52,556 nucleotides of DNA from Mogibacterium sp. (GTDB lineage Bacteria > Bacillota > Clostridia > Peptostreptococcales > Anaerovoracaceae): assembly GCA_017505405.1 (NCBI GenBank), contig JAFVPI010000091.1, positions 1 through 52,556 of the forward strand, read 5' to 3'. The translations under genes were made by a program, and so were the position numbers. The notes beneath the pieces were generated by a model, which saw only the letters and a list, made by a program, of their open reading frames with translations, made no database searches and was not told the DNA's origin. Shown piece by piece: positions 1 through 52,556 of this stretch (within the stretch, counting starts at the first letter, position 1; each line of letters opens with the position of its first letter).

Positions 1-22
1 ATCTCTTTTCTGCATGCTGTTC

Positions 23-3000
23 CTATTCATCCGTCAGAGTTTTTCCGTAGCCGAATACAGCGCATCCCTTGCGGCCTGCCTTCTTGACATCATACAGTGT
101 GCTGTCGGCATCGCTGAATATGTCTCCCTGCGGATCCTCGCGGTCAGAGAACGCGATCCCGACGCTAAGGGAAACCGGAGGCAGATCATCCTTAGGATGC
201 TGCAGGATATCATTGACACGGTTCATTTTGTTCAATACGAGCTGGCTCATAGAACTGTTGGCTCGGGTCATGATAACAGCGAACTCATCGCCGCCTATAC
301 GGCACAGTACGTCGACAGATCTGAAGCTTGTCCTGAGAAGATCTGCGACCCTTTTAAGGACGCGGTCGCCGACTGCATGTCCGTAAGTATCATTGACCGT
401 TTTGAAGTAGTCCACATCGATCAGTATAAGCGCCATATGCTGCGTGTCGACGCTTTCCATCATCAGGTCGTAAGCGCCGCGGTTGAACAGTCCTGTAAGA
501 GCATCATGGGATGCCTCATGACTGAGTTTTTCACGTGCTGTCCGGTTTTCCTCAAGTATCTGATTGTAAGTCCTGGTTACGAATCTTAATTCCTCCACCC
601 CGGTCGGAGGTATCATCTCCTGATTCTGCATCATTCTCACCATGTTGGTGAGCGGTCTGCGTATCAGCCTTGTGATCAGCAGAACGATGGCAAGAACTAT
701 CAGAAGGAACAGCACCGTCATCCAGGTCTGTATCCTTACAAGAAGCGAGAGCTTTGCAGAGGCCTTTTCAAGCTCCTGGCTCGATGAGCGTATGAGCAGC
801 TTTGTGCAGAGGCCTACATTCTCTCTTATCCTGTCCTTATAGTGCATGTAATTATTATCGAATACGAGAGTCTCCGCCCTTTTCTTCATCTCCTCCGGAG
901 AAAGGCTCCTCTCCTCCGGCGTAAGCTTGACATTTGCAATGTCATCAGGCACCGTATTCATGTCATACTTTCCTGCTTCAAGTATGAGCCTCATTGCTTT
1001 ATTTTCACTCTTCACAAGTTCATTTGAGAACTGAAGTGCTGTGTTCAGACTGTCAAGGGCTCCGCTTTCATCGTCGCCAAGCAGTTCACCGAGACTCTCC
1101 ACGGCCTTGTCCCTTCGCCTGGTCACTTCCACTTCCTCAATGAAGTCTTCCAGATACTCCATCTCCCCTGTAACCACAAAGCAGCGCACACGGTCTGTCA
1201 GGTAATCAGAACCTGACTCCATGTCCGATGCGGCAAGCTGGGCAGCTATGTATCTGTCGCTCGCAGCCTCCATGTTCTGATATCCCCTTGCAACAGAGAT
1301 ATCAGCAAACAGCAGAGCGGCAGCAGCTATCAGCGCCATTATCGTGAAGAACACCGTGGCTGTTTTGAGCTGTATCGCTCCATGTGAAATGCCATCTTCC
1401 GCAAATTCGGCACTTTCCAGTTCCTGGTCCTCTGATGATGCTTCGTTTCTGCGCATCAGATCAAGCTTCATCCTGCGGTTCTCTTCACTGTCGAGGTCTT
1501 CGTCCTTGTGCCTGGCTGTTTTGTATGCTGCATCCGCTTCTTTCTTCTGGAGAATAAACGGTTCAAACTCTGCTGCAGGAACCGGTTTTGAGAAGAAGTA
1601 ACCCTGAACTATATCACACCCAAGGCTTTTGAGGGCACGAAGCTGTTCTTCTGTCTCTACACCTTCCGCTATGACCGGCACTGAAAGATAATCCGAAATG
1701 CCGATAATTACCTCAAGCATATGGGTATTCCCGCCTTCCTTGAATGCGTTGCGTATGAACTGCATGTCGAGTTTAAGCGCGTCGATCGGAAGCGAAGAGA
1801 GCATGTTAAGTGACGAATAGCCAGTGCCGAAGTCATCCATCTCTATCTGAAAGCCCAGAGATCTCAGGCGCTGCGCAGTCTCTATGATCTGATCCGAATC
1901 CTGGGTATATGCTGATTCCGTGACTTCAAGCAGGATATCCCTTCCGCTGAGCCCGTATTTTTCAGTAAGCTGAATAAGTCTGTCCGCAATATTCGGATCG
2001 TTCATGTCTATACGCGATACATTGACCGATACCGGGACAGAATAACCAAGCCTGCTCTTCCATTCACTGATCTGCCTTGCAGCCTCTTCCCAGACATAAT
2101 GATCGAGCTGCTGTATCAGGCCGTTTTCCTCAAACAGAGGTATGAAACTGCCCGGGCTGATCATGCCGAGCTCAGGGTGGATCCACCTGACCAGAGCCTC
2201 CGCGCTCGTAAGCACCGGCGTATTCGGTCTTACATCGAATTTAGGCTGGTAGTATACCTGGAACTGTTTTTCACGGATGGCAACAGGGAAAGCTTCTATC
2301 AGCTGTTCGGCATACAGCTGCTTCTCATGAAGGCTGTCATCATACAGGCCTATCGTTTTGTTGAATGACCCCTTTGCGAAATCCGCGGCCATTTTGGCCC
2401 TGTCAAATCTTCTTTCTATGTCTATGGACTTGTCTGCGCATTCATAGATTCCCATGCGGAGCCTTATCCTGTTGTCTGACAGGCCCTGCTCAGCAAGCCG
2501 CTTTGATGCATCATCAAGAAAGTCCCCATGGATTTCATTGTGAGGACAGTACATAAGGAATGTGTCTGCCTCCTGCCTGCACGCCAGGCCTCCTCCGGAA
2601 CTGACTGTTTCGAGCAGCTGCGCTCCAATCTGGCGCAGCACCTCATTTCCGTAATTTCTGCCGTAACGCTCATTGACCATGCGGAAATGATTGATGTCGA
2701 TAATTACGGCATCCATTTCTGTGTCTTTGTGATAGTGATCATACTGCTCAGCATAGCGGTAGAAGAATTCTTTGTTATAAAGTCCGGTCAGCGGATCTCT
2801 TTCTGTCGACTGGATTATCTCTCTGTCTTCAGACAGTTCTATGATGCGCAGTACTCTTGCATGGACTACATCAACAGCAGGATACGGTTTAGGAATAAAG
2901 TCTGCAGCGCCGAGCCTGAGGCACTCTACCTCTGTGTCTTTCTCTGCAGTCATAACGATGACAGGGATATGCGACAGGAGTTGGTCTTCCTTCATCGCCT

Positions 3001-3235
3001 TCAGAACTTCAAGGCCTGACATTCCCGGCATCAGAATGTCGAGCAGTACAAGTGAGAGCGTCTCCCTGTACTGCTTTATCATTTCCAATGTAACGATCCC
3101 ATCCTCGGCAAGCAGAACTTCATAGTCATCCCTGAGCATCTCCCCGAGTATCTCGCGGTTGATCATCTCATCATCAGCTATCAGTATCTGTCTCCTGCCA
3201 TTTACGGAGTGAAATACTTCATGGCTTTTCAGCAT
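23..3235 (-). CDS. REC / degenerate GGDEF / EAL / membrane sensor / GGDEF cyclic-di-GMP protein
   Basis: A 1070-residue response regulator that could both degrade and make cyclic-di-GMP. Residues about 16-130 form a receiver domain (acidic pair D21-D22, phospho-acceptor D66, K116). Residues 145-300 are a GGDEF-type domain whose signature has decayed to QEADTF near 221-226, so it is probably not a cyclase. Residues 315-560 are an EAL domain with E346-A-L, the DDFGTGYSS loop (467-475) and EGVET (524-528), consistent with an active phosphodiesterase. Two membrane helices (about 626-648 and 832-856) flank an extracytoplasmic region of roughly 180 residues. Residues 908-1065 are an intact GGDEF domain (981-985) with an RxxD inhibitory site at 972-975. 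A strong AAAGGAG site precedes the start, which overlaps the upstream kinase gene by 7 bases. It is the last gene of the pilus/phosphorelay operon and the probable output of the kinase and Hpt protein. Domain calls are firm; activity is inferred. Confidence 0.93.
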   Translation of the reverse strand: MLKSHEVFHSVNGRRQILIADDEMINREILGEMLRDDYEVLLAEDGIVTLEMIKQYRETLSLVLLDILMPGMSGLEVLKAMKEDQLLSHIPVIVMTAEKDTEVECLRLGAADFIPKPYPAVDVVHARVLRIIELSEDREIIQSTERDPLTGLYNKEFFYRYAEQYDHYHKDTEMDAVIIDINHFRMVNERYGRNYGNEVLRQIGAQLLETVSSGGGLACRQEADTFLMYCPHNEIHGDFLDDASKRLAEQGLSDNRIRLRMGIYECADKSIDIERRFDRAKMAADFAKGSFNKTIGLYDDSLHEKQLYAEQLIEAFPVAIREKQFQVYYQPKFDVRPNTPVLTSAEALVRWIHPELGMISPGSFIPLFEENGLIQQLDHYVWEEAARQISEWKSRLGYSVPVSVNVSRIDMNDPNIADRLIQLTEKYGLSGRDILLEVTESAYTQDSDQIIETAQRLRSLGFQIEMDDFGTGYSSLNMLSSLPIDALKLDMQFIRNAFKEGGNTHMLEVIIGISDYLSVPVIAEGVETEEQLRALKSLGCDIVQGYFFSKPVPAAEFEPFILQKKEADAAYKTARHKDEDLDSEENRRMKLDLMRRNEASSEDQELESAEFAEDGISHGAIQLKTATVFFTIMALIAAAALLFADISVARGYQNMEAASDRYIAAQLAASDMESGSDYLTDRVRCFVVTGEMEYLEDFIEEVEVTRRRDKAVESLGELLGDDESGALDSLNTALQFSNELVKSENKAMRLILEAGKYDMNTVPDDIANVKLTPEERSLSPEEMKKRAETLVFDNNYMHYKDRIRENVGLCTKLLIRSSSQELEKASAKLSLLVRIQTWMTVLFLLIVLAIVLLITRLIRRPLTNMVRMMQNQEMIPPTGVEELRFVTRTYNQILEENRTAREKLSHEASHDALTGLFNRGAYDLMMESVDTQHMALILIDVDYFKTVNDTYGHAVGDRVLKRVADLLRTSFRSVDVLCRIGGDEFAVIMTRANSSMSQLVLNKMNRVNDILQHPKDDLPPVSLSVGIAFSDREDPQGDIFSDADSTLYDVKKAGRKGCAVFGYGKTLTDE

Positions 3236-5568
3236 CTTGTCTCTCCTTTATTGTGATGTTTAATTAATGTCTCAAGTGTCTCAAACAGCACTTCCGGCTC
3301 TACAGGCTTGCTAAGGTGGGCATTGAGCCCGGCCTGCATGCTGCGTTCTACGTCCTCATCAAAAGCATTGGCCGTAAGCGCTATAATAGGTATCTCTTTT
3401 GCGTCTTCTCTGTCCATTGACCGGATGATCCTGGTTGCCTCCAGCCCGTCCATTTCAGGCATGCGCATGTCCATGAGTATTGCATCATAGTACCACTCAT
3501 CATGCTCTGTGAATCTGTCTACGGCTATCCTGCCGTTTTCGGCAAGATCTGCATCTATTTCCTTCATGGAGAGCACCATCATTATGATCTCCGCATTTAT
3601 TGCAACATCCTCAGCCAGCAGCACGCGTTTGCCTGAGATGTCTACTGTCCTGCTGTCAAGCTCCGCATTCTTTCTGCGGAACGCTTCGCGGAACTCTTCA
3701 ATTACGTTTCCTGCAAACAGCGGCTTAGTCACAAACGTATCAACGCCTGCCGCACGGGCATCCTCTGATATATCATCCCAGTTGAACGATGTAAGTATAA
3801 TGATCGGCGTCTCGCTGCCTACTATTGCCCGTATTCTTCTGGTCGTTTCGATACCGTCCAGCTCAGGCATGCGCCAGTCTATCAGGATAAGATCATAATC
3901 CTCTCTGCGTCCGTGTCTGATCCGGACTTTATCGATTCCTTCCCATCCTGACTCCGCAGTATCGCAGCTGATCCCGATCTGCCCCAGTACTATCTCAGCG
4001 TGCTCAAGCGCGACTCTGTCATCATCTATGGCAAGCACGCTCAGCTCCTGCAGATCGATGTCTCCGTCTGCCGTCTCCACACCTACTCTGTCAGACCTGC
4101 CGAGAGTAACTGTCACAGTAAATGTTGTTCCCTTTCCTTTTTCGCTTTCGACCTCTATGGTTCCATTCATCAGTTCCACTATGCTTTTTGTAATAGGCAT
4201 TCCGAGGCCGGTGCTGCCGTATGTGTTTGTAGAAGAAGAGTCCTCCTGACTGAAAGCATCAAACAGGTGCGGCAGATACTCCCTGCTCATGCCGATGCCA
4301 TTATCGCTTATGGTGAACTTCAGGACTGCTTTATTGTCATTTTTTTTGCCTTCCTCTATCGTAAAGCTGACTTTTCCGCCTTCAGGTGTGAACTTGACCG
4401 CATTGCCCAGTATGTTGATCAGCACCTGCTTGAGTTTCATGGCATCGCCTATGTAATAGTCATCGATATTGCCTTTGATCGTACAGTCATATGTCAGGTT
4501 CTTTTCATTGCACTGACCGCTGATAATGGTATTGACCTGCTCAAGGCTGTGCGAAAAGGAAAACTCCTCTTTTATGATAGTCATACGCCCGGATTCGATG
4601 CGGCTCATATCGAGGATATCGTTTATGATGCCCAGAAGGTGCTTCGCGGAGGAACCTATCTTTTCAAGATATTCCATTACATTGCTGTTTACCCCGGGCT
4701 CATTCATGGCTATGTTATTGAGCCCGATGATGGCATTCATAGGCGTTCTTATCTCATGGCTCATGTTTGACAGAAATGCTGTCTTTGCCTTGTTTGCATT
4801 CTCTGCAGCAGAAAGGGCTTCAGAAAGAGCCTGCCTGCTCTCTGAAAGCTCTTCCTTCTGAAGGCGCTCACGTTCTATGGACTGCTCCAGCTCTCTGCGG
4901 TACTCTTCTTTCTCATCTTCAAGTACGAAGCTGTGCAGCACGCATGTTCCGAGCATGTAACCCATGGCATAGAAAGGCAGCAGCGGGTAGAACACCTGGA
5001 CGCATATGAGCAGGGTCATCGCGATCCCGAACAGCCCTATAGTAAAATGTCTGCGCTTCACCTTTCCCTCAGTCCTGTTTGTAACATACATTGTGTATGC
5101 TGAAGTCATGAGGAACAGGATTATCTGGATTGCCAGCGTCACATACCGGAGCACGCCGGCCTGATATGCTCCTGTCTCATCGAACCAGAACATGACCGGT
5201 CGAAACAGGTTAACTGTTACGACAAGGATCTCGAATATGAGGAACAGTCCTCCGGCATAATACAGAATAGTTCCGAAGCGGTTTTTCTCTTCAAGATAAG
5301 AGATCACATAGCGCGTCCACAGCATGACCGCAGCAGCCATGGCTATAAAGTGCACTACCGTGTCAAAATAAAGAACAGCTGTCAGATCATGCGACTCCAG
5401 AATGCCCCACAGCATATCCGTGATATAGTAAGCCATAACGCCGTACAAAAAGCTGCGGTAGCTCTTCTGTGTAGATGTAAGAGCTACCCCTTCAGCTTTC
5501 CACAGCACATCCCTGTTTGTGATCACAAGGGTGATAGCTGCCAGTATTCCGATAATTGAATACGTCAT
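3229..5568 (-). CDS. Hybrid sensor histidine kinase with two receiver domains
   Basis: A membrane-bound hybrid kinase of 779 residues. Residues 1-215 hold about seven hydrophobic helices resembling a 7TM-type sensory module. A short coiled coil (220-262) leads to the dimerisation/phospho-acceptor domain with H271 in HEIRTP. The ATP-binding domain shows an N box (N389), DNGIGM (422-427) and GSTGLGM (451-457). Two receiver domains follow, with phospho-acceptors D564 and D700 and conserved lysines K615 and K754. No Hpt domain is fused, but a separate Hpt gene lies directly upstream in the same operon, so a His-Asp-His-Asp relay is the natural reading. The end overlaps the REC/EAL/GGDEF gene by 7 bases, which suggests translational coupling and makes that protein the likely final acceptor. 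The signal sensed is unknown. Confidence 0.93.
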   Translation of the reverse strand: MTYSIIGILAAITLVITNRDVLWKAEGVALTSTQKSYRSFLYGVMAYYITDMLWGILESHDLTAVLYFDTVVHFIAMAAAVMLWTRYVISYLEEKNRFGTILYYAGGLFLIFEILVVTVNLFRPVMFWFDETGAYQAGVLRYVTLAIQIILFLMTSAYTMYVTNRTEGKVKRRHFTIGLFGIAMTLLICVQVFYPLLPFYAMGYMLGTCVLHSFVLEDEKEEYRRELEQSIERERLQKEELSESRQALSEALSAAENANKAKTAFLSNMSHEIRTPMNAIIGLNNIAMNEPGVNSNVMEYLEKIGSSAKHLLGIINDILDMSRIESGRMTIIKEEFSFSHSLEQVNTIISGQCNEKNLTYDCTIKGNIDDYYIGDAMKLKQVLINILGNAVKFTPEGGKVSFTIEEGKKNDNKAVLKFTISDNGIGMSREYLPHLFDAFSQEDSSSTNTYGSTGLGMPITKSIVELMNGTIEVESEKGKGTTFTVTVTLGRSDRVGVETADGDIDLQELSVLAIDDDRVALEHAEIVLGQIGISCDTAESGWEGIDKVRIRHGRREDYDLILIDWRMPELDGIETTRRIRAIVGSETPIIILTSFNWDDISEDARAAGVDTFVTKPLFAGNVIEEFREAFRRKNAELDSRTVDISGKRVLLAEDVAINAEIIMMVLSMKEIDADLAENGRIAVDRFTEHDEWYYDAILMDMRMPEMDGLEATRIIRSMDREDAKEIPIIALTANAFDEDVERSMQAGLNAHLSKPVEPEVLFETLETLIKHHNKGETRC

Positions 5569-5615
5569 GACTCAATACCCCGCTGCTCAGTCCTGCCCGA
5601 GCTTCCTTTTCCGCA

Positions 5616-5957
5616 TCAGAGAAGAGCTCTGTATTTCTGAAGCTCTTCGTCGATCCTGTCAAGCAGCACAGAGTAGTCGGTCTCTTTATGCGCCCTGAGT
5701 TCTTCCGTGATCTCAATGATAGGCTCAGCGAGCGTAGTAAGCGCTACATTTGACAATACGCCTTTAAGAGCGTGCGCTCTTTCAAAACCTTCATTAAGGT
5801 CTCCGCTGATGACAGCCTCCCTTAGTTTTTCGAATCCGTTATCAGCAAGAGCCATGCTGACCATCCTGAGGTAAAAATCTTCCTTGCCGAGGCATCTCGT
5901 AAGGCCTTCATCAGTGTTGGCGCCAAGGGATTTAAGATTGTCTATCGTAAGCATCAT
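5616..5957 (-). CDS. Histidine phosphotransfer (Hpt) protein
   Basis: A free-standing Hpt protein of 113 residues. The active-site pattern AHALKGVLSN (61-70) places the phospho-accepting histidine at H62, followed by the usual LKG. The length and all-helical character fit a single four-helix Hpt domain. It lies 47 bases upstream of the hybrid kinase and 42 bases downstream of the BTAD regulator gene. It should accept phosphate from a receiver domain of the kinase and pass it to the REC domain of the cyclic-di-GMP protein two genes on. The pathway is inferred from gene order. The family call is secure from the motif. Confidence 0.88.
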   Translation of the reverse strand: MMLTIDNLKSLGANTDEGLTRCLGKEDFYLRMVSMALADNGFEKLREAVISGDLNEGFERAHALKGVLSNVALTTLAEPIIEITEELRAHKETDYSVLLDRIDEELQKYRALL

Positions 5958-5999
5958 GATTCTCCTTTTATATTGATATGCATGTTGATCTGCCTGTGG

Positions 6000-7202
6000 T
6001 CAACGGTTTGATACAATAATGTTGCTGACAGAATAACTCAGGCTGGTTCTCTGTCCTTCGCGGATGAAACGCGAGCTGATACGTTGTGATACTACGGAGC
6101 AATCCTCTTCAGTAGTGTTTATCAGCAGCACCAGATACTGGCCTTTTCCGTATCTGGTAACGGTGTCTGTGTGTCTCACGCTTTCTATAATCGTGGTTCT
6201 CAGTCTTTCGGAAAGCTCTTCGAGACGGCGTCCCTCACGCATCGGATTGCCCTTGCCGTCAAGTATCGTGCAGAGCATCAGGAATATCTTTTCTCCTGAT
6301 CTCTCCATCATACGCTCGGTCATCCTGTATATCTCCTGGAACACAGGAAGCGAGCAGTAGTATCCTTTACGGTCATAATCATCAGGATTGCCTATCTTAT
6401 TCTGTATCTCTTCGAGAGATTCATGCCCTACAACGAGCTTAAGACCTATCCTGTTTATGAACTCTCTCACATAACTGTTTGCACGCCCGCCGTACTCATT
6501 GACATACATATCGACAGTCTTCCTGTAAAAGCTTTCGGTCTTGTCGAATTTTCCCAGTCTTCCGAGCGCTTCCAGAGTCAGGATCTCCCACTCTGAGAAA
6601 GGATCCACCTTGCTGGCATATGTGCTCACATCAAGGAGCTGCTTATACTTATGTGTTTCTCTGAGAATATCAGTGAGCTCTGTGACGCATTCTGAAAAGA
6701 TCTCCCTGTATCTTTCCGCTTCCTGGGCGCTCCATACACTCGACTCGTTTCCGGCAAGGAACCTGCCGGAGTACATATAGCAGGCATCCGTAAGCAGATT
6801 GGCCTTCTGTTCATCGTTTCCGCACTCTATGGCCCTGTTGAAAGCTTCCTCAAACTCCGCTGCGTCTTCTATTACCTGTATATCATCGCACCAGAAATAA
6901 ACGCCGCCCCTTTTGACAACGTACTGGCTTTCAGGAAGACCAAGCGCCTTGAGTTTCTTGCGCAGGTTGTAGATGATGTTCCTTATCGAATGTGATACGT
7001 CATCGACATCACGGTCTCCGAATAATGCAGCTTTGGCCAGGTCTCTCGACAGGCCCTGTTTGCGGTAATGGAGCAGCAGCTGCAGAAGCTGCACCATCTG
7101 GGACTCGCTCTGATTTCCGAAGGAGAGTTCGGAACCTTTATATCTGATTGAAAAGCCTCCGAACGTCCTTACATTGATCATGTGTTTTTCATTGCCGCTC
7201 AT
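6000..7202 (-). CDS. BTAD/SARP-type transcriptional regulator with a degenerate GGDEF-like C-terminus
   Basis: A 400-residue cytoplasmic regulator. Residues 8-105 form an OmpR-type winged helix, starting with the typical INVRTFGGFSI strand pair and including the SIRNIIYNLRKKLKALGLP recognition region. Residues 110-255 are a helical bacterial transcriptional activation (BTAD) domain of the TPR type. Residues about 285-400 match the fold pattern of a GGDEF domain: the HTDTVTRYGKGQYLVLL stretch (344-360) sits where Rx-GGDEF would be, but the signature reads GKGQY, so no cyclase activity is expected. It lies 13 bases after pilT and 42 before the Hpt gene, inside the operon. It probably regulates the pilus or signalling genes. 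Whether the GGDEF-like tail binds a nucleotide cannot be told. Confidence 0.85.
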   Translation of the reverse strand: MSGNEKHMINVRTFGGFSIRYKGSELSFGNQSESQMVQLLQLLLHYRKQGLSRDLAKAALFGDRDVDDVSHSIRNIIYNLRKKLKALGLPESQYVVKRGGVYFWCDDIQVIEDAAEFEEAFNRAIECGNDEQKANLLTDACYMYSGRFLAGNESSVWSAQEAERYREIFSECVTELTDILRETHKYKQLLDVSTYASKVDPFSEWEILTLEALGRLGKFDKTESFYRKTVDMYVNEYGGRANSYVREFINRIGLKLVVGHESLEEIQNKIGNPDDYDRKGYYCSLPVFQEIYRMTERMMERSGEKIFLMLCTILDGKGNPMREGRRLEELSERLRTTIIESVRHTDTVTRYGKGQYLVLLINTTEEDCSVVSQRISSRFIREGQRTSLSYSVSNIIVSNR

Positions 7203-7215
7203 GGTACAGCACCTC

Positions 7216-8274
7216 CTATGCTCCTACTTTCTTCACCATGAACTCATAGTTGTTGCATGAAGAAAGAAGTGTATTTTTGGTGATCTTTCCCTGCCTGTAC
7301 AGATCAAGAAGGCTTGAATCCATGGTGACCATCCCGTCAGCTGCCGCAGCCTGCATCGCAGACTCGAGCTGGTGGAGCTTGCCTTCTCTTATCATGTTGC
7401 TGATCGCCGGAGTCGATTTCATTACCTCGAATACCGGTATCAGATGTCCGTCAGCAGAGGTAACGAGCTGCTGGCATACAACGCCCTTTATCAGCTGCGC
7501 AAGCTGTCCCCTTACCTGGACCTGCTGATTTGCCGGGAAAACATCCACTATCCTGTTTATGGTGTTTGCCGCGCTTGATGTATGCAGGGTGCTGAACAGC
7601 AGCACTCCCGTTTCAGCTGCGGTTATCGCAGATGAAATAGTGTCAAAGTCCCTCATTTCGCCGAGGAGGATCACATCAGGGCTCTCTCTGAGAGCAGATC
7701 TGAGTGACTCAAGGTATCCCGGTGTATCTATAAAGATCTCGCGCTGGCTGACGATGCTCTTTTTATGCGAATGCAGATACTCGAGAGGGTCCTCCATCGT
7801 GATTATATGAGCCTCGCGGGTCCTGTTGATCCTGTCTATCATGCACGCCAGAGTTGTTGATTTTCCAGAACCTGCAGCTCCGGTAACAAGCACCAGCCCT
7901 GTATTGTTGTCAGCAAGCGAGAGAACGTTCTCGGGAATACCCAGGAGAGCAGGATCAGGCACTCCGAATTTTATGACCCTTATGACAGCCGCAAGCGATC
8001 CTCTCTGTCTGAACACATTGACCCTGAATCTTCCGAGGTCCCTGATCGAGAACGAGAAGTCGTCATCATTGTTCATATCCAGATTTGTTTTGGCGCGCCG
8101 CCCTGTCTCATAGATCTCATCGATCACCGCATTGATGGCATCAGGCTTCATGATGTTGTCACCATGCCTGTCCTGCGTTCCCTTGATCTTATAAGTCACA
8201 GGAATGCCTGCAATGATGAAAATGTCAGATGCCCCTTTCTGTATCGCTGCTGTCAGTATTTCATTGAGATTCAT
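7216..8274 (-). CDS. pilT: PilT-family type IV pilus ATPase
   Basis: A hexameric secretion ATPase of 352 residues, a usual length for PilT. Visible motifs are Walker A TGAAGSGKST (131-140), the Asp box around IITMEDPLEYLH (158-169), Walker B VILLGEMRD (201-209) with catalytic E206, and the His box STLHTSSA (228-235). Near the C-terminus, ISNMIREGKLHQ (291-302) matches the PilT retraction signature. Classical PilT drives pilus retraction in the cytoplasm at the base of the machine. No PilB-type extension ATPase, prepilin peptidase or PilM/N/O gene is in the operon. Either these lie elsewhere or this ATPase also powers assembly. It sits 28 bases after the last pilin-like gene. Confidence 0.92.
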   Translation of the reverse strand: MNLNEILTAAIQKGASDIFIIAGIPVTYKIKGTQDRHGDNIMKPDAINAVIDEIYETGRRAKTNLDMNNDDDFSFSIRDLGRFRVNVFRQRGSLAAVIRVIKFGVPDPALLGIPENVLSLADNNTGLVLVTGAAGSGKSTTLACMIDRINRTREAHIITMEDPLEYLHSHKKSIVSQREIFIDTPGYLESLRSALRESPDVILLGEMRDFDTISSAITAAETGVLLFSTLHTSSAANTINRIVDVFPANQQVQVRGQLAQLIKGVVCQQLVTSADGHLIPVFEVMKSTPAISNMIREGKLHQLESAMQAAAADGMVTMDSSLLDLYRQGKITKNTLLSSCNNYEFMVKKVGA

Positions 8275-8302
8275 TTTTCTTCCTTCTTTCTTCTGCTGCC
8301 TG

Positions 8303-8707
8303 TCAGTTTCCCGGCCATATGCTGTTCATAGGATCTGATGCGTTCCAGATCTTAGTCAGCTTCCATTTTGTCACTTCACATCTGCCGTTTCCGTCAGGCC
8401 TGGTCACGGCGACCTCCAGTCTGTAGCCTCCGTCTTCAGCTGTATATTCGTATCCGTTATCCGTTTCTGTTACGCCATCCATATAGTCTGCCGGGCCGGA
8501 ACCTCCGCCTGCTGACTCTGCATAGCTCAGGAACTCTTCACCCTGAGCTTCAAGTCCATACCTTATCTGAGTTATATCTGCAAATCTTTTTGCCATGGTC
8601 ACGTCAGCATTCGATGTCGCTACAGTGAGCACCGCAAGTGTTGTGATCACCATCGCGACTATCACCAGGAAGATGGCGATCGGACCGAGTCTGGTCTTGT
8701 GTGTCAT
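8303..8707 (-). CDS. Small pilin-like membrane-anchored protein of the pilus operon (134 aa)
   Basis: A 134-residue protein with one N-terminal hydrophobic helix (about residues 9-32), a short basic head and a soluble C-terminal domain rich in short strands. The helix is followed by an Ala/Arg-containing amphipathic stretch, as in minor pilins. No convincing prepilin peptidase motif (Gly followed by a hydrophobic residue with Glu at +5) is seen; a Gly-Pro at 8-9 is the nearest candidate. Its start overlaps the end of the upstream pilin-like gene by 4 bases, indicating translational coupling. Its role as a minor pilin or assembly subunit is inferred from operon position. No sequence family is recognised with certainty. 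Confidence 0.75.
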   Translation of the reverse strand: MTHKTRLGPIAIFLVIVAMVITTLAVLTVATSNADVTMAKRFADITQIRYGLEAQGEEFLSYAESAGGGSGPADYMDGVTETDNGYEYTAEDGGYRLEVAVTRPDGNGRCEVTKWKLTKIWNASDPMNSIWPGN

Positions 8708-9171
8708 GATCCCACCTCCTCTGCAGTAAAGTATCTTCCGGTATCAAGATCGTATATCATGCCGCTGAGCTGCCCCGGAACACAGTAATACACTTCTATA
8801 TTGTCGGTAACATAGACCCCGGAGTCTCTGCCCTCTTCAGACCGGTGCAGTACCACACAGAAGTCCCTGCCGGACGGCTTCCCGTCAGTGTCAAAGACGA
8901 TATTGAGCTCGTCTCCGGCGGCATTTGCCTCTGCAGACTGAACGTTATCCATGCCCCTGATCTTGTCTGCCAGGAGAACAAGGTCATGCTCGGATGACGC
9001 TGCTTCAGCAGTGCTCTGAGCCATCATAACAGCCTGGTTCAGGCGCCTGGCCTCAATGGTCCTGGTTCTGCTCATCACAAACACCTGAGTGATCATCACG
9101 ATCACCAGTATCAGCAGTATGAAGAGCCCCAGAAGCTCAACTGTAAACGCAATGCTTCTTTTGTTGTTCAT
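8704..9171 (-). CDS. Small pilin-like membrane-anchored protein of the pilus operon (155 aa)
   Basis: A 155-residue protein starting with a short basic segment (MNNKRS) and one hydrophobic helix (about 7-30) that includes AFTVELLG, reminiscent of the FTLIE start of type IV pilins. The residue before the putative cleavage site is not Gly, so processing by a standard prepilin peptidase is doubtful. A long amphipathic helix with EARRLNQAVMMAQSTAEAAS follows (about 36-55), then a strand-rich soluble domain. It lies between two other pilin-like genes, 3 bases from one and overlapping the other by 4. It probably supplies a minor subunit of the filament or its platform; this is inferred. Confidence 0.75.
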   Translation of the reverse strand: MNNKRSIAFTVELLGLFILLILVIVMITQVFVMSRTRTIEARRLNQAVMMAQSTAEAASSEHDLVLLADKIRGMDNVQSAEANAAGDELNIVFDTDGKPSGRDFCVVLHRSEEGRDSGVYVTDNIEVYYCVPGQLSGMIYDLDTGRYFTAEEVGS

Positions 9172-9174
9172 CTC

Positions 9175-9618
9175 TTATCTCTTTGTATTGACGACAGAAA
9201 CACCTTCATCTGTCCTGACTGTCAGAAGCCCGTCATTTCCGAGCTCCGGATCGAATGTCTGTGTAGTACCTATCTCAAGAGCTGTATCCGGATCGAGCGG
9301 GAGCCCGGCTTCAACATACTCTTCCATGAGTTTTCCGTCGTTCAGGAATATCCTGTGTTCATATCCGTCACTGCTCCTTATAACCAGGCATTCGGTTCCG
9401 GAAACAGATTCGACAGCCACCTCGCTGGTATTGCTGTCCTTGACACAGTTGACCACATAGGAGCCGACAGCCCTGGTGTTGCTGTTCATGTTCTGCACTT
9501 CGGAAGCGTGCTGATACCCTCTTGCTGCAAACACAACAAGACTGAGGATGACCACAAACAGCACAGTCACCGTAACAGTCGATATTATGTCTCCTATGCC
9601 TCTTTTGCTTTCGAGCAT
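9175..9618 (-). CDS. Pilin-operon membrane protein resembling DUF4860 (147 aa)
   Basis: A 147-residue protein with a short N-terminus, one hydrophobic helix (about 10-32) ending in ARGYQH, and a soluble domain. The pattern is a helix ending near an aromatic residue, then NTRAVGSYVVNCV, a strand pair around ECLVIRSSDGYEHRIFL, and a late GLLTVRTDEG strand. This resembles the DUF4860 family often found in Firmicutes pilus operons; the assignment is from memory of the family pattern, not a search. It lies one base after the upstream gene and three before the next. The protein is probably extracytoplasmic and tethered by its N-terminus. Confidence 0.75.
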   Translation of the reverse strand: MLESKRGIGDIISTVTVTVLFVVILSLVVFAARGYQHASEVQNMNSNTRAVGSYVVNCVKDSNTSEVAVESVSGTECLVIRSSDGYEHRIFLNDGKLMEEYVEAGLPLDPDTALEIGTTQTFDPELGNDGLLTVRTDEGVSVVNTKR

Positions 9619-9619
9619 G

Positions 9620-9946
9620 TTACCTGTCCTTCTTATATATCACTTTTACTTCAGGAGGAAGATTCTCCGCGTAAGGAATATACACGATCTTGTAATCTTC
9701 CATGTTGACCGCAAGTCCGTAGTTTTCCACCAGATAATCCAGGCTTTCCGGGTATGCCCCTTCAATAACATAGCACTGGAGAGCCCGTCTCGACACTGTA
9801 TCCTTTATGGCCTCTGCCTGCTCCTCAAAGCTGTCTTCCGCAGCCTTTCGCGCCCATACGAAGACAGCCGCGATCAGTATGAGCGCAGTGATGACTATCG
9901 TCACTATCAATCTTCTGCTATGGTTGCTTCTTTCCATGCCAGGCAC
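9620..9946 (-). CDS. Small pseudopilin-like protein of the pilus operon (108 aa)
   Basis: A 108-residue protein with a basic N-terminus, one membrane helix (about 13-32) and a short outer domain. The domain carries CYVIEGAYPESLDYLVENYG (58-77), a pattern like the short helical-then-strand core of small pseudopilins, in which xGxYPxxLxxL is typical. It has no obvious prepilin cleavage motif. The gene directly follows pilC (14-base gap) and nearly abuts the next gene. It is likely a minor structural subunit; this rests on the EGAYP pattern and operon context. Confidence 0.78.
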   Translation of the reverse strand: MPGMERSNHSRRLIVTIVITALILIAAVFVWARKAAEDSFEEQAEAIKDTVSRRALQCYVIEGAYPESLDYLVENYGLAVNMEDYKIVYIPYAENLPPEVKVIYKKDR

Positions 9947-9960
9947 CTCTTACGGACTGT

Positions 9961-11025
9961 CTAACCGATGGAGTTCATGATGCCGATCAGAGGCACCATA
10001 AGGCTTATGAGCATGATTCCGATGAATATCATCAGAACACCCGTAAGGAGAGGTTCGACCGTATTTGCAATGCGGCCGATGCTCTTCTCTATATTGACCT
10101 TCAGATTGGCGAGTATCTTCTGCATGATAGTATCGAGCATACCGCTGCGTTCGGCAGGCATAAGCATCCTGTTGTTGGTCCGGTCGTAAAGGTTCTCCTC
10201 ATAAGCGGTCTGCGAGAAGCTCATTCCGCTCTCCATCTTCTCTTTGCAGCGCTGGAGCTTGTTCCTCAGCGCTTCAGTCTCAACTACAGGCATGCTCTTC
10301 ACAAGAGCCTCGTCCTGATGCTCTCCGCTTGAAAGGAACATATCAAAGCAGGACGTGAACCTGTAGAGGTCCATGCTGCTGAACAGTTCCCTGAAAACGC
10401 TGAATTTCGAAAGGAAGTTCCTTACTGTGTCCTTTTTGCCGCCCTTCCACATCGTTATTCCGGCGCCCATTGCCAGAAGAAGGATGACCATGATGGCCAG
10501 CATCACTTTTGTCAGTGTGAATGACACATTGATATACCCATATGAAGAAGCCGAAAGGCTTCCGGCGAGATTCTCATACACTCCATAGAAGGCCGGGAAT
10601 ACAAGGGCGAGCATAACGATAAGCACTGCTATTACCATGAACAGCAGTATCACAGGATATCTCACCGCTGAGACCAGAGTAGTCTTCATGCTGTTTTCTG
10701 TTCTGTAATACTCTGCCAGATGGAATAGTGTACCCTCGAGTTTTCCGGTGTATTCTGAAGTGCTGATCATGTCTACGGAATAGTCGGGGAAAGCCCCTGT
10801 ATCCCTCATGGCATCGCCGAAAGGCTTACCCATGTGAAGATCGTCCGTCATCGTGTCAAAGGCATTTTTCAGTGCCTGCTCTGATGCCGGGGTCTCTTCA
10901 CTGATAAGCGACATCGCTTCACTTACCGATATGCCCGATTTGATCATCATCCCCATGTTTTCAAAGAATGATGTGAGTTCGGTATAGCTCAGCATCCTTG
11001 AATCCGCTTTTTTATCAGAACTCAT
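9961..11025 (-). CDS. pilC: PilC/GspF-type inner-membrane platform protein
   Basis: A 354-residue type II secretion F / PilC family protein. It shows the expected duplicated layout: a first cytoplasmic helical bundle with the FFENMGMMIKSGISVSEAM start (15-33) and SEYTGKLEGTL (90-100), membrane helices near 123-150 and 168-196, a second bundle with FTSCFDMFLSSGEHQDEAL, and a final helix near 327-350. The family forms the membrane platform with which the pilus ATPase interacts. It is the first of the pilus genes proper, 30 bases after the transglutaminase-like lipoprotein gene. The protein is slightly shorter at the N-terminus than proteobacterial PilC, which is common in Firmicutes. Confidence 0.9.
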   Translation of the reverse strand: MSSDKKADSRMLSYTELTSFFENMGMMIKSGISVSEAMSLISEETPASEQALKNAFDTMTDDLHMGKPFGDAMRDTGAFPDYSVDMISTSEYTGKLEGTLFHLAEYYRTENSMKTTLVSAVRYPVILLFMVIAVLIVMLALVFPAFYGVYENLAGSLSASSYGYINVSFTLTKVMLAIMVILLLAMGAGITMWKGGKKDTVRNFLSKFSVFRELFSSMDLYRFTSCFDMFLSSGEHQDEALVKSMPVVETEALRNKLQRCKEKMESGMSFSQTAYEENLYDRTNNRMLMPAERSGMLDTIMQKILANLKVNIEKSIGRIANTVEPLLTGVLMIFIGIMLISLMVPLIGIMNSIG

Positions 11026-11055
11026 TAGTCCAAGCTCCTTTCATATATAAGCTTT

Positions 11056-12015
11056 TCAGTACTGGAATACGTCCATATAATTGGAACCGTCGCCAATGAA
11101 CTGGCTGTCCGATCCATTGGCGGAAAAAGTGAGGTCGAGGCGGTTCCACTCACCTTCATGGACCTCAAATTCGACAGCTACCCATCCGGTCTCTTCTGTG
11201 TAATACATGTTCCACGCGTGATAGAGATCTCCGCTGTCACCTACATATCCGAAAATAATTTTTGTCGGAATACCGTGGCTTCTCAGCATCGCTGCCGCCA
11301 ATGAGGCATAGTCGATGCAGATACCTTTGCCCGAATTCATTGTCTCATCAGGATCTGGAATATACCCCGACTGTACGGTCTCTGCTTTCTTCTTATCGTA
11401 TTTGACCTTTTTACACACAAAATTGAAAACATTTGTTATGAATTCATTGGCGTCAGCAGACTGGGCAGCCAGCTCATCCGACTTCAGCACACAGTCCGAC
11501 TTCTCTGTGTAGTCAGCATACTGACTCGGTCTCAGGAAAGGATCGAATTCGTCTTTAAGCTCCACATATACCGATGTTGCGTACAGTTCACTGTACTTGG
11601 TATCAGCTATATTCTTCATGACCTTGATCGTGTATTCACCGTCGCCAAGCTGGAACGGATAGATCTGGTCCTCTCCTGTAACAACGTCATAAGTGTAGAC
11701 TTCATCGTCTTTGAAGACCTGTACTTTTATTTTTTTATCTGAGACACAGTGCAAGCCGAAAAATCCCTTGTTACTTCTGGATGTATCTACAAGCACTTCG
11801 TCATTTCCGTAAGCTTCATCTTCATGAAAGCTTGCTCCTCTGAAATCAGGCACATCGTAAGTCTCTTTGTTTTCTTCATCCGAAGCGCTGCTTTCAGCTG
11901 CACCGTTTCCCGCTGCGGCTCCGCTGTCCCCGCAGGCAGGAAAACACACAAAAACGGAAGAAACCAGAAGACAGATGATCAGATATTTTACTGATTTTTT
12001 CACCTTTAGCTGCAC
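11056..12015 (-). CDS. Lipoprotein with transglutaminase-like cysteine protease domain
   Basis: A predicted lipoprotein of 319 residues starting at a GTG preceded by GGAGG six bases away. The signal peptide ends in a lipobox with C28 (CFPAC). A Ser/Ala/Glu-rich linker and a strand-rich middle region follow. Residues about 185-298 match the transglutaminase/cysteine protease fold, with C233 in GKGICIDYASL, H266 in YHAWNMYY and an Asp at 294. Such domains cleave or crosslink proteins at the cell surface. Being first in the operon and just upstream of pilC, it may process or anchor surface filament subunits; this is inferred. The promoter at 12055-12084 seems to drive this gene and the ten after it. 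Confidence 0.87.
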   Translation of the reverse strand: MQLKVKKSVKYLIICLLVSSVFVCFPACGDSGAAAGNGAAESSASDEENKETYDVPDFRGASFHEDEAYGNDEVLVDTSRSNKGFFGLHCVSDKKIKVQVFKDDEVYTYDVVTGEDQIYPFQLGDGEYTIKVMKNIADTKYSELYATSVYVELKDEFDPFLRPSQYADYTEKSDCVLKSDELAAQSADANEFITNVFNFVCKKVKYDKKKAETVQSGYIPDPDETMNSGKGICIDYASLAAAMLRSHGIPTKIIFGYVGDSGDLYHAWNMYYTEETGWVAVEFEVHEGEWNRLDLTFSANGSDSQFIGDGSNYMDVFQY

Positions 12016-12054
12016 TTCATTCCTCCGTTACGGGCAAACCCTATAGTTATGATA

Positions 12055-12084
12055 ATTTTAGCAATTACCGTCTTGCCTTGTAAA
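12055..12084 (-). promoter_or_regulatory. Putative sigma-A promoter of the pilus/phosphorelay operon
   Basis: On the minus strand, TTTACA (-35) and TAAAAT (-10) are separated by 18 bases. They lie about 40 bases upstream of the GTG start of the lipoprotein gene, with a good ribosome site in between. No other promoter is obvious further down the operon, where gaps are 47 bases or less. Confidence 0.5.
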
Positions 12085-12113
12085 TAGTATTCGTCTTTTT
12101 ATCCGTCATCAGC

Positions 12114-12145
12114 AAAAAAAAAGAGACCCTTACGAAGAGTCTCTT
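12114..12145 (-). terminator. Rho-independent terminator after glgA
   Basis: The minus strand has AAGAGAC paired with GTCTCTT, extended by an inner CTT/AAG pairing around a three-base loop, followed by a run of nine T. It ends the GH13-glgA transcript 30 bases after the glgA stop and separates it from the pilus operon promoter. Confidence 0.85.
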
Positions 12146-12174
12146 AATACCGGATACGGTATTCTGTATGTTCT

Positions 12175-13686
12175 CTAAGGTCTCAGCTCAAGATACAGAT
12201 CTCTGTACTTCCATGCCGAAGCCTCCCACGATACATCCTTAGCCATGTTTCTCTGCACCATCTCATCCCAGTGCCAGCGGTCAGTGAAGTAAACTGTCTT
12301 GGCGCGGTTGACAGCGTCATAGAGAAGTCCCGCTTCATATCTGTCAAATGTGAAGCCGTTCCCCTGCTGATAGAACATGTTGTATGGCTCGACTGTATCC
12401 TTCAGTCCGCCTGTCTCACGCACAATAGGAACTGTACCATAGCGCATTGCGATCAGCTGTGTAAGTCCGCATGGCTCAAACAGCGAAGGAACCAGCAGAG
12501 CATCCGAGCCCGCGTAGATTCTGTGAGCTCTGCTCTCATCGTACATGATGCAGGAGCACACACTGCCTTTGTACCAGTTCTCAAAGTTGCGGAATGATGC
12601 CTCATAGACGGCATCGCCCGTGCCGAGCACTACGACCTGAGTATTGCCGTCGATAAGCCCAGGCAGGATCTCATTGACCAGATCAAGACCTTTCTGATTC
12701 GTCAGACGGGAGATCAGGCCGATAACGAACTTGTTTTCATCTACCTCCAGCCCAAGCTCTTCCTGCAGAGCGCGCTTGTTCTGCTTCTTTTTCTCAAGCA
12801 CTTCCGTGATGTCGTATGGCGCGGCGAGCCTTGTGTCTGCCTTAGGATCCCATTGCCCGACATCTATTCCGTTGACGATGCCGCGAAGCTTGCCGGAATG
12901 ATGGCGTATATGCGCATCGAGTCCATCGCCGTAGAACGGAGTCTGTATCTCTCCTGCATAAGTTTCACTTACTGTGGTGATGGCATCGGCATAAGCAAGT
13001 CCTGCTTTCAGCATATTGGCGTCTTCATAACCGGTCTTGAAAACATCGATATTGAAAACATCATCAGGAAGGTTTGTCCAGTAGCGGATAGTAGAGATAT
13101 TGTACACGCCCTGGAAGCGCAGATTATGTATAGTCAGGATCGTCTTTGCATCCCTGATAGCTGTTTCTGCAAACTGGGTGCGCAGCATGACCGGTACCAG
13201 ACTTGCCTGCCAGTCGTGGCAGTGGATAACATCCGGGATCCAGTCCATGTAATTCAGAGCGGCAAGAGCTGCCTTGCAGAAGTAGCAGTATTTCGGAATG
13301 TCGTCAACAAGATTGAGGTACGGGTTGCCGCTGGTAAAGAACTCATCATTATCGATAAAGTCATATACAACGCCATCGTGGACGTACTCCATGATCCCCA
13401 CATAGTAGGACTTTCCGTCTGCGCACAGATCCATCTCAAATGAACCGCGGTATACCATCTTCTCCTGATACTCCCACGGTATGCAGTGATAGCGCGGTAT
13501 GATGACCTTTACATCACAGTTGAGTCCGGCGAGCGCCTTAGGGAGTGCGTACATTACATCGCCAAGTCCGCCTGTTTTGACGAACGGATAGCATTCGGAC
13601 CCGATAAAAGCTATGCTTCTTCTTGGCTGCGGAAGTGATGTCTCTTCTGTCATTACTTCAGTATTCATTGTTTCTTCTTTTGCCAT
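12175..13686 (-). CDS. glgA: Glycogen synthase (ADP-glucose type, GT5)
   Basis: Transfers glucose from a nucleotide sugar to the growing alpha-1,4-glucan chain. The N-terminus carries KTGGLGDVMYALPKAL (37-52), the sugar-nucleotide binding signature of bacterial glycogen synthases. Later motifs include HCHDWQASLVP, the ISRLTNQKGLDL segment and the FEPCGLTQLIAMRYG catalytic loop of GT-B enzymes. The 503-residue length is normal plus a short N-terminal tail. The ATG at 13686 is chosen because GTAGGAGAA lies just upstream; an in-frame GTG at 13713 overlapping the previous stop has no such site. It follows the GH13 gene by 23 bases. No glgB, glgC or glgP gene is in view, so the rest of glycogen metabolism is elsewhere. 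Confidence 0.95.
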   Translation of the reverse strand: MAKEETMNTEVMTEETSLPQPRRSIAFIGSECYPFVKTGGLGDVMYALPKALAGLNCDVKVIIPRYHCIPWEYQEKMVYRGSFEMDLCADGKSYYVGIMEYVHDGVVYDFIDNDEFFTSGNPYLNLVDDIPKYCYFCKAALAALNYMDWIPDVIHCHDWQASLVPVMLRTQFAETAIRDAKTILTIHNLRFQGVYNISTIRYWTNLPDDVFNIDVFKTGYEDANMLKAGLAYADAITTVSETYAGEIQTPFYGDGLDAHIRHHSGKLRGIVNGIDVGQWDPKADTRLAAPYDITEVLEKKKQNKRALQEELGLEVDENKFVIGLISRLTNQKGLDLVNEILPGLIDGNTQVVVLGTGDAVYEASFRNFENWYKGSVCSCIMYDESRAHRIYAGSDALLVPSLFEPCGLTQLIAMRYGTVPIVRETGGLKDTVEPYNMFYQQGNGFTFDRYEAGLLYDAVNRAKTVYFTDRWHWDEMVQRNMAKDVSWEASAWKYRDLYLELRP

Positions 13687-13709
13687 TTTTATTCTCCTAC
13701 TGTCTGTTA

Positions 13710-15281
13710 TCACCGGAAGCTCTTTACCCAGTTCAGCAAAGAATCCCTGTAAACGTTTTCTCTTACTTCTCTTTTCATTCGGTCAGTAAGAGGACCATTG
13801 GCAGAAAGCCTTGCAAGTATCTCAGCCTGAAGCTCTTCTATGCTCATCTCCTCAAACCTCTTGCCGGGCTCAGCTCTCTGAGGCATCTCCTCAAAGGTCT
13901 CTTTTTCTGCCTCCGCCTTTGTCTCCGTCCGGATCTGCTTCAGCGGTTCATAATGCTTTCTCTCCGAAGCCGGGATCCATATCTCGGCGCTGTTGCCTTC
14001 GAGGGCAAACTTCAGCCTGCCCTGCTCAGAGGATATCTCAGCGCCGTGAAGCGCTCCGAGGTATGATCCTTCCAGACCCAGATCGAAGCTCTCCTGACTG
14101 TCACTGTTGGTGACCGTTATAAGTATGTCTCCGCGCATGAACGCGTACTTTGTCGTAGTCAGATCTGCCTCGCGGTATTCCCCATACCACAGAGCGGACT
14201 CTCTACTGTAAATTTTACCAAGTGCAGTGATAATCTGCAATGGAGCATTATCAGATGCTGAAAGTTCTGCGAGTGAAAGTGCAGGTCTGAGCGAGGCATC
14301 CGAGCCTCTTTCCTTTCTTCCCTCTATGCCGAACTCCGAGCCGTAGTAGACTGACGGTATCCCCGGGAGTGTATAGAGAAGGACGTGGACAGGCAGAAAA
14401 TGCCTCTTGTCACGCAGTTTTGTCATTATGCGCTCCACATCATGGTTGTCAACAAAATCATACAGGTGAACGCTGTCTCCAAGTCCCATGTCTCTCTGAC
14501 GGCGCACAGTGTGCGCTATCTCGAAATAGTTATGATCGTTGTGAGCGCTGTAAAGCGCCTTGTGAAGAGCATAATTTGTCACGGAATGCAGGGTCCTTTC
14601 ATTGACCCAGCGTCCGTATTCTCCGTGTATTACCTCGCCCATCAGCCAGAAATCGTCCTTCAGTCCATCAGTGATGCTTCTGAGCTCCCGCATGAAACCC
14701 TGTTCGAGCACATCCGCTGCATCCAGACGCAGGCCGTCGATATCAAATTCCGACACCCAGAAACGCACAGTATCAAACAGATACTGCCTTACCTCGGGTT
14801 CGTAAAGATTAAGTTTAGGCAGCAGATTGTGACCGCCCCAGTTTTCATATGAAAAACCGTCGTTGTATTCGTTATTTCCCCAGAAGTTTACGTTGCAATA
14901 CCAGTTTCTGTAACGGCTGTTCTCACGGTTTTCCTTAAGATCGCGGAAAGCGAAAAATCCCCTTCCCGTGTGATTGAATACTCCGTCAAGAATGACATGG
15001 ATGCCGTTCTCGTGGCAGTATCTCACCATATTCTTCAGATCTTCGTTATCACCGAGTCTCTCATCGAGCCTGCGGTAGTCTTCGGTATCGTATCCGTGCG
15101 ATCCGGATGAAAAGCACGGGCCGAAATACAGTGCATTGAACCCGCTGGCCTTCATGTGATCTATCCAGTCCTTCAGCGCAGTCAGTCTGTGTACAGGCTG
15201 GCTGTGATCATTCAGCTCCGGAGCTCCCAGCAGCCCGAGCGGATATATATGATAAAAAACAGCTTCTTCATACCAAGCCAT
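13710..15281 (-). CDS. GH13 alpha-amylase-family glucanase
   Basis: A 523-residue GH13 enzyme, probably acting on alpha-glucan or maltodextrin in the cytoplasm since no signal peptide is present. It begins with the barrel start VFYHIYPLG. The four conserved regions are visible: GVFNHTG (100-106), GLRLDAAD with nucleophile D187, GEVIHGEY with acid/base E216, and DFVDNHD with D281. The closest resemblance is to cyclomaltodextrinase/neopullulanase-like enzymes, but specificity cannot be fixed. The last 80 residues are an unusual Glu/Lys-rich tail. The start at 15281 has GAAAGGAGAAG in front; a longer reading frame up to 15335 runs into the promoter. The gene forms an operon with glgA, suggesting glycogen remodelling or recycling. 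Confidence 0.9.
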   Translation of the reverse strand: MAWYEEAVFYHIYPLGLLGAPELNDHSQPVHRLTALKDWIDHMKASGFNALYFGPCFSSGSHGYDTEDYRRLDERLGDNEDLKNMVRYCHENGIHVILDGVFNHTGRGFFAFRDLKENRENSRYRNWYCNVNFWGNNEYNDGFSYENWGGHNLLPKLNLYEPEVRQYLFDTVRFWVSEFDIDGLRLDAADVLEQGFMRELRSITDGLKDDFWLMGEVIHGEYGRWVNERTLHSVTNYALHKALYSAHNDHNYFEIAHTVRRQRDMGLGDSVHLYDFVDNHDVERIMTKLRDKRHFLPVHVLLYTLPGIPSVYYGSEFGIEGRKERGSDASLRPALSLAELSASDNAPLQIITALGKIYSRESALWYGEYREADLTTTKYAFMRGDILITVTNSDSQESFDLGLEGSYLGALHGAEISSEQGRLKFALEGNSAEIWIPASERKHYEPLKQIRTETKAEAEKETFEEMPQRAEPGKRFEEMSIEELQAEILARLSANGPLTDRMKREVRENVYRDSLLNWVKSFR

Positions 15282-15300
15282 CTGTTCTTCTCCTTTCTCT

Positions 15301-15335
15301 TTGGAGCATAATACTCCAAAAAAAAGAAATTTCAA
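15301..15335 (-). promoter_or_regulatory. Putative promoter with overlapping palindrome upstream of the GH13-glgA operon
   Basis: On the minus strand, TTGAAA (15330-15335) and TATTAT (15308-15313) are 16 bases apart. The -10 box lies inside the inverted repeat TTGGAG-N7-CTCCAA (15301-15319), a plausible operator, for instance for a LacI-type repressor. The site is 27-54 bases upstream of the chosen start. Confidence 0.5.
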
Positions 15336-15380
15336 CTATTATTTTGAATTCTTTTTAAGGCTTCGGCCTCATCATCCTTC

Positions 15381-15412
15381 AAAAAAACTGCCGGAGCTTC
15401 AATGCTCCGGCA
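15381..15412 (-). terminator. Rho-independent terminator after the glutathione peroxidase gene
   Basis: TGCCGGAGC pairs with GCTCCGGCA around a six-base loop and is followed on the minus strand by seven T. It lies 25 bases beyond the peroxidase stop codon and ends the ohrR-peroxidase transcript. Confidence 0.88.
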
Positions 15413-15436
15413 CAGATGTGTTCGCTTATATGAGGT

Positions 15437-15982
15437 TTACAGCGCAGCCATGACGGCTTTCTTTACATCGCCCATATCAACGGTCGGCTCGAATCTGTCG
15501 ATGACATTGCCTTCCCTGTCGATCAGGAATTTTGTGAAGTTCCAGCCGATGTACGTCTTATCGCCGTACTTTTTGTTGTTTGCAGCTGCAAACTTATTGA
15601 GGGCTGCATTTTTGAGTCCTTTGCCGAATCCCTTGAACGGCTTCTCTGTTCCCAGATAGACAAACAGCGGATCTGCTGTTTCTCCGTTTACATCGATCTT
15701 GGCAAACTGAGGGAATTCTGTTCCAAACTTGAGGGTGCAGAATTCATGGATCTCTTCATCTGAGCCAGGAGCCTGGTCAGCAAACTGGTTGCAAGGGAAA
15801 TCCAGGATCTCAAATCCCTGACCCTTCAGCTCCTTGTACATGGCCTCAAGAGGATCATAGTGCGGAGTGAAGCCGCATCCCGTCGCCGTATTTACGATCA
15901 GCAGCACCTTGCCCTTGTAATCAGCAAGACTTACAGCATTGCCGGATCTGTCCTTTACATCAAAATCATAAACGTTGCTCAT
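15437..15982 (-). CDS. Glutathione peroxidase-family thiol peroxidase
   Basis: A 181-residue cysteine-type member of the glutathione peroxidase family, which reduces hydrogen peroxide and organic hydroperoxides, usually with thioredoxin in Firmicutes. The catalytic tetrad is visible: C36 in NTATGCGFTPHY, Q70 in FPCNQFADQ, and W147-N148 in GWNFTKFL. Position 36 is a normal Cys codon, not selenocysteine. A second Cys at 64 is the conserved FPCNQF residue. The start overlaps the ohrR stop by 4 bases, so the two are translationally coupled, and the regulator is likely relieved by the substrate of this enzyme. Confidence 0.95.
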   Translation of the reverse strand: MSNVYDFDVKDRSGNAVSLADYKGKVLLIVNTATGCGFTPHYDPLEAMYKELKGQGFEILDFPCNQFADQAPGSDEEIHEFCTLKFGTEFPQFAKIDVNGETADPLFVYLGTEKPFKGFGKGLKNAALNKFAAANNKKYGDKTYIGWNFTKFLIDREGNVIDRFEPTVDMGDVKKAVMAAL

Positions 15983-16428
15983 TTTGTTCTCCTTTCCTTA
16001 CCCAGAAGTTCGTATAAAAGTTCATAAAGTTTCAGCGCTTTCTCCGGAGAGAGGTCGATGCATCCTCCTACCTTTTCAGGTATGTCCTTTGCTTTATCCT
16101 GCAACTCTCTGCCCTGCTCCGTAAGGGTGATCACAACGACCCTGTCATCCTCATCGCTGCGGGTTCTGGTGATATATCCTGCGCTCTCCATCTTTTTCAG
16201 AAGCGGCGATACGGTTCCGTTATCAAGCATCAGTCTCTCACAGATCTCTCCTACGGTAAGCCCGTCTTTCTCCCACAATACCAGGAAAGTGATGTACTGC
16301 GTATAAGTGATCCCCAGCTCCTTAAGCCACGGAGTGTACAGGCCGGTCACCTTTCTTGCAGCTGCATAAAGAGGAAAGCACATCTGATTATCCAGTTTCA
16401 TCATTTCATTCATATGTGTTTTATTCAT
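15979..16428 (-). CDS. ohrR: OhrR-type MarR-family organic peroxide sensor/repressor
   Basis: A 149-residue MarR-family repressor. The N-terminus LDNQMCFPLY places a peroxidatic cysteine at C17. Tyrosines at 21, 31 and 42 match the Y19, Y29 and Y40 partners of the Bacillus subtilis sensor (C15) with a constant offset of two, which is good evidence for one-Cys OhrR. The winged helix spans about 50-110, with LMLDNGTVSPLLKKMESAGYI as the recognition region and the RSDEDDRVV wing. Oxidation of C17 should release it from the operator and induce the overlapping peroxidase gene. OhrR usually controls ohr; here the partner is a glutathione peroxidase. Confidence 0.9.
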   Translation of the reverse strand: MNKTHMNEMMKLDNQMCFPLYAAARKVTGLYTPWLKELGITYTQYITFLVLWEKDGLTVGEICERLMLDNGTVSPLLKKMESAGYITRTRSDEDDRVVVITLTEQGRELQDKAKDIPEKVGGCIDLSPEKALKLYELLYELLGKERRTK

Positions 16429-16465
16429 GATTTATCTCCGCTTCATTTATATTTGACACAACTAT

Positions 16466-16493
16466 ATTTTACACAATATATTTTCCATGTCAA
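16466..16493 (-). promoter_or_regulatory. Promoter of the ohrR-peroxidase operon
   Basis: A consensus TTGACA (16488-16493) and TAAAAT (16466-16471) with a 16-base spacer on the minus strand, about 40 bases before the ohrR start. The spacer and -10 area hold two TTGTG motifs in direct order and an imperfect TATATT/AATATA inverted repeat that could be the OhrR operator. The exact operator is not clear. Confidence 0.6.
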
Positions 16494-16503
16494 GAATAAT
16501 TGC

Positions 16504-16533
16504 AAAAAAAATGACAGATCCATCATCTGTCAT
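16504..16533 (-). terminator. Rho-independent terminator after the GDPD gene
   Basis: ATGACAGAT pairs with ATCTGTCAT around a five-base loop, followed on the minus strand by eight T. It lies about 40 bases after the GDPD stop and directly upstream of the ohrR promoter. Confidence 0.88.
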
Positions 16534-16571
16534 CTTCTTTCACCAGTCTCCCGTAAAGCTGTCAGTCTTTA

Positions 16572-17498
16572 CTATTCGGTCCGGTTCTCCTTTTCCACTT
16601 TGATGGCAAGCTCTGTATCATCGGTGAAATACGAATCAACACCGAGCTCTATCGCATCGCGTATCTCTTCTTCAGTATTCAGAGTCCAGGCGCTGAACTT
16701 CTTATTGTGCTCATGCGCTGCCTTGAGATTGTCCGCTGTCATGATCGACTTCGGCACACTTATGATATCCACATAATCATTGCCTGTGGCTATGTCGAAA
16801 GTCGCCTGATCCGCACAGATATACATCTTGGTCATATCCGGGAAGGTTTCATCAAGCGGCCTCAGCGCATCAAAGAAGGATGAAGCGGCTATGACATTAT
16901 CCTCAAGGCCTGATGTTCTGACAGCTATCGTGAATGCTTCGACATTGCGCTGACTCACGTATTTGATATCCACAATATAATTGACCGAATCTCCGTACTT
17001 CTCAAAGAGATCCTTCAGCTTCAGCACACTGCTTCCGTTTTTTGTCTTCAGCTTGGCTATCTGTCCGTCTGTCATTCCGGAGAAGTATCCGTTGGTCCCT
17101 GTCATGTCCATGGCGTAATCATCATGGGCAAGATAGACCGTTCCGTCTCCGGATACCACGATGTCTGCCTCAATATACTTTGAACCGGCTTCAACGGCTT
17201 TGTCATAAGCAGCAAAAGTGAGTTCATCATCTCCAGCTGAACCTCTGTGTGAATATACATGCGAAGCGGCAATGCCTTCTTCCACAGTCCCAGGGACTTC
17301 TTCGTCGGCAGTTTCCCCGGCTGCCGGGGTCTCCGCTGCCGGCTCTCCGGCACTTTCATTGCCTGAATCATTCCCGAAATGCACCAGTATGTATACTGCT
17401 GACGCTATGCAAAGCAGAAGCAGCACTATGATGGTAATGAGTTTTCTCCTCTTTGCCTTTCTTCTCCTGCCGGCTCTGTTATTGTTCTGCTCGTTCAT
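16572..17498 (-). CDS. Membrane-anchored glycerophosphodiester phosphodiesterase (GDPD)
   Basis: A 308-residue GDPD-family enzyme that hydrolyses glycerophosphodiesters, possibly from lipids or teichoic acid. A basic N-terminus and one membrane helix (about 19-40) anchor it, and an Ala/Glu/Pro-rich linker (45-75) holds the catalytic domain outside the cell. The barrel begins at SHRGSAGD with H84-R85, then E110-A-D112 and H125 in YLAHDD, which are the usual metal-binding and catalytic residues. The typical GDPD-signature GTxGYFxxMTDGQI follows. The C-terminal strand SAWTLNTEEEI is also typical. It is monocistronic as far as can be seen; its own promoter is not obvious. Confidence 0.9.
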   Translation of the reverse strand: MNEQNNNRAGRRRKAKRRKLITIIVLLLLCIASAVYILVHFGNDSGNESAGEPAAETPAAGETADEEVPGTVEEGIAASHVYSHRGSAGDDELTFAAYDKAVEAGSKYIEADIVVSGDGTVYLAHDDYAMDMTGTNGYFSGMTDGQIAKLKTKNGSSVLKLKDLFEKYGDSVNYIVDIKYVSQRNVEAFTIAVRTSGLEDNVIAASSFFDALRPLDETFPDMTKMYICADQATFDIATGNDYVDIISVPKSIMTADNLKAAHEHNKKFSAWTLNTEEEIRDAIELGVDSYFTDDTELAIKVEKENRTE

Positions 17499-17755
17499 AA
17501 TAGTTTACCTGACTCTCCGGTCCTTAATAAATGCAGCCGCAAAGGCTTCCTTTATGTAACATTACCCTAAAAAAGCCCGGAAATGAAAAGTCATTAACAA
17601 ATATTGATGTTGAGCCGGGATCAGGCGCTGCCGTCACCAGTCTCACCTGCCCTGGCTTCACGGACCTTTCTCCACTTCTCCGGTCGGAGTGATGTACTCC
17701 GTGCTGATCCATCCGTATTGTCCGTCATGCCGGTCTGAGTCTCTGACGGTGAAGT
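17499..17755 (-). other. Intergenic region with weak hairpins and a short coding-like fragment
   Basis: No complete gene is supported here. Near 17571-17620 a hairpin AATGA-AAAG-TCATT sits inside a larger CCCGG/CCGGG pairing followed by six T on the minus strand, which may be a weak terminator for the ATPase gene upstream. Directly after that gene's stop, a frame shifted by one base reads about 33 codons that include DGQYGWISTEYITPTGE and then stops. It looks like the tail of an SH3-like or similar protein, but it has no start and other frames are also open, so it is recorded only as a possible remnant. Confidence 0.3.
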
Positions 17756-19240
17756 CTAATCGAGTAAGGAAAGTATCATGTGAAGCAGTTCCGGAGAATC
17801 AAGGATCACCAGAGCAAGGTGCTCACGCACACGGGTAATCCCGGAATAGAATATATTCGGATACGGATGCTCCGGATCCGGCTCAGGGACCCCCTGGAGG
17901 TATCCGTTTTCATCATAATAGAAAGAATCATCCATCAGCATTACCACACTGCTGTATTCACGCCCTGCTATATGTCTGTACCCGAATGATTCCTCAAGGT
18001 CCTCAAAGGGATCATCCGGCTGTCTGTGAGCATTGATGAACACATACCCTTTGTCCCTGTAATACTTTATTATCCCGCGGGCCTCATCAGTATTGTTGGC
18101 ATAATTGACCGAGACATGTTCGAATTCATATGTTTTCTCAGTTTTACAGTAAAGGTGTCTGAGCTTCGTGATGAATGTCTGCAGCTCCATGTTCAGACGC
18201 ATTCTTTCTGACAGCTCATATTCACCGGTAAGGCCGAGACTTTGTATTCTCCCTTCAATATCGTTTTTCTGCTCGGGATCAGTAAGCGCGGCGGAAGGAT
18301 CCGTCGAAAAAATGCATACCTGCTCATATGTCTCAGCAGCCCTGGTGATGATATCAAATATTTCCGGATCGATATGCAGTGCTTCATCCACTAAAACAAA
18401 ATCATATCCTCTGATCTGATCAGGCGAGTCAATATCCGTTTCAGCGATGAAGTCCAGGTTTTCTATTGTTCTGCTTATCGACTGAAGTCCTTCGGATGGC
18501 TCTTCACCGCATGTGATCAGTGTTCTGCCGTTGCCTGACAGATGCTTTGCAAGATCATACACAAGAAGGGTCTTTCCTGTACAAGGTCTGCCGAAGATAT
18601 GGAAAAACGCGCAGTATGACGTATTCGAGATATCCCTGAGCAGCTGCGATTTGACATAGTCCTGAGCAGGTGAAAGAAAATACTGTCCCTGAAGGAATCT
18701 TTCCGGATCCTCTTCAGGAGAGATCAGATACTCCGAAGCGCGGAACAGCTTCTCGATGCGTCCGTGATAAGCCGCGCTGCACTTCCTTACCGCCTTTGCG
18801 ATCTCGCTTATATCAGTTTCTTCAAGTTCTCCGTCATCCGAAAGTCTGTAGCAGGCAAGTGTATCCGTGACCACTGTAAACAGCATCAGCTCCCTGCCGA
18901 GAAGGGTGAGGTAATGAAGGTTTTTCCTGAGTTGAGCAAGGATATGCTCCTCACCCACATCCTGTGATTTCAGTTCGATATTCAGGCAGTATCTGTTTGT
19001 TACTTTAAGAAGATCAAACTCCTTGCCTATGAGCGGTATCACGAATCCGAAATAGAATCCGTCCGCATCCTTCACTGTTATTCCACGTTCGGCAAGAGCA
19101 TCGGCAAGTATGCAAAGAGATTCGATCTCATGGATGCGGGTGATGTGATTGTCATGATCACTGGCCTCGTGCTTTTCCATGATATTGAACAGTCTCTCAT
19201 CGCGTATTCTGGATACTCTGAAAATATTGACCGGTCTCAT
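17756..19240 (-). CDS. Nuclease-like domain fused to a DUF2075/superfamily 1-type ATPase
   Basis: A 494-residue cytoplasmic protein. Residues 35-125 have the layout of a PD-(D/E)XK nuclease of the NERD type: HEIES helix, D76 in GKEFDLLKV, then E89-L-K91 in LNIELKSQ. Residues 200-490 form a P-loop ATPase with Walker A GRPCTGKT (217-224), Walker B FVLVDEA (281-287), a sensor-like STDPSAAL, a SERMRLN stretch, and a late GITRVREHL resembling helicase motif VI. This matches DUF2075-type helicase-like ATPases. It stands alone between decayed genes. The start at 19240 lacks a clear ribosome site; the ATG 20 codons later is an alternative. Function is unknown; DNA repair or defence are both possible. 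Confidence 0.8.
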   Translation of the reverse strand: MRPVNIFRVSRIRDERLFNIMEKHEASDHDNHITRIHEIESLCILADALAERGITVKDADGFYFGFVIPLIGKEFDLLKVTNRYCLNIELKSQDVGEEHILAQLRKNLHYLTLLGRELMLFTVVTDTLACYRLSDDGELEETDISEIAKAVRKCSAAYHGRIEKLFRASEYLISPEEDPERFLQGQYFLSPAQDYVKSQLLRDISNTSYCAFFHIFGRPCTGKTLLVYDLAKHLSGNGRTLITCGEEPSEGLQSISRTIENLDFIAETDIDSPDQIRGYDFVLVDEALHIDPEIFDIITRAAETYEQVCIFSTDPSAALTDPEQKNDIEGRIQSLGLTGEYELSERMRLNMELQTFITKLRHLYCKTEKTYEFEHVSVNYANNTDEARGIIKYYRDKGYVFINAHRQPDDPFEDLEESFGYRHIAGREYSSVVMLMDDSFYYDENGYLQGVPEPDPEHPYPNIFYSGITRVREHLALVILDSPELLHMILSLLD

Positions 19241-19403
19241 AATTCATGTGCTTTTGAATTCGCGTTTCGCTTTATTTTTTACTGATTCTGGTTTTATCAG
19301 ATATACAGATATGTTATACTACACCGCAAAAGGAAGGTGCACTCAGTGTGTTTCAGGAGGTTCGGACAGTCTGCGTTAAAAGCGCATCTGAAACTGCGGC
19401 AGA

Positions 19404-19556
19404 TCAAGCCGGATCCGTGCCCGCTTTCAAATTGTACAGCGCCTGCATTATCATGGCGATCACCGATGGCAGCGCCATTTTGAACAACAGTTTATTGACA
19501 GGCTCGGTCCCGAGCCTCTCATGTGATACTTCACTGTGATTGATTGTCAGTCTCAT
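19404..19556 (-). pseudogene. 5' remnant of a MATE-family efflux transporter gene
   Basis: On the minus strand an ATG at 19556 opens 50 codons. The stretch LGTEPVNKLLFKMALPSVIA, followed by MIMQALYN, is the classical first helix of MATE/DinF-type drug-sodium antiporters. After YNL, where the family continues with VD, the sequence changes to KAGTDPA and stops at 19404. Over 400 codons are missing, so this is a truncated relic, not a working gene. The remaining bases between 19241 and 19610 show no other gene. Confidence 0.7.
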
Positions 19557-19610
19557 TCTCTTTAATACCCTCTTCTGCAATATCAGCTGAGATCGTTATA
19601 TTTCGTAATG

Positions 19611-20801
19611 TCATTCTTCGGGCGGCTCTTCCTCCTGCGGTTCTGCAGAGACATCATCTGTTCCGACAGAAGAACCGTCTCCGTTATAATCCGTTATCAC
19701 CACACTGCATTCGTCAAACCGGCCATCTACATATATCAGATACATTGACTTTTTCTGAGCCTGGATAACAAGCGCAAAGTCCTTATCATTTCCGCTCAGT
19801 TCTCCGCCGGAATCATCGTCGGAATTCAGCGGGAATCCCTTGCTGTCATATACACGGCATCTGACGTCACCGTCAGAAACGGAATGCACTGCAAGATTTT
19901 TTGTCTCCCTCGACGTAAATTCTATGAAAGTATCTCCGGTTACTCTGTACTCTCCGGGCTGATCAGTATCGAAAGAGTCTACCCTGCTGCATCTGACCTT
20001 TGCCCTCACAGCCGCTTTGCTCAGATCCTGACCGCTGACCCAGACATAGTACTCCTTACCGCCTTCAAGCCTGCATATGCCTTCAGCTCTTTTTATCTCC
20101 TTGTTGTCAGTAGTTTTTACCGATGAAATGACTGACGATGCGGTTTTATCTCTGGATACTACCCTGGAAACGAATCTGAAATAGCCGGATTCTTCGGGAA
20201 CGAAAAGCACTGCTGTCTGACTGTCTTCAGTGAGCTTGATGACCGCGGGCTCAGTTTCAGTAACTTCATTCGGCTTCGACTTTTCAGAGGCTTTTGCTAC
20301 GCTTAGGCTGAATGAACCGGAATACTCCTCCGTGTCACTCCCTGATGTTGCTTCTGTGATCACATAACATATGCTTCCTTTGTTCAGAAACACAGTATCC
20401 GAAAAGCTGTCGCTGTGGTCACCCGCGTTATCTGTACTGAGATAATTATTGAGATAGCTGTCTGTGACCTGCAGTGAAAGGAAGACATCCTCTTCTGATA
20501 CTATGTCAGATACAGTGAAAGTATACTCTCCGCTCTCTTCCGGAGTAAATGAGTACAGCGGCAGCCTGTTTCTCCGCAGGAGTTTCCGCTTTCCGGGTTT
20601 GATAGTATACTTTACATCGACAGGACTGCCTTCATTCAGAACTGTCGATATTTTTTTCAGAAGCAGATTGGGATCATTTCTCACAGCATCATAAGCATAC
20701 GGGGCCAGCGCGAGAAAAGCAGCCAGAACTAACAGCAGCAGTATCCTGCCCAGAAGTCTTTTCTTTTTATTTGTTTCTTTCTTATCCCTGTTCTTTTTCA
20801 C
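19611..20801 (-). CDS. Membrane-anchored extracellular protein with PPC-like beta-sandwich repeats
   Basis: A 396-residue protein of unknown function starting at a GTG. A very basic N-terminus and one helix (about 16-36) anchor it in the membrane. The outside part contains at least two and probably three related strand-rich units. They are marked by phrases such as YSFTPEESGEYTFTVS, VLFVPEESGYFRFVS and a third GEYRVTGDTFIEF, each with the 'response of a beta sandwich to tension' pattern of bacterial pre-peptidase C-terminal (PPC) domains. The C-terminus is a short acidic Pro/Glu tail. It lies 13 bases after the gene at 20815-21927, forming a two-gene unit. A role in surface binding is a guess. 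Confidence 0.72.
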   Translation of the reverse strand: MKKNRDKKETNKKKRLLGRILLLLVLAAFLALAPYAYDAVRNDPNLLLKKISTVLNEGSPVDVKYTIKPGKRKLLRRNRLPLYSFTPEESGEYTFTVSDIVSEEDVFLSLQVTDSYLNNYLSTDNAGDHSDSFSDTVFLNKGSICYVITEATSGSDTEEYSGSFSLSVAKASEKSKPNEVTETEPAVIKLTEDSQTAVLFVPEESGYFRFVSRVVSRDKTASSVISSVKTTDNKEIKRAEGICRLEGGKEYYVWVSGQDLSKAAVRAKVRCSRVDSFDTDQPGEYRVTGDTFIEFTSRETKNLAVHSVSDGDVRCRVYDSKGFPLNSDDDSGGELSGNDKDFALVIQAQKKSMYLIYVDGRFDECSVVITDYNGDGSSVGTDDVSAEPQEEEPPEE

Positions 20802-20814
20802 TTAACTTATACCG

Positions 20815-21927
20815 TTACGGCCGGCTTACCGCAAGAATCCTGTCTGTTCTTATCACCGGGTTTTTCCATCTTTTCGCAGCGGATTCAAAATTGATGTGTA
20901 TCAGATCATCCTCGATAAATATCTCTTCGTTCATCTTCGGAACTTCGACCCTCGAGAGCTCCCTGTCTCCGACATATAGATTCGGAGTGCCGTTCGCGAT
21001 CGGGCTGATCTCATATTTTGTTATGAAGGATGATTTTATGCTTGGAGAGTCTCCCTTATATGAGCTGGATACATAAAGATAATTGCCTTCTATATCCATA
21101 CCCTGCGCACTTGAATCAATTGCGGTGATCACCGAGAACAGCGTTGTGTTCAGTACATCCCCCTCTTCCGCATCATTGATGGGATAACCGTAAACATACC
21201 CTTCTTTTGTTTCCTTTGTTCCTATGTATGTTCCGACCCAGAGTTTTCCGCCCTCGCATTCAAGGAATGACGGCTTGTTTTTAATATAAATGTTCTCAGA
21301 CATGCCGTCTTCTGTGACTTCAGCAACACTCCCGGCTGTGAGCTCAAGGAAATCATCATACCTGATGTACTGGACGAACGGACGGCCCTTATACCTGTCA
21401 GATGTATCTCCTGTGAGCCATATGCGCTCTCCGTCAAAGGCAATGCCGCCGACATGATACTTATTCGGAAGCAGTATGGTGGAGACAAGCTTCTTATTCA
21501 CCGGATTGATCGCATAAATGACCGACGGGTATTTCTTGCCGGCATCATATGCAGTCACCAGCCAGTAGTCACCGGTACTGCATATACCCTGCGGTATATA
21601 TGTGTCAGCCATTATACTGCCGTCAGTGCTTGCGCAGGTTTTAAGCACACCCGGTATAGGAACAGTTTCTTCATCATCCATTTCCGGACTGAGCTTTTTA
21701 TAAACATCAGGCATTCTGATCCTGAGTACACTCCTGTATGTTGTATGAGAGTTGTATTCTTTATACTCAAAGGATGACTGAAGACTGTCATCATCAGCTG
21801 ATTTTGCAGCAGCATATGCAATGCCGGCTGTGTTCCACTCCGCTCCTGCGCTCATTTCGAATGCGCCGGGGACAGTTATCATTGCAGAGCAGATCAGTAT
21901 TGATAAAAGCAGGTGCTTAAGTTTCAA
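20815..21927 (-). CDS. Secreted beta-propeller-like protein of unknown function
   Basis: A 370-residue exported protein that appears to start at a TTG with a GGAGAA site about 14 bases upstream. A signal peptide covers about 1-29. The mature part repeats short strands of the type SVIYAINPVNKKLVSTILLP, GGIAFDGERIWLTGD, GGKLWVGTYIG and GMDIEGNYLYVSSS, separated by 45-60 residues, the layout of a beta-propeller. No catalytic motif is seen. It is followed at 13 bases by the PPC-like membrane protein, so the two may act together at the cell surface. A promoter with TATAAT lies about 80 bases upstream. Confidence 0.72.
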   Translation of the reverse strand: MKLKHLLLSILICSAMITVPGAFEMSAGAEWNTAGIAYAAAKSADDDSLQSSFEYKEYNSHTTYRSVLRIRMPDVYKKLSPEMDDEETVPIPGVLKTCASTDGSIMADTYIPQGICSTGDYWLVTAYDAGKKYPSVIYAINPVNKKLVSTILLPNKYHVGGIAFDGERIWLTGDTSDRYKGRPFVQYIRYDDFLELTAGSVAEVTEDGMSENIYIKNKPSFLECEGGKLWVGTYIGTKETKEGYVYGYPINDAEEGDVLNTTLFSVITAIDSSAQGMDIEGNYLYVSSSYKGDSPSIKSSFITKYEISPIANGTPNLYVGDRELSRVEVPKMNEEIFIEDDLIHINFESAAKRWKNPVIRTDRILAVSRP

Positions 21928-22007
21928 TGGTTATACTTATTCTCCGGAAAGCAGTTTTCTGATATGGTGACTGCCGGACCCGGCATGTCCGGCTCCTATA
22001 TTGAAAT

Positions 22008-22037
22008 ATTATATCAAAATCAGGAGCTCTATGTCTC
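22008..22037 (-). promoter_or_regulatory. Putative promoter of the propeller/PPC two-gene unit
   Basis: A perfect TATAAT (22008-22013, minus strand) with GAGACA (22032-22037) 18 bases upstream. It leaves an untranslated leader of about 70 bases that contains a GC-rich hairpin near 21974-21992. Confidence 0.42.
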
Positions 22038-22103
22038 CGTGCAGATGTTAACGATCAGCATTGTACCATGGATGAGCCGCGGCTGACCTTAAGTGCTATG
22101 CAG

Positions 22104-22146
22104 AAAAAACCAGCTCTCATGAACATCAGGAGAGCTGGGTGTTTTT
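22104..22146. terminator. Bidirectional-looking terminator next to the ABC remnant
   Basis: CCAGCTCTC pairs with GAGAGCTGG around an 11-base loop. Six T follow on the minus strand, downstream of the ABC exporter remnant, and a T-rich run follows on the plus strand. Its survival beside a broken gene suggests recent decay. Confidence 0.8.
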
Positions 22147-22164
22147 ATTCGGATCCTGTTTTAT

Positions 22165-22503
22165 CTACGCAGACTGACGGCGCATCAGCTCGTAAAAGTC
22201 TCCTTTGATGTCCATAAGTTCGTCAAAAGTACCCTCCTCGGCTATCGTGCCTTCCTTCAGCACTATGATCCTGTCGCAGTCTCTTACCGTCGAGAGTCTA
22301 TGCGCTACCATCAATACAGTGCAATTCTCCTCGTAGACGGAATTGAGCACCTTGCTTTGTGAAAGATTATCGAGCGCTGATGTTGCCTCATCGAGTATCA
22401 TGATCCCCGGCTTTGAAGCAAATGCTCTTGCTATCATAAGTCTCTGTCTCTGTCCGCCCGAAAAGCCTCCCGTATTCGAATAAGATACTATTCTTGCCGG
22501 CAA
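22165..22503 (-). pseudogene. 3' remnant of an NHLM-type bacteriocin/peptide ABC exporter gene
   Basis: Only the last 112 codons of an ABC exporter remain. They hold the signature GGFSGGQRQRLMIARAF, Walker B IMILDEATSALDN and the H-loop VAHRLST. The stretches GTFDELMDIKGDFYELMRRQ and ALDNLSQSKV are typical of NHLM/NHLP bacteriocin export ATPases. The membrane domain, Walker A and about 500-600 residues are missing. The reading frame upstream of 22503 has no ABC sequence and runs directly into the leader of the divergent clostripain-like gene. No precursor peptide or maturation enzyme is nearby. Confidence 0.78.
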
Positions 22504-22621
22504 GCAAATATCAACCTTTTATGCAGCGTTTTTTTGTCGTTATTTTTTAGTATTCTGTGTTCCGATGATATATAATTTTTAGACAGATCGTTTCTCCGTT
22601 GGTTTTTCAGAGAGGGCTGAT

Positions 22622-24760
22622 ATGAAAAGGAATTCTCTGCTCATCACATTGCTGTTGATCCTGATGATCGTCTGCTGCGGCTGCGGCGAAAGCAACGTGG
22701 AAAGGAAAGCATCAGGGCTGAATATACAGGTCGATGAAACTACAGGATCGATGAGCATCAAAAGGCCAAAAATCAGCAACCCGGCTCCCATGGGCGAAAA
22801 GGATACATGGACGGTTTTTGTATATCTATGCGGAGCTGATCTTGAGTCCCGCATTCTTTTTGGCGGAGGCATGGGAACTGATGACATAAAAGAGATGTGT
22901 GCGGCGACAGCCAGTAATAATGTTAGATTCGTAATTGAGACCGGCGGCTGCTACAGATGGCATGACAAGATGATAAGCAGTGATGTCCTCGGCCGGTTTG
23001 TTGTTGAAAACGGCAGGCTTAAAGAAGTCGGCGAAGCTGCACAGTCCTCTATGGGAAAGTCCTCAACTCTGACAAGCTTCCTGCAATGGGGCATAGAGAA
23101 TTATCCTGCGGAAAAAATGGGTGTCGTTTTCTGGGATCACGGCGGAGGAAGCATAGCCGGAGTCTGTTTTGACGAGCTTGAAGACAATGATTCACTCACC
23201 CTCCGGGAGATCGACGCGGCCATGCTCAGCGTACTGGAAAGCGGCAAGCTGACAGATAAATTCGAATTCATAGGCTTTGACGCATGTCTGATGGGTACTG
23301 TAGAGGTGGCAAACATCTCTGCATCCTATGCTGATTACATGATCGCATCACAGGAGAACGAGCCGGGATCAGGCTGGGATTACACGGCAATAGGCAATTA
23401 TCTGGCAAAGCATCCGGACTCCGATGGCAAGGCTCTCGGCAAAACAGTCTGTGACAGTTTCAAAAAGCAATGTGAGAGTTCAGGCGACGGGCAGATAGCC
23501 ACCATGTCGGTCACTGACCTTTCCAGAATGGATGGCCTCCTGAGGGAATTCAATTCCTTCGCGAAGGAGATCTACAGCAGGAGCGAAGACCGGGACGTGC
23601 TCGCATCAATAGTGCGCAAAATAAATGCTGCCGATAATTTCGGCGGCAACAACAGGGCCGAAGGATACACCAACATGGTCGATCTCGGCGGCATTATAAA
23701 GGCATGCAAAAAATGGTCAGGAAACGCTTCCACCGCGTCGGACACGCTCAGCGAAGCAGTGGTCTACAGCATATCGGGTTCAGACCACCTGAAGGCGAGC
23801 GGTCTTTCCATCTACTATCCTCTGCAGGTCGAGGGCTCAAAGGAACTCAAAATGTTTGAGAGTATCTGCATCAGCCCGTACTATATGTCTTTCGTAGGAC
23901 GTCAGGGCTATGGAAGCGCCAACAGCGGTGATCTGGAAGACTATGATGAAGATGAGCTGTTTGAAGGCGGCATCTGGGACTGGCTCGACATCTTTCTTTT
24001 TGATGAGGATACAGGTGAATATGAATACGATTACGACGATGACGAAGGCGGCAGCTTCTGGGACTTCCTTGACGATTATGACGAAGATGCTCAGAGCGAG
24101 CTGATCACCTTCTCAAAAGAGCCGGGCATAAACAAGCACGGTGATTATTGCTTCACTCTTGATGACAACGGATGCAGCAACACTTCAGATGTACTTGCTC
24201 TGGTATATCAGGACATGAACGACGGGACACTTATTGAGCTCGGGGAGACTTATGATGTCAATATAGACTGGGACACAGGTTATGTGAGCGACAACTTCGA
24301 CGGTTACTGGCTGTCCCTCCCGGACGGGCAGAATCTTGCCACGTATATCGTTGATGTGACAGACGATTATGTTATATATACGTCCCCTGTACTTCTGAAC
24401 GGTGAAGAAACTTATCTGCGCATGAGACAGTATTTTGATGACGGAACAGTCAAAATTGAAGGGACCTGGGACGGCATCGATGAATACGGTGCCTCAGACA
24501 AAAGAATACTGAAGCTGCGGAACGGTGATTCGATCACACCTATGTACTTCAGCATCGATGATGAAGGGGACGATATGGACGAGTATGAGGGTGAAACATA
24601 CACCCTGAAATCCAAAAAAGGGAATCTGAAGGTCGGATATGACTACCTTTATGAGGGAGATTACGCTTATTCGTTCTGCATCACTGATATTTTTGGAGAT
24701 GATTATGTCACAGATCCTGTTACATTCAATCTCGAAAACGGCGAAATAAGCTTCTATTAA
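22622..24760 (+). CDS. Clostripain-family (C11) cysteine protease lipoprotein
   Basis: A 712-residue exported protease. The N-terminus is a lipoprotein signal with the probable lipidated Cys at 21 (CCGC). Residues 60-420 match family C11: WTVFVYLCGADLE (63-75), catalytic H173 in FWDHGGG and C222 in FDACLMGTVEVA. Substrates are usually Arg/Lys bonds. A very acidic stretch (about 435-505, many Asp/Glu runs) follows the catalytic part and may bind calcium. The C-terminal 200 residues form a strand-rich domain of unknown role. A GAGAGGG ribosome site and a TATAAT 46 bases upstream precede the ATG. It is the only plus-strand gene for 20 kb on either side. Confidence 0.92.
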   Translation: MKRNSLLITLLLILMIVCCGCGESNVERKASGLNIQVDETTGSMSIKRPKISNPAPMGEKDTWTVFVYLCGADLESRILFGGGMGTDDIKEMCAATASNNVRFVIETGGCYRWHDKMISSDVLGRFVVENGRLKEVGEAAQSSMGKSSTLTSFLQWGIENYPAEKMGVVFWDHGGGSIAGVCFDELEDNDSLTLREIDAAMLSVLESGKLTDKFEFIGFDACLMGTVEVANISASYADYMIASQENEPGSGWDYTAIGNYLAKHPDSDGKALGKTVCDSFKKQCESSGDGQIATMSVTDLSRMDGLLREFNSFAKEIYSRSEDRDVLASIVRKINAADNFGGNNRAEGYTNMVDLGGIIKACKKWSGNASTASDTLSEAVVYSISGSDHLKASGLSIYYPLQVEGSKELKMFESICISPYYMSFVGRQGYGSANSGDLEDYDEDELFEGGIWDWLDIFLFDEDTGEYEYDYDDDEGGSFWDFLDDYDEDAQSELITFSKEPGINKHGDYCFTLDDNGCSNTSDVLALVYQDMNDGTLIELGETYDVNIDWDTGYVSDNFDGYWLSLPDGQNLATYIVDVTDDYVIYTSPVLLNGEETYLRMRQYFDDGTVKIEGTWDGIDEYGASDKRILKLRNGDSITPMYFSIDDEGDDMDEYEGETYTLKSKKGNLKVGYDYLYEGDYAYSFCITDIFGDDYVTDPVTFNLENGEISFY

Positions 24761-24833
24761 GCCGCACATCCCATATCAGGAAAAAGTTACCTTACCATTT
24801 CAGGGACGGATGCTTTTATAGAGCAACGAACAG

Positions 24834-24868
24834 ACCGCATCACCCAGATGGGTGATGCGGTTTTCGTT
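24834..24868 (+). terminator. Rho-independent terminator after the clostripain-like gene
   Basis: CCGCATCACCC pairs perfectly with GGGTGATGCGG around a four-base loop and is followed by TTTTCGTT on the plus strand, about 75 bases after the stop codon. The remaining bases to 24947 hold nothing else recognisable. Confidence 0.9.
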
Positions 24869-24947
24869 CATTATCATATCCAGATCATATCCAGTTTTTC
24901 TTTATAGGCTTTCCCCTTCATCAGTCATAGCCTCTTGAAACACTGGG

Positions 24948-25427
24948 TTATAGTTCATATACAGCAATGATCTCATTACCACACATTTCTGAAGTCTCTG
25001 CAAAGCCATACTTCAGATATATATCCCTTGCCCTGGTGTTTTCAGGTTCATAGGACAGCCATACTTTTTTTGCCTCTCCAAAAGGGAATGTGCGGATCAG
25101 AGCAATGACAGCATCCATTGTCTGCTTTCCTAAACCTTGCTTCTGATATTTCTTATCTATCATCAGTCTCCAGAGGCTGTAGTTTTCTTTGATCAAATCA
25201 CTCTCGTCCGGGTTGCCCACAGTTCCCTTTCCGATCATAATAAACCCGATGAGATCGTCATCATTATATACTGCCAGAGGTAATGCGTTATTGCCTTCGT
25301 TTCTGGTAGCATATGCTTCAGCAAGACTCTGTATGTTTTCTGCAACAAAATCCCTTTGCTCTTCAAAAGGCTCTAGAGCACATACCTTCCAGATATTCTT
25401 ATTTGTAATTTCTTCAAACCTGATCAT
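24948..25427 (-). CDS. GNAT-family N-acetyltransferase, polyamine acetyltransferase-like
   Basis: A 159-residue acetyl-CoA-dependent transferase. The fold's motif A appears as LMIDKKYQKQGLGKQTMDAV, with the Q-K-Q-G-L-G-K pyrophosphate-binding turn, followed by KVWLSYEPENTRARDIYLKYGF. The LSYEPEN-x-A-x-x-x-Y-x-x-x-GF pattern is shared with spermine/spermidine and diamine N-acetyltransferases of Firmicutes (BltD/PaiA-like). The substrate is therefore plausibly a polyamine but is not proven. AAAGGAAC lies ten bases before the ATG. It is a single-gene unit in the minus direction. Confidence 0.85.
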   Translation of the reverse strand: MIRFEEITNKNIWKVCALEPFEEQRDFVAENIQSLAEAYATRNEGNNALPLAVYNDDDLIGFIMIGKGTVGNPDESDLIKENYSLWRLMIDKKYQKQGLGKQTMDAVIALIRTFPFGEAKKVWLSYEPENTRARDIYLKYGFAETSEMCGNEIIAVYEL

Positions 25428-25987
25428 TATTATTGTTCCTTTTACCTTTTGACTAATACTAACATATTCGTATCATTCGGATAATGAAAAAACAAGAACT
25501 GCACACCTGCCTTTTAGCATCATTTTAGGCCCATGTATAAGCTTGCAACAAATGAGTTCGTGCCCTATCTCGCGATACTGCGCATGAAGCACGAATATTT
25601 TCGTATCTTCCCTTCGATTTTGTGCATCACATTAACGAACTCTGGTATACAGGGCTGGCCATTGATATTGCTTACCGGCTACAGATCAGGCTTTTTTTGC
25701 TGCTGATAACACAACAAACCTTGTTTACCACTGAAACAGCGCCGACACTCTAAGAATCATCATATAATTACTATTCACAATCATGAATATACTTTCAAAG
25801 CACCTCCTCTCTGTCAGATGTGCAAAAGACCGATTCGTCACGTACCTGGAGGATATAAGCTGTGGAATACGAATTTCTTCGTGCCTCGTGTGCATTTATG
25901 GACAAAGGCGCACGAATGCGGATTTAAAATATTCAGTCGCTTCCCAGATATCACAAAAGCAAAAAGGCCACGGGCATCTAACAACTT
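25428..25987. other. Gene-free region between the acetyltransferase and the polysaccharide cluster
   Basis: About 560 bases with only short open frames on either strand. None has a ribosome site, a known motif or a neighbour in frame. A promoter for the acetyltransferase is expected near 25450-25480, where TTTTTTCATTATCC-like AT-rich sequence occurs, but no clean hexamer pair is seen. The plus-strand frames around 25530-25700 and 25818-26020 look only weakly coding and may be decayed sequence. The right end (ATCTAACAACTT, about 25977-25988) resembles the arm motif of the repeat family at 42-50 kb. Confidence 0.4.
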
Positions 25988-26016
25988 AAAAAGCCGTTGG
26001 TTTCCCAACGGTTTTT
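25988..26016. terminator. Terminator at the 3' end of the polysaccharide operon
   Basis: CCGTTGG pairs with CCAACGG around TTTC, flanked by AAAAAG on the left and TTTTTA on the right, so it can work in both directions. It lies 41 bases beyond the stop of the priming sugar transferase, the last gene of the minus-strand cluster. Its outer sequence is close to the hairpin at 49597-49622. Confidence 0.82.
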
Positions 26017-26056
26017 ACAGGTGAGGTAAGAGTTTGCTTTTCGGTTTCCTGTTTTA

Positions 26057-27547
26057 TTACATGGCTCCTTTCCGGGCGATCACAACCCATATGGTCTTGA
26101 ATAAGATGTGAATGTCCCGTTTGAGAGACCAGTTTTCTATGTATTCCCGGTCCAGACGGACTACAGTGTCAAAGTCACGGATCTGGCTGCGTCCGCTGAC
26201 CTGCCAGAGACCGGTGATCCCGGGCCGTGTAGACATTCTGGCGCGGTGGAAAGGTTCATACCTGTTCCACTCATCCACTGTCGGCGGCCGGGTGCCGACC
26301 AGGGACATATCTCCCTTAAGAACATTGAAAAACTGTGGAAATTCATCCAGAGACAGATCGCGGATCCATCCGCCGATCCCCTTTTTCCATTTTCCGTTTC
26401 CCATTTCTTTCTGCCCGATGATCCGCGGGTCATGTTCCAGCTTGAACATGAGCTGGTCTTCCTGCCCACTGCTCTGTGCGAGCTGCTTCTTCCGTGCTTC
26501 CGCATCCTTATACATACTGCGGAACTTGTACATCTGGAACTTCTTCCCGTTTTCGCCGATCCGGGTCTGTGTGAAGAATATCGGGCCGGGATCAGACAGC
26601 CAGATGGCCAGTCCGATCGGAGGAGTGAGGATCAAGGTGATCAGGGAACCGACCAGCCCGCCTGCGATATCCATGAGTCGTTTAAGAAAAACGTCACGGC
26701 CCGTGATATAACCCAGGGAGGTTGTAATGGTCAGATGACCGCAGATCCACTCCACGTTTTTGTGTCTTGATTCGATATCATCCAGATTCGTGAGGGCGGT
26801 GTGGATCGTGATACCCATCAGCATGAGGCTATTGATCAGATCAACAGGAAGGTCTGCTTTTGGCGACACATCAAGATACACCTCATCCACCCAGTTATTG
26901 GTCAGATACTGCTCCAACGTATTGGTTGTGGCGACGATTGGTATAGTGTCAACCTCCGGGTAATCCTGCCGGAGCGAACGGATAGCCTCCCTCGCCTCTT
27001 CTTCGGAAGGATCCTTTCCCATGATCGCAATACCGATAAACCGGTAGGTTCCGTAATTCGTACGGAGAATTCGCGGAATGACAGTAGGGATCTGAGGAGT
27101 TTCCAGCGCGATGAGGAGAGAATGCCGGTTGCGTATGTGATGCTTTTTCTTCAGAAAGCTTTTATATGTCTGCCTCATTATATAGCATGACAGAACATAC
27201 AGAGGAAGTGCATAACGCGCAATTATCAGCAGATCGGGTTCATTCACCGGGGCCAGCAGCCGGAAAACTACAAGAACGAGAACTACGTATCCCGTCTGAC
27301 TGAGAAGCCGTACCATCTCATCCCATGGCGTATGATGCAGCACGCTGTGATAGGTATCCAGAACGATTATCACGACGAGATTTATCAGGACAACTTCCAG
27401 AAGTATACTCCAGAAAAACAGAGAATTCAGTATCCCTTCTTTTCTGACTATAAAGAACCCAATCAGAAGGCTGAACATAACACAAAGATTGTCCAGAAAC
27501 ATAAAGTCAATATGCTGAGACCAGCCACGTATTCTTCGTTTATACAT
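26057..27547 (-). CDS. Polyprenyl-phosphate sugar-1-phosphate transferase (priming enzyme)
   Basis: A 496-residue integral membrane enzyme that starts repeat-unit synthesis by moving a sugar-1-phosphate onto undecaprenyl phosphate. Residues 1-140 hold about four or five membrane helices, 140-270 a soluble CoA-binding-like domain, and 285-496 the catalytic domain. Visible motifs are the membrane-entry KRLMDIAGG, DPGPIFFTQTRIGENGKKF, MYKFRSM, the LSLDEFPQFFNVLKGDMSLV segment and PGITGLWQVSGRS. This WbaP/WcaJ-type layout is standard for Wzx/Wzy systems. A GGAGG site seven bases before the ATG supports the start. It is the last gene of the cluster, although it acts first. The sugar is not predictable. 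Confidence 0.93.
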   Translation of the reverse strand: MYKRRIRGWSQHIDFMFLDNLCVMFSLLIGFFIVRKEGILNSLFFWSILLEVVLINLVVIIVLDTYHSVLHHTPWDEMVRLLSQTGYVVLVLVVFRLLAPVNEPDLLIIARYALPLYVLSCYIMRQTYKSFLKKKHHIRNRHSLLIALETPQIPTVIPRILRTNYGTYRFIGIAIMGKDPSEEEAREAIRSLRQDYPEVDTIPIVATTNTLEQYLTNNWVDEVYLDVSPKADLPVDLINSLMLMGITIHTALTNLDDIESRHKNVEWICGHLTITTSLGYITGRDVFLKRLMDIAGGLVGSLITLILTPPIGLAIWLSDPGPIFFTQTRIGENGKKFQMYKFRSMYKDAEARKKQLAQSSGQEDQLMFKLEHDPRIIGQKEMGNGKWKKGIGGWIRDLSLDEFPQFFNVLKGDMSLVGTRPPTVDEWNRYEPFHRARMSTRPGITGLWQVSGRSQIRDFDTVVRLDREYIENWSLKRDIHILFKTIWVVIARKGAM

Positions 27548-27606
27548 TTACCTGCCTCCAATGTTTGAACAAATTGAACTAAAGTCATAATGACTGCAGA
27601 GGATCG

Positions 27607-28641
27607 TCACTGTTGTTTAGCCTGCTTATTATCCTGCCTGACTTTTGCTGCACAGAGCAGCATGGCCGGCCGGTAAAGACGCATCTTAAGCAGGAGTATG
27701 ACGGCCCCTGCTTTTCGCGGCAGATCTTTCACGGTCACAAATGACAACATATCCGTTTCACGTAGACCTTCCTTCATATGCTGCACGGCGTCCCGCAGGG
27801 AAGGGTCATTTTTGGCAAACCCTTTTCCCGTTCGAATGATCAGCATAGCCGCATATTGACTGAGCTGACGGTCTATAGACTGTCCCATGCCTTTCATGTG
27901 CTCCCGCATATAAAGGATCAGATACCGGAAGCTTTCGGTCAGAAGATTCTCCCGGCTCACGGCCCGGATGGAGCCTTCGTTTGTTTTATTATACATATAA
28001 AGATGCTTGTTGCAGATATATACATTCCGGCTGTGCAGCAGGCATTCATATGTCATAGGCACATCAGTAAAAACGCGGATCCTCTCTTCACGGGTATAAT
28101 ACTTTGCCAGAAGTTCGCGCTTAAATGCCTTATCCCAGGTGTGGGCCTGGATCACCCCTACCTGCAGCCCGTTGCGCGTATCAGTAAGTAAATACGGAAA
28201 TACTTCTTTCTGCAGCCTCTCCCTGTCGTAAAAACCTTCCGGAACTTCGTTGATCGTTTCTTCCAGATGGTCCTCATATACGTTGTGGGCGGCAAAAAGT
28301 ACCATGTCGAGCGGCTCGGGCGACTGCGCGACCGTATCGTGGATAAATTGCAGCATGTTTTCATCGGCCCAGTCATCTCCATCCACAATGCAAATATAGT
28401 CCCCCCTGGCAGCGAGGATCCCTTCGTTCCGGGCAGAGATCAGTCCGCCGTTAGGCTTGTGGATCACCCTTACGCGAGGGTCACGGCTGGCATACTCGTC
28501 ACAGATCTTTGGACAGCCGTCCGGTGAGCCATCATCAATCAGCAGCAGCTCAAAATCAGGATAGGTTTGGGCAAGGATGCTGTCTACGCAGTGCCTAAGA
28601 TATTTTTCTACCTTGTAAACCGGTACAATTACGCTGATCAT
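27607..28641 (-). CDS. GT2-family glycosyltransferase
   Basis: A 344-residue GT-A fold transferase acting on the inner face of the membrane. The N-terminus ISVIVPVYKVEKYL, LLIDDGSPDGCP (33-44), RNEGILAARG and the DGD metal site in VDGDDW (86-91) are diagnostic of family GT2. The C-terminal half (about 200-344) is family-specific and carries no known motif. The ATG at 28641 has GAAAGGGAAA upstream; a start eight codons earlier is possible but has no site. It is the penultimate gene of the cluster, after the flippase. Donor and acceptor cannot be predicted. Confidence 0.9.
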   Translation of the reverse strand: MISVIVPVYKVEKYLRHCVDSILAQTYPDFELLLIDDGSPDGCPKICDEYASRDPRVRVIHKPNGGLISARNEGILAARGDYICIVDGDDWADENMLQFIHDTVAQSPEPLDMVLFAAHNVYEDHLEETINEVPEGFYDRERLQKEVFPYLLTDTRNGLQVGVIQAHTWDKAFKRELLAKYYTREERIRVFTDVPMTYECLLHSRNVYICNKHLYMYNKTNEGSIRAVSRENLLTESFRYLILYMREHMKGMGQSIDRQLSQYAAMLIIRTGKGFAKNDPSLRDAVQHMKEGLRETDMLSFVTVKDLPRKAGAVILLLKMRLYRPAMLLCAAKVRQDNKQAKQQ

Positions 28642-28703
28642 ATTTTTCGTTTCCCTTTCTTTCATCTATGTCCGGCAAAAACTCTCCGGAGAGATCCGTT
28701 TTT

Positions 28704-30257
28704 CTATTGATCCGATCCCCGCGTTCTCCCGCCCCGGGACAGGAGCATACCCTTTAATTGCAGAAGGCTTTCCCTGAACACAGGAGATCTCCCATATAAA
28801 GCAAGGAAGCACAGATTCGGTATAACAAAGCTTACGGCGGCATTTGCAAAGAGTGTGGCCCACACGTTCAGTGCAAACAGTCCGCATGCAAACCACGATG
28901 CCACGCATGAAACCAGGGCAAACATGGTCAGTCCGCAGAAGAGCCGTATATATTTCCACATACTCTGACGGGGAAAGACTTCCCGGAACAGGTTGTGGAA
29001 CAGCCATGGTATCTGAATAAGGACGATGGAGACGATCGAGGAAAGCAGGACCCCGTACATTCCCAGCCGGCGGACAGTGATCAGATTCAGGCCCAGATTG
29101 ACGAAAGCTGCCGTCAGTGGTCTCCATCGATCGATCTGCCAGATACCGGCTGCGTCCTTGAACATATTGATCAGCTTATTGGCGCCCATGGAGTAGTAAT
29201 AGACGACAAAACAGAATACCAGCTCGATGGCAAGCATGTTTTCTTTGCCCATCCAGACATGAACAAACGGCTGATACAGACACAGCAGCATGGAGCTGCT
29301 CACGCCCAGCACCCAGAGAAAAAGAAGGCTGATCTTTTCCAGATCCCGGTAATTCGCTTCTTTGCTCTCCATGACCAGTTTGTTCCCCACTCCTGCCATG
29401 CAGGCGTTGAGCAGCACGATCAGCATCATTCTGAGAGCCGTGATAATAAAGTAATAATTCTGATATAGTGCCAGAGCGGTCAGTCCCATAAAGGCTGAGA
29501 TGACCAGCGTATCCGCAGCATCGAAAACCGTAGCGGATAGCTTGGAAGTGAACAGATCCCGTACTCTGCGGAAAATGTCCAGCACTTTCTCCTTCGGCAG
29601 TTTCCCGCTTGCCACATAGCGGGGATACATTTTTGCTGCGCATGCTGCTGTCAGCAGGTTTATAACGATCTGACACAGCAGCTGCACGGCCAGAAAGAGA
29701 TAATAATTTCTTGTAAAGACAAGAATCAGGATTTTCAGTGTATATTCTGTAACCCGCACGAGCAGACTGACTTTGCTGATCACGTCGCGGCGCTGATGCG
29801 CCTGGAGAAGACTGCCCTTATAGGCAAACAGCCAGTACGTAAGCACGGTATTCCCCAGATTCATCAGATAAAGGACGTGCAGGTTCATTCCGACGGGGAT
29901 ATCACCCTCAATGAGGTTATTCAGGAAAGGCATCAGGAGCAGTCCCATCACTGCGATCGCCAGACCTATGATCCTGTAGAGGGTACGATAAAGACGCATC
30001 AAAGCACAGATGGTCGGAGTATCGTCTTCAGCGATTGGCTTATACATGCTGAACACCATAGCGCTGCCCACGCCAAGCTCCGCCAGGTTCAGAAACGACA
30101 GAATCGACCTGAACAGGCCGTTCAGCCCCAGATATTCAGTTCCCAGATATTGCAGCATAACCGAACGAATGACGAACGGAAACAGCATATTGACTATTTC
30201 CATGGTTCCGTCAAACACAACGTTTCTTGCTGCGTTCCTAGTGCGTTCAAGCTTCAT
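28704..30257 (-). CDS. Wzx-type polysaccharide flippase (MOP superfamily)
   Basis: A 517-residue membrane protein with 12-14 hydrophobic helices spread along its length, typical of Wzx/RfbX lipid-linked repeat-unit translocases. The N-terminus (NVVFDGTMEIVNMLFPFVIR, then GTEYLGLNGLFRSILSFLNL) resembles Gram-positive flippases such as Cps19-type Wzx. It moves undecaprenyl-linked repeat units to the outer face for polymerisation by the Wzy-like protein encoded upstream. The ATG has GGAG about 11 bases ahead and lies 18 bases after the preceding GT4 gene. The call is made from topology and early motifs. Confidence 0.88.
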   Translation of the reverse strand: MKLERTRNAARNVVFDGTMEIVNMLFPFVIRSVMLQYLGTEYLGLNGLFRSILSFLNLAELGVGSAMVFSMYKPIAEDDTPTICALMRLYRTLYRIIGLAIAVMGLLLMPFLNNLIEGDIPVGMNLHVLYLMNLGNTVLTYWLFAYKGSLLQAHQRRDVISKVSLLVRVTEYTLKILILVFTRNYYLFLAVQLLCQIVINLLTAACAAKMYPRYVASGKLPKEKVLDIFRRVRDLFTSKLSATVFDAADTLVISAFMGLTALALYQNYYFIITALRMMLIVLLNACMAGVGNKLVMESKEANYRDLEKISLLFLWVLGVSSSMLLCLYQPFVHVWMGKENMLAIELVFCFVVYYYSMGANKLINMFKDAAGIWQIDRWRPLTAAFVNLGLNLITVRRLGMYGVLLSSIVSIVLIQIPWLFHNLFREVFPRQSMWKYIRLFCGLTMFALVSCVASWFACGLFALNVWATLFANAAVSFVIPNLCFLALYGRSPVFRESLLQLKGMLLSRGGRTRGSDQ

Positions 30258-30275
30258 GGTGCGTTATGCTCCGGC

Positions 30276-31427
30276 TTATTTTTCCATCAGCTCTCTGTAT
30301 AGTTTATCGGTCTTAACGGTAATATCCTCCCACGTATATTTGGAAGCGATCATTTTCCGGGCTTCGTCACGTTTTGTTCCGGCCTTCTCCGGATGATCGC
30401 ACAGGTCCTGAAGCGTATCCCGCAGGGCGTTCACGTCTCCGCGCGGGAAAGTATAGCCACTGCCGTCCAGAACGTCCGCACATTCACCGATATCAGAGGT
30501 CACACAGCAGCATCCGTAATTCATGGCCTCCAGAAGAGTGAGCGGCATTCCCTCCAGATCGCTTGGCAGCACATACAGATAGGCATTGCTGTACAACTCC
30601 TCCAGCACTAGCCCTTTCTGAAAGCCGGTGAAGATTATGGACGGGCAGTCCTCTGCCATGGCATACAGCTGCTTCACATAATCGTTGGTATCCGACGAGC
30701 CGCCGGCGATCACCAGTTTTTTGTCCGTCTGAAGCATCTTGTAGGCTTCTATCAGGTAATGAATACCCTTCTCCGGCACCAGACGGCCCAGAAACAGGAT
30801 GTATTCCTGTGAGGCAAGGCCAAACTGTTTTGTGATCTCACAGGCCGGCCGGCTCTCAGCAGGGTCGATACCGTTTGGGATGAATACCGTTTCCCGTCCA
30901 TATGTCTCACGAAAATACTTCCTGACACCCTCGCTCAGCACAATGATGCTGTTGGCATGGCGGACAGCCGCTTTTTCGCCCAGCAGGATGTACCGGGAAG
31001 CAAATCTGCCCCATTTTTCACGCATATGGTCCAGCCCGTGAACCGTAACAACGACCTTTTTTCCCATTAGACGCGGGAGCCAGCAGAAGACGCACGGCCC
31101 CTCCGTGTGATAGTGGATCAGATCATAGCGGCTAAAGGCGGCCATCACCGATGCGATTATCGAAGATGACATAGCGGCCATCCCGCGGCGGTTAACAGTC
31201 GGTGTCCAGACCAGGCGGACTCCGCGGTATTCCCGCAGCAGTTCCCCCGCCTTCCGGCGCTTAACGGCTTCTCTGTCCGTCCGGTTGTAACAGGTCACAT
31301 CGTATCCGAGCTTCGCAAGATGCGGCGCAAGGTTACTGACAACGACCTCCACCCCGCCATTTCTGGAAGGGATAAATTTATGTCCGATCATCGCGATCCG
31401 TTTCGGTCTTTTCTGCATATTTTTCAT
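30276..31427 (-). CDS. GT4-family glycosyltransferase
   Basis: A 383-residue GT-B fold transferase. The N-terminal domain has GHKFIPSRNGGVEVVVSNL (15-33), where the Gly-rich loop binds the donor. The C-terminal domain has LFLGRLVPEKGIHYLIEAY and the E-x7-E motif in SDLEGMPLTLLEAMNYG. The spacing fits retaining GT4 enzymes, and the NGGVE opening is shared with several rhamnosyl- and galactosyltransferases of Gram-positive capsule loci. A good AAGGAAAG site precedes the ATG. It lies 12 bases downstream of another GT4 gene. The linkage made is unknown. Confidence 0.9.
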   Translation of the reverse strand: MKNMQKRPKRIAMIGHKFIPSRNGGVEVVVSNLAPHLAKLGYDVTCYNRTDREAVKRRKAGELLREYRGVRLVWTPTVNRRGMAAMSSSIIASVMAAFSRYDLIHYHTEGPCVFCWLPRLMGKKVVVTVHGLDHMREKWGRFASRYILLGEKAAVRHANSIIVLSEGVRKYFRETYGRETVFIPNGIDPAESRPACEITKQFGLASQEYILFLGRLVPEKGIHYLIEAYKMLQTDKKLVIAGGSSDTNDYVKQLYAMAEDCPSIIFTGFQKGLVLEELYSNAYLYVLPSDLEGMPLTLLEAMNYGCCCVTSDIGECADVLDGSGYTFPRGDVNALRDTLQDLCDHPEKAGTKRDEARKMIASKYTWEDITVKTDKLYRELMEK

Positions 31428-31439
31428 ACCGTTCTTTCC

Positions 31440-32552
31440 TTACTTCCGGTCTGCCATCCTGAGATAGATATTCTGAAGCTTCTGTGCTTCTGTATGAATG
31501 TCATATCCCGCTTCCCGGACGATTTCCGTCCCTTTCGTCCGATCCGTTCCCAACTGCCTTGCTGCCAGGATCACTCTTGCCCATTCCGCATCTTCCGCCT
31601 CGAGGGAGACCCTGCGCGTTTCCGGGGAGAGCACCACCTCATCGGTGACGCGGTCAGAGAAAACACAAGGCGCTCCGGTCGCCTGCGCTTCGATGCCGAC
31701 CACCGGAAGTCCCTCAAACAGTGAAGGCAGCACAAAGCAGTCCATCGCCATATACCATCCGCTTACATCGGCCATCTGCCCCAGGAAGAGCGTCTTATCC
31801 CAGATTCCCAGGTTCCGGGCTTTTTCTTTTACAGACTCTTCCAGCTCACCTACGCCTATCAGGGCAAGTCGGGCGTCGGGAGCAGTCTTTGTGATTTCCG
31901 CGAAAATATCCAAAAGGCGGCTGTGATTTTTCTGAACATTAAATCTGCCCACATGTCCGATCACAAAGCAGTTTTCCAGACCATGGCTCCTCCTCAGGCG
32001 TTCGCGTTCCTCCTGCCGGAATTCAAATCTGGACATGTTGATCGCATTGTGCAGGGTGAATCCGGATTCGTTCCATCGCTTGCTCCCGTAATAGTAGATC
32101 CCGGCGTCCCTGCCGCAGCTCCAGTAATCTGTTGCCGCTCCGGGCAGGAGCTGTTTGCAGACCAGCTTCAGCGGATACTTATAATCCCTGATGATCTGTG
32201 TGTTATGTGCGTGTGCGATCCTGACAGGGATCCCGGCGTCTTTGGCACTCTTGAGGGCATAATAGCCCATGGCCTCGTTGTGCGCGTGGACGATTTTTAT
32301 TTCCGGGTTGTCACGAAGCAGTTCTCGCACGAACCGTTTGTATTTAGGGAAATGTATAGGGTTGAGACCCGGACTGACGAAAACCCGTCCTCCCATAGCG
32401 CGTATCTCATCATCATATTCCCCCGGTATCGGTTTGTTAGCCAGGAAGTCAAACTGGATCTGGCTCCGGTCGATCTCCCGGTAATAATTCATCAGCATGG
32501 TTTCGATCCCGGCACGCGCCATATTGCTGACAGAATGTAGTACCCGAATCAT
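31440..32552 (-). CDS. GT4-family glycosyltransferase, EpsF-like
   Basis: A 370-residue GT-B transferase beginning with IRVLHSVSNMARAGIETMLM, the typical start of EpsF-like enzymes of Firmicutes exopolysaccharide operons. The C-terminal domain shows GHVGRFNVQKNHSRLLDIF and PSLFEGLPVVGIEAQATG with the conserved E-x7-E. An intervening HAHNTQIIRDYKYP stretch is also family-typical. It sits between the second GT4 gene and the glycerophosphotransferase-like gene, with an AGGAGGGG ribosome site. Donor and acceptor are not predictable. Confidence 0.9.
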   Translation of the reverse strand: MIRVLHSVSNMARAGIETMLMNYYREIDRSQIQFDFLANKPIPGEYDDEIRAMGGRVFVSPGLNPIHFPKYKRFVRELLRDNPEIKIVHAHNEAMGYYALKSAKDAGIPVRIAHAHNTQIIRDYKYPLKLVCKQLLPGAATDYWSCGRDAGIYYYGSKRWNESGFTLHNAINMSRFEFRQEERERLRRSHGLENCFVIGHVGRFNVQKNHSRLLDIFAEITKTAPDARLALIGVGELEESVKEKARNLGIWDKTLFLGQMADVSGWYMAMDCFVLPSLFEGLPVVGIEAQATGAPCVFSDRVTDEVVLSPETRRVSLEAEDAEWARVILAARQLGTDRTKGTEIVREAGYDIHTEAQKLQNIYLRMADRK

Positions 32553-32600
32553 CTTTTCCTGTTCCCCTCCTGTTACTTTGACGTTACTTTTTTCCTTTTC

Positions 32601-33782
32601 TCATCGTATGTTCATCCGGCTGAGAATATTAAATGTCCGCTCGCAGTTCTTTTCATCCCGGACGGGGTAAAAGGCTTCGAGACGGTCCAGATATTTCTTC
32701 TTCATACGGAAATCATTCTCCGCGCATTCATTTATGGCATCAACCAGCGCCTCTTCAGTCAGGACTACCGGCCCGAAGCCGTGTTCTTCATAGGAGAAAT
32801 AACCTTCCTGATAATGGAATTTCCGGAACTCCTCTTTATCGAACTGGTAATAGATCACCGGTTTTTCCATATAACCGAGATCGAAAAACACGCTGGAATA
32901 ATCCGTGATCAGCAGTTTGCAGCGCATCAGAAGTGTCTGGACATCATAGTCCTTCCAGTTTGCCAGTATGATCCGCTCCGATGGCGACTGAAACTTATCC
33001 AGTTCCTTTTGAAGCTCGATGTGAGGATAAAATAGCAGCTTAAGATCCCGCTCCTCGAGCAGACGAAGCAGGGATGGGTTGTTCAGCATGGACTGAAAAT
33101 ACTTATAAAAAGCTGTTTCATAGAACTGATCTCCCTGAGGATAATCCGATCCCCGCCAGGTTGGCATCACAAGGATCTCGTTGGTGGGATCGTTTCCCCT
33201 GATGAGATTGTCAAAACGGCACAGCCCGGTATACTGGATAACTCCCTCCGGGTAATTAAATTCCGAGACAAGGTAATCATATTCCAGTTTTCCGCCGCTG
33301 GCGAAGAAATCAACCTTCATGGTGGGATACCGCATCCACTTCATCTCATCCTTGATGATCCCATGCTGCAGAAAGATCTGCTTTCCTCTCGGATGGATCC
33401 CGATCTGACGCAGATGATAATATGCCATCAGGTCCGGAGCGACAGGCTGTACATGAGTGCTGATCAGCATGTCGGCCGACAGATACATCAGATAGTGCTG
33501 AAGTGATCTCCAGGGAACAGTCCGGCCAAGCTTTGCGACTTTTTCAAGATCCGGACTGTTTTTGTCGATTACATAGCACGAATTGATCTGCGGCTGCTTT
33601 TCCCTTAAGTAACGGAAAAACCAGTAGGCGTTGTCTCTGGCGTCAAATCCGCGTTCCATCACCACCCAGAGATGCTGATAGTTCCTGTTCGTTTTTCGCA
33701 GCACTGTGGCAGCAGGCCAGAGCAAAGTAAGCAGAGATACATTTTTCAGATAAACCGGCAGTCTTTTCAGTTTATTCAGCAT
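32601..33782 (-). CDS. CDP-glycerol glycerophosphotransferase-family protein (TagB/TagF-like)
   Basis: A 393-residue member of the family that transfers glycerol phosphate or ribitol phosphate from CDP-alditols, known from teichoic acid synthesis. Diagnostic parts are IFLQHGIIKDEMKWMRY (136-152), VMPTWRGSDYPQG, the PHIELQ region, ITDYSSVFFDLGYMEKPVIYY and the closing FHYQEGYFSYEEHGFG. The N-terminus is short with one hydrophobic patch, consistent with membrane association. Its presence inside a polysaccharide cluster suggests that the polymer carries alditol phosphate, but no CDP-glycerol synthase (TagD/GCT) is in view, so the donor must come from elsewhere. Confidence 0.9.
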   Translation of the reverse strand: MLNKLKRLPVYLKNVSLLTLLWPAATVLRKTNRNYQHLWVVMERGFDARDNAYWFFRYLREKQPQINSCYVIDKNSPDLEKVAKLGRTVPWRSLQHYLMYLSADMLISTHVQPVAPDLMAYYHLRQIGIHPRGKQIFLQHGIIKDEMKWMRYPTMKVDFFASGGKLEYDYLVSEFNYPEGVIQYTGLCRFDNLIRGNDPTNEILVMPTWRGSDYPQGDQFYETAFYKYFQSMLNNPSLLRLLEERDLKLLFYPHIELQKELDKFQSPSERIILANWKDYDVQTLLMRCKLLITDYSSVFFDLGYMEKPVIYYQFDKEEFRKFHYQEGYFSYEEHGFGPVVLTEEALVDAINECAENDFRMKKKYLDRLEAFYPVRDEKNCERTFNILSRMNIR

Positions 33783-33784
33783 TT

Positions 33785-35122
33785 TTAGCCTTTCCCTCTC
33801 ATTTCAATAAGCCAGATATCGTTGGCCACATCTTCCGATGTTGGCGCTTTCCACTGTGTTTCCTTCTCGAGTTTGTTGATCCTGTAACTGTAACTCATGG
33901 GTATCAGCCTCAGCCCGATACTGCACCAGAAATAAAACGCGGTGTTGTCTGTCAGATAGGTTGCTGTCATATACAGAAGGATAGCCATATACAGCATTCC
34001 GGTCTGCGTGTCGTGCCGCTTCATCCAGTAAGCAGGAAACATGACATAATGTATGACTGCCCACAATGTGAAGCCAAGCGCACCCAGTTCAATAAAGATT
34101 TTCAGAATATCGTTGTGCAGCGGATATGCACGGTTGATGAGCCCGTCCTGATACCATTGGTTTACCAGTTCGGTAACGCTTTCAAACCCCAGTCCTTTCC
34201 AGAAAGGAGATAGTTCGTAATATTGATTAGGCAGGCTCCACAGCACATCGCGCCCCATCATGTCTACCCCATGGGATTCCAGAAATTCCACCAGAAGCCC
34301 TGACCGTGTGAGGTAGAGGTAGAAATAGAAAAACAGAGCTATGCTGATCCCTGTCGCAATGATCAGCTTCTCCGGTTTTTTAAACAGACGGAGAAATTTA
34401 ACATATATACATACGATAATGACAGCCGGCAAAACGCCGCGCTTCAATCCCAGCAGAATAAAAAAGAGAGAGAGAATTATACCGCAACGCCGGATTCTTC
34501 TTTCTGATTTCTGGCCTTTCGGCGCAAACATCATATAATACACAAAGAATTGTCCGAACAGGAATGTGATATCATGGATCTCCAGCGCGCGCACAAAACC
34601 TTCCGCCTCTCCAAAGGTAATGATACACGTTACAACGGAAGAAATACTTTCCGCGATCCCATACTTCGGCATCTCCAGCAGCATGATGGCAGTGTTCACA
34701 GCGCACATGCTGAGGAAAAGATAGTTGACCGCCCTTTCTTCAAGCAGATAGCACATGAAGACGGCATAGATGATCGTGATCGTCTGGAACAGGATCTTTT
34801 CCCAGGCTCTGCTGATCGACGCCACCTGTGAGAAGTCCGTGATCCATATGTACATGCTGATCACGATATAAACAGCTATGGGGATCAGAAATATTGGGAA
34901 AAAACTCATCGCCTTCCTGAGCTTTCCAAAGTCAGCGCTTACAAGAAAATACATGAAAGCGCAGACGATCGCGCCCAGCACGATCGCCTTAGGCAGCCCC
35001 CCATATGCATTATTGAGAACCTTCCAGTCTCCGAGACCGGCGAAAATCGTACAGGCAACGATCAGAAATATGATAAAAGCCGGACATTCTCTCCGCGATG
35101 TTTGCAGTTCTCCGGTATTCAC
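33785..35122 (-). CDS. Wzy-like polysaccharide polymerase
   Basis: A 445-residue membrane protein with roughly 11-12 hydrophobic helices and one large extracytoplasmic loop (about 255-320). The loop carries GRDVLWSLPNQYYELSPFWK and a following PLHNDILKIFIELG. The R-x-x-x-W and H-N-D/x-G arrangement is the usual hallmark of O-antigen polymerase/ligase proteins. It would join lipid-linked repeat units on the outer face. It starts at a GTG with AGAGGAG upstream, four bases after the Wzz-GGDEF gene. The protein ends with a short hydrophilic tail. The call depends on topology plus the loop motif. Confidence 0.85.
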   Translation of the reverse strand: MNTGELQTSRRECPAFIIFLIVACTIFAGLGDWKVLNNAYGGLPKAIVLGAIVCAFMYFLVSADFGKLRKAMSFFPIFLIPIAVYIVISMYIWITDFSQVASISRAWEKILFQTITIIYAVFMCYLLEERAVNYLFLSMCAVNTAIMLLEMPKYGIAESISSVVTCIITFGEAEGFVRALEIHDITFLFGQFFVYYMMFAPKGQKSERRIRRCGIILSLFFILLGLKRGVLPAVIIVCIYVKFLRLFKKPEKLIIATGISIALFFYFYLYLTRSGLLVEFLESHGVDMMGRDVLWSLPNQYYELSPFWKGLGFESVTELVNQWYQDGLINRAYPLHNDILKIFIELGALGFTLWAVIHYVMFPAYWMKRHDTQTGMLYMAILLYMTATYLTDNTAFYFWCSIGLRLIPMSYSYRINKLEKETQWKAPTSEDVANDIWLIEMRGKG

Positions 35123-35126
35123 ACTT

Positions 35127-36980
35127 TTACTCCTCTGCCTCTTTCATTTCGGAGACATTCTCTGAAACTGAGGTGACCTGTCCGGAATTCATCCTTTGCA
35201 ATGCAAGTCGAAGCAGATCCCTGATCTCAAAGGTGTTGTCTGTACTGGAAACAGCTTTGCCGCAGGTATAGCTGATACTGCGTTCCGGGTTCAATGTGTT
35301 ATATTTCGCAACCTGCCTCTCGATCGCCTCAAGGATCACAGCCTGCTTTTCAGACGAACAATTCGGGAAGAAAGCTAAGAAATTGCCCGTGCCGTTATAC
35401 CCCACAAATCCGTACAGGTCGGCGAAGCTCTTCAGGATCATGGCAAAATTCTTCAATACTTCATCACCGGCCTGGCGTCCGTACTTACTCGACAGACTGC
35501 CCAGGGAATCCATCTTCAATGCCATGCAGGAGAAGTCCTCCTCAAGCACCCGATTTGACAATTCGTTGATATACGCATCGCATCTGGCACGATTCGGCAG
35601 CTGTACTGTTTTGTCCACATACCGGAAATAGTCGATAAAGTCGAGTGCCCTTCCGAGCAGTACGGCACCGACACCGCCCACCAGTAAGAACAATAATATG
35701 GCAATTGCGACGTACAATTTGAGATTAACAGCCGGCTGGACATTTATGCTGCTGACCATCGAAAGATAATTCGCGCTCAGCTGTCCGTTCAGCTCATCTC
35801 CTGAATCTTTCACATACTGATAGTATTTATTGGCAAGACCTACGCAGTGATCCAGTTTGGCATTTATCTCTTCAGGGGTGAGGCCTTTCTGCCCTTCCTC
35901 TTTCTGCGCGTTCTCAAAAACTGAAAGAAGGTATTCATTGTGCTTCTTTTCGATGTTTTCCTGGCGGATCCTGGTGTTCAGATCCACATATTCACTGATC
36001 AGGCCGTCATAGGTGGTTTCTTTATTGCCGCTGCCTTCCTCATTGTTCTCCACATCCTTCAGGATGTATTCTGTCCCGATATCCTGATTGTCTGCGTTGT
36101 GATAATGATAGTCCAGCATTTCCTTGTTGCGTTCGCTGTAATTATCGATCAGGGTTTTCAGCGAAGCAGCGCGCTCCTTCTGATTTTTGACGGACAGCTC
36201 GATATCCTCGCACTCTTTTGTCAGCCGGCTCACCAGAAGATCAACATCCTGCGTCTCCGCATCGGAAAGGATCTCAGCATACAGGTTCGGTATCTCGTAA
36301 TTGTATAAATAATTATAGATCTGATACAGATCATTGTATGTATATCCTGTTTCCACCGACCGGAAGTATGGATGAGATTCTCTTTTGTCCAGCAGATAAT
36401 CAAGCATCTCCGATACGGAGTCCTCCAGTACCTGCACGCTTTCAATATAGTCGTAATTCCCTTTTTCAAGCGCGGATACACCGTTGCTCTGCAGAGGTTC
36501 CTCCACATATTTCTCGGCATAAAACTCGTAATAGTTTTTGATGATCGCGTCCAGCATATTCCGGGCGTAATCTTCACCGGTATCGCTTTCGCCGACATAA
36601 TACACCCGGTAAGTGTCTGCTATGTAAGCAGGATCCTCACCGTTTTCAAGCATCGCTTCACTTAGCTTTTGCTGTGTTTCCGGAATGACTTCTTCAACAT
36701 AGCAGTTGGAACGGATGGAATCGATATTGGCCTTATATCCCAGTTCCGCAAGGGCAGAATCAATAACGGCAGAGGAATAAATTTCCTCTACGTTAAGGGG
36801 ACTGCCGTCCGGAGTATATCCCTGTTTGGCTTCACTATTGGTATATTGAATGACTGCGGACGCAATATAGTGCTGCTGGGATATTCCGAAAAGAAGAACC
36901 AGCAGAGCGCCAATTATGGAAACAAGAAAGATCAGCAGTCTGAATTGCTTCAGATAGCGAAGAATACTGAATTGTTTCAT
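35127..36980 (-). CDS. Wzz-like co-polymerase fused to a degenerate GGDEF domain
   Basis: A 617-residue membrane protein. Two helices (about 13-33 and 421-443) bracket a long outer region with coiled-coil character, the plan of Wzz/Wzd chain-length regulators. Family-like features are the QYTNSEAKQGYTPDGSPLNV segment after the first helix and a helical region up to 415. After the second helix, residues 455-600 follow the GGDEF fold: LPNR (461-464) for the usual TGLPNR, the MDSLGSLSSKYGRQAGDEVL helix, and GYNGTGNFLAFF where the signature should be, so GTGNF replaces GGDEF and cyclase activity is unlikely. The start overlaps the second Wzz-like gene by 4 bases. The cytoplasmic domain may sense a nucleotide. 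Confidence 0.87.
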   Translation of the reverse strand: MKQFSILRYLKQFRLLIFLVSIIGALLVLLFGISQQHYIASAVIQYTNSEAKQGYTPDGSPLNVEEIYSSAVIDSALAELGYKANIDSIRSNCYVEEVIPETQQKLSEAMLENGEDPAYIADTYRVYYVGESDTGEDYARNMLDAIIKNYYEFYAEKYVEEPLQSNGVSALEKGNYDYIESVQVLEDSVSEMLDYLLDKRESHPYFRSVETGYTYNDLYQIYNYLYNYEIPNLYAEILSDAETQDVDLLVSRLTKECEDIELSVKNQKERAASLKTLIDNYSERNKEMLDYHYHNADNQDIGTEYILKDVENNEEGSGNKETTYDGLISEYVDLNTRIRQENIEKKHNEYLLSVFENAQKEEGQKGLTPEEINAKLDHCVGLANKYYQYVKDSGDELNGQLSANYLSMVSSINVQPAVNLKLYVAIAILLFLLVGGVGAVLLGRALDFIDYFRYVDKTVQLPNRARCDAYINELSNRVLEEDFSCMALKMDSLGSLSSKYGRQAGDEVLKNFAMILKSFADLYGFVGYNGTGNFLAFFPNCSSEKQAVILEAIERQVAKYNTLNPERSISYTCGKAVSSTDNTFEIRDLLRLALQRMNSGQVTSVSENVSEMKEAEE

Positions 36981-38323
36981 GCTGTCATCTCCTTATCTGA
37001 AAAAAATATGCGAAGAGATACGCCGATGAATGTGACAACAAGCATCAGTACAGCCCCCAGCAGTGAGGAAACCAGTCCGATCTGCCCGGCAAGTCCTGTG
37101 CTGTCGGAGCTGATGCTGATGTAATTGCGGGCCTTCGTGTTCAAATAGCCGCTGTCCACGGTCTGGATATCCGAGGCGATCTTATCCAGCGATACCTCCA
37201 GCTCCTTGATCATGGCGTCAGCCTTTTTCATCTTCTTCTTGCTGGCTGTGCCTGCCTCCAGCTTTTCTGTCAGGTATTTATTATATTCGATGTGTTCCAT
37301 GCGCTCCGCTGTACCCGTAAGCTGTTCCTGCGCATGTTTGACCATTTTGTCCATCCCGGTTTTGGTCCTGGACATATAATACTGTATCTGCTCATCCTGG
37401 GTAGGGATCATAACCACAGCACTCATGGCAGCATCGTACATCTTAACACCCTTATTGTCTTCATCGTACGCGGCCATCATTTTGTTGTTCATCAGGCTGT
37501 CCATGCGGATCTTGTAATCCAGCATACTGATCAGCCCGTTCTTATCTTTCGCGATCCCGTTTTCAATGATATAGGAACGCAGTTTCGCAAGGTCATATGT
37601 ATAGAAATCGTTCAGCTGCTCTTTCAGGGAAGAGAAAGTCATCCCGGTATCCGGATCCTGATAGTTCTTGCTCTCCCTGCTGCGAAGATCCACGTATTTC
37701 TCCAGCTGTCTGCACTTGAGATCCAGCAGGTCAACAGCCATCAGATATTCATCATTGAATTTCAGATCATCGGCATCAAACGACAGGATGGAGTGGTTGA
37801 AGCCATAATGCTCCACAAAGTATTCGCTGTATGCTTTGCAGAGAAGTGCAAGCATCTTTTTCGCAGAGATACTGTTGACGAAGCCCTTGTTAGTAAATCT
37901 GACCACAAATGAGGTGCTGATATAATTCGCATTGCCGCTGATGTTTTTATCATGCGTTGCCTTCACGCTGACACATTCGCTTAGTTCATCCGGGGTGATC
38001 TTTCCGTCCAGTCCGGCATAATCGATCAGCCGCTCCATCACTTCAGGGCTTCGGATCTCATAAACATTGAACCGCATCCCGTTGGGCGTCAGGCCTTTGG
38101 AAGCCTCCTCATAATCCAGCGACAGGATAGTACTGGCTGAGTGAAGATTCCCGATACAGTGAAAAACGCAGAAAGCCAGGAAAAATCCCAGGAAGAGGGC
38201 AACGACCTTAACACCCCACTTCCGGAATTCACCGGCAGCAGCGCTCATGCTGCGTTTCCATCGGATCATGATTCCATCTGAAGTCATATCTTCGGGCGCT
38301 TTCAATTTGGTTTTTAGTTTCAT
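36977..38323 (-). CDS. Second Wzz-like chain-length protein (paralogue)
   Basis: A 448-residue membrane protein with an N-terminal cytoplasmic stretch, a helix at about 37-58 and a C-terminal helix near 413-435, again the Wzz topology. LDYEEASKGLTPNGMRFNVY (69-88) clearly parallels the YTNSEAKQGYTPDGSPLNV region of its neighbour, so the two are paralogues. It lacks the GGDEF-like tail and ends soon after the second helix. The 4-base overlap means coupled translation and probably a mixed complex. Neither protein has a fused or adjacent tyrosine kinase, unlike classical Gram-positive CpsC/CpsD pairs. Confidence 0.83.
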   Translation of the reverse strand: MKLKTKLKAPEDMTSDGIMIRWKRSMSAAAGEFRKWGVKVVALFLGFFLAFCVFHCIGNLHSASTILSLDYEEASKGLTPNGMRFNVYEIRSPEVMERLIDYAGLDGKITPDELSECVSVKATHDKNISGNANYISTSFVVRFTNKGFVNSISAKKMLALLCKAYSEYFVEHYGFNHSILSFDADDLKFNDEYLMAVDLLDLKCRQLEKYVDLRSRESKNYQDPDTGMTFSSLKEQLNDFYTYDLAKLRSYIIENGIAKDKNGLISMLDYKIRMDSLMNNKMMAAYDEDNKGVKMYDAAMSAVVMIPTQDEQIQYYMSRTKTGMDKMVKHAQEQLTGTAERMEHIEYNKYLTEKLEAGTASKKKMKKADAMIKELEVSLDKIASDIQTVDSGYLNTKARNYISISSDSTGLAGQIGLVSSLLGAVLMLVVTFIGVSLRIFFSDKEMTA

Positions 38324-38351
38324 AGCGCTATCTCCTTTATCCTGACTTAAG

Positions 38352-39257
38352 TTACTTGTTGATATCTATCACAACAAGCTCAGGCAAGTTGTTGATCCGC
38401 GGCGGGAAGGGCTTGGAATCTCCGAGTCCCCCACTGAGGATCAGTGTCTGCTGTTTGTCCAGAATGTATCTTCCGGAGGTGAATTCAGGGAAAAACCCTT
38501 CTTCTTCTGTGTACAGCCCGCCAATAAAAGGAAGGACTATTATCCCGCCATGCACGTGCCCCGCAATTCCCAGATCGAAATCATATACGGACAGCTGTTT
38601 ATCGAAAAGGATCGGGATATGATTCATGAGAATACACAGTCTGGAGGGATCAATTTTTGTTTTATCCATGAATTCCCGGCCACCGTATTCTTCGAACCCG
38701 TAGGAAGTGCCTTCCACGCCGATCAGCTGAACGGTGTCCCTGCCGATCTGTATATCCTCCCTGGCATTGCGCAGCAGCCGCAGTCCCGCATTTTTGAACT
38801 TATCGGGCAGCTCCTTGTCATCCCCGTAATAGATCCGTTCGCTCTCATGATTGCCCAGTACTCCGTAACAAGGTGCGACCCCTGTTAATGCGGACACAAG
38901 ATCAAGCATAGGCTGATAGTCATCCTCATCCCGGATCACCATGTCGCCCGGGAACAGGATGAGATCCGGTTTCAGGTCGCGGATATCGGAAATCAGTGTT
39001 TCGTTGTTTTCTCCATATTCCCGGTTGTGAATATCGGAGACAACCACGATCCGGATACTATCGCTCACCTTTTGGGATGTTTCCTGATAGAAACTGATCC
39101 TGTAATGTGTTTTTGTATACGATGTGTAAAAAAAGACAGAGGCGCCGATCAGAAATATCAGTAAGAGCAATACGGGCAGAATATGAAGTCTTTTTTTCTG
39201 CGGCCTGCTTTTTTCCGCTCCTGTCTCCTTCGGTTTTGCTGAGGTTTTATTGTTCAT
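38352..39257 (-). CDS. Membrane-anchored calcineurin-like metallophosphoesterase
   Basis: A 301-residue phosphoesterase tethered by a helix at about 25-47, with the catalytic domain outside. The metal-binding motifs are all present: SDIHNREYG, LILFPGDMVI, LGNHESE, LMNHIPI and GHVHGG. This is the YkuE/YaeI-like subgroup, some members of which act on lipid-linked or nucleotide substrates. It has its own promoter 60-90 bases upstream, although it lies within the cluster in the same direction. It may trim lipid carriers or phosphate groups on the polymer; this is inferred from position only. Confidence 0.9.
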   Translation of the reverse strand: MNNKTSAKPKETGAEKSRPQKKRLHILPVLLLLIFLIGASVFFYTSYTKTHYRISFYQETSQKVSDSIRIVVVSDIHNREYGENNETLISDIRDLKPDLILFPGDMVIRDEDDYQPMLDLVSALTGVAPCYGVLGNHESERIYYGDDKELPDKFKNAGLRLLRNAREDIQIGRDTVQLIGVEGTSYGFEEYGGREFMDKTKIDPSRLCILMNHIPILFDKQLSVYDFDLGIAGHVHGGIIVLPFIGGLYTEEEGFFPEFTSGRYILDKQQTLILSGGLGDSKPFPPRINNLPELVVIDINK

Positions 39258-39317
39258 AAATATCCACTCAGTTTCCTGTTAATGATTCTGTTTGTAAGTA
39301 AGTTACTCTAACTATAA

Positions 39318-39346
39318 ATTATACTTCAAAGCTCATTTTGAGCCAA
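39318..39346 (-). promoter_or_regulatory. Internal promoter of the polysaccharide cluster
   Basis: On the minus strand TTGGCT (39341-39346) and a perfect TATAAT (39318-39323) are exactly 17 bases apart, 61 bases before the metallophosphoesterase start. A hairpin without a T-run (GACATC.../...GATGTC, 39373-39392) sits between the epimerase stop and this promoter, so upstream transcripts may partly read through. Confidence 0.68.
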
Positions 39347-39392
39347 TATCTTTCGGTCATAAGCGGTGACAAGAGACATCCCCATGGAGATG

Positions 39393-40457
39393 TCAGGATC
39401 TGTAATATTCGGCATACCACTCGGCAAAGGCGCGGAGACCTTCACGGATACCGATCTTCGGTGTGAACCCGTAGTCCCGTTCCAGTGCTTCTGAATCAGC
39501 ATAGGTCACAGGAACATCTCCGGCCTGCATACCGACCAATTCTCTATGCCCTTCGAAGTCATAATCAGCAGGCAGCACATCCGCTCTCACCAGTTCCTCC
39601 TGCAGTGTGGAGATATAGTCAAGCAGGTTCTCAGGCTGACCGCCGCCGATGTTATATACTGCATATGGCGGGATCGGAAGTCCGTCTTCCCCGTTCTTCT
39701 TTTCCGGAGCACCCTGCATCACGCGGTATACACCTTCCACAATGTCGTCGATATAAGTGAAATCCCGGCGCATGTTGCCATAGTTGAATATCTGTATGGT
39801 CTTTCCCGCTACCAGTTTCTGTGTGGCGCTGTAGTAAAACATATCCGGACGCCCCGCCGGACCGTAGACTGTGAAGAAGCGAAGTCCTGTTGCCGGGATA
39901 TTATAAAGCTTGGAATAAGCATGAGCCAGCAGCTCGTTACTCTTCTTTGTCGCAGCATAAAGGCTGACCGGGTTGTCCACCTTGTCGTCCGTGCTGAACG
40001 GCACCTTCTTGTTGCCTCCGTATACCGAGGAACTGGACGCGTACACCAGATGCTCCACAGGATTATGGCGGCAGGCTTCCAGCAGATTATAAAAGCCGAT
40101 TATATTCGACTCAATATATACATCCGGGTGATCAATGGAATACCGGACTCCGGCCTGAGCTGCAAGATTCACCACAACATCAAAATGGTGATCCGCAAAC
40201 AGCTGATCGATCAGCGCTTTGTCGCCTATGGAGCCTTTGACAAACACATGACTGACAGGCGACGCCTCTGCAGCCTTCCCGATCTGCTTCAGTCTCCACT
40301 CCTTCAGGCTGACATCATAATAGTCGTTCATGTTGTCCAGACTGACAACAGTACCGCTGCTCATTTCCTTAAGCAGGCGCATCACAAGGTTGGCTCCGAT
40401 GAAACCGGGAGAACCTGTGACCAGGATCTTTTTATCGTTCAAGTCTATCTTCTGCAT
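39393..40457 (-). CDS. NAD-dependent UDP-sugar 4-epimerase, UDP-glucuronate type
   Basis: A 354-residue short-chain dehydrogenase/epimerase. It has the Rossmann start ILVTGSPGFIGANLV (G15, G18, G21), NLAAQAGVRYSIDHP, ASSSSVYGGN, the catalytic Y167-x3-K171 in SLYAATKKS, and RFFTVYGPAGRPDM. The AQAGVRYSI segment and the end pattern (Ala-Gly-Asp-Val-Pro-x-Thr, then a Gly-Phe-x-Pro-Lys turn and WYAEYY) are typical of UDP-glucuronate 4-epimerases (CapI/LpsL type). With the UDP-glucose dehydrogenase encoded three bases upstream, it would supply UDP-galacturonate for the polymer. GGAGGG precedes the ATG. Confidence 0.9.
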   Translation of the reverse strand: MQKIDLNDKKILVTGSPGFIGANLVMRLLKEMSSGTVVSLDNMNDYYDVSLKEWRLKQIGKAAEASPVSHVFVKGSIGDKALIDQLFADHHFDVVVNLAAQAGVRYSIDHPDVYIESNIIGFYNLLEACRHNPVEHLVYASSSSVYGGNKKVPFSTDDKVDNPVSLYAATKKSNELLAHAYSKLYNIPATGLRFFTVYGPAGRPDMFYYSATQKLVAGKTIQIFNYGNMRRDFTYIDDIVEGVYRVMQGAPEKKNGEDGLPIPPYAVYNIGGGQPENLLDYISTLQEELVRADVLPADYDFEGHRELVGMQAGDVPVTYADSEALERDYGFTPKIGIREGLRAFAEWYAEYYRS

Positions 40458-40460
40458 TTC

Positions 40461-41954
40461 TTAATCCCTCCGGAACAGGTCACGGGTGTAGACCTTTTCT
40501 TCCACGTCGTCCAGTACGGTATCATAGCGGTTCGCGATAATGCAGCCGCACATCTTCTTGAATTTTTTCAGGTCGTTGACCACAGCGGACCCGAAGAATG
40601 TCGTGCCGTCTTCCAGTGACGGCTCATAGATCACCATAGTCGCACCTTTGGCCTTGATCCTCTTCATAACACCCTGGATAGAGGACTGGCGGAAATTATC
40701 GGAATTTGATTTCATGGAAAGGCGGTACACGCCGACCACAACTTCCTTCTGCTGGTTTTCTCTCGCCTTGGAGTAAGCTTCGCTGTTCCCGTACGTTCCG
40801 GCGATCTCCAGTACACGGTCTGCAATGAAGTCTTTCCTCGTGCGGTTGCTCTCCACGATCGCATGGATCAGGTTCTGCGGTACGTCCTGATAATTTGCCA
40901 GAAGCTGTTTAGTGTCTTTCGGCAAACAGTATCCGCCATAGCCGAAGGAAGGATTGTTGTAGTAATCGCCCACGCGGGGATCCAGACAGACACCCTTAAT
41001 GATCGGAGCAGTCTTGAGGTGCTTCACTTCAGCATAGGTGTCCAGCTCATTGAAGTAAGACACACGGAGGGCAAGATAGGTATTCACAAACAGTTTAGTG
41101 GCTTCTGCCTCCGTTGTCTCCATGAACAGCACCGGTATGGACGTCTTGATGGCTCCCTGCCGGAGCATCGCAGCAAACTCCTCTGCCGGTTTCTTATTTC
41201 CCTCATCTGCCCCAACAATAATTCTGCTCGGATACAAGTTGTCATATAGTGCCTTGGATTCCCGCAGGAACTCCGGGCTGAAAATGATGTTGTCCATACC
41301 CATCTTCTCCCGGACGTGTACAGTATATCCGACAGGGACCGTGGACTTGATAACGATGGCAGGCCTGACCTCCCGCTCTGCAGTTGCTTCTTTGATCAAA
41401 GCAAGCACTGACTCGACCGCGCTGCAGTCAAAGAAGTTTGTCTTCGGGTCGTAATTTGTCGGTGCTGCCACAATGATGAAATCAGCATCAGCATAAGCAG
41501 CAGCTGCATCGGTGGTAGCACGAAGTGACAGCTTACGCTCCCTGTGCTCTGCCATGTACTTCTCAATATACTCGTCCTGAATGGGGCTCTTCCGGCTGTT
41601 GATCATCTCGACTTTCTCCGGAACGATATCCACAGCAGTTACGTCATTGTGCTGAGACAGTAAAACTGCCAGGGATAGTCCAACGTACCCGGTACCGGCT
41701 ACAGCAATCTTTTTCCGCCCAACCAAAACCGGTTCAGCTTCATCATCTACGATGACATCAGAGGGTTGGAAGTCAAGCACGGAAGATAATGACAGCAGCT
41801 GATCTACAGACGGGCTGTAATCCTGAGCCTCAAGGCGGGATATAATAGAACGGTTAATATTGGTTTTCTCAGACAAAGCAGCCTGGGACAGCTTCATGCT
41901 CTTTCTACGGCTTGTTACGGTTTCGGCCAGTAGTTTCAAAGATAAATGCTTCAT
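40461..41954 (-). CDS. XRE-type HTH fused to UDP-glucose 6-dehydrogenase
   Basis: A 497-residue fusion. Residues 8-66 form a Cro/CI-type helix-turn-helix ([20 protein letters not shown] then SIISRLEAQ). Residues 80-497 are a complete nucleotide-sugar dehydrogenase: NAD-binding GTGYVG (87-92), [19 protein letters not shown], and catalytic C343 in [14 protein letters not shown]. The enzyme would oxidise UDP-glucose to UDP-glucuronate in two steps. The ATG at 41954 follows TGGAGC; an in-frame extension to 42065 lies over the promoter and is rejected. It is the first gene of the cluster, and a candidate operator lies just upstream, so the protein may regulate its own operon in response to NAD or UDP-glucose. 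The fusion is plainly visible; the regulatory role is inferred. Confidence 0.93.
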
Positions 41955-42013
41955 CGGAAGTGCTCCATTTCTGTTGCTATTAGTGACAATTATCTTTCTC
42001 ATGTAACAAAGTA

Positions 42014-42042
42014 ATTTTATCTTATATTGAAAAGGAAGCCAA
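42014..42042 (-). promoter_or_regulatory. Main promoter of the polysaccharide cluster
   Basis: TTGGCT (42037-42042) and TAAAAT (42014-42019) lie 17 bases apart on the minus strand, about 60 bases before the dehydrogenase start. The -35 box and spacing are the same as in the internal promoter at 39318-39346, which suggests shared control. Confidence 0.65.
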
Positions 42043-42061
42043 TATGAACGTTGCAAATAGG

Positions 42062-42105
42062 ACATAAATATCTGTTATGCAAGGCCAATAATCTTCTATT
42101 TATGT
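42062..42105. promoter_or_regulatory. Inverted repeat upstream of the cluster promoter, candidate operator
   Basis: ACATAAATA (42062-42070) and TATTTATGT (42097-42105) are perfect 9-base inverted copies separated by 26 bases, starting 20 bases upstream of the -35 box. A TTGCAA motif lies beside each arm. The spacing suits two dimers on the same DNA face or a looped site. The XRE domain encoded by the next gene is an obvious candidate binder. Confidence 0.4.
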
Positions 42106-42168
42106 TGCAATCAGCATCATATTTACTTGACGACCCACAGAGGTTCTCACACCCCTCTTCAATCACAC

Positions 42169-42192
42169 AAAAAAAGATGCCTTCCGGCATCT
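42169..42192 (-). terminator. Terminator next to repeat copy 1
   Basis: AGATGCC pairs with GGCATCT around TTCC and is followed by seven T on the minus strand. It lies 11 bases beyond the CCA-like end of repeat copy 1 and ends transcripts from the sigma/anti-sigma pair. Confidence 0.82.
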
Positions 42193-42203
42193 CATTTTTA
42201 ATA

Positions 42204-42308
42204 TGGTGGAGCACAGGGGGATCGAATCGCGACGCTCAGCCTGCAAGCCTTGAAAAGAGAGGAGGCCGCACGCCATCAACTTTTCATCTAATCACCTATC
42301 TAATCACG
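42204..42308 (-). repeat. tRNA/tmRNA 3'-end-like repeat, copy 1 (class 1)
   Basis: On the minus strand this ~105-base unit reads: two spaced TTAGAT arm motifs, GATGGCGTGC, a CCTCCTCTCTTTTCAAGG block, a GCTT/AAGC hairpin, then TTCGATCCCCCT, GTGCTCC and ACCA. The last part has the shape of a tRNA T-loop, T-stem 3' strand, acceptor 3' strand, discriminator A and CCA. The partner 5' strand of the T-stem is missing. It shares all but a few bases with copy 4. It starts 29 bases after the anti-sigma stop codon. Confidence 0.85.
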
Positions 42309-42337
42309 TTACACTTAATATCATGTAATTTGATGCT

Positions 42338-43087
42338 CTATTCCTTTGACCACACAAGTGTTGCTTCATCTTCGATCCCGGAGATCAGTTTATCCATTTC
42401 TTCCTGCATCTGCTCTTCATTCAGGCTTCTGCTCTGGGAGTATATATGGTCAAATATGGTTCTGCCCGCGGAAAAGAATCCATCGAGTCTGTTTTCCTTC
42501 ACATATTTTTCCGGAAGGTAATACACCTTGTCTACTGCATCTGCATCTTCAGTTTCATGGAATCTCATCACATGCTTCTCGTTGATATCAGATACCTTTT
42601 CCCAGTTTCTGGAATAGTAACTGCTTGTGAGGAAGAATACTGCAATACGGTTTCCTTCGCCGTCCTTCCCCCAATACACTCCTTTATAGCCGTAATAAGG
42701 CTTCTCAACATACATATCCCCATTCTCTGTCATACGGATCCCTGTATCATTGTAAGGAATGTAGTCTGGATTATGAAAGACAAGAATATCTCCCGCAATA
42801 ATGATCAGGATGACTACGGCAGCAGTAGCTGCTATCGTTACGATCCTTTTGAGCAGCATTTTTCTTTTGAGCCGTTTGAGCCGCTCGGCCTCATCAAGTC
42901 TGCTGAGAACTTCTTCAGCCTCTGCATCAGCGTCAGGAATCTCTGAACCATGCATTCTGCGGTAGTATTCTCTGCATCCTTCGCAGCCTGTCAGGTGCTC
43001 TTCAACTGCTGCTTTGCTCTCTTCTGACAGCGCATCATCTATATAAAGCGGCATCAGGTCTTTTGCTATATTACAATGAATCTTCAT
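42338..43087 (-). CDS. Anti-sigma factor with zinc-finger-like N-terminus
   Basis: A 249-residue membrane protein. Residues 5-40 carry the H-x3-C-x2-C zinc anti-sigma signature in EEHLTGCEGCREYY, plus an earlier Cys at 5. A charged linker leads to one membrane helix (about 82-105). The outer 140 residues are rich in Tyr and strands with no known motif. The gene overlaps the ECF sigma gene by 17 bases, the usual arrangement for a sigma/anti-sigma pair. It should hold the sigma factor inactive until an envelope signal arrives. The pair forms one of the modules bounded by the tRNA-end-like repeats. Confidence 0.9.
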   Translation of the reverse strand: MKIHCNIAKDLMPLYIDDALSEESKAAVEEHLTGCEGCREYYRRMHGSEIPDADAEAEEVLSRLDEAERLKRLKRKMLLKRIVTIAATAAVVILIIIAGDILVFHNPDYIPYNDTGIRMTENGDMYVEKPYYGYKGVYWGKDGEGNRIAVFFLTSSYYSRNWEKVSDINEKHVMRFHETEDADAVDKVYYLPEKYVKENRLDGFFSAGRTIFDHIYSQSRSLNEEQMQEEMDKLISGIEDEATLVWSKE

Positions 43088-43583
43088 CGAGTTCCTCCTT
43101 GATCATCATGCGCGAACGGTAGTAGGTGACTCTCGCCCAGCTTTCGCTCTTACCGAACAGCTCTCCTATCTCTGCGAAACTCAGGTCTCCGAATGTCCTG
43201 AGCTGGAAGACTTCTTTGTACGGCTCTTTCAGGTCGTGCAAAATGCGGTGGATCTTCATCGCTGTTTGTTTTCTCAGAAGCTGCTCCTCCGGATCGCTTT
43301 CACTCCCCGCCGGAAGCTCATAATCATCTGATTCATCGTCATCATGCTTTGTCAGCGCTAATGTCTTCGACTGTCTCTTCAAGGAGTCAAAACTTAGATT
43401 CCTCGCTATCTGGCACAGCCAGACTTTCAGTGATGCTTCACCACGGTAGTCATTGATCTTCTTCAGTGCTCTGAAGAATGTCTCCTGCGTAATTTCCTCA
43501 GCCATGTCAGGATCATGTACCAATGAAAGAGTGTAACGGTACACCGGTGTGAAATATTCCCGATACAGCTTTTCAATATCCAT
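43071..43583 (-). CDS. ECF-family RNA polymerase sigma factor
   Basis: A 170-residue sigma-70 family protein with only regions 2 and 4. Region 2 shows LYREYFTPVYRYTLSLVHDP, EEITQETFFRAL and VWLCQIARNLSFDSLKR. An acidic linker (about 80-100) leads to region 4 with LKEPYKEVFQLRTFGDLSF and AEIGELFGKSESWARVTYYR. The ATG at 43583 is preferred because CAGGAG is eight bases ahead; the ATG two codons earlier is too close. It is co-encoded with its anti-sigma factor. Its targets are unknown; no matching GAAC-type promoter was recognised in the window. Confidence 0.92.
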   Translation of the reverse strand: MDIEKLYREYFTPVYRYTLSLVHDPDMAEEITQETFFRALKKINDYRGEASLKVWLCQIARNLSFDSLKRQSKTLALTKHDDDESDDYELPAGSESDPEEQLLRKQTAMKIHRILHDLKEPYKEVFQLRTFGDLSFAEIGELFGKSESWARVTYYRSRMMIKEELDEDSL

Positions 43584-43710
43584 CAGCATTCTCCTGTTTA
43601 AGTCTTCTACTTATATGACTCGCAAACCCTCAATTCGTTACAAGCTTTTTCAAATTCACGTATAAAACTATAATACCTAATCACATCTAAACCAATGTCA
43701 AAATAATAGA

Positions 43711-43730
43711 CCCATTGATTTTTAAACGGG
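43711..43730 (-). terminator. Hairpin next to repeat copy 2
   Basis: The minus strand reads CCCGTT-N8-AATGGG followed by an AT-rich run. One pair is G-U, which is allowed only in RNA made from the minus strand; on the plus strand the same position is an A-C mismatch. It lies five bases beyond the CCA-like end of copy 2. Confidence 0.5.
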
Positions 43731-43735
43731 GCTGG

Positions 43736-43838
43736 TGGTGGAGCGTAGGGGGATCGAATTTGCATGTTATCACTGAACACGTTGAAATGAAAGGAGGACA
43801 GCACGCCATCTTTTTTCATCTAATCACTCATCTAATCT
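43736..43838 (-). repeat. tRNA/tmRNA 3'-end-like repeat, copy 2 (class 2)
   Basis: Same plan as copy 1: spaced TTAGAT arms, GATGGCGTGC, a CCTCCT block, a hairpin (CGTGTT/AACATG), then TTCGATCCCCCT, ACGCTCC and ACCA. The central 50 bases belong to a different class, which is identical to copy 3 over about 75 bases. It begins 12 bases after the AraC-type regulator stop codon. Short open frames across it, including one at 43607-43819, are not genes. Confidence 0.87.
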
Positions 43839-43850
43839 GGATGTAGTAAT

Positions 43851-44741
43851 TCATTTTCGTTTACTGCGGAATTCGCGCGGTGTCATTCCGAAAGTTCTGC
43901 GAAACTGCAGATTGAAGTAAGAAATATTATCAAAGCCATGGATCATAGCGATCTCAGAAACAGATTTGGTAGTTTCCTCAAGTGCGTGAGCTGCTTTCTG
44001 AATGCGATAATGATTGACATATTGAATGCAGCTCATTCCTACGTATTGGCGAAAGAGACTCATAAAATAATTCTCACTGAATCCTGCAAGCTGTGCCATC
44101 TCTGAAATACTGAGCTTCTCACTATAATGGTCAGTGATATACTCAAGCGCAGACTTTATGTGCCGACGGTTCTCAGAGGTTATATGACTGTCATCTGACT
44201 CTCTTATATAGCCGTATGAGAAGAGAAGGATCAGGATATGCAGCAGTTTTTCTTTCAATAGCATCTCATAAAACGGCTGTTTGTTTTTAAAGCAGTCAAG
44301 TGCTCTTATAAAAGTATCTTTGATTTCCGCATAACCTTCATCACCATCTCTGATAACTTCCTGCATCAATAACTGCCCTTCCGCCATTGGCCTGAGATAC
44401 TTAGACGCAGAAAGGTCCTGATTATTTGCACCTAAATAATCAGGGTGGAACACCATACTGTCTGATATCATCGTCTTTCCCGGGATCTCACATGCCGAAT
44501 GAGTACAGTACGGCGGTATCAGTATGATGTCTCCGGCATTTGCTTCAAACACTTTCTGTCCGACCTTGTAGTCTGAAGTTCCATCCTGTATCAAAGTGAT
44601 CTCCATTTCCTCGTGCCAGTGCAGCGCAAGTTCTCTATATGTAAAAGGGATCAGACAATGATAACTGTTTACAGGAAGAAAAATATCACCATGCCTCGCT
44701 TTTTCTTTGTTGGTTTTCAGAGTGTTTTCTTTTTTCATCAT
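43851..44741 (-). CDS. AraC-family transcriptional regulator with cupin sensor domain
   Basis: A 296-residue regulator. Residues 20-110 match an AraC-type cupin sugar-sensing domain (HWHEEMEITLIQDGTSDY, GDIILIPPYCTHS). Residues 195-295 contain two helix-turn-helix units, with KLSISEMAQLAGFSENYFMS and SVSEIAMIHGFDNISYFNLQ, ending in the family signature FRRTFGMTPREFR. It is divergent from the GH13 glucosidase gene 155 bases away and probably activates it when an alpha-glucoside is present. No good ribosome site is visible before the ATG pair. It lies inside the module bounded by class 2 repeats. Confidence 0.92.
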   Translation of the reverse strand: MMKKENTLKTNKEKARHGDIFLPVNSYHCLIPFTYRELALHWHEEMEITLIQDGTSDYKVGQKVFEANAGDIILIPPYCTHSACEIPGKTMISDSMVFHPDYLGANNQDLSASKYLRPMAEGQLLMQEVIRDGDEGYAEIKDTFIRALDCFKNKQPFYEMLLKEKLLHILILLFSYGYIRESDDSHITSENRRHIKSALEYITDHYSEKLSISEMAQLAGFSENYFMSLFRQYVGMSCIQYVNHYRIQKAAHALEETTKSVSEIAMIHGFDNISYFNLQFRRTFGMTPREFRSKRK

Positions 44742-44752
44742 TTGATTATTCG

Positions 44753-44790
44753 TAGTTTTCTGTTAGTTTATAGCCTTATTTTGATAGTTT
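44753..44790. promoter_or_regulatory. Phased TAGTTT repeats between the AraC regulator and the glucosidase gene
   Basis: Three TAGTTT motifs start at 44753, 44764 and 44785, spaced by 11 and 21 bases, so all face the same side of the helix. The last is part of ATAGT-N8-ACTAT. Such phased direct repeats are usual for AraC-family binding sites. The rest of the 155-base gap is AT-rich with no unambiguous promoter hexamers. Confidence 0.38.
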
Positions 44791-44896
44791 TTAACACTAT
44801 TATTGTTGTATTTTATCATTATATTAAACATAGCTCAACAGAAGCACTATAGCAGAAAAAAGAATTGAATAAACAATTACAGGGAGGACAACGCAA

Positions 44897-46477
44897 ATGG
44901 CAGCAGAGTGGTTAAAGGATACAGTTTTTTATGAGATATACCCGCAGTCTTTCAAAGATTCGAATGGTGATGGTATCGGCGATATAAATGGGATAATCCA
45001 GAAACTGGACTATATCAGAAGTCTTGGGTGCAATGCACTCTGGATCAATCCTTGTTATGACTCTCCATTCAGTGATGCCGGTTATGATGTGCGCGATTAC
45101 AAAAAAGTAGCACCGCGATATGGCACCAACGAGGACCTTTACCGCCTTTTTGATGAAGCTCATAGGAAAGGGATCCGTGTACTGCTGGATCTGGTACCTG
45201 GCCACACATCGGAGGAACATCCATGGTTCCGTGAAAGCCAGAAGGCTGAGAAAAATGAATATAGCGACCGCTTTATCTGGACGGATTTCTGCTTTCAGGC
45301 AGCGGACGGTTTCCCATATATAGGAGGAGAAAGCGAGCGAAGCGGCTGCTATATTCTGAACTTCTTTAAATGTCAGCCTGCTCTTAATTACGGTTTCTAC
45401 AAAACCACTGAGCCATGGCAAAAGAGTTTTCGTGACGCTTCCGCTATCGCTACCCGGGAGGCTATTAAAGATGTAATGCGATTCTGGCTCTTACACGGAT
45501 GCGACGGATTCCGCGTGGATATGGCTGCCTCTCTGGTGAAAAATGATGATGAAAAGAAGAGCGGGACCAGCGAGATATGGCACGATATCCGCCGTATGCT
45601 CGATCTGGAATTCCCGGATGCAGCAATGGTATCGGAGTGGAATGATCCGTCTCTCGCACTGCGTGCTGGTTTTGATATGGATTTTTATCTTAACGAACCG
45701 AGCGGTGGCTACTCTACCCTGATGCGTGATTACTACAATAACGGAGGAGATGTTAAAGGCGATCGGAACAATGAAGATCACAGTTATTTCAGGAAAGACG
45801 CCGGTGGAAATATCAACCGTTTTCTGGGGCAATATCTTGAGCGCTATGAGGATACAAAGAATCTTGGATATATCTCATTACTGACATGTAATCACGACAC
45901 TATCCGTCCGAGCTTCAGCCTTGACAGCACAGAGCTAAAGCTGGCTTACGCATTCCTTTTTACAATGCCGGGTGTACCATTCCTGTACTATGGTGACGAA
46001 ATCGGCATGAAATACCTCGAAATACCAACTAAGGAAGGTGGTTACTTCCGTACCGGATCGAGAACGCCGATGCAGTGGGATAGAAGTGTTAATCTGGGAT
46101 TCTCTGAGGCATATGAAGCAGATCTTTATCTTCCTGTTGATGACTCTGAAAGTGCACCGACGGTAGAATCACAGGAAAGCGACCCTGACTCGCTGCTGAA
46201 TACTGTGCGTGCAGTTATCGCACTTCGCCATCAGGAGCAGGACCTGCAGGCAGATGCCCCGCTTCAGATAGTTTGCAGCGGAGCAGGTCAACCTTTCATC
46301 TACCGGAGAGGTTCGCTCTTTTGCATCGTAAATCCTGAAGGCAAAATACACGAGATTTCACTTCCTCTCGATGTGACAAAGCTTATCCATGGGAAAACCT
46401 TATTCTCAATAGGTGATGTCTCTGTTAAAAACGGGATAATAAGTACCGGAGCACAGTCATTCGCAGTAATTAAATGA
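44897..46477 (+). CDS. GH13 alpha-glucosidase (oligo-1,6-glucosidase-like)
   Basis: A 526-residue cytoplasmic glycoside hydrolase. The start VFYEIYPQSFKDSNGDGIGD (10-29) includes the Asp/Gly calcium loop typical of the alpha-glucosidase, isomaltase and trehalose-6-phosphate hydrolase group. Catalytic residues are D208 in GFRVDMA, E247 in VSEWND and D334 in TCNHDT. The region TPMQWD and the C-terminal beta domain are also present. Instead of the HxSDEH loop it has GHTSEEHPWF. GGGAGG is 10 bases before the ATG. Controlled by the divergent AraC regulator, it should hydrolyse imported alpha-glucosides. No transporter gene accompanies it. Confidence 0.92.
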   Translation: MAAEWLKDTVFYEIYPQSFKDSNGDGIGDINGIIQKLDYIRSLGCNALWINPCYDSPFSDAGYDVRDYKKVAPRYGTNEDLYRLFDEAHRKGIRVLLDLVPGHTSEEHPWFRESQKAEKNEYSDRFIWTDFCFQAADGFPYIGGESERSGCYILNFFKCQPALNYGFYKTTEPWQKSFRDASAIATREAIKDVMRFWLLHGCDGFRVDMAASLVKNDDEKKSGTSEIWHDIRRMLDLEFPDAAMVSEWNDPSLALRAGFDMDFYLNEPSGGYSTLMRDYYNNGGDVKGDRNNEDHSYFRKDAGGNINRFLGQYLERYEDTKNLGYISLLTCNHDTIRPSFSLDSTELKLAYAFLFTMPGVPFLYYGDEIGMKYLEIPTKEGGYFRTGSRTPMQWDRSVNLGFSEAYEADLYLPVDDSESAPTVESQESDPDSLLNTVRAVIALRHQEQDLQADAPLQIVCSGAGQPFIYRRGSLFCIVNPEGKIHEISLPLDVTKLIHGKTLFSIGDVSVKNGIISTGAQSFAVIK

Positions 46478-46534
46478 TTCGATTATTCATAAGAAAACTT
46501 CGATCCAATCACATCTAACCACCGCCAAAAGAGT

Positions 46535-46559
46535 AGACCCGTTGATTTTCAACGGGTCT
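46535..46559 (-). terminator. Hairpin next to repeat copy 3
   Basis: AGACCCGTTGA and TCAACGGGTCT form a perfect 11-base stem around a three-base loop, two bases beyond the CCA-like end of copy 3 on the minus strand. The T-run after it is weak (CTACTCTTTT). On the plus strand it lies 58 bases after the glucosidase stop and could also stop that transcript. Confidence 0.6.
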
Positions 46560-46561
46560 GG

Positions 46562-46665
46562 TGGTGGAGCGTAGGGGGATCGAATTTGCATGTTATCACT
46601 GAACACGTTGAAATGAAAGGAGGACAGCACGCCATCTCTTTTCATCCAACCACTCATCCAACCAC
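46562..46665 (-). repeat. tRNA/tmRNA 3'-end-like repeat, copy 3 (class 2)
   Basis: Identical to copy 2 from the CCA-like end through GATGGCGTGC, about 75 bases. The arm motifs differ: TTGGATGA here and TTAGATGA in copy 2. Outside the hairpin, on the other side, further arm-like motifs (GGTTAGATG, GATTGGATC on the minus strand) occur at 46505-46524, so the unit is flanked by arms on both sides. Copies 2 and 3 enclose the AraC-glucosidase pair. Confidence 0.87.
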
Positions 46666-47076
46666 TTAGCATCAAACAAGTGCTATTTGATATGCCCTTT
46701 TACACAGTTGACGAAGCATCATGTCTGTAGATAGCGTACGGGGGCTGTTATTTCTACGCACACCCCTAACCGGCTGTAGAAAATCCCGCTTTTAAGCCTG
46801 TAAAATTTGTAAAGGATAATATTATTACCTGATGATTTTTCGTCTCTTAAATCGAGGATTTCAGCAAGTTCGAAAAAATGAGCCCAGTAATTTCAAGGCT
46901 TTCAGCCCCTTCTATTTCACCTTTTTTTGGTTATATCCCCTCATTTTTTGTGGTTCCAAAGAATGCCCGGATCTGCCTTGATTTGGTCGATCATCTTCTC
47001 CGTCAGGAACGTTATCATCCACAGATAAGAGGAGAAGAATGTCAGAGAAACCAAAACGGAATAAAGTTTGAAAACC
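46666..47076. other. Gene-free region with a possible decayed coding tail
   Basis: About 410 bases without a supported gene. On the minus strand, 46941-47060 reads an open frame ending in FLTEKMIDQIKADPGILWNH, then two lysines and a stop, with good codon flow but no start signal. It could be the C-terminal tail of a lost gene and is not recognised. Near 46735-46770 there is a GCGTA...GGGG / TACGC...CCCC arrangement that may be another worn repeat or an element end. Nothing else is recognisable. Confidence 0.3.
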
Positions 47077-47109
47077 TAAAAAAAGTTCCGCCTCTTTAGA
47101 GAGGCGGAA
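47077..47109 (-). terminator. Rho-independent terminator after the repeat-rich secreted protein gene
   Basis: TTCCGCCTCT pairs with AGAGGCGGAA around TTAG, followed by seven T (after AC) on the minus strand. It lies 30 bases after the stop codon of the gene at 47139-48935. Confidence 0.85.
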
Positions 47110-47138
47110 AAATGTTACTTTTTTATTTTAATGCAGAA

Positions 47139-48935
47139 TTATTCTCCCCAGAACTGATATGTATCTGGATTGAAAGTAATATCACTTGGATTGACTATAT
47201 TTGTGTCGGAAGGCGGACAAGCTTTGTAATAGTAATCATCAGCAGCAGAATATGCACACATATGATATTGAGTCCATTCTGGAGTGCCTATTTTATATTT
47301 GGTGAAAAGGTTTTCTAACGGATAACCTAAATCATTGCCGAAATCTACAAGTGCTGCTGGCGAACCAGCTGAATCTATTTCTTTTCTTACCCAGTACGGA
47401 ATTCCTTCATTTTTAAATATAAGAACATATTGTCCTCTGTAAGTAGGCAGATATTTAAAGTTTGTGAGAATGTATCCACATATTGCTTGCATTTTTTCTT
47501 GGTTTGTCATTGAATTTGTACAAACATTCTGAATAACCCGCTGGCGCCATGCAATTTCTTCAGCTTTGTAATCCTTTACGGTCACCGTGCGTGAAGCGAC
47601 TATTATTCTAACGTTTGTTGCCCTGTCGACTTCTTCTACATTGAATGTTAGCTGTCCTGCTTCGGTTGGTCCAAGTATTACCGGAATGCCATTACCAACA
47701 TAAAATTCATCTTCGTCTGTGAACTGTACATCTGCATAATCTGAAGGTATTCCTATTACATTCGCTGTAACGTTTTTTCCACTTGCATTCGTAGCATTAG
47801 CTACCATACTCAAGGGATCTGGATTGTTTGTTTCAATATAAATTACACTTTTACCACCGTTTCCATACGGCTCATTAATAAACTTGATATTATAGTTATA
47901 CTTCGATTTTGGCGTGTACTCTGCAGTGTATGTAGCATTACGTGTTGCTGCAACTATTGACGGACTCCATCCCTTGAATGTGTAAGTGAAGGAGTCGTCT
48001 GGGCGAGTTGGTGTTCCGCCATATGAAGGAGTTGTGCCCTCCTGAACGGTAGTTGTCTTTAAAATCGAACCATCCCAGTTCTTCCAGGTGATAGTGATTG
48101 AGGTATCCGCAGGCGTATTGTCCTGCGAAGCATCCGCAGGTGTATTGTCCTTCGGTGTGTCCGCTGGTGTATTGTCCTTCGGAGTGTCTGCAGGTGTATT
48201 GTCCTTCGGTGTATCCACAGGTGTACTGTCCTTCGGTGTATCCGCAGGCGTATTATTCTTCTGAGTGTCTGCAGGTGTATTGTCCTTCGGTGTATCCGCA
48301 GGCGTATTGTTCTGCGAAGTATCAGAAGGTGTATTGTTCTTCGGAGTATCCGCAGGTGTATTGCTCTTCGGAGTGTCCGCTGGCGTATTATTCTTCTGAG
48401 TGTCTGCAGGTGTATTGTCCTTCGGAGTGTCCGCTGGCGTATTGTCCTGCGAAGTATCAGAAGGTGTATTGTTCTTCGGACCTTCGGTCTGTATTCTCAC
48501 AGTGTTGGATTTCTTCTTGTATGTATATACTGCTTCTTTCCTGCTCTTGCCGCGGTACTTCTTTGCAGGCTTTTTCTTCTGCCACTTTTCGGTCTTCTTG
48601 TTGAACCACATTTTGACAGTCTTTTTTGTATAGGTTTTTATCTGGTATGTGTGCGCAGTACCGGATGCGAGGCCCTGGTCAGTAAATGCTGTTTTCTTTG
48701 TATTCAGATGAGCTATAGCCTCTCCGTCTCTGAAGACAGCATACCCCTTGCCCGGACTTTTGATCTTGTTCCATGCAAGTTTAGCCTCGGTCTGTCCCGA
48801 TGCCGCTGCCTGAAGTGTTATGTTCTTTGGCAGTTTTTTCTTTGCCAGAGCATCAGCCTCGGCAGTTCCTGTCATGAACGGCAGCCCGGAAAAGATCATC
48901 GCTGCAGTTATGATTATAGTTAGTATTCTTTTCAT
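47139..48935 (-). CDS. Secreted protein with 9-residue repeats and a degenerate transglutaminase-like domain
   Basis: A 598-residue exported protein. A signal peptide covers about 1-27. Residues 35-105 resemble a fibronectin type III domain (AKLAWNKIKSPGKGYAVFRD). A Lys-rich segment is followed by 13 full 9-residue repeats plus a partial one (156-279, consensus NTPADTPKD), probably a cell-wall spacer. Residues 280-342 match a Listeria/Bacteroides-type Flg_new (InlB B-like) repeat, with the pattern W-x-N-W-D-G and FKGWSP. The C-terminal 140 residues follow a transglutaminase-like start (NQEKMQAICGYILTNFKYLP), but the catalytic Cys position reads SPAALVDFG. A His remains (H558), so enzymatic activity is doubtful. 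It has no sortase motif. It lies between repeat copies 3 and 4. Confidence 0.85.
   Translation of the reverse strand: MKRILTIIITAAMIFSGLPFMTGTAEADALAKKKLPKNITLQAAASGQTEAKLAWNKIKSPGKGYAVFRDGEAIAHLNTKKTAFTDQGLASGTAHTYQIKTYTKKTVKMWFNKKTEKWQKKKPAKKYRGKSRKEAVYTYKKKSNTVRIQTEGPKNNTPSDTSQDNTPADTPKDNTPADTQKNNTPADTPKSNTPADTPKNNTPSDTSQNNTPADTPKDNTPADTQKNNTPADTPKDSTPVDTPKDNTPADTPKDNTPADTPKDNTPADASQDNTPADTSITITWKNWDGSILKTTTVQEGTTPSYGGTPTRPDDSFTYTFKGWSPSIVAATRNATYTAEYTPKSKYNYNIKFINEPYGNGGKSVIYIETNNPDPLSMVANATNASGKNVTANVIGIPSDYADVQFTDEDEFYVGNGIPVILGPTEAGQLTFNVEEVDRATNVRIIVASRTVTVKDYKAEEIAWRQRVIQNVCTNSMTNQEKMQAICGYILTNFKYLPTYRGQYVLIFKNEGIPYWVRKEIDSAGSPAALVDFGNDLGYPLENLFTKYKIGTPEWTQYHMCAYSAADDYYYKACPPSDTNIVNPSDITFNPDTYQFWGE
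48099..48470 (-). repeat. 27-bp in-frame tandem repeat array
   Basis: Thirteen full 27-base units and one partial unit encode a 9-residue Asn-Thr-Pro-rich repeat in the secreted protein. Units vary by point changes and fall into higher-order groups: SQD/SQN variants recur about every five units. This suggests expansion by unequal exchange. Copy number is likely to differ between strains. Confidence 0.9.
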
Positions 48936-48955
48936 GACTTGTGATCACTCCTTTA

Positions 48956-49162
48956 TTATTGATGACCGAATGATTCGAATATCCAGTGCGCATCATAATC
49001 TATCCTGAATACTATGTAATCAGGATCATTCTTATCAGGCTCTGAAGTGATAGAGCCTTTAGTATTTGCTGTTATATGTATGTTACCATTGTTATCATGT
49101 GCCTTTCCAATAGGATGACAATGGCAGGCCATAATCTGATCGAGACTGAACGTACGATTCAT
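48956..49162 (-). CDS. Possible small protein of unknown function (68 aa)
   Basis: A 68-codon frame just upstream of the repeat-rich secreted protein gene, with a gap of 20 bases. It ends with DPDYIVFRIDYDAHWIFESF, which reads like a folded domain edge, and contains a CHCHPIGKAH cluster. There is no signal peptide and no clear ribosome site before the ATG, and a stop lies two codons upstream. It may be a genuine small gene co-transcribed with its neighbour or the tail of a lost one. No family is recognised. Confidence 0.4.
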   Translation of the reverse strand: MNRTFSLDQIMACHCHPIGKAHDNNGNIHITANTKGSITSEPDKNDPDYIVFRIDYDAHWIFESFGHQ

Positions 49163-49499
49163 GGATCATACATAACAGGCAGAGCATTTTGACTCCTACT
49201 GCCAAAACACAGCCTTGGTGTCAGGACCCCAAACCCCGTCAAAAAGTAATGTCAGCACATCGTTTTTTGCAAATAAAATGTGTCGGTCGACATATATATC
49301 CTTTTACAAAAATAGTTTCAAAAAAGCTGGTCTTGACAAGGGTTTTTGACCTAAAACAGCCCGTAAAGCGAACCCTCCAGTCTGTATTCTGACCTCGGTA
49401 AGTCTATAAACAAATACTGTGATGAGCTCGGTATACCCAGAAGGAGTCTGCACAAGACAAGGAAGACCTGCGCATCCAACCAATGCTAAACTACAGACG
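49163..49499. other. Region without a supported gene
   Basis: About 340 bases. A minus-strand open frame crosses it but continues straight through the repeat unit, so it is not credible. AT-rich palindromic sequence occurs near 49280-49300 (TGTCGGTCGACATATATAT). A further arm-like motif (CATCCAACCAATGC) lies at 49473-49486. The sequence may be the worn end of a mobile element; nothing definite is seen. Confidence 0.3.
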
Positions 49500-49533
49500 C
49501 CCTCAAAACATTGAAATTTCAATACTTTGAGGG
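49500..49533 (-). terminator. Hairpin next to the degenerate repeat
   Basis: CCCTCAAA...TTTGAGGG with an inner ATTGAAATTTCAAT palindrome. The two internal mismatches on the plus strand (A-C and C-A) are G-U pairs on the minus strand, so the fold is intact only in minus-strand RNA. No T-run follows. Confidence 0.45.
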
Positions 49534-49583
49534 TGTCGTGCGTAGGGGCAAAAATCCAATCACATCCAACCAAATCCAACCAC
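49532..49583 (-). repeat. Degenerate tRNA-end-like repeat with arm motifs
   Basis: On the minus strand three GGTTGGAT-type motifs are followed by CCCCTACGCACGACACC, a worn form of the CCCCCTACGCTCCACCA core found in copies 1-4, and then by the hairpin at 49500-49533. The central 60 bases of the full repeat are absent. It directly adjoins copy 4, so two units lie in tandem here. Confidence 0.55.
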
Positions 49584-49596
49584 TTCAAAAACTTAA

Positions 49597-49622
49597 AAAA
49601 CCGTTGAAATTTCAACGGTTTT
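49597..49622 (-). terminator. Terminator next to repeat copy 4
   Basis: A perfect 26-base palindrome (AAAACCGTTGAAA and its complement) followed by TTTTTTAAG on the minus strand, two bases beyond the CCA-like end of copy 4. It is a strong intrinsic terminator for minus-strand transcripts coming from 49865-50200. Confidence 0.8.
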
Positions 49623-49624
49623 AA

Positions 49625-49729
49625 TGGTGGAGCGTAGGGGGATCGAATCGCGACGCTTAGCCTGCAAGCCTTGAAAAGAGAGGAGGTCGCACGCCATCTG
49701 CTTTTCATCTAACCACCCATCTAACCACC
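49625..49729 (-). repeat. tRNA/tmRNA 3'-end-like repeat, copy 4 (class 1)
   Basis: Class 1 unit nearly identical to copy 1: spaced GGTTAGATG arms, GATGGCGTGC, the CCTCCTCTCTTTTCAAGG block, a GCTT/AAGC hairpin, then TTCGATCCCCCT, ACGCTCC and ACCA. The differences from copy 1 are a handful of substitutions, including ACGCTCC against GTGCTCC. Copies 1 and 4 are the outer pair of the array, and class 2 copies are the inner pair. Confidence 0.87.
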
Positions 49730-49864
49730 TAATAACTGTATACATAATTGGTTCGAGATTTTAAACGTACTGACTTTTAAGAAAAGACAATCTTTTTCCA
49801 TGTTTTAGCAATCTCTTTATAATGAATAATGTGTTCTATAAGCATTAATATACAGGCTTGATCC

Positions 49865-50200
49865 TCATATGGCTGTAATATTAATCTCCACCGGATTTCC
49901 CCACCTATCATCACCTTTGATGCGTAACGTCCCGTTAACAAATGAGAACTCTTGGTATTCATTTGAATATTGTGAATAATAATCTCTCTCGAATACATTA
50001 TTTGCATCCTGAGTGATGCTAATTGTCGAATAGTTTGTTTCTATTCTTGGAAAAGCCACCATTTCAGCGCTAAACTTTAAATCACCTTTTGACGAAACCA
50101 ACACTCTTGCCTTATGTATGCACTCATTCCCAGGTTTATAGTGCATATAATCTCTCAAGGCACATTGGGATTTTGCAAATTCGTCGATATCTATACTCAT
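49865..50200 (-). CDS. Hypothetical protein (111 aa)
   Basis: A small cytoplasmic protein of unknown function, preceded by CGGAGG ten bases before the ATG, which supports it as a real gene. The sequence is strand-rich with no signal peptide or membrane helix. It includes ARVLVSSKGDLKFSAEM and a closing IKGDDRWGNPVEINITAI. It follows the DUF4062 gene by 110 bases and may be co-transcribed. Base composition is AT-rich like its neighbours and unlike the 1-42 kb region, in keeping with recent transfer. Confidence 0.6.
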   Translation of the reverse strand: MSIDIDEFAKSQCALRDYMHYKPGNECIHKARVLVSSKGDLKFSAEMVAFPRIETNYSTISITQDANNVFERDYYSQYSNEYQEFSFVNGTLRIKGDDRWGNPVEINITAI

Positions 50201-50310
50201 TCGATTAAACCTCCGTTCTAAAATAAGTTTGTATAATCATTGTATTATTCAACAGAATGATATTTGCTTCTATAAAGAGGATATAACCTTTTTTTCAGGT
50301 TATTCTTCAA

Positions 50311-51774
50311 TTACTCCACAACAAGCTTAATCGTTGTCTCCTCTGGATCCTGATACTCCGCACACATCAAAGTGATCTTTGCTTCATACTCTCCCTTGCA
50401 AAACGGGACAACATATGCACCAGTGAAATAATCAGACTTTGTATGAACTATTCCCTGTGTTTGTCCAATTTCAACAATATTGTCCTCAATCTCAATATAT
50501 GAATAAATAGTATTTCCATTTCTAAATGGAGAGTACGCTATTGGTGATATATAGGAAGAATTATTGATGCCTCCCCAATCACTAAATAGCGGAATGTTCA
50601 ATGCATGCGATCTTTCTTGGTTTAACCTCTTATATGCCTCATTAATAGGATTCTTTGGTAGCTTTGGTGCTTCAGGCTTGGGCATTCCTATAATGTCATC
50701 TAAATCGAACACCCTTACAGCATCCGGGAATTCTATTGTTACGCTAACATCTGTCGCCTTTGAAGTTCCCAGATTATTTACAAATATAGTTATTGGAACT
50801 CCATTTTCCATAATCCTGAGGTAAGTAATATAACTCTGCAAGTATTTCTCTACCTCATCTTTAGAAGGTAGCTCTGCATTGTAATTCTTTATATCCAGCT
50901 CATTGATTCGATTTTTTATATCAGGTGGGATATCACGCCAAGAGATCGGCAAGAATTTTGACATTTCTTTCTCTGTTGATATCGTTTTCTGTTTAAGATG
51001 AACAACCCCATCCTCTTCTATTAGAATAATTTCATCACGGTTATAGAAATCCTGATGTTCATCATCGTCTGCCTTTGTTGATGCAAGCGTTATATCCAGG
51101 TTTGGTCTTCTATCATAGGCTCCTCTACATTTCTCCAATGCAATAGATAGCCTTTTATTCTCTTCCTGAAGGCCTCGGTTCTGGCGACTCAATTCTACGA
51201 TCTCAGATAAGCTTTTTTCTATATCTACTGAATCACTTCTGATCCACCCTGGCCGCTTTCCCCTATCTATCTCTTTATGCAACGAAAGAGATACCTCCTT
51301 GCCAAGTTCTTCAGTACTGCTGAACCACTTAACTTCACGCCCTTTGGTAACATCATCTTTAAACGTTTGGAGTTTCTTAACTTTTTCTGGATCAGTGTCA
51401 ACATTATTTGCAGTTATTACTTCATCTTTTTTTATATATGCGAGAATAGGAAGCCCAATACGCTTAGCATAACGATATTCCTTTTCCGTATAACTCATGC
51501 CGGCATCGGGACCGTCCTCAATCACAGATCCATATCTTTTACCAATGATAAGGATATAATAATCTGACGAATCAATGGTTTCTTTAATAATCTCCCATTG
51601 CTCTTCATTAGCAGCACTGAACATTTCCATTCCTATTGGAAACTGATACATAGAAAGAATAGTGTCTCGCACCTGCTCTCGTTCATTGATTAAATCTTTG
51701 TATGTGGATGATATGAAAACTTGATACTTCTTATCCATTTCCCTAAAAATAGCGCTTTTCCTCTTAAGCTTCAT
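50311..51774 (-). CDS. DUF4062 domain protein
   Basis: A 487-residue protein. The N-terminal ~110 residues match DUF4062: KYQVFISSTYKDLINEREQV (16-35), IGMEMFSAANEEQWEIIKE, YYILIIGKRYGS and GMSYTEKEYRYA. This is a small alpha/beta domain often joined to ATPase or signalling modules in bacteria. A short coiled coil (about 195-215) follows. The C-terminal 250 residues are strand-rich and not recognised; the NNLGTSKATDVSVTIEFPD stretch looks like an immunoglobulin-like domain. An ATG 12 codons downstream is an alternative start, but the site before it is too close. It belongs to the AT-rich right-hand segment and may be part of a defence system. Confidence 0.78.
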   Translation of the reverse strand: MKLKRKSAIFREMDKKYQVFISSTYKDLINEREQVRDTILSMYQFPIGMEMFSAANEEQWEIIKETIDSSDYYILIIGKRYGSVIEDGPDAGMSYTEKEYRYAKRIGLPILAYIKKDEVITANNVDTDPEKVKKLQTFKDDVTKGREVKWFSSTEELGKEVSLSLHKEIDRGKRPGWIRSDSVDIEKSLSEIVELSRQNRGLQEENKRLSIALEKCRGAYDRRPNLDITLASTKADDDEHQDFYNRDEIILIEEDGVVHLKQKTISTEKEMSKFLPISWRDIPPDIKNRINELDIKNYNAELPSKDEVEKYLQSYITYLRIMENGVPITIFVNNLGTSKATDVSVTIEFPDAVRVFDLDDIIGMPKPEAPKLPKNPINEAYKRLNQERSHALNIPLFSDWGGINNSSYISPIAYSPFRNGNTIYSYIEIEDNIVEIGQTQGIVHTKSDYFTGAYVVPFCKGEYEAKITLMCAEYQDPEETTIKLVVE

Positions 51775-51832
51775 TGATTCTTATTTTTTGATATTGGTAG
51801 CTCATGATCTACATAAAGCTTGATAGTTATTA

Positions 51833-52123
51833 TTAAGGTGATACTTCTTCGTCACCAACATTCTCAGGCAGTTCTGCAAGTTTATCCTTAATCCGTTCCA
51901 TAAGCTGTACAATACAACCATATATGCGGTTTGCATCCTTATCATCTGGAACACAGTTGTTTACTTCAATATTCTCGTAATCTTTATCTGAATCGTAGAA
52001 AGCATGATAAAAAGCTTTTATGTCAAACTGAAGATCCGTTTTTGATATAACAAAAATAGTCTTCCCATTTTCAAAACATGCATATCCGTCATCTGTATTC
52101 TTAAACTGTATAACTCTTTTCAT
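51833..52123 (-). CDS. Hypothetical small acidic protein (96 aa)
   Basis: A 96-residue acidic protein with strands at the start (VIQFKNTDDGYACFENGKTI) and helices later (ANRIYGCIVQLMERIKDKL). AAGGAGATGG precedes the ATG. Its start overlaps the end of the ATPase remnant by 23 bases, so the two were once translated together. This is the usual layout of an ATPase with a small partner protein. No family is recognised. With the ATPase broken, its present role is uncertain. Confidence 0.65.
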   Translation of the reverse strand: MKRVIQFKNTDDGYACFENGKTIFVISKTDLQFDIKAFYHAFYDSDKDYENIEVNNCVPDDKDANRIYGCIVQLMERIKDKLAELPENVGDEEVSP

Positions 52124-52416
52124 ATCGCTTCCATCTCCTTCTCAGGGTATCCAAACCGCCTTCAATATGGTCCGAAATGATATCAAGGATATTGTAGTTC
52201 TCATCTCTATATTCCAAAGCCCCTGATTGAATATACAGATGACCTTCTGTGTTTCCAATATATATAACATTGTCCACATCTAAATTAACAATAAACTGTG
52301 GTCTGTGAGTGACCATTAACACCTGACGATGCTCTCCCATGATCTTGAATCGATCAAGTAGATATTCTCTTATAGCTTTCTGTGAAATATTGTCCTCTGG
52401 CTGGTCAATAATATAC
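52101..52416 (-). pseudogene. 3' end of an AAA/SMC-type ATPase gene truncated by IS66
   Basis: The last 105 codons of a large P-loop ATPase. YIIDQPEDNIS is the Walker B/signature region typical of SMC-like and TrlF/OLD-like ATPases, where DQPEDN is diagnostic. QVLMVTHRPQFIVNLDVDNV follows, with the switch histidine. The frame stops being ATPase exactly at 52416, where the GTAAGCG end of an IS66-family element begins. Walker A and the N-terminal effector part are missing or lie beyond the element. Several such ATPases act in phage defence; this is family knowledge, not shown here. Confidence 0.8.
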
Positions 52417-52556
52417 GTAAGCGCAAAGTAACAGGGTGTCCAATTGGACTTGGATCATTTTGATCCAATTATGCTATTTCCCGTTCTTTGCGCAGGCTGC
52501 CTGAACTTTCGGATCCCATGGAGCGAAATGCTCCAGTTCATCATCGGACATGTCCA
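52417..52556 (-). mobile_element. IS66-family insertion sequence, one end
   Basis: The plus strand from 52417 reads GTAAGCGCAAAGTAACAGGG, the standard GTAAGCG terminal repeat of IS66 elements, followed by the end of the transposase gene on the minus strand. The element continues past the window. IS66 elements make 8-base target duplications, so TAATATAC (52409-52416) should recur at the far end. It has cut the ATPase gene. Confidence 0.8.
52474..52556 (-). CDS. tnpC: IS66-family transposase (TnpC), C-terminal fragment
   Basis: The last 27 codons of a transposase entering from the right edge. The ending MSDDELEHFAPWDPKVQAAC matches the short C-terminal tail of IS66 TnpC proteins, in which a Leu-x-PW element precedes the end. 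The stop lies 57 bases inside the terminal repeat. The DDE catalytic core is outside the window, so activity cannot be judged. Confidence 0.65.
   Translation of the reverse strand, partial: DMSDDELEHFAPWDPKVQAACAKNGK

Follow-up and report, generated by a model that had tools for sequence, protein, structure and literature searches.

A window of 52,556 nt (the whole stretch of Mogibacterium DNA that was analysed) contains four copies of a ~105-nt unit, between which three small gene cassettes are lined up. These units are probably attachment-site halves of tRNA-Ala-specific integrative elements, and the cassettes may be moved by co-resident integrases. For the part of this explanation that concerns attachment sites and stepwise accretion, the case is strong and it is very probably correct; that the cassettes move in trans would have about an even chance.

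The repeated units and their cores

The four copies start at ~42203/42204, ~43735/43736, ~46561/46562 and ~49624/49625, and copies 2–4 are 66, 65 and 91% identical to copy 1. An earlier note on this DNA had described four such units, and a profile search of the window recovered them at E 4.5e-30 to 1.9e-33, with no fifth match better than E 1.3 over the whole window. As the profile was built from six copies, namely the window's own four and two on contig C22, it is a partly circular test for the window. On the minus strand, all four units end in TTCGATCCCCCT, followed by ACG (GTG in copy 1) and CTCCACCA, which is the tRNA-like 3' end layout reported in the note. The note's view that they are not working tRNAs agrees with ARAGORN, which found zero tRNA and zero tmRNA genes in the window. 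A hairpin directly 3' of the core, also claimed before, was seen in four of four units in a terminator scan, and the array region as a whole contained 14 hairpins vs 6.3 expected from shuffles. Across the window there are 14 occurrences of the heptamer TTRGATG, all on the minus strand, and 11 of these lie within 42285–49724. The TTAGATG/TTGGATG arms proposed to flank the cores do concentrate in the array, but copy 1 has no arm repeats outside its core and the outer arms of copy 2 are degenerate.

All units and hairpins described here lie on the minus strand. Unit 4 (49625..49731), with two arms GTGGTTAGATG, is the putative right end (P arms plus core) of a further element extending toward the contig end; its core (49625..49647) matches the final 23 nt of tRNA-Ala(CGC) exactly and is followed by a terminator-like hairpin (49597..49622). 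Unit 3 (46562..46668; two arms GTGGTTGGATG; hairpin at 46535..46559) forms the right end of cassette 3. Unit 2 (43736..43842; two arms GATTAGATG; degenerate hairpin at 43711..43730) forms that of the AraC-amylase cassette, and its interior, otherwise found with TTGGATG arms, is here combined with TTAGATG arms. Unit 1 (42204..42310; core TTCGATCCCCCTGTGCTCCACCA), the right end of the sigma cassette, may be read as the chromosomal junction (attR). The hairpin GAGATGCCGGAAGGCATCTT located 3' of it (42174..42193) is similar to one directly 3' of the intact tRNA-Ala(CGC) in two relatives (G028 and G040), and may be read as the native tRNA terminator, now displaced to the tRNA-distal side of the array. 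The downstream flank of unit 1 aligns with the flank 3' of tRNA-Ala(CGC) at a score of 57 in G028 and 63 in G040, the best scores among 300 shuffles being 25 and 24, respectively. The first gene beyond the array (40461..42065, minus strand) encodes HTH and UDP-glucose/GDP-mannose dehydrogenase domains, and in G026 the same unit-1 junction adjoins this gene, with 94% DNA identity over 8 kb. A hidden unit had been suspected near 24.8 kb of the window, as an acetyltransferase there resembles cargo of the relatives; the unit profile search showed none at this place.

The tRNA-Ala source and the integrase element family

In the genome of the window (G000), the core is linked to an intact tRNA-Ala(CGC) gene on contig C49 (28835–28910), whose 23-nt 3' end is identical and which is the only place outside the window where the core occurs in this genome. 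The note had suggested a tRNA or tmRNA end, of which the tRNA stands. A tmRNA source was rejected, since the tmRNA of G000 lies on C58 and the core outside the window is at tRNA-Ala(CGC) only. The tRNA on C49 is surrounded by a similar hairpin, TTAGATG-type arm repeats and an intact tyrosine integrase gene 90 bp away, and the locus is, judged by its sequence, an integrative element. An intact tRNA with the same 3' end and a tyrosine recombinase beside another copy were two findings that the note had asked to look for, and this element, together with the relatives, supports its idea of tyrosine-recombinase attachment sites that use a tRNA 3' end. Empty sites, the third, were obtained in part: tRNA-Ala(CGC) genes devoid of arms and integrase exist, for example in G023, and the modules are found elsewhere in relatives, but a clean empty site with the window's flank was not among them. 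In G000 the tRNA-Ala and the array lie on two contigs (C49 and C77), and contiguity of tRNA and array is seen in relatives; C49 and C77 might form one locus, and the C49 integrase might act on the cassettes of the window. At 20 dehydrogenase-gene loci including that of the window, no tRNA was found directly upstream within a flank of up to 1.5 kb.

Full integrases beside a tRNA-Ala core were identified in 15 cases; in four of these another core follows on the same stretch, and it belongs to a unit every time. The ~105-bp units are the right ends of this tRNA-Ala integrase element family. Arm type goes with integrase type: mainly TTAG arms were found in 12 of 12 type-A entries (67–100% identity, two of them partial genes), and only TTGG arms in all four full-length type-B entries (G003:C2, G022, G026:32015 and G035:C14), which were grouped by DNA identity. 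Two integrase-bearing family members (G026 and G016) additionally have Mob_Pre or MobA/MobL (MobA_MobL) relaxase genes. A phage or viral origin was rejected, as viral_contigs gave neither an exact match to the P-arm pattern nor a confirmed relative of the integrase in a search for close relatives.

Cassettes of the array

As the units are right ends of integrase elements, the window can be read as a tandem array: a further element, unit 4, a predicted secreted protein, unit 3, AraC plus an amylase-family gene, unit 2, sigma/anti-sigma and unit 1, followed by the chromosome. The element upstream of unit 4 contains a DUF4062 gene (50311..51774, minus strand).

Cassette 3 encodes a 598-aa protein (47139..48935, minus strand) with 27-bp tandem repeats, for which secretion was predicted by eye from the N-terminus and which had no Pfam match at E 0.001. 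Sequence comparison placed its putative P' arms (GTGGTTGGATTTGGTTGGATGTGATTGGAT, type B) at 49554..49583 (minus strand), and the 175-bp left end of the cassette (49473–49647) is 96.6% identical to that of an intact type-B element in G003. After this left end follows an integrase gene remnant of 34 codons (49376..49477, plus strand; 102 bp, 96% identical to the same element), which includes the HKTR box and stops before the GHKD...Y stretch. A second remnant (49210..49380) is 86% identical to the interior of that element (L090:6843-7014). The note's statement that no recombinase is present is correct for a working gene but overlooked the 34-codon remnant, apart from which the cassettes of the window have no integrase.

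The cargo of cassette 2 (43851..46477) consists of an AraC regulator (43851–44741, minus strand) and an alpha-amylase-family glycosidase (44897–46477, plus strand). Its putative P' arms were located by sequence comparison at 46503..46522 (minus strand), and at this left end an 82-bp stretch from core to arm (46503–46584) is 96% identical to the type-A tRNA-Ala(CGC) element of C49. Cassette 1 (cargo 42338..43589, minus strand) encodes a sigma factor (43071–43589) and a zinc-finger anti-sigma factor (42338–43087), with degenerate P' arms at 43675..43695 (minus strand, sequence comparison). Pfam assigned zf-HC2 anti-sigma, sigma-70 r2/r4, AraC and alpha-amylase domains, and no relaxase domain in the named cargo proteins of the window.

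All three cassettes are bounded by a core on either side and have P arms on the right; left P' arms are clear in cassettes 3 and 2 and degenerate in cassette 1. The cassettes seem to have kept their attachment ends and a cargo that is either a single operon or two divergent genes, but no integrase, replication or mobilisation genes, and the most fitting reading of the modules is that they derive from integrase-bearing elements by deletion.

Distribution in related genomes

The core pattern was found in 30 of 47 congeneric genomes and the reversed pattern in none. Classification of 93 cores yielded 28 at tRNA-Ala(CGC), 25 at tRNA-Ala(GGC), 38 units spread over 19 of the 47 genomes and two others. 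Fourteen of 21 unit-terminated intervals, 0.8–7.8 kb long, had no integrase at the left end as defined by tblastn with a type-A integrase query. Within 115 nt of the core, left arms were missing in six of the 21 intervals and reduced to a single motif in four; the G029 interval has one motif in this range and three in a wider one. P arms are lacking in one of the 38 units (G021), and a few have only one. The arm types at both ends agree in 11 of 14 informative intervals, which is suggestive only (permutation p 0.064, not significant). One toxin-antitoxin cassette was seen among the relatives' cassettes, and G013 and G024 have a 1709-bp cassette in common (99.8% identity), of which G023 has only the right 1093 bp. 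In a family sample, 42 of 197 genomes matched, outside the genus almost always by the 23-nt tRNA end; exceptions were G065 (positions 14–90 of 107, 86%; a unit lacking the CTCCACCA end), G194 (1–62, 77%) and G249 (52–77).

Two cassettes of the window recur in relatives beside different neighbours, some with an identity above that of the rpoB region. The AraC-amylase cassette lies directly 3' of tRNA-Ala(CGC) in G030:C28 (98.6% over 140 bp, 95.8% over 1394 bp), after the toxin-antitoxin cassette in G008 (99.2% over the available 746 bp) and after a type-A element in G044 (81.8%). The sigma cassette directly follows a type-B element in G003 (98.2%); in the window, AraC-amylase intervenes. Identity to G000 in the rpoB region is 86.2% for G030, 84.7% for G008, 88.1% for G044 and 88.9% for G003. 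No sign of recent transfer was seen for the sigma cassette in G024 (93.8% vs 93.3% for rpoB) or for both cassettes in G044 (82% and 78%), as their identity is about equal to or below that of rpoB. G000 and G030 alike have an AraC 3' end next to the sigma cassette, as would be expected from joint transfer; the unit between them in G030 differs in type from that of the window. Upstream of the G008 AraC-amylase cassette only unit and hairpin are common with the window, and the type-B element beside the G003 sigma cassette is common to the window only as type-B remnants that do not adjoin sigma. In G008 and G003, contig ends truncate the downstream side. The cargo is under purifying selection, with dN/dS of 0.08–0.13 between G000 and G044 (dS >1 in two of four genes).

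Proposed mechanism and alternative explanations

An element would use the tRNA-Ala 3' end as its insertion site, and its own copy of the last ~23 nt would rebuild the tRNA, followed by the element-borne hairpin and P' arm sites. The native terminator would be displaced to the opposite side of the element, where it is preceded by a second core with P arms, which corresponds to the 105-bp unit, and repeated insertion would lead to a tandem array. The window might cover the tRNA-distal portion of an array formed in this way, with tRNA-Ala(CGC) as the simplest candidate site and three small cassettes side by side. Co-resident integrases of the family would recognise the same arms and excise and insert cassettes, singly or with a neighbour; one intact cognate integrase, encoded at tRNA-Ala(CGC) on C49, would be available. 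In its widest form, the proposal is a tRNA-anchored system across a genus of gut Clostridia, in which the integrases of resident IMEs act in trans on single-operon cassettes that have none, each cassette moving by itself into and out of sites at two tRNA-Ala isoacceptor genes, with two arm codes (TTAGATG and TTGGATG) for different integrase lineages, like an integron without integron parts. This wider form is tentative and falls slightly short of an even chance.

Less likely, though with a sizeable probability, is that the cassettes are passive debris, i.e., decayed elements (CIMEs) that are immobile or move only in cis with an adjacent integrase element, their neighbourhoods having changed when elements in between were later excised. 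This would fit the integrase remnants, seen in cassette 3 and also on C22, and the absent or degenerate left arms of many intervals, and remnants are expected under a published three-step accretion model (PMC5704250). AraC-amylase at the tRNA in G030 and type B before sigma in G003 might be leftovers after excision of an intervening element, and the AraC end and sigma are adjacent in both G000 and G030. However, the best identities belong to single cassettes (G008 and G003) with differing upstream neighbours, though cut downstream by contig ends in both, and the cargo is under purifying selection. Shuffling by homologous recombination or gene conversion between units, for which no integrase is needed, is unlikely. 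It could draw on ~100 bp of likeness among units, on chimeric ends (arms and interior of unit 2; the other unit type between AraC and sigma in G030) and on the partial 1709-bp cassette of G023, but tRNA and unit have only ~23 bp in common, which is presumably too short for efficient homologous recombination, and yet AraC-amylase lies flush with the tRNA core in G030; moreover, integrase elements with the same ends exist.

Short-read misjoins of modules at repeats, or binning errors, are very improbable. Several contigs do stop at a unit or close to one (e.g., G026:C61, G026:C40 and G017:C139), and the 14 named relatives are uncultured assemblies (11 MAG and three labelled 'uncultured ... isolate RUG'), so misjoins in single arrays are possible; against this, the join of AraC end, unit and sigma occurs in both G000 and G030, the 1709-bp cassette recurs in G013 and G024, and the junction of unit 1 with the chromosome is repeated in G026. 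There is hardly any room for integron-like attC sites that recombine as folded single strands, even if small cassettes that each have one repeat are arrayed here as well: such folding was rejected, as units fold as single-stranded DNA no better than shuffles (z 1.0 and 0.7 for the two strands of unit 3, and −0.4 and −0.3 for the minus strands of units 4 and 1), and the units match the ends of elements with a tRNA-site integrase. Equally far-fetched are immobile untranslated tails or regulatory RNAs at gene ends, in line with which every core has a terminator-like hairpin on its 3' side; Rfam, however, had no match in the window at gathering thresholds, the end is common to an intact tRNA, integrases adjoin the site and cassettes switch neighbours.

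If single cassettes move as proposed for the tRNA-Ala system, gut Clostridia would have an orderly inter-species route for single operons (sigma factor, sugar metabolism, toxin-antitoxin and transporter genes) on which the integrase is not carried along. With the conserved 105-bp unit as a query, uncultured genomes could readily be searched for such cassettes, and the two arm types would make it possible to test how satellite attachment sites remain matched to helper integrases.

Relation to known systems

Accretion arrays of integrase-less elements are already known. CIMEs lack integration and transfer genes, keep their attachment sites and occur as tandem neighbours of elements that carry an integrase, for instance at tRNA gene 3' ends (PMC5704250); the cassettes of the window seem to resemble them in lacking these genes and keeping candidate attL and attR sites. 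In contrast to CIMEs and accreted ICEs or IMEs, the cassettes here are small (0.8–7.8 kb), several stand in a row, and close copies occur in other species beside other neighbours. The ssrA-specific islands of Dehalococcoides are multiple and tandem with direct repeats of the RNA-gene 3' end, and 15 of 31 have no integration genes (PMC3146451), but they involve a serine recombinase and the tmRNA gene, whereas the present family has a tyrosine recombinase, occurs at two tRNA-Ala isoacceptors and carries arm repeats. In marine and freshwater bacteria, additive flexible genomic islands have variable cassettes beside tRNA genes with tRNA-end repeats, the smallest in one case being 330 bp long with a single gene (PMC10872708, PMC5217437, PMC7771536); in the accessible portions they are described for other phyla and without arm-site anatomy or a matching integrase family. 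The note knew of no such cassettes in Clostridia, and tRNA-delimited cassette islands as such are already in print for other phyla. A literature search found no published text joining Mogibacterium with integrative elements, tRNA and integrase, and a wider absence is not claimed. What is new is the very small size of the cassettes, combined with conserved ends, and the setting in gut Clostridia.

CALINs, i.e., integron cassette arrays without integrase (PMC11389934), and the dif modules of Acinetobacter, among which toxin-antitoxin modules are common (PMC13141974), are cargo-only like the window cassettes, and their movement is attributed to a tyrosine recombinase whose gene lies elsewhere; their sites are attC and pdif and their recombinases the integron integrase and XerCD, whereas the cores of the window are tRNA-Ala ends. 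Tycheposons, described as 4–200 kb long with tyrosine recombinase included and cargo beside a tRNA (PMC10872708), differ from the window cassettes, which have no tyrosine recombinase of their own next to a tRNA. IMEs have their own integrase and a relaxase or oriT, and the window cassettes have a remnant integrase only. The two integrase-bearing family members G026 and G016 are like IMEs with Mob_Pre or MobA/MobL, and the window cassettes are unlike them.

Repeat units and their tRNA-Ala source

The four repeat units of the earlier note are borne out: 105-nt copies start at 42203, 43735, 46561 and 49624 of the window, and a profile built from them plus two more copies has no further window match better than E 1.3. 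On the minus strand every unit ends in TTCGATCCCCCT, then ACG (GTG in copy 1), then CTCCACCA. A search of the window found neither tRNA nor tmRNA, and Rfam at gathering thresholds gave no match there either, in agreement with the claim that the units are not working tRNAs. As also claimed, a terminator-like hairpin lies 3' of each of the four cores (the 23-nt tRNA-end-like part of each unit). Within the array fall 11 of the window's 14 TTRGATG heptamers.

The source of the cores is tRNA-Ala. With up to two mismatches, TTCGATCCCCCTNNNCTCCACCA has five matches in the 2.3-Mb genome (G000), namely the four units and positions 28888–28910 of contig C49, the 3' end of an intact tRNA-Ala(CGC); of the proposed "tRNA or tmRNA 3' end", the tRNA part stands and the tmRNA part does not. 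Behind this tRNA follow a hairpin and three TTAGATG-type arms spaced 10–11 bp, and a 452-aa tyrosine recombinase (Phage_integrase, 2.8e-14) lies 90 bp away, converging on the tRNA. An intact tRNA with the unit 3' end and a tyrosine recombinase beside another copy, both of which the earlier note had suggested looking for, are thus present. GLRRGE, HKTR and GHKD...Y in the recombinase are taken to be the usual tyrosine-recombinase boxes, and the next gene encodes an AAA_25 protein. No second close integrase was found in G000; the next best, at 37% (5396–6640 of locus L100, contig C102), adjoins tRNA-Ser(CGA) at 6753–6844 and perhaps forms with it a second tRNA-targeted element. Integrase remnants of G000 occur on C22 and in the window only, and its second target, tRNA-Ala(GGC), sits at the extreme end of contig C70.

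Units as right ends of integrative elements

A 186-bp query matched in 48 of 119 genomes (G000 counted). Of the 47 genomes in the genus set, 30 contain the exact core pattern and none contains it reversed. A slightly looser pattern fetched the 93 cores that were classified: 28 tRNA-Ala(CGC), 25 tRNA-Ala(GGC), 38 units (19 genomes) and two others. Two isoacceptors therefore serve as targets; their cores read TTCGATCCCCCTACGCTCC and TTCGAGCCTCGTACGCTCC. Searching with a profile added a mutated-core unit in G030 (C5) and two fragments, excluded from the 93. Outside the genus but within the family, a stretch resembling a unit (L240, G065:C43, 1501–1579) covers profile positions 18–97 without the CTCCACCA end. 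In four genomes (L092, L084, L094, L115), a 66-bp piece (TAGTCACAAGGAGGGGCCCATCTGTCC and on) separates core and hairpin.

Full integrases lie beside 15 tRNA-Ala cores of the genus set. In G003, G016, G026 and G044 the next core after the integrase is a unit (4/4), 9.8–13.1 kb away; for the remaining 11, the available sequence ends 1.5–11.9 kb on with no further core within. The units are the right ends of integrative elements, two of which (G026, G016) carry relaxase genes (Mob_Pre, MobA/MobL). Cassettes with element ends and no integrase are common in the genus: of 21 core-to-unit intervals on one contig, four have a full integrase, three begin with part of an integrase gene, and in 14 (808–7836 bp) tblastn with the integrase of type A (the lineage of the C49 element) shows no integrase over the first 2.5 kb from the left core. 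One of the 14, in G023, yet has an integrase fragment deeper inside.

Two interiors predominate among the 38 units (35 distinct): the first goes with TTAGATG arms and has CCCCCT cores in most cases, the second goes mostly with TTGGATG arms and occurs with either core. Window unit 2, G000:C22:9582 and G016 depart from this, and a unit in G021 has no arms. Arms were compared at the 22 cores that have an integrase, or a fragment of one, no more than 250 bp away. Mainly TTAG arms accompany type A (12/12) and three integrases of 55–62% identity at tRNA-Ala(GGC), and only TTGG arms accompany full-length integrases of the second lineage, type B (4/4); two integrase remnants in G000 have TTGG arms, and one distant integrase (30%) a single TTGG motif. 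Where TTRGATG is missing right of cores (L085, L088, L082, L081, L083, L164), other short direct repeats are seen by eye (GGAGCACA; GGCACTTTT with GTGCGGTACAA; GTAGTTATTT), perhaps arms of further integrase families. At L082 14000–14037 (G026:C15:32015), where ARAGORN called no tRNA, a core follows an apparent tRNA 3' half of about 46 nt, lacks arms on the unit side, and precedes a type-B integrase.

Window cassettes and their relatives

Cassette 3, encoding the 598-aa protein, reads as a deletion derivative of a type-B element, because its left end matches that of such an element (96.6%, 175 bp), it retains 34 codons of the type-B integrase (102 bp, 96%) as well as a second type-B remnant of 171 bp (86%), and TTGG arms stand at left and right. 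The statement that no recombinase is present accordingly holds for a working gene and fails for this 34-codon remnant. Within the protein gene, 27-bp tandem repeats occupy 48022–48533. In cassette 2 (AraC and an alpha-amylase-family gene), 82 bp spanning core and left end match type A at 96%, with the amylase gene 3' end 25 bp beyond, and in cassette 1 (sigma/anti-sigma) the left arms are degenerate. Outside the array, 24948–25427 (a GNAT acetyltransferase gene, near which no unit was found) and 26042–26201 resemble cargo by tRNA-Ala cores of G024, G033 and G044 (about 80–95%).

The same cassettes have other neighbours elsewhere. AraC-amylase directly follows tRNA-Ala(CGC) in G030:C28 (98.6% over 140 bp and 95.8% over 1394 bp). 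In G008 it comes after an 808-bp RelB/YafQ toxin-antitoxin cassette (99.2% over the 746 bp available), and in G044 after a type-A element (81.8%). The sigma cassette follows a type-B element in G003 (98.2%) and an AraC 3' end, where the contig begins, in G030:C21 (94.6%); in G024 (93.8%) it is fused with a different module, and in G044 (78.3%) it lies within a type-A element. In L185 (G024:C3, about 7460–7510), two cassettes are apparently fused, with the left-end hairpin and arms of the second kept and the core and unit arms between gone. Against rpoB-region identities of 84.7% (G008), 86.2% (G030), 88.9% (G003), 93.3% (G024) and 88.1% (G044), the cassettes of G008, G030 and G003 are above background and those of G024 and G044 are not; by sequence identity, single cassettes thus exceed rpoB in some genome pairs, each a comparison between species, as the genus set holds one genome per species. 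A 1709-bp cassette is 99.8% identical between G013 and G024 (pdxK 80.7%), and G023 shares the rightmost 1093 bp of it at 99.7% (pdxK 81.8%); rpoB was looked for in G013 and not found. The G008 toxin-antitoxin cassette reaches 91.5% with G029 (rpoB 85.7%) and 94.3% with G044 (rpoB 84.9%). Between G000 and G044, dN/dS is 0.08 for amylase, 0.13 for AraC and 0.10 for both sigma and anti-sigma, at dS of 1.1 (amylase) and 1.6 (anti-sigma). In G003 sigma comes right after the type-B element, whereas the window has AraC-amylase between its type-B derivative and sigma, a one-cassette difference of the kind that a single gain or loss would give.

Possible mechanism and known systems

The integrase would recombine the cores, with the arms as its putative binding sites, and resident integrases may move cassettes in trans; in these draft assemblies, C49 (tRNA and integrase) and the array contig C77 are unlinked. 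A cis-only reading, in which the cassettes are CIMEs, is a real possibility, somewhat short of probable. CIMEs and accretion are already described in PMC5704250, and PMC3146451 gives 15 of 31 Dehalococcoides ssrA islands as lacking integration genes. Additive islands with tRNA repeats (PMC10872708, PMC5217437 and PMC7771536), CALINs (PMC11389934) and dif modules (PMC13141974) are related, so the kind of system is already known. Miniature conserved-end cassettes with cross-species copies, in Clostridia, are a variant of it.

Empty sites and a probable chromosomal junction

G023 has a tRNA-Ala(CGC) without arms or integrase, whose flank 384–1734 bp downstream matches the flank past the G038 element at 90%, but 2.6 kb farther out in G038. 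No clean empty site bearing the flank of the window itself was found; G028 and G040 align over only about the first 75 bp.

Directly after unit 1 lies GAGATGCCGGAAGGCATC. Aligned to the unit-1 flank, the flank of intact tRNA-Ala(CGC) scores 57 in G028 and 63 in G040, the best of 300 shuffles being 25 and 24, respectively; unit-junction flanks score 242 (G026) and 48 (G029:C19), and no other core flank in the set exceeds 26. We read the hairpin after unit 1 as the native tRNA terminator, which would have been moved to the far array end. In L170 (G040:C34) and L204 (G028:C95), tRNA-Ala(CGC) is followed by about 170 bp that contain the native terminator as well as GC-rich hairpins, and past them by a second core and a module with left-end arms, a mini-interval without unit arms.
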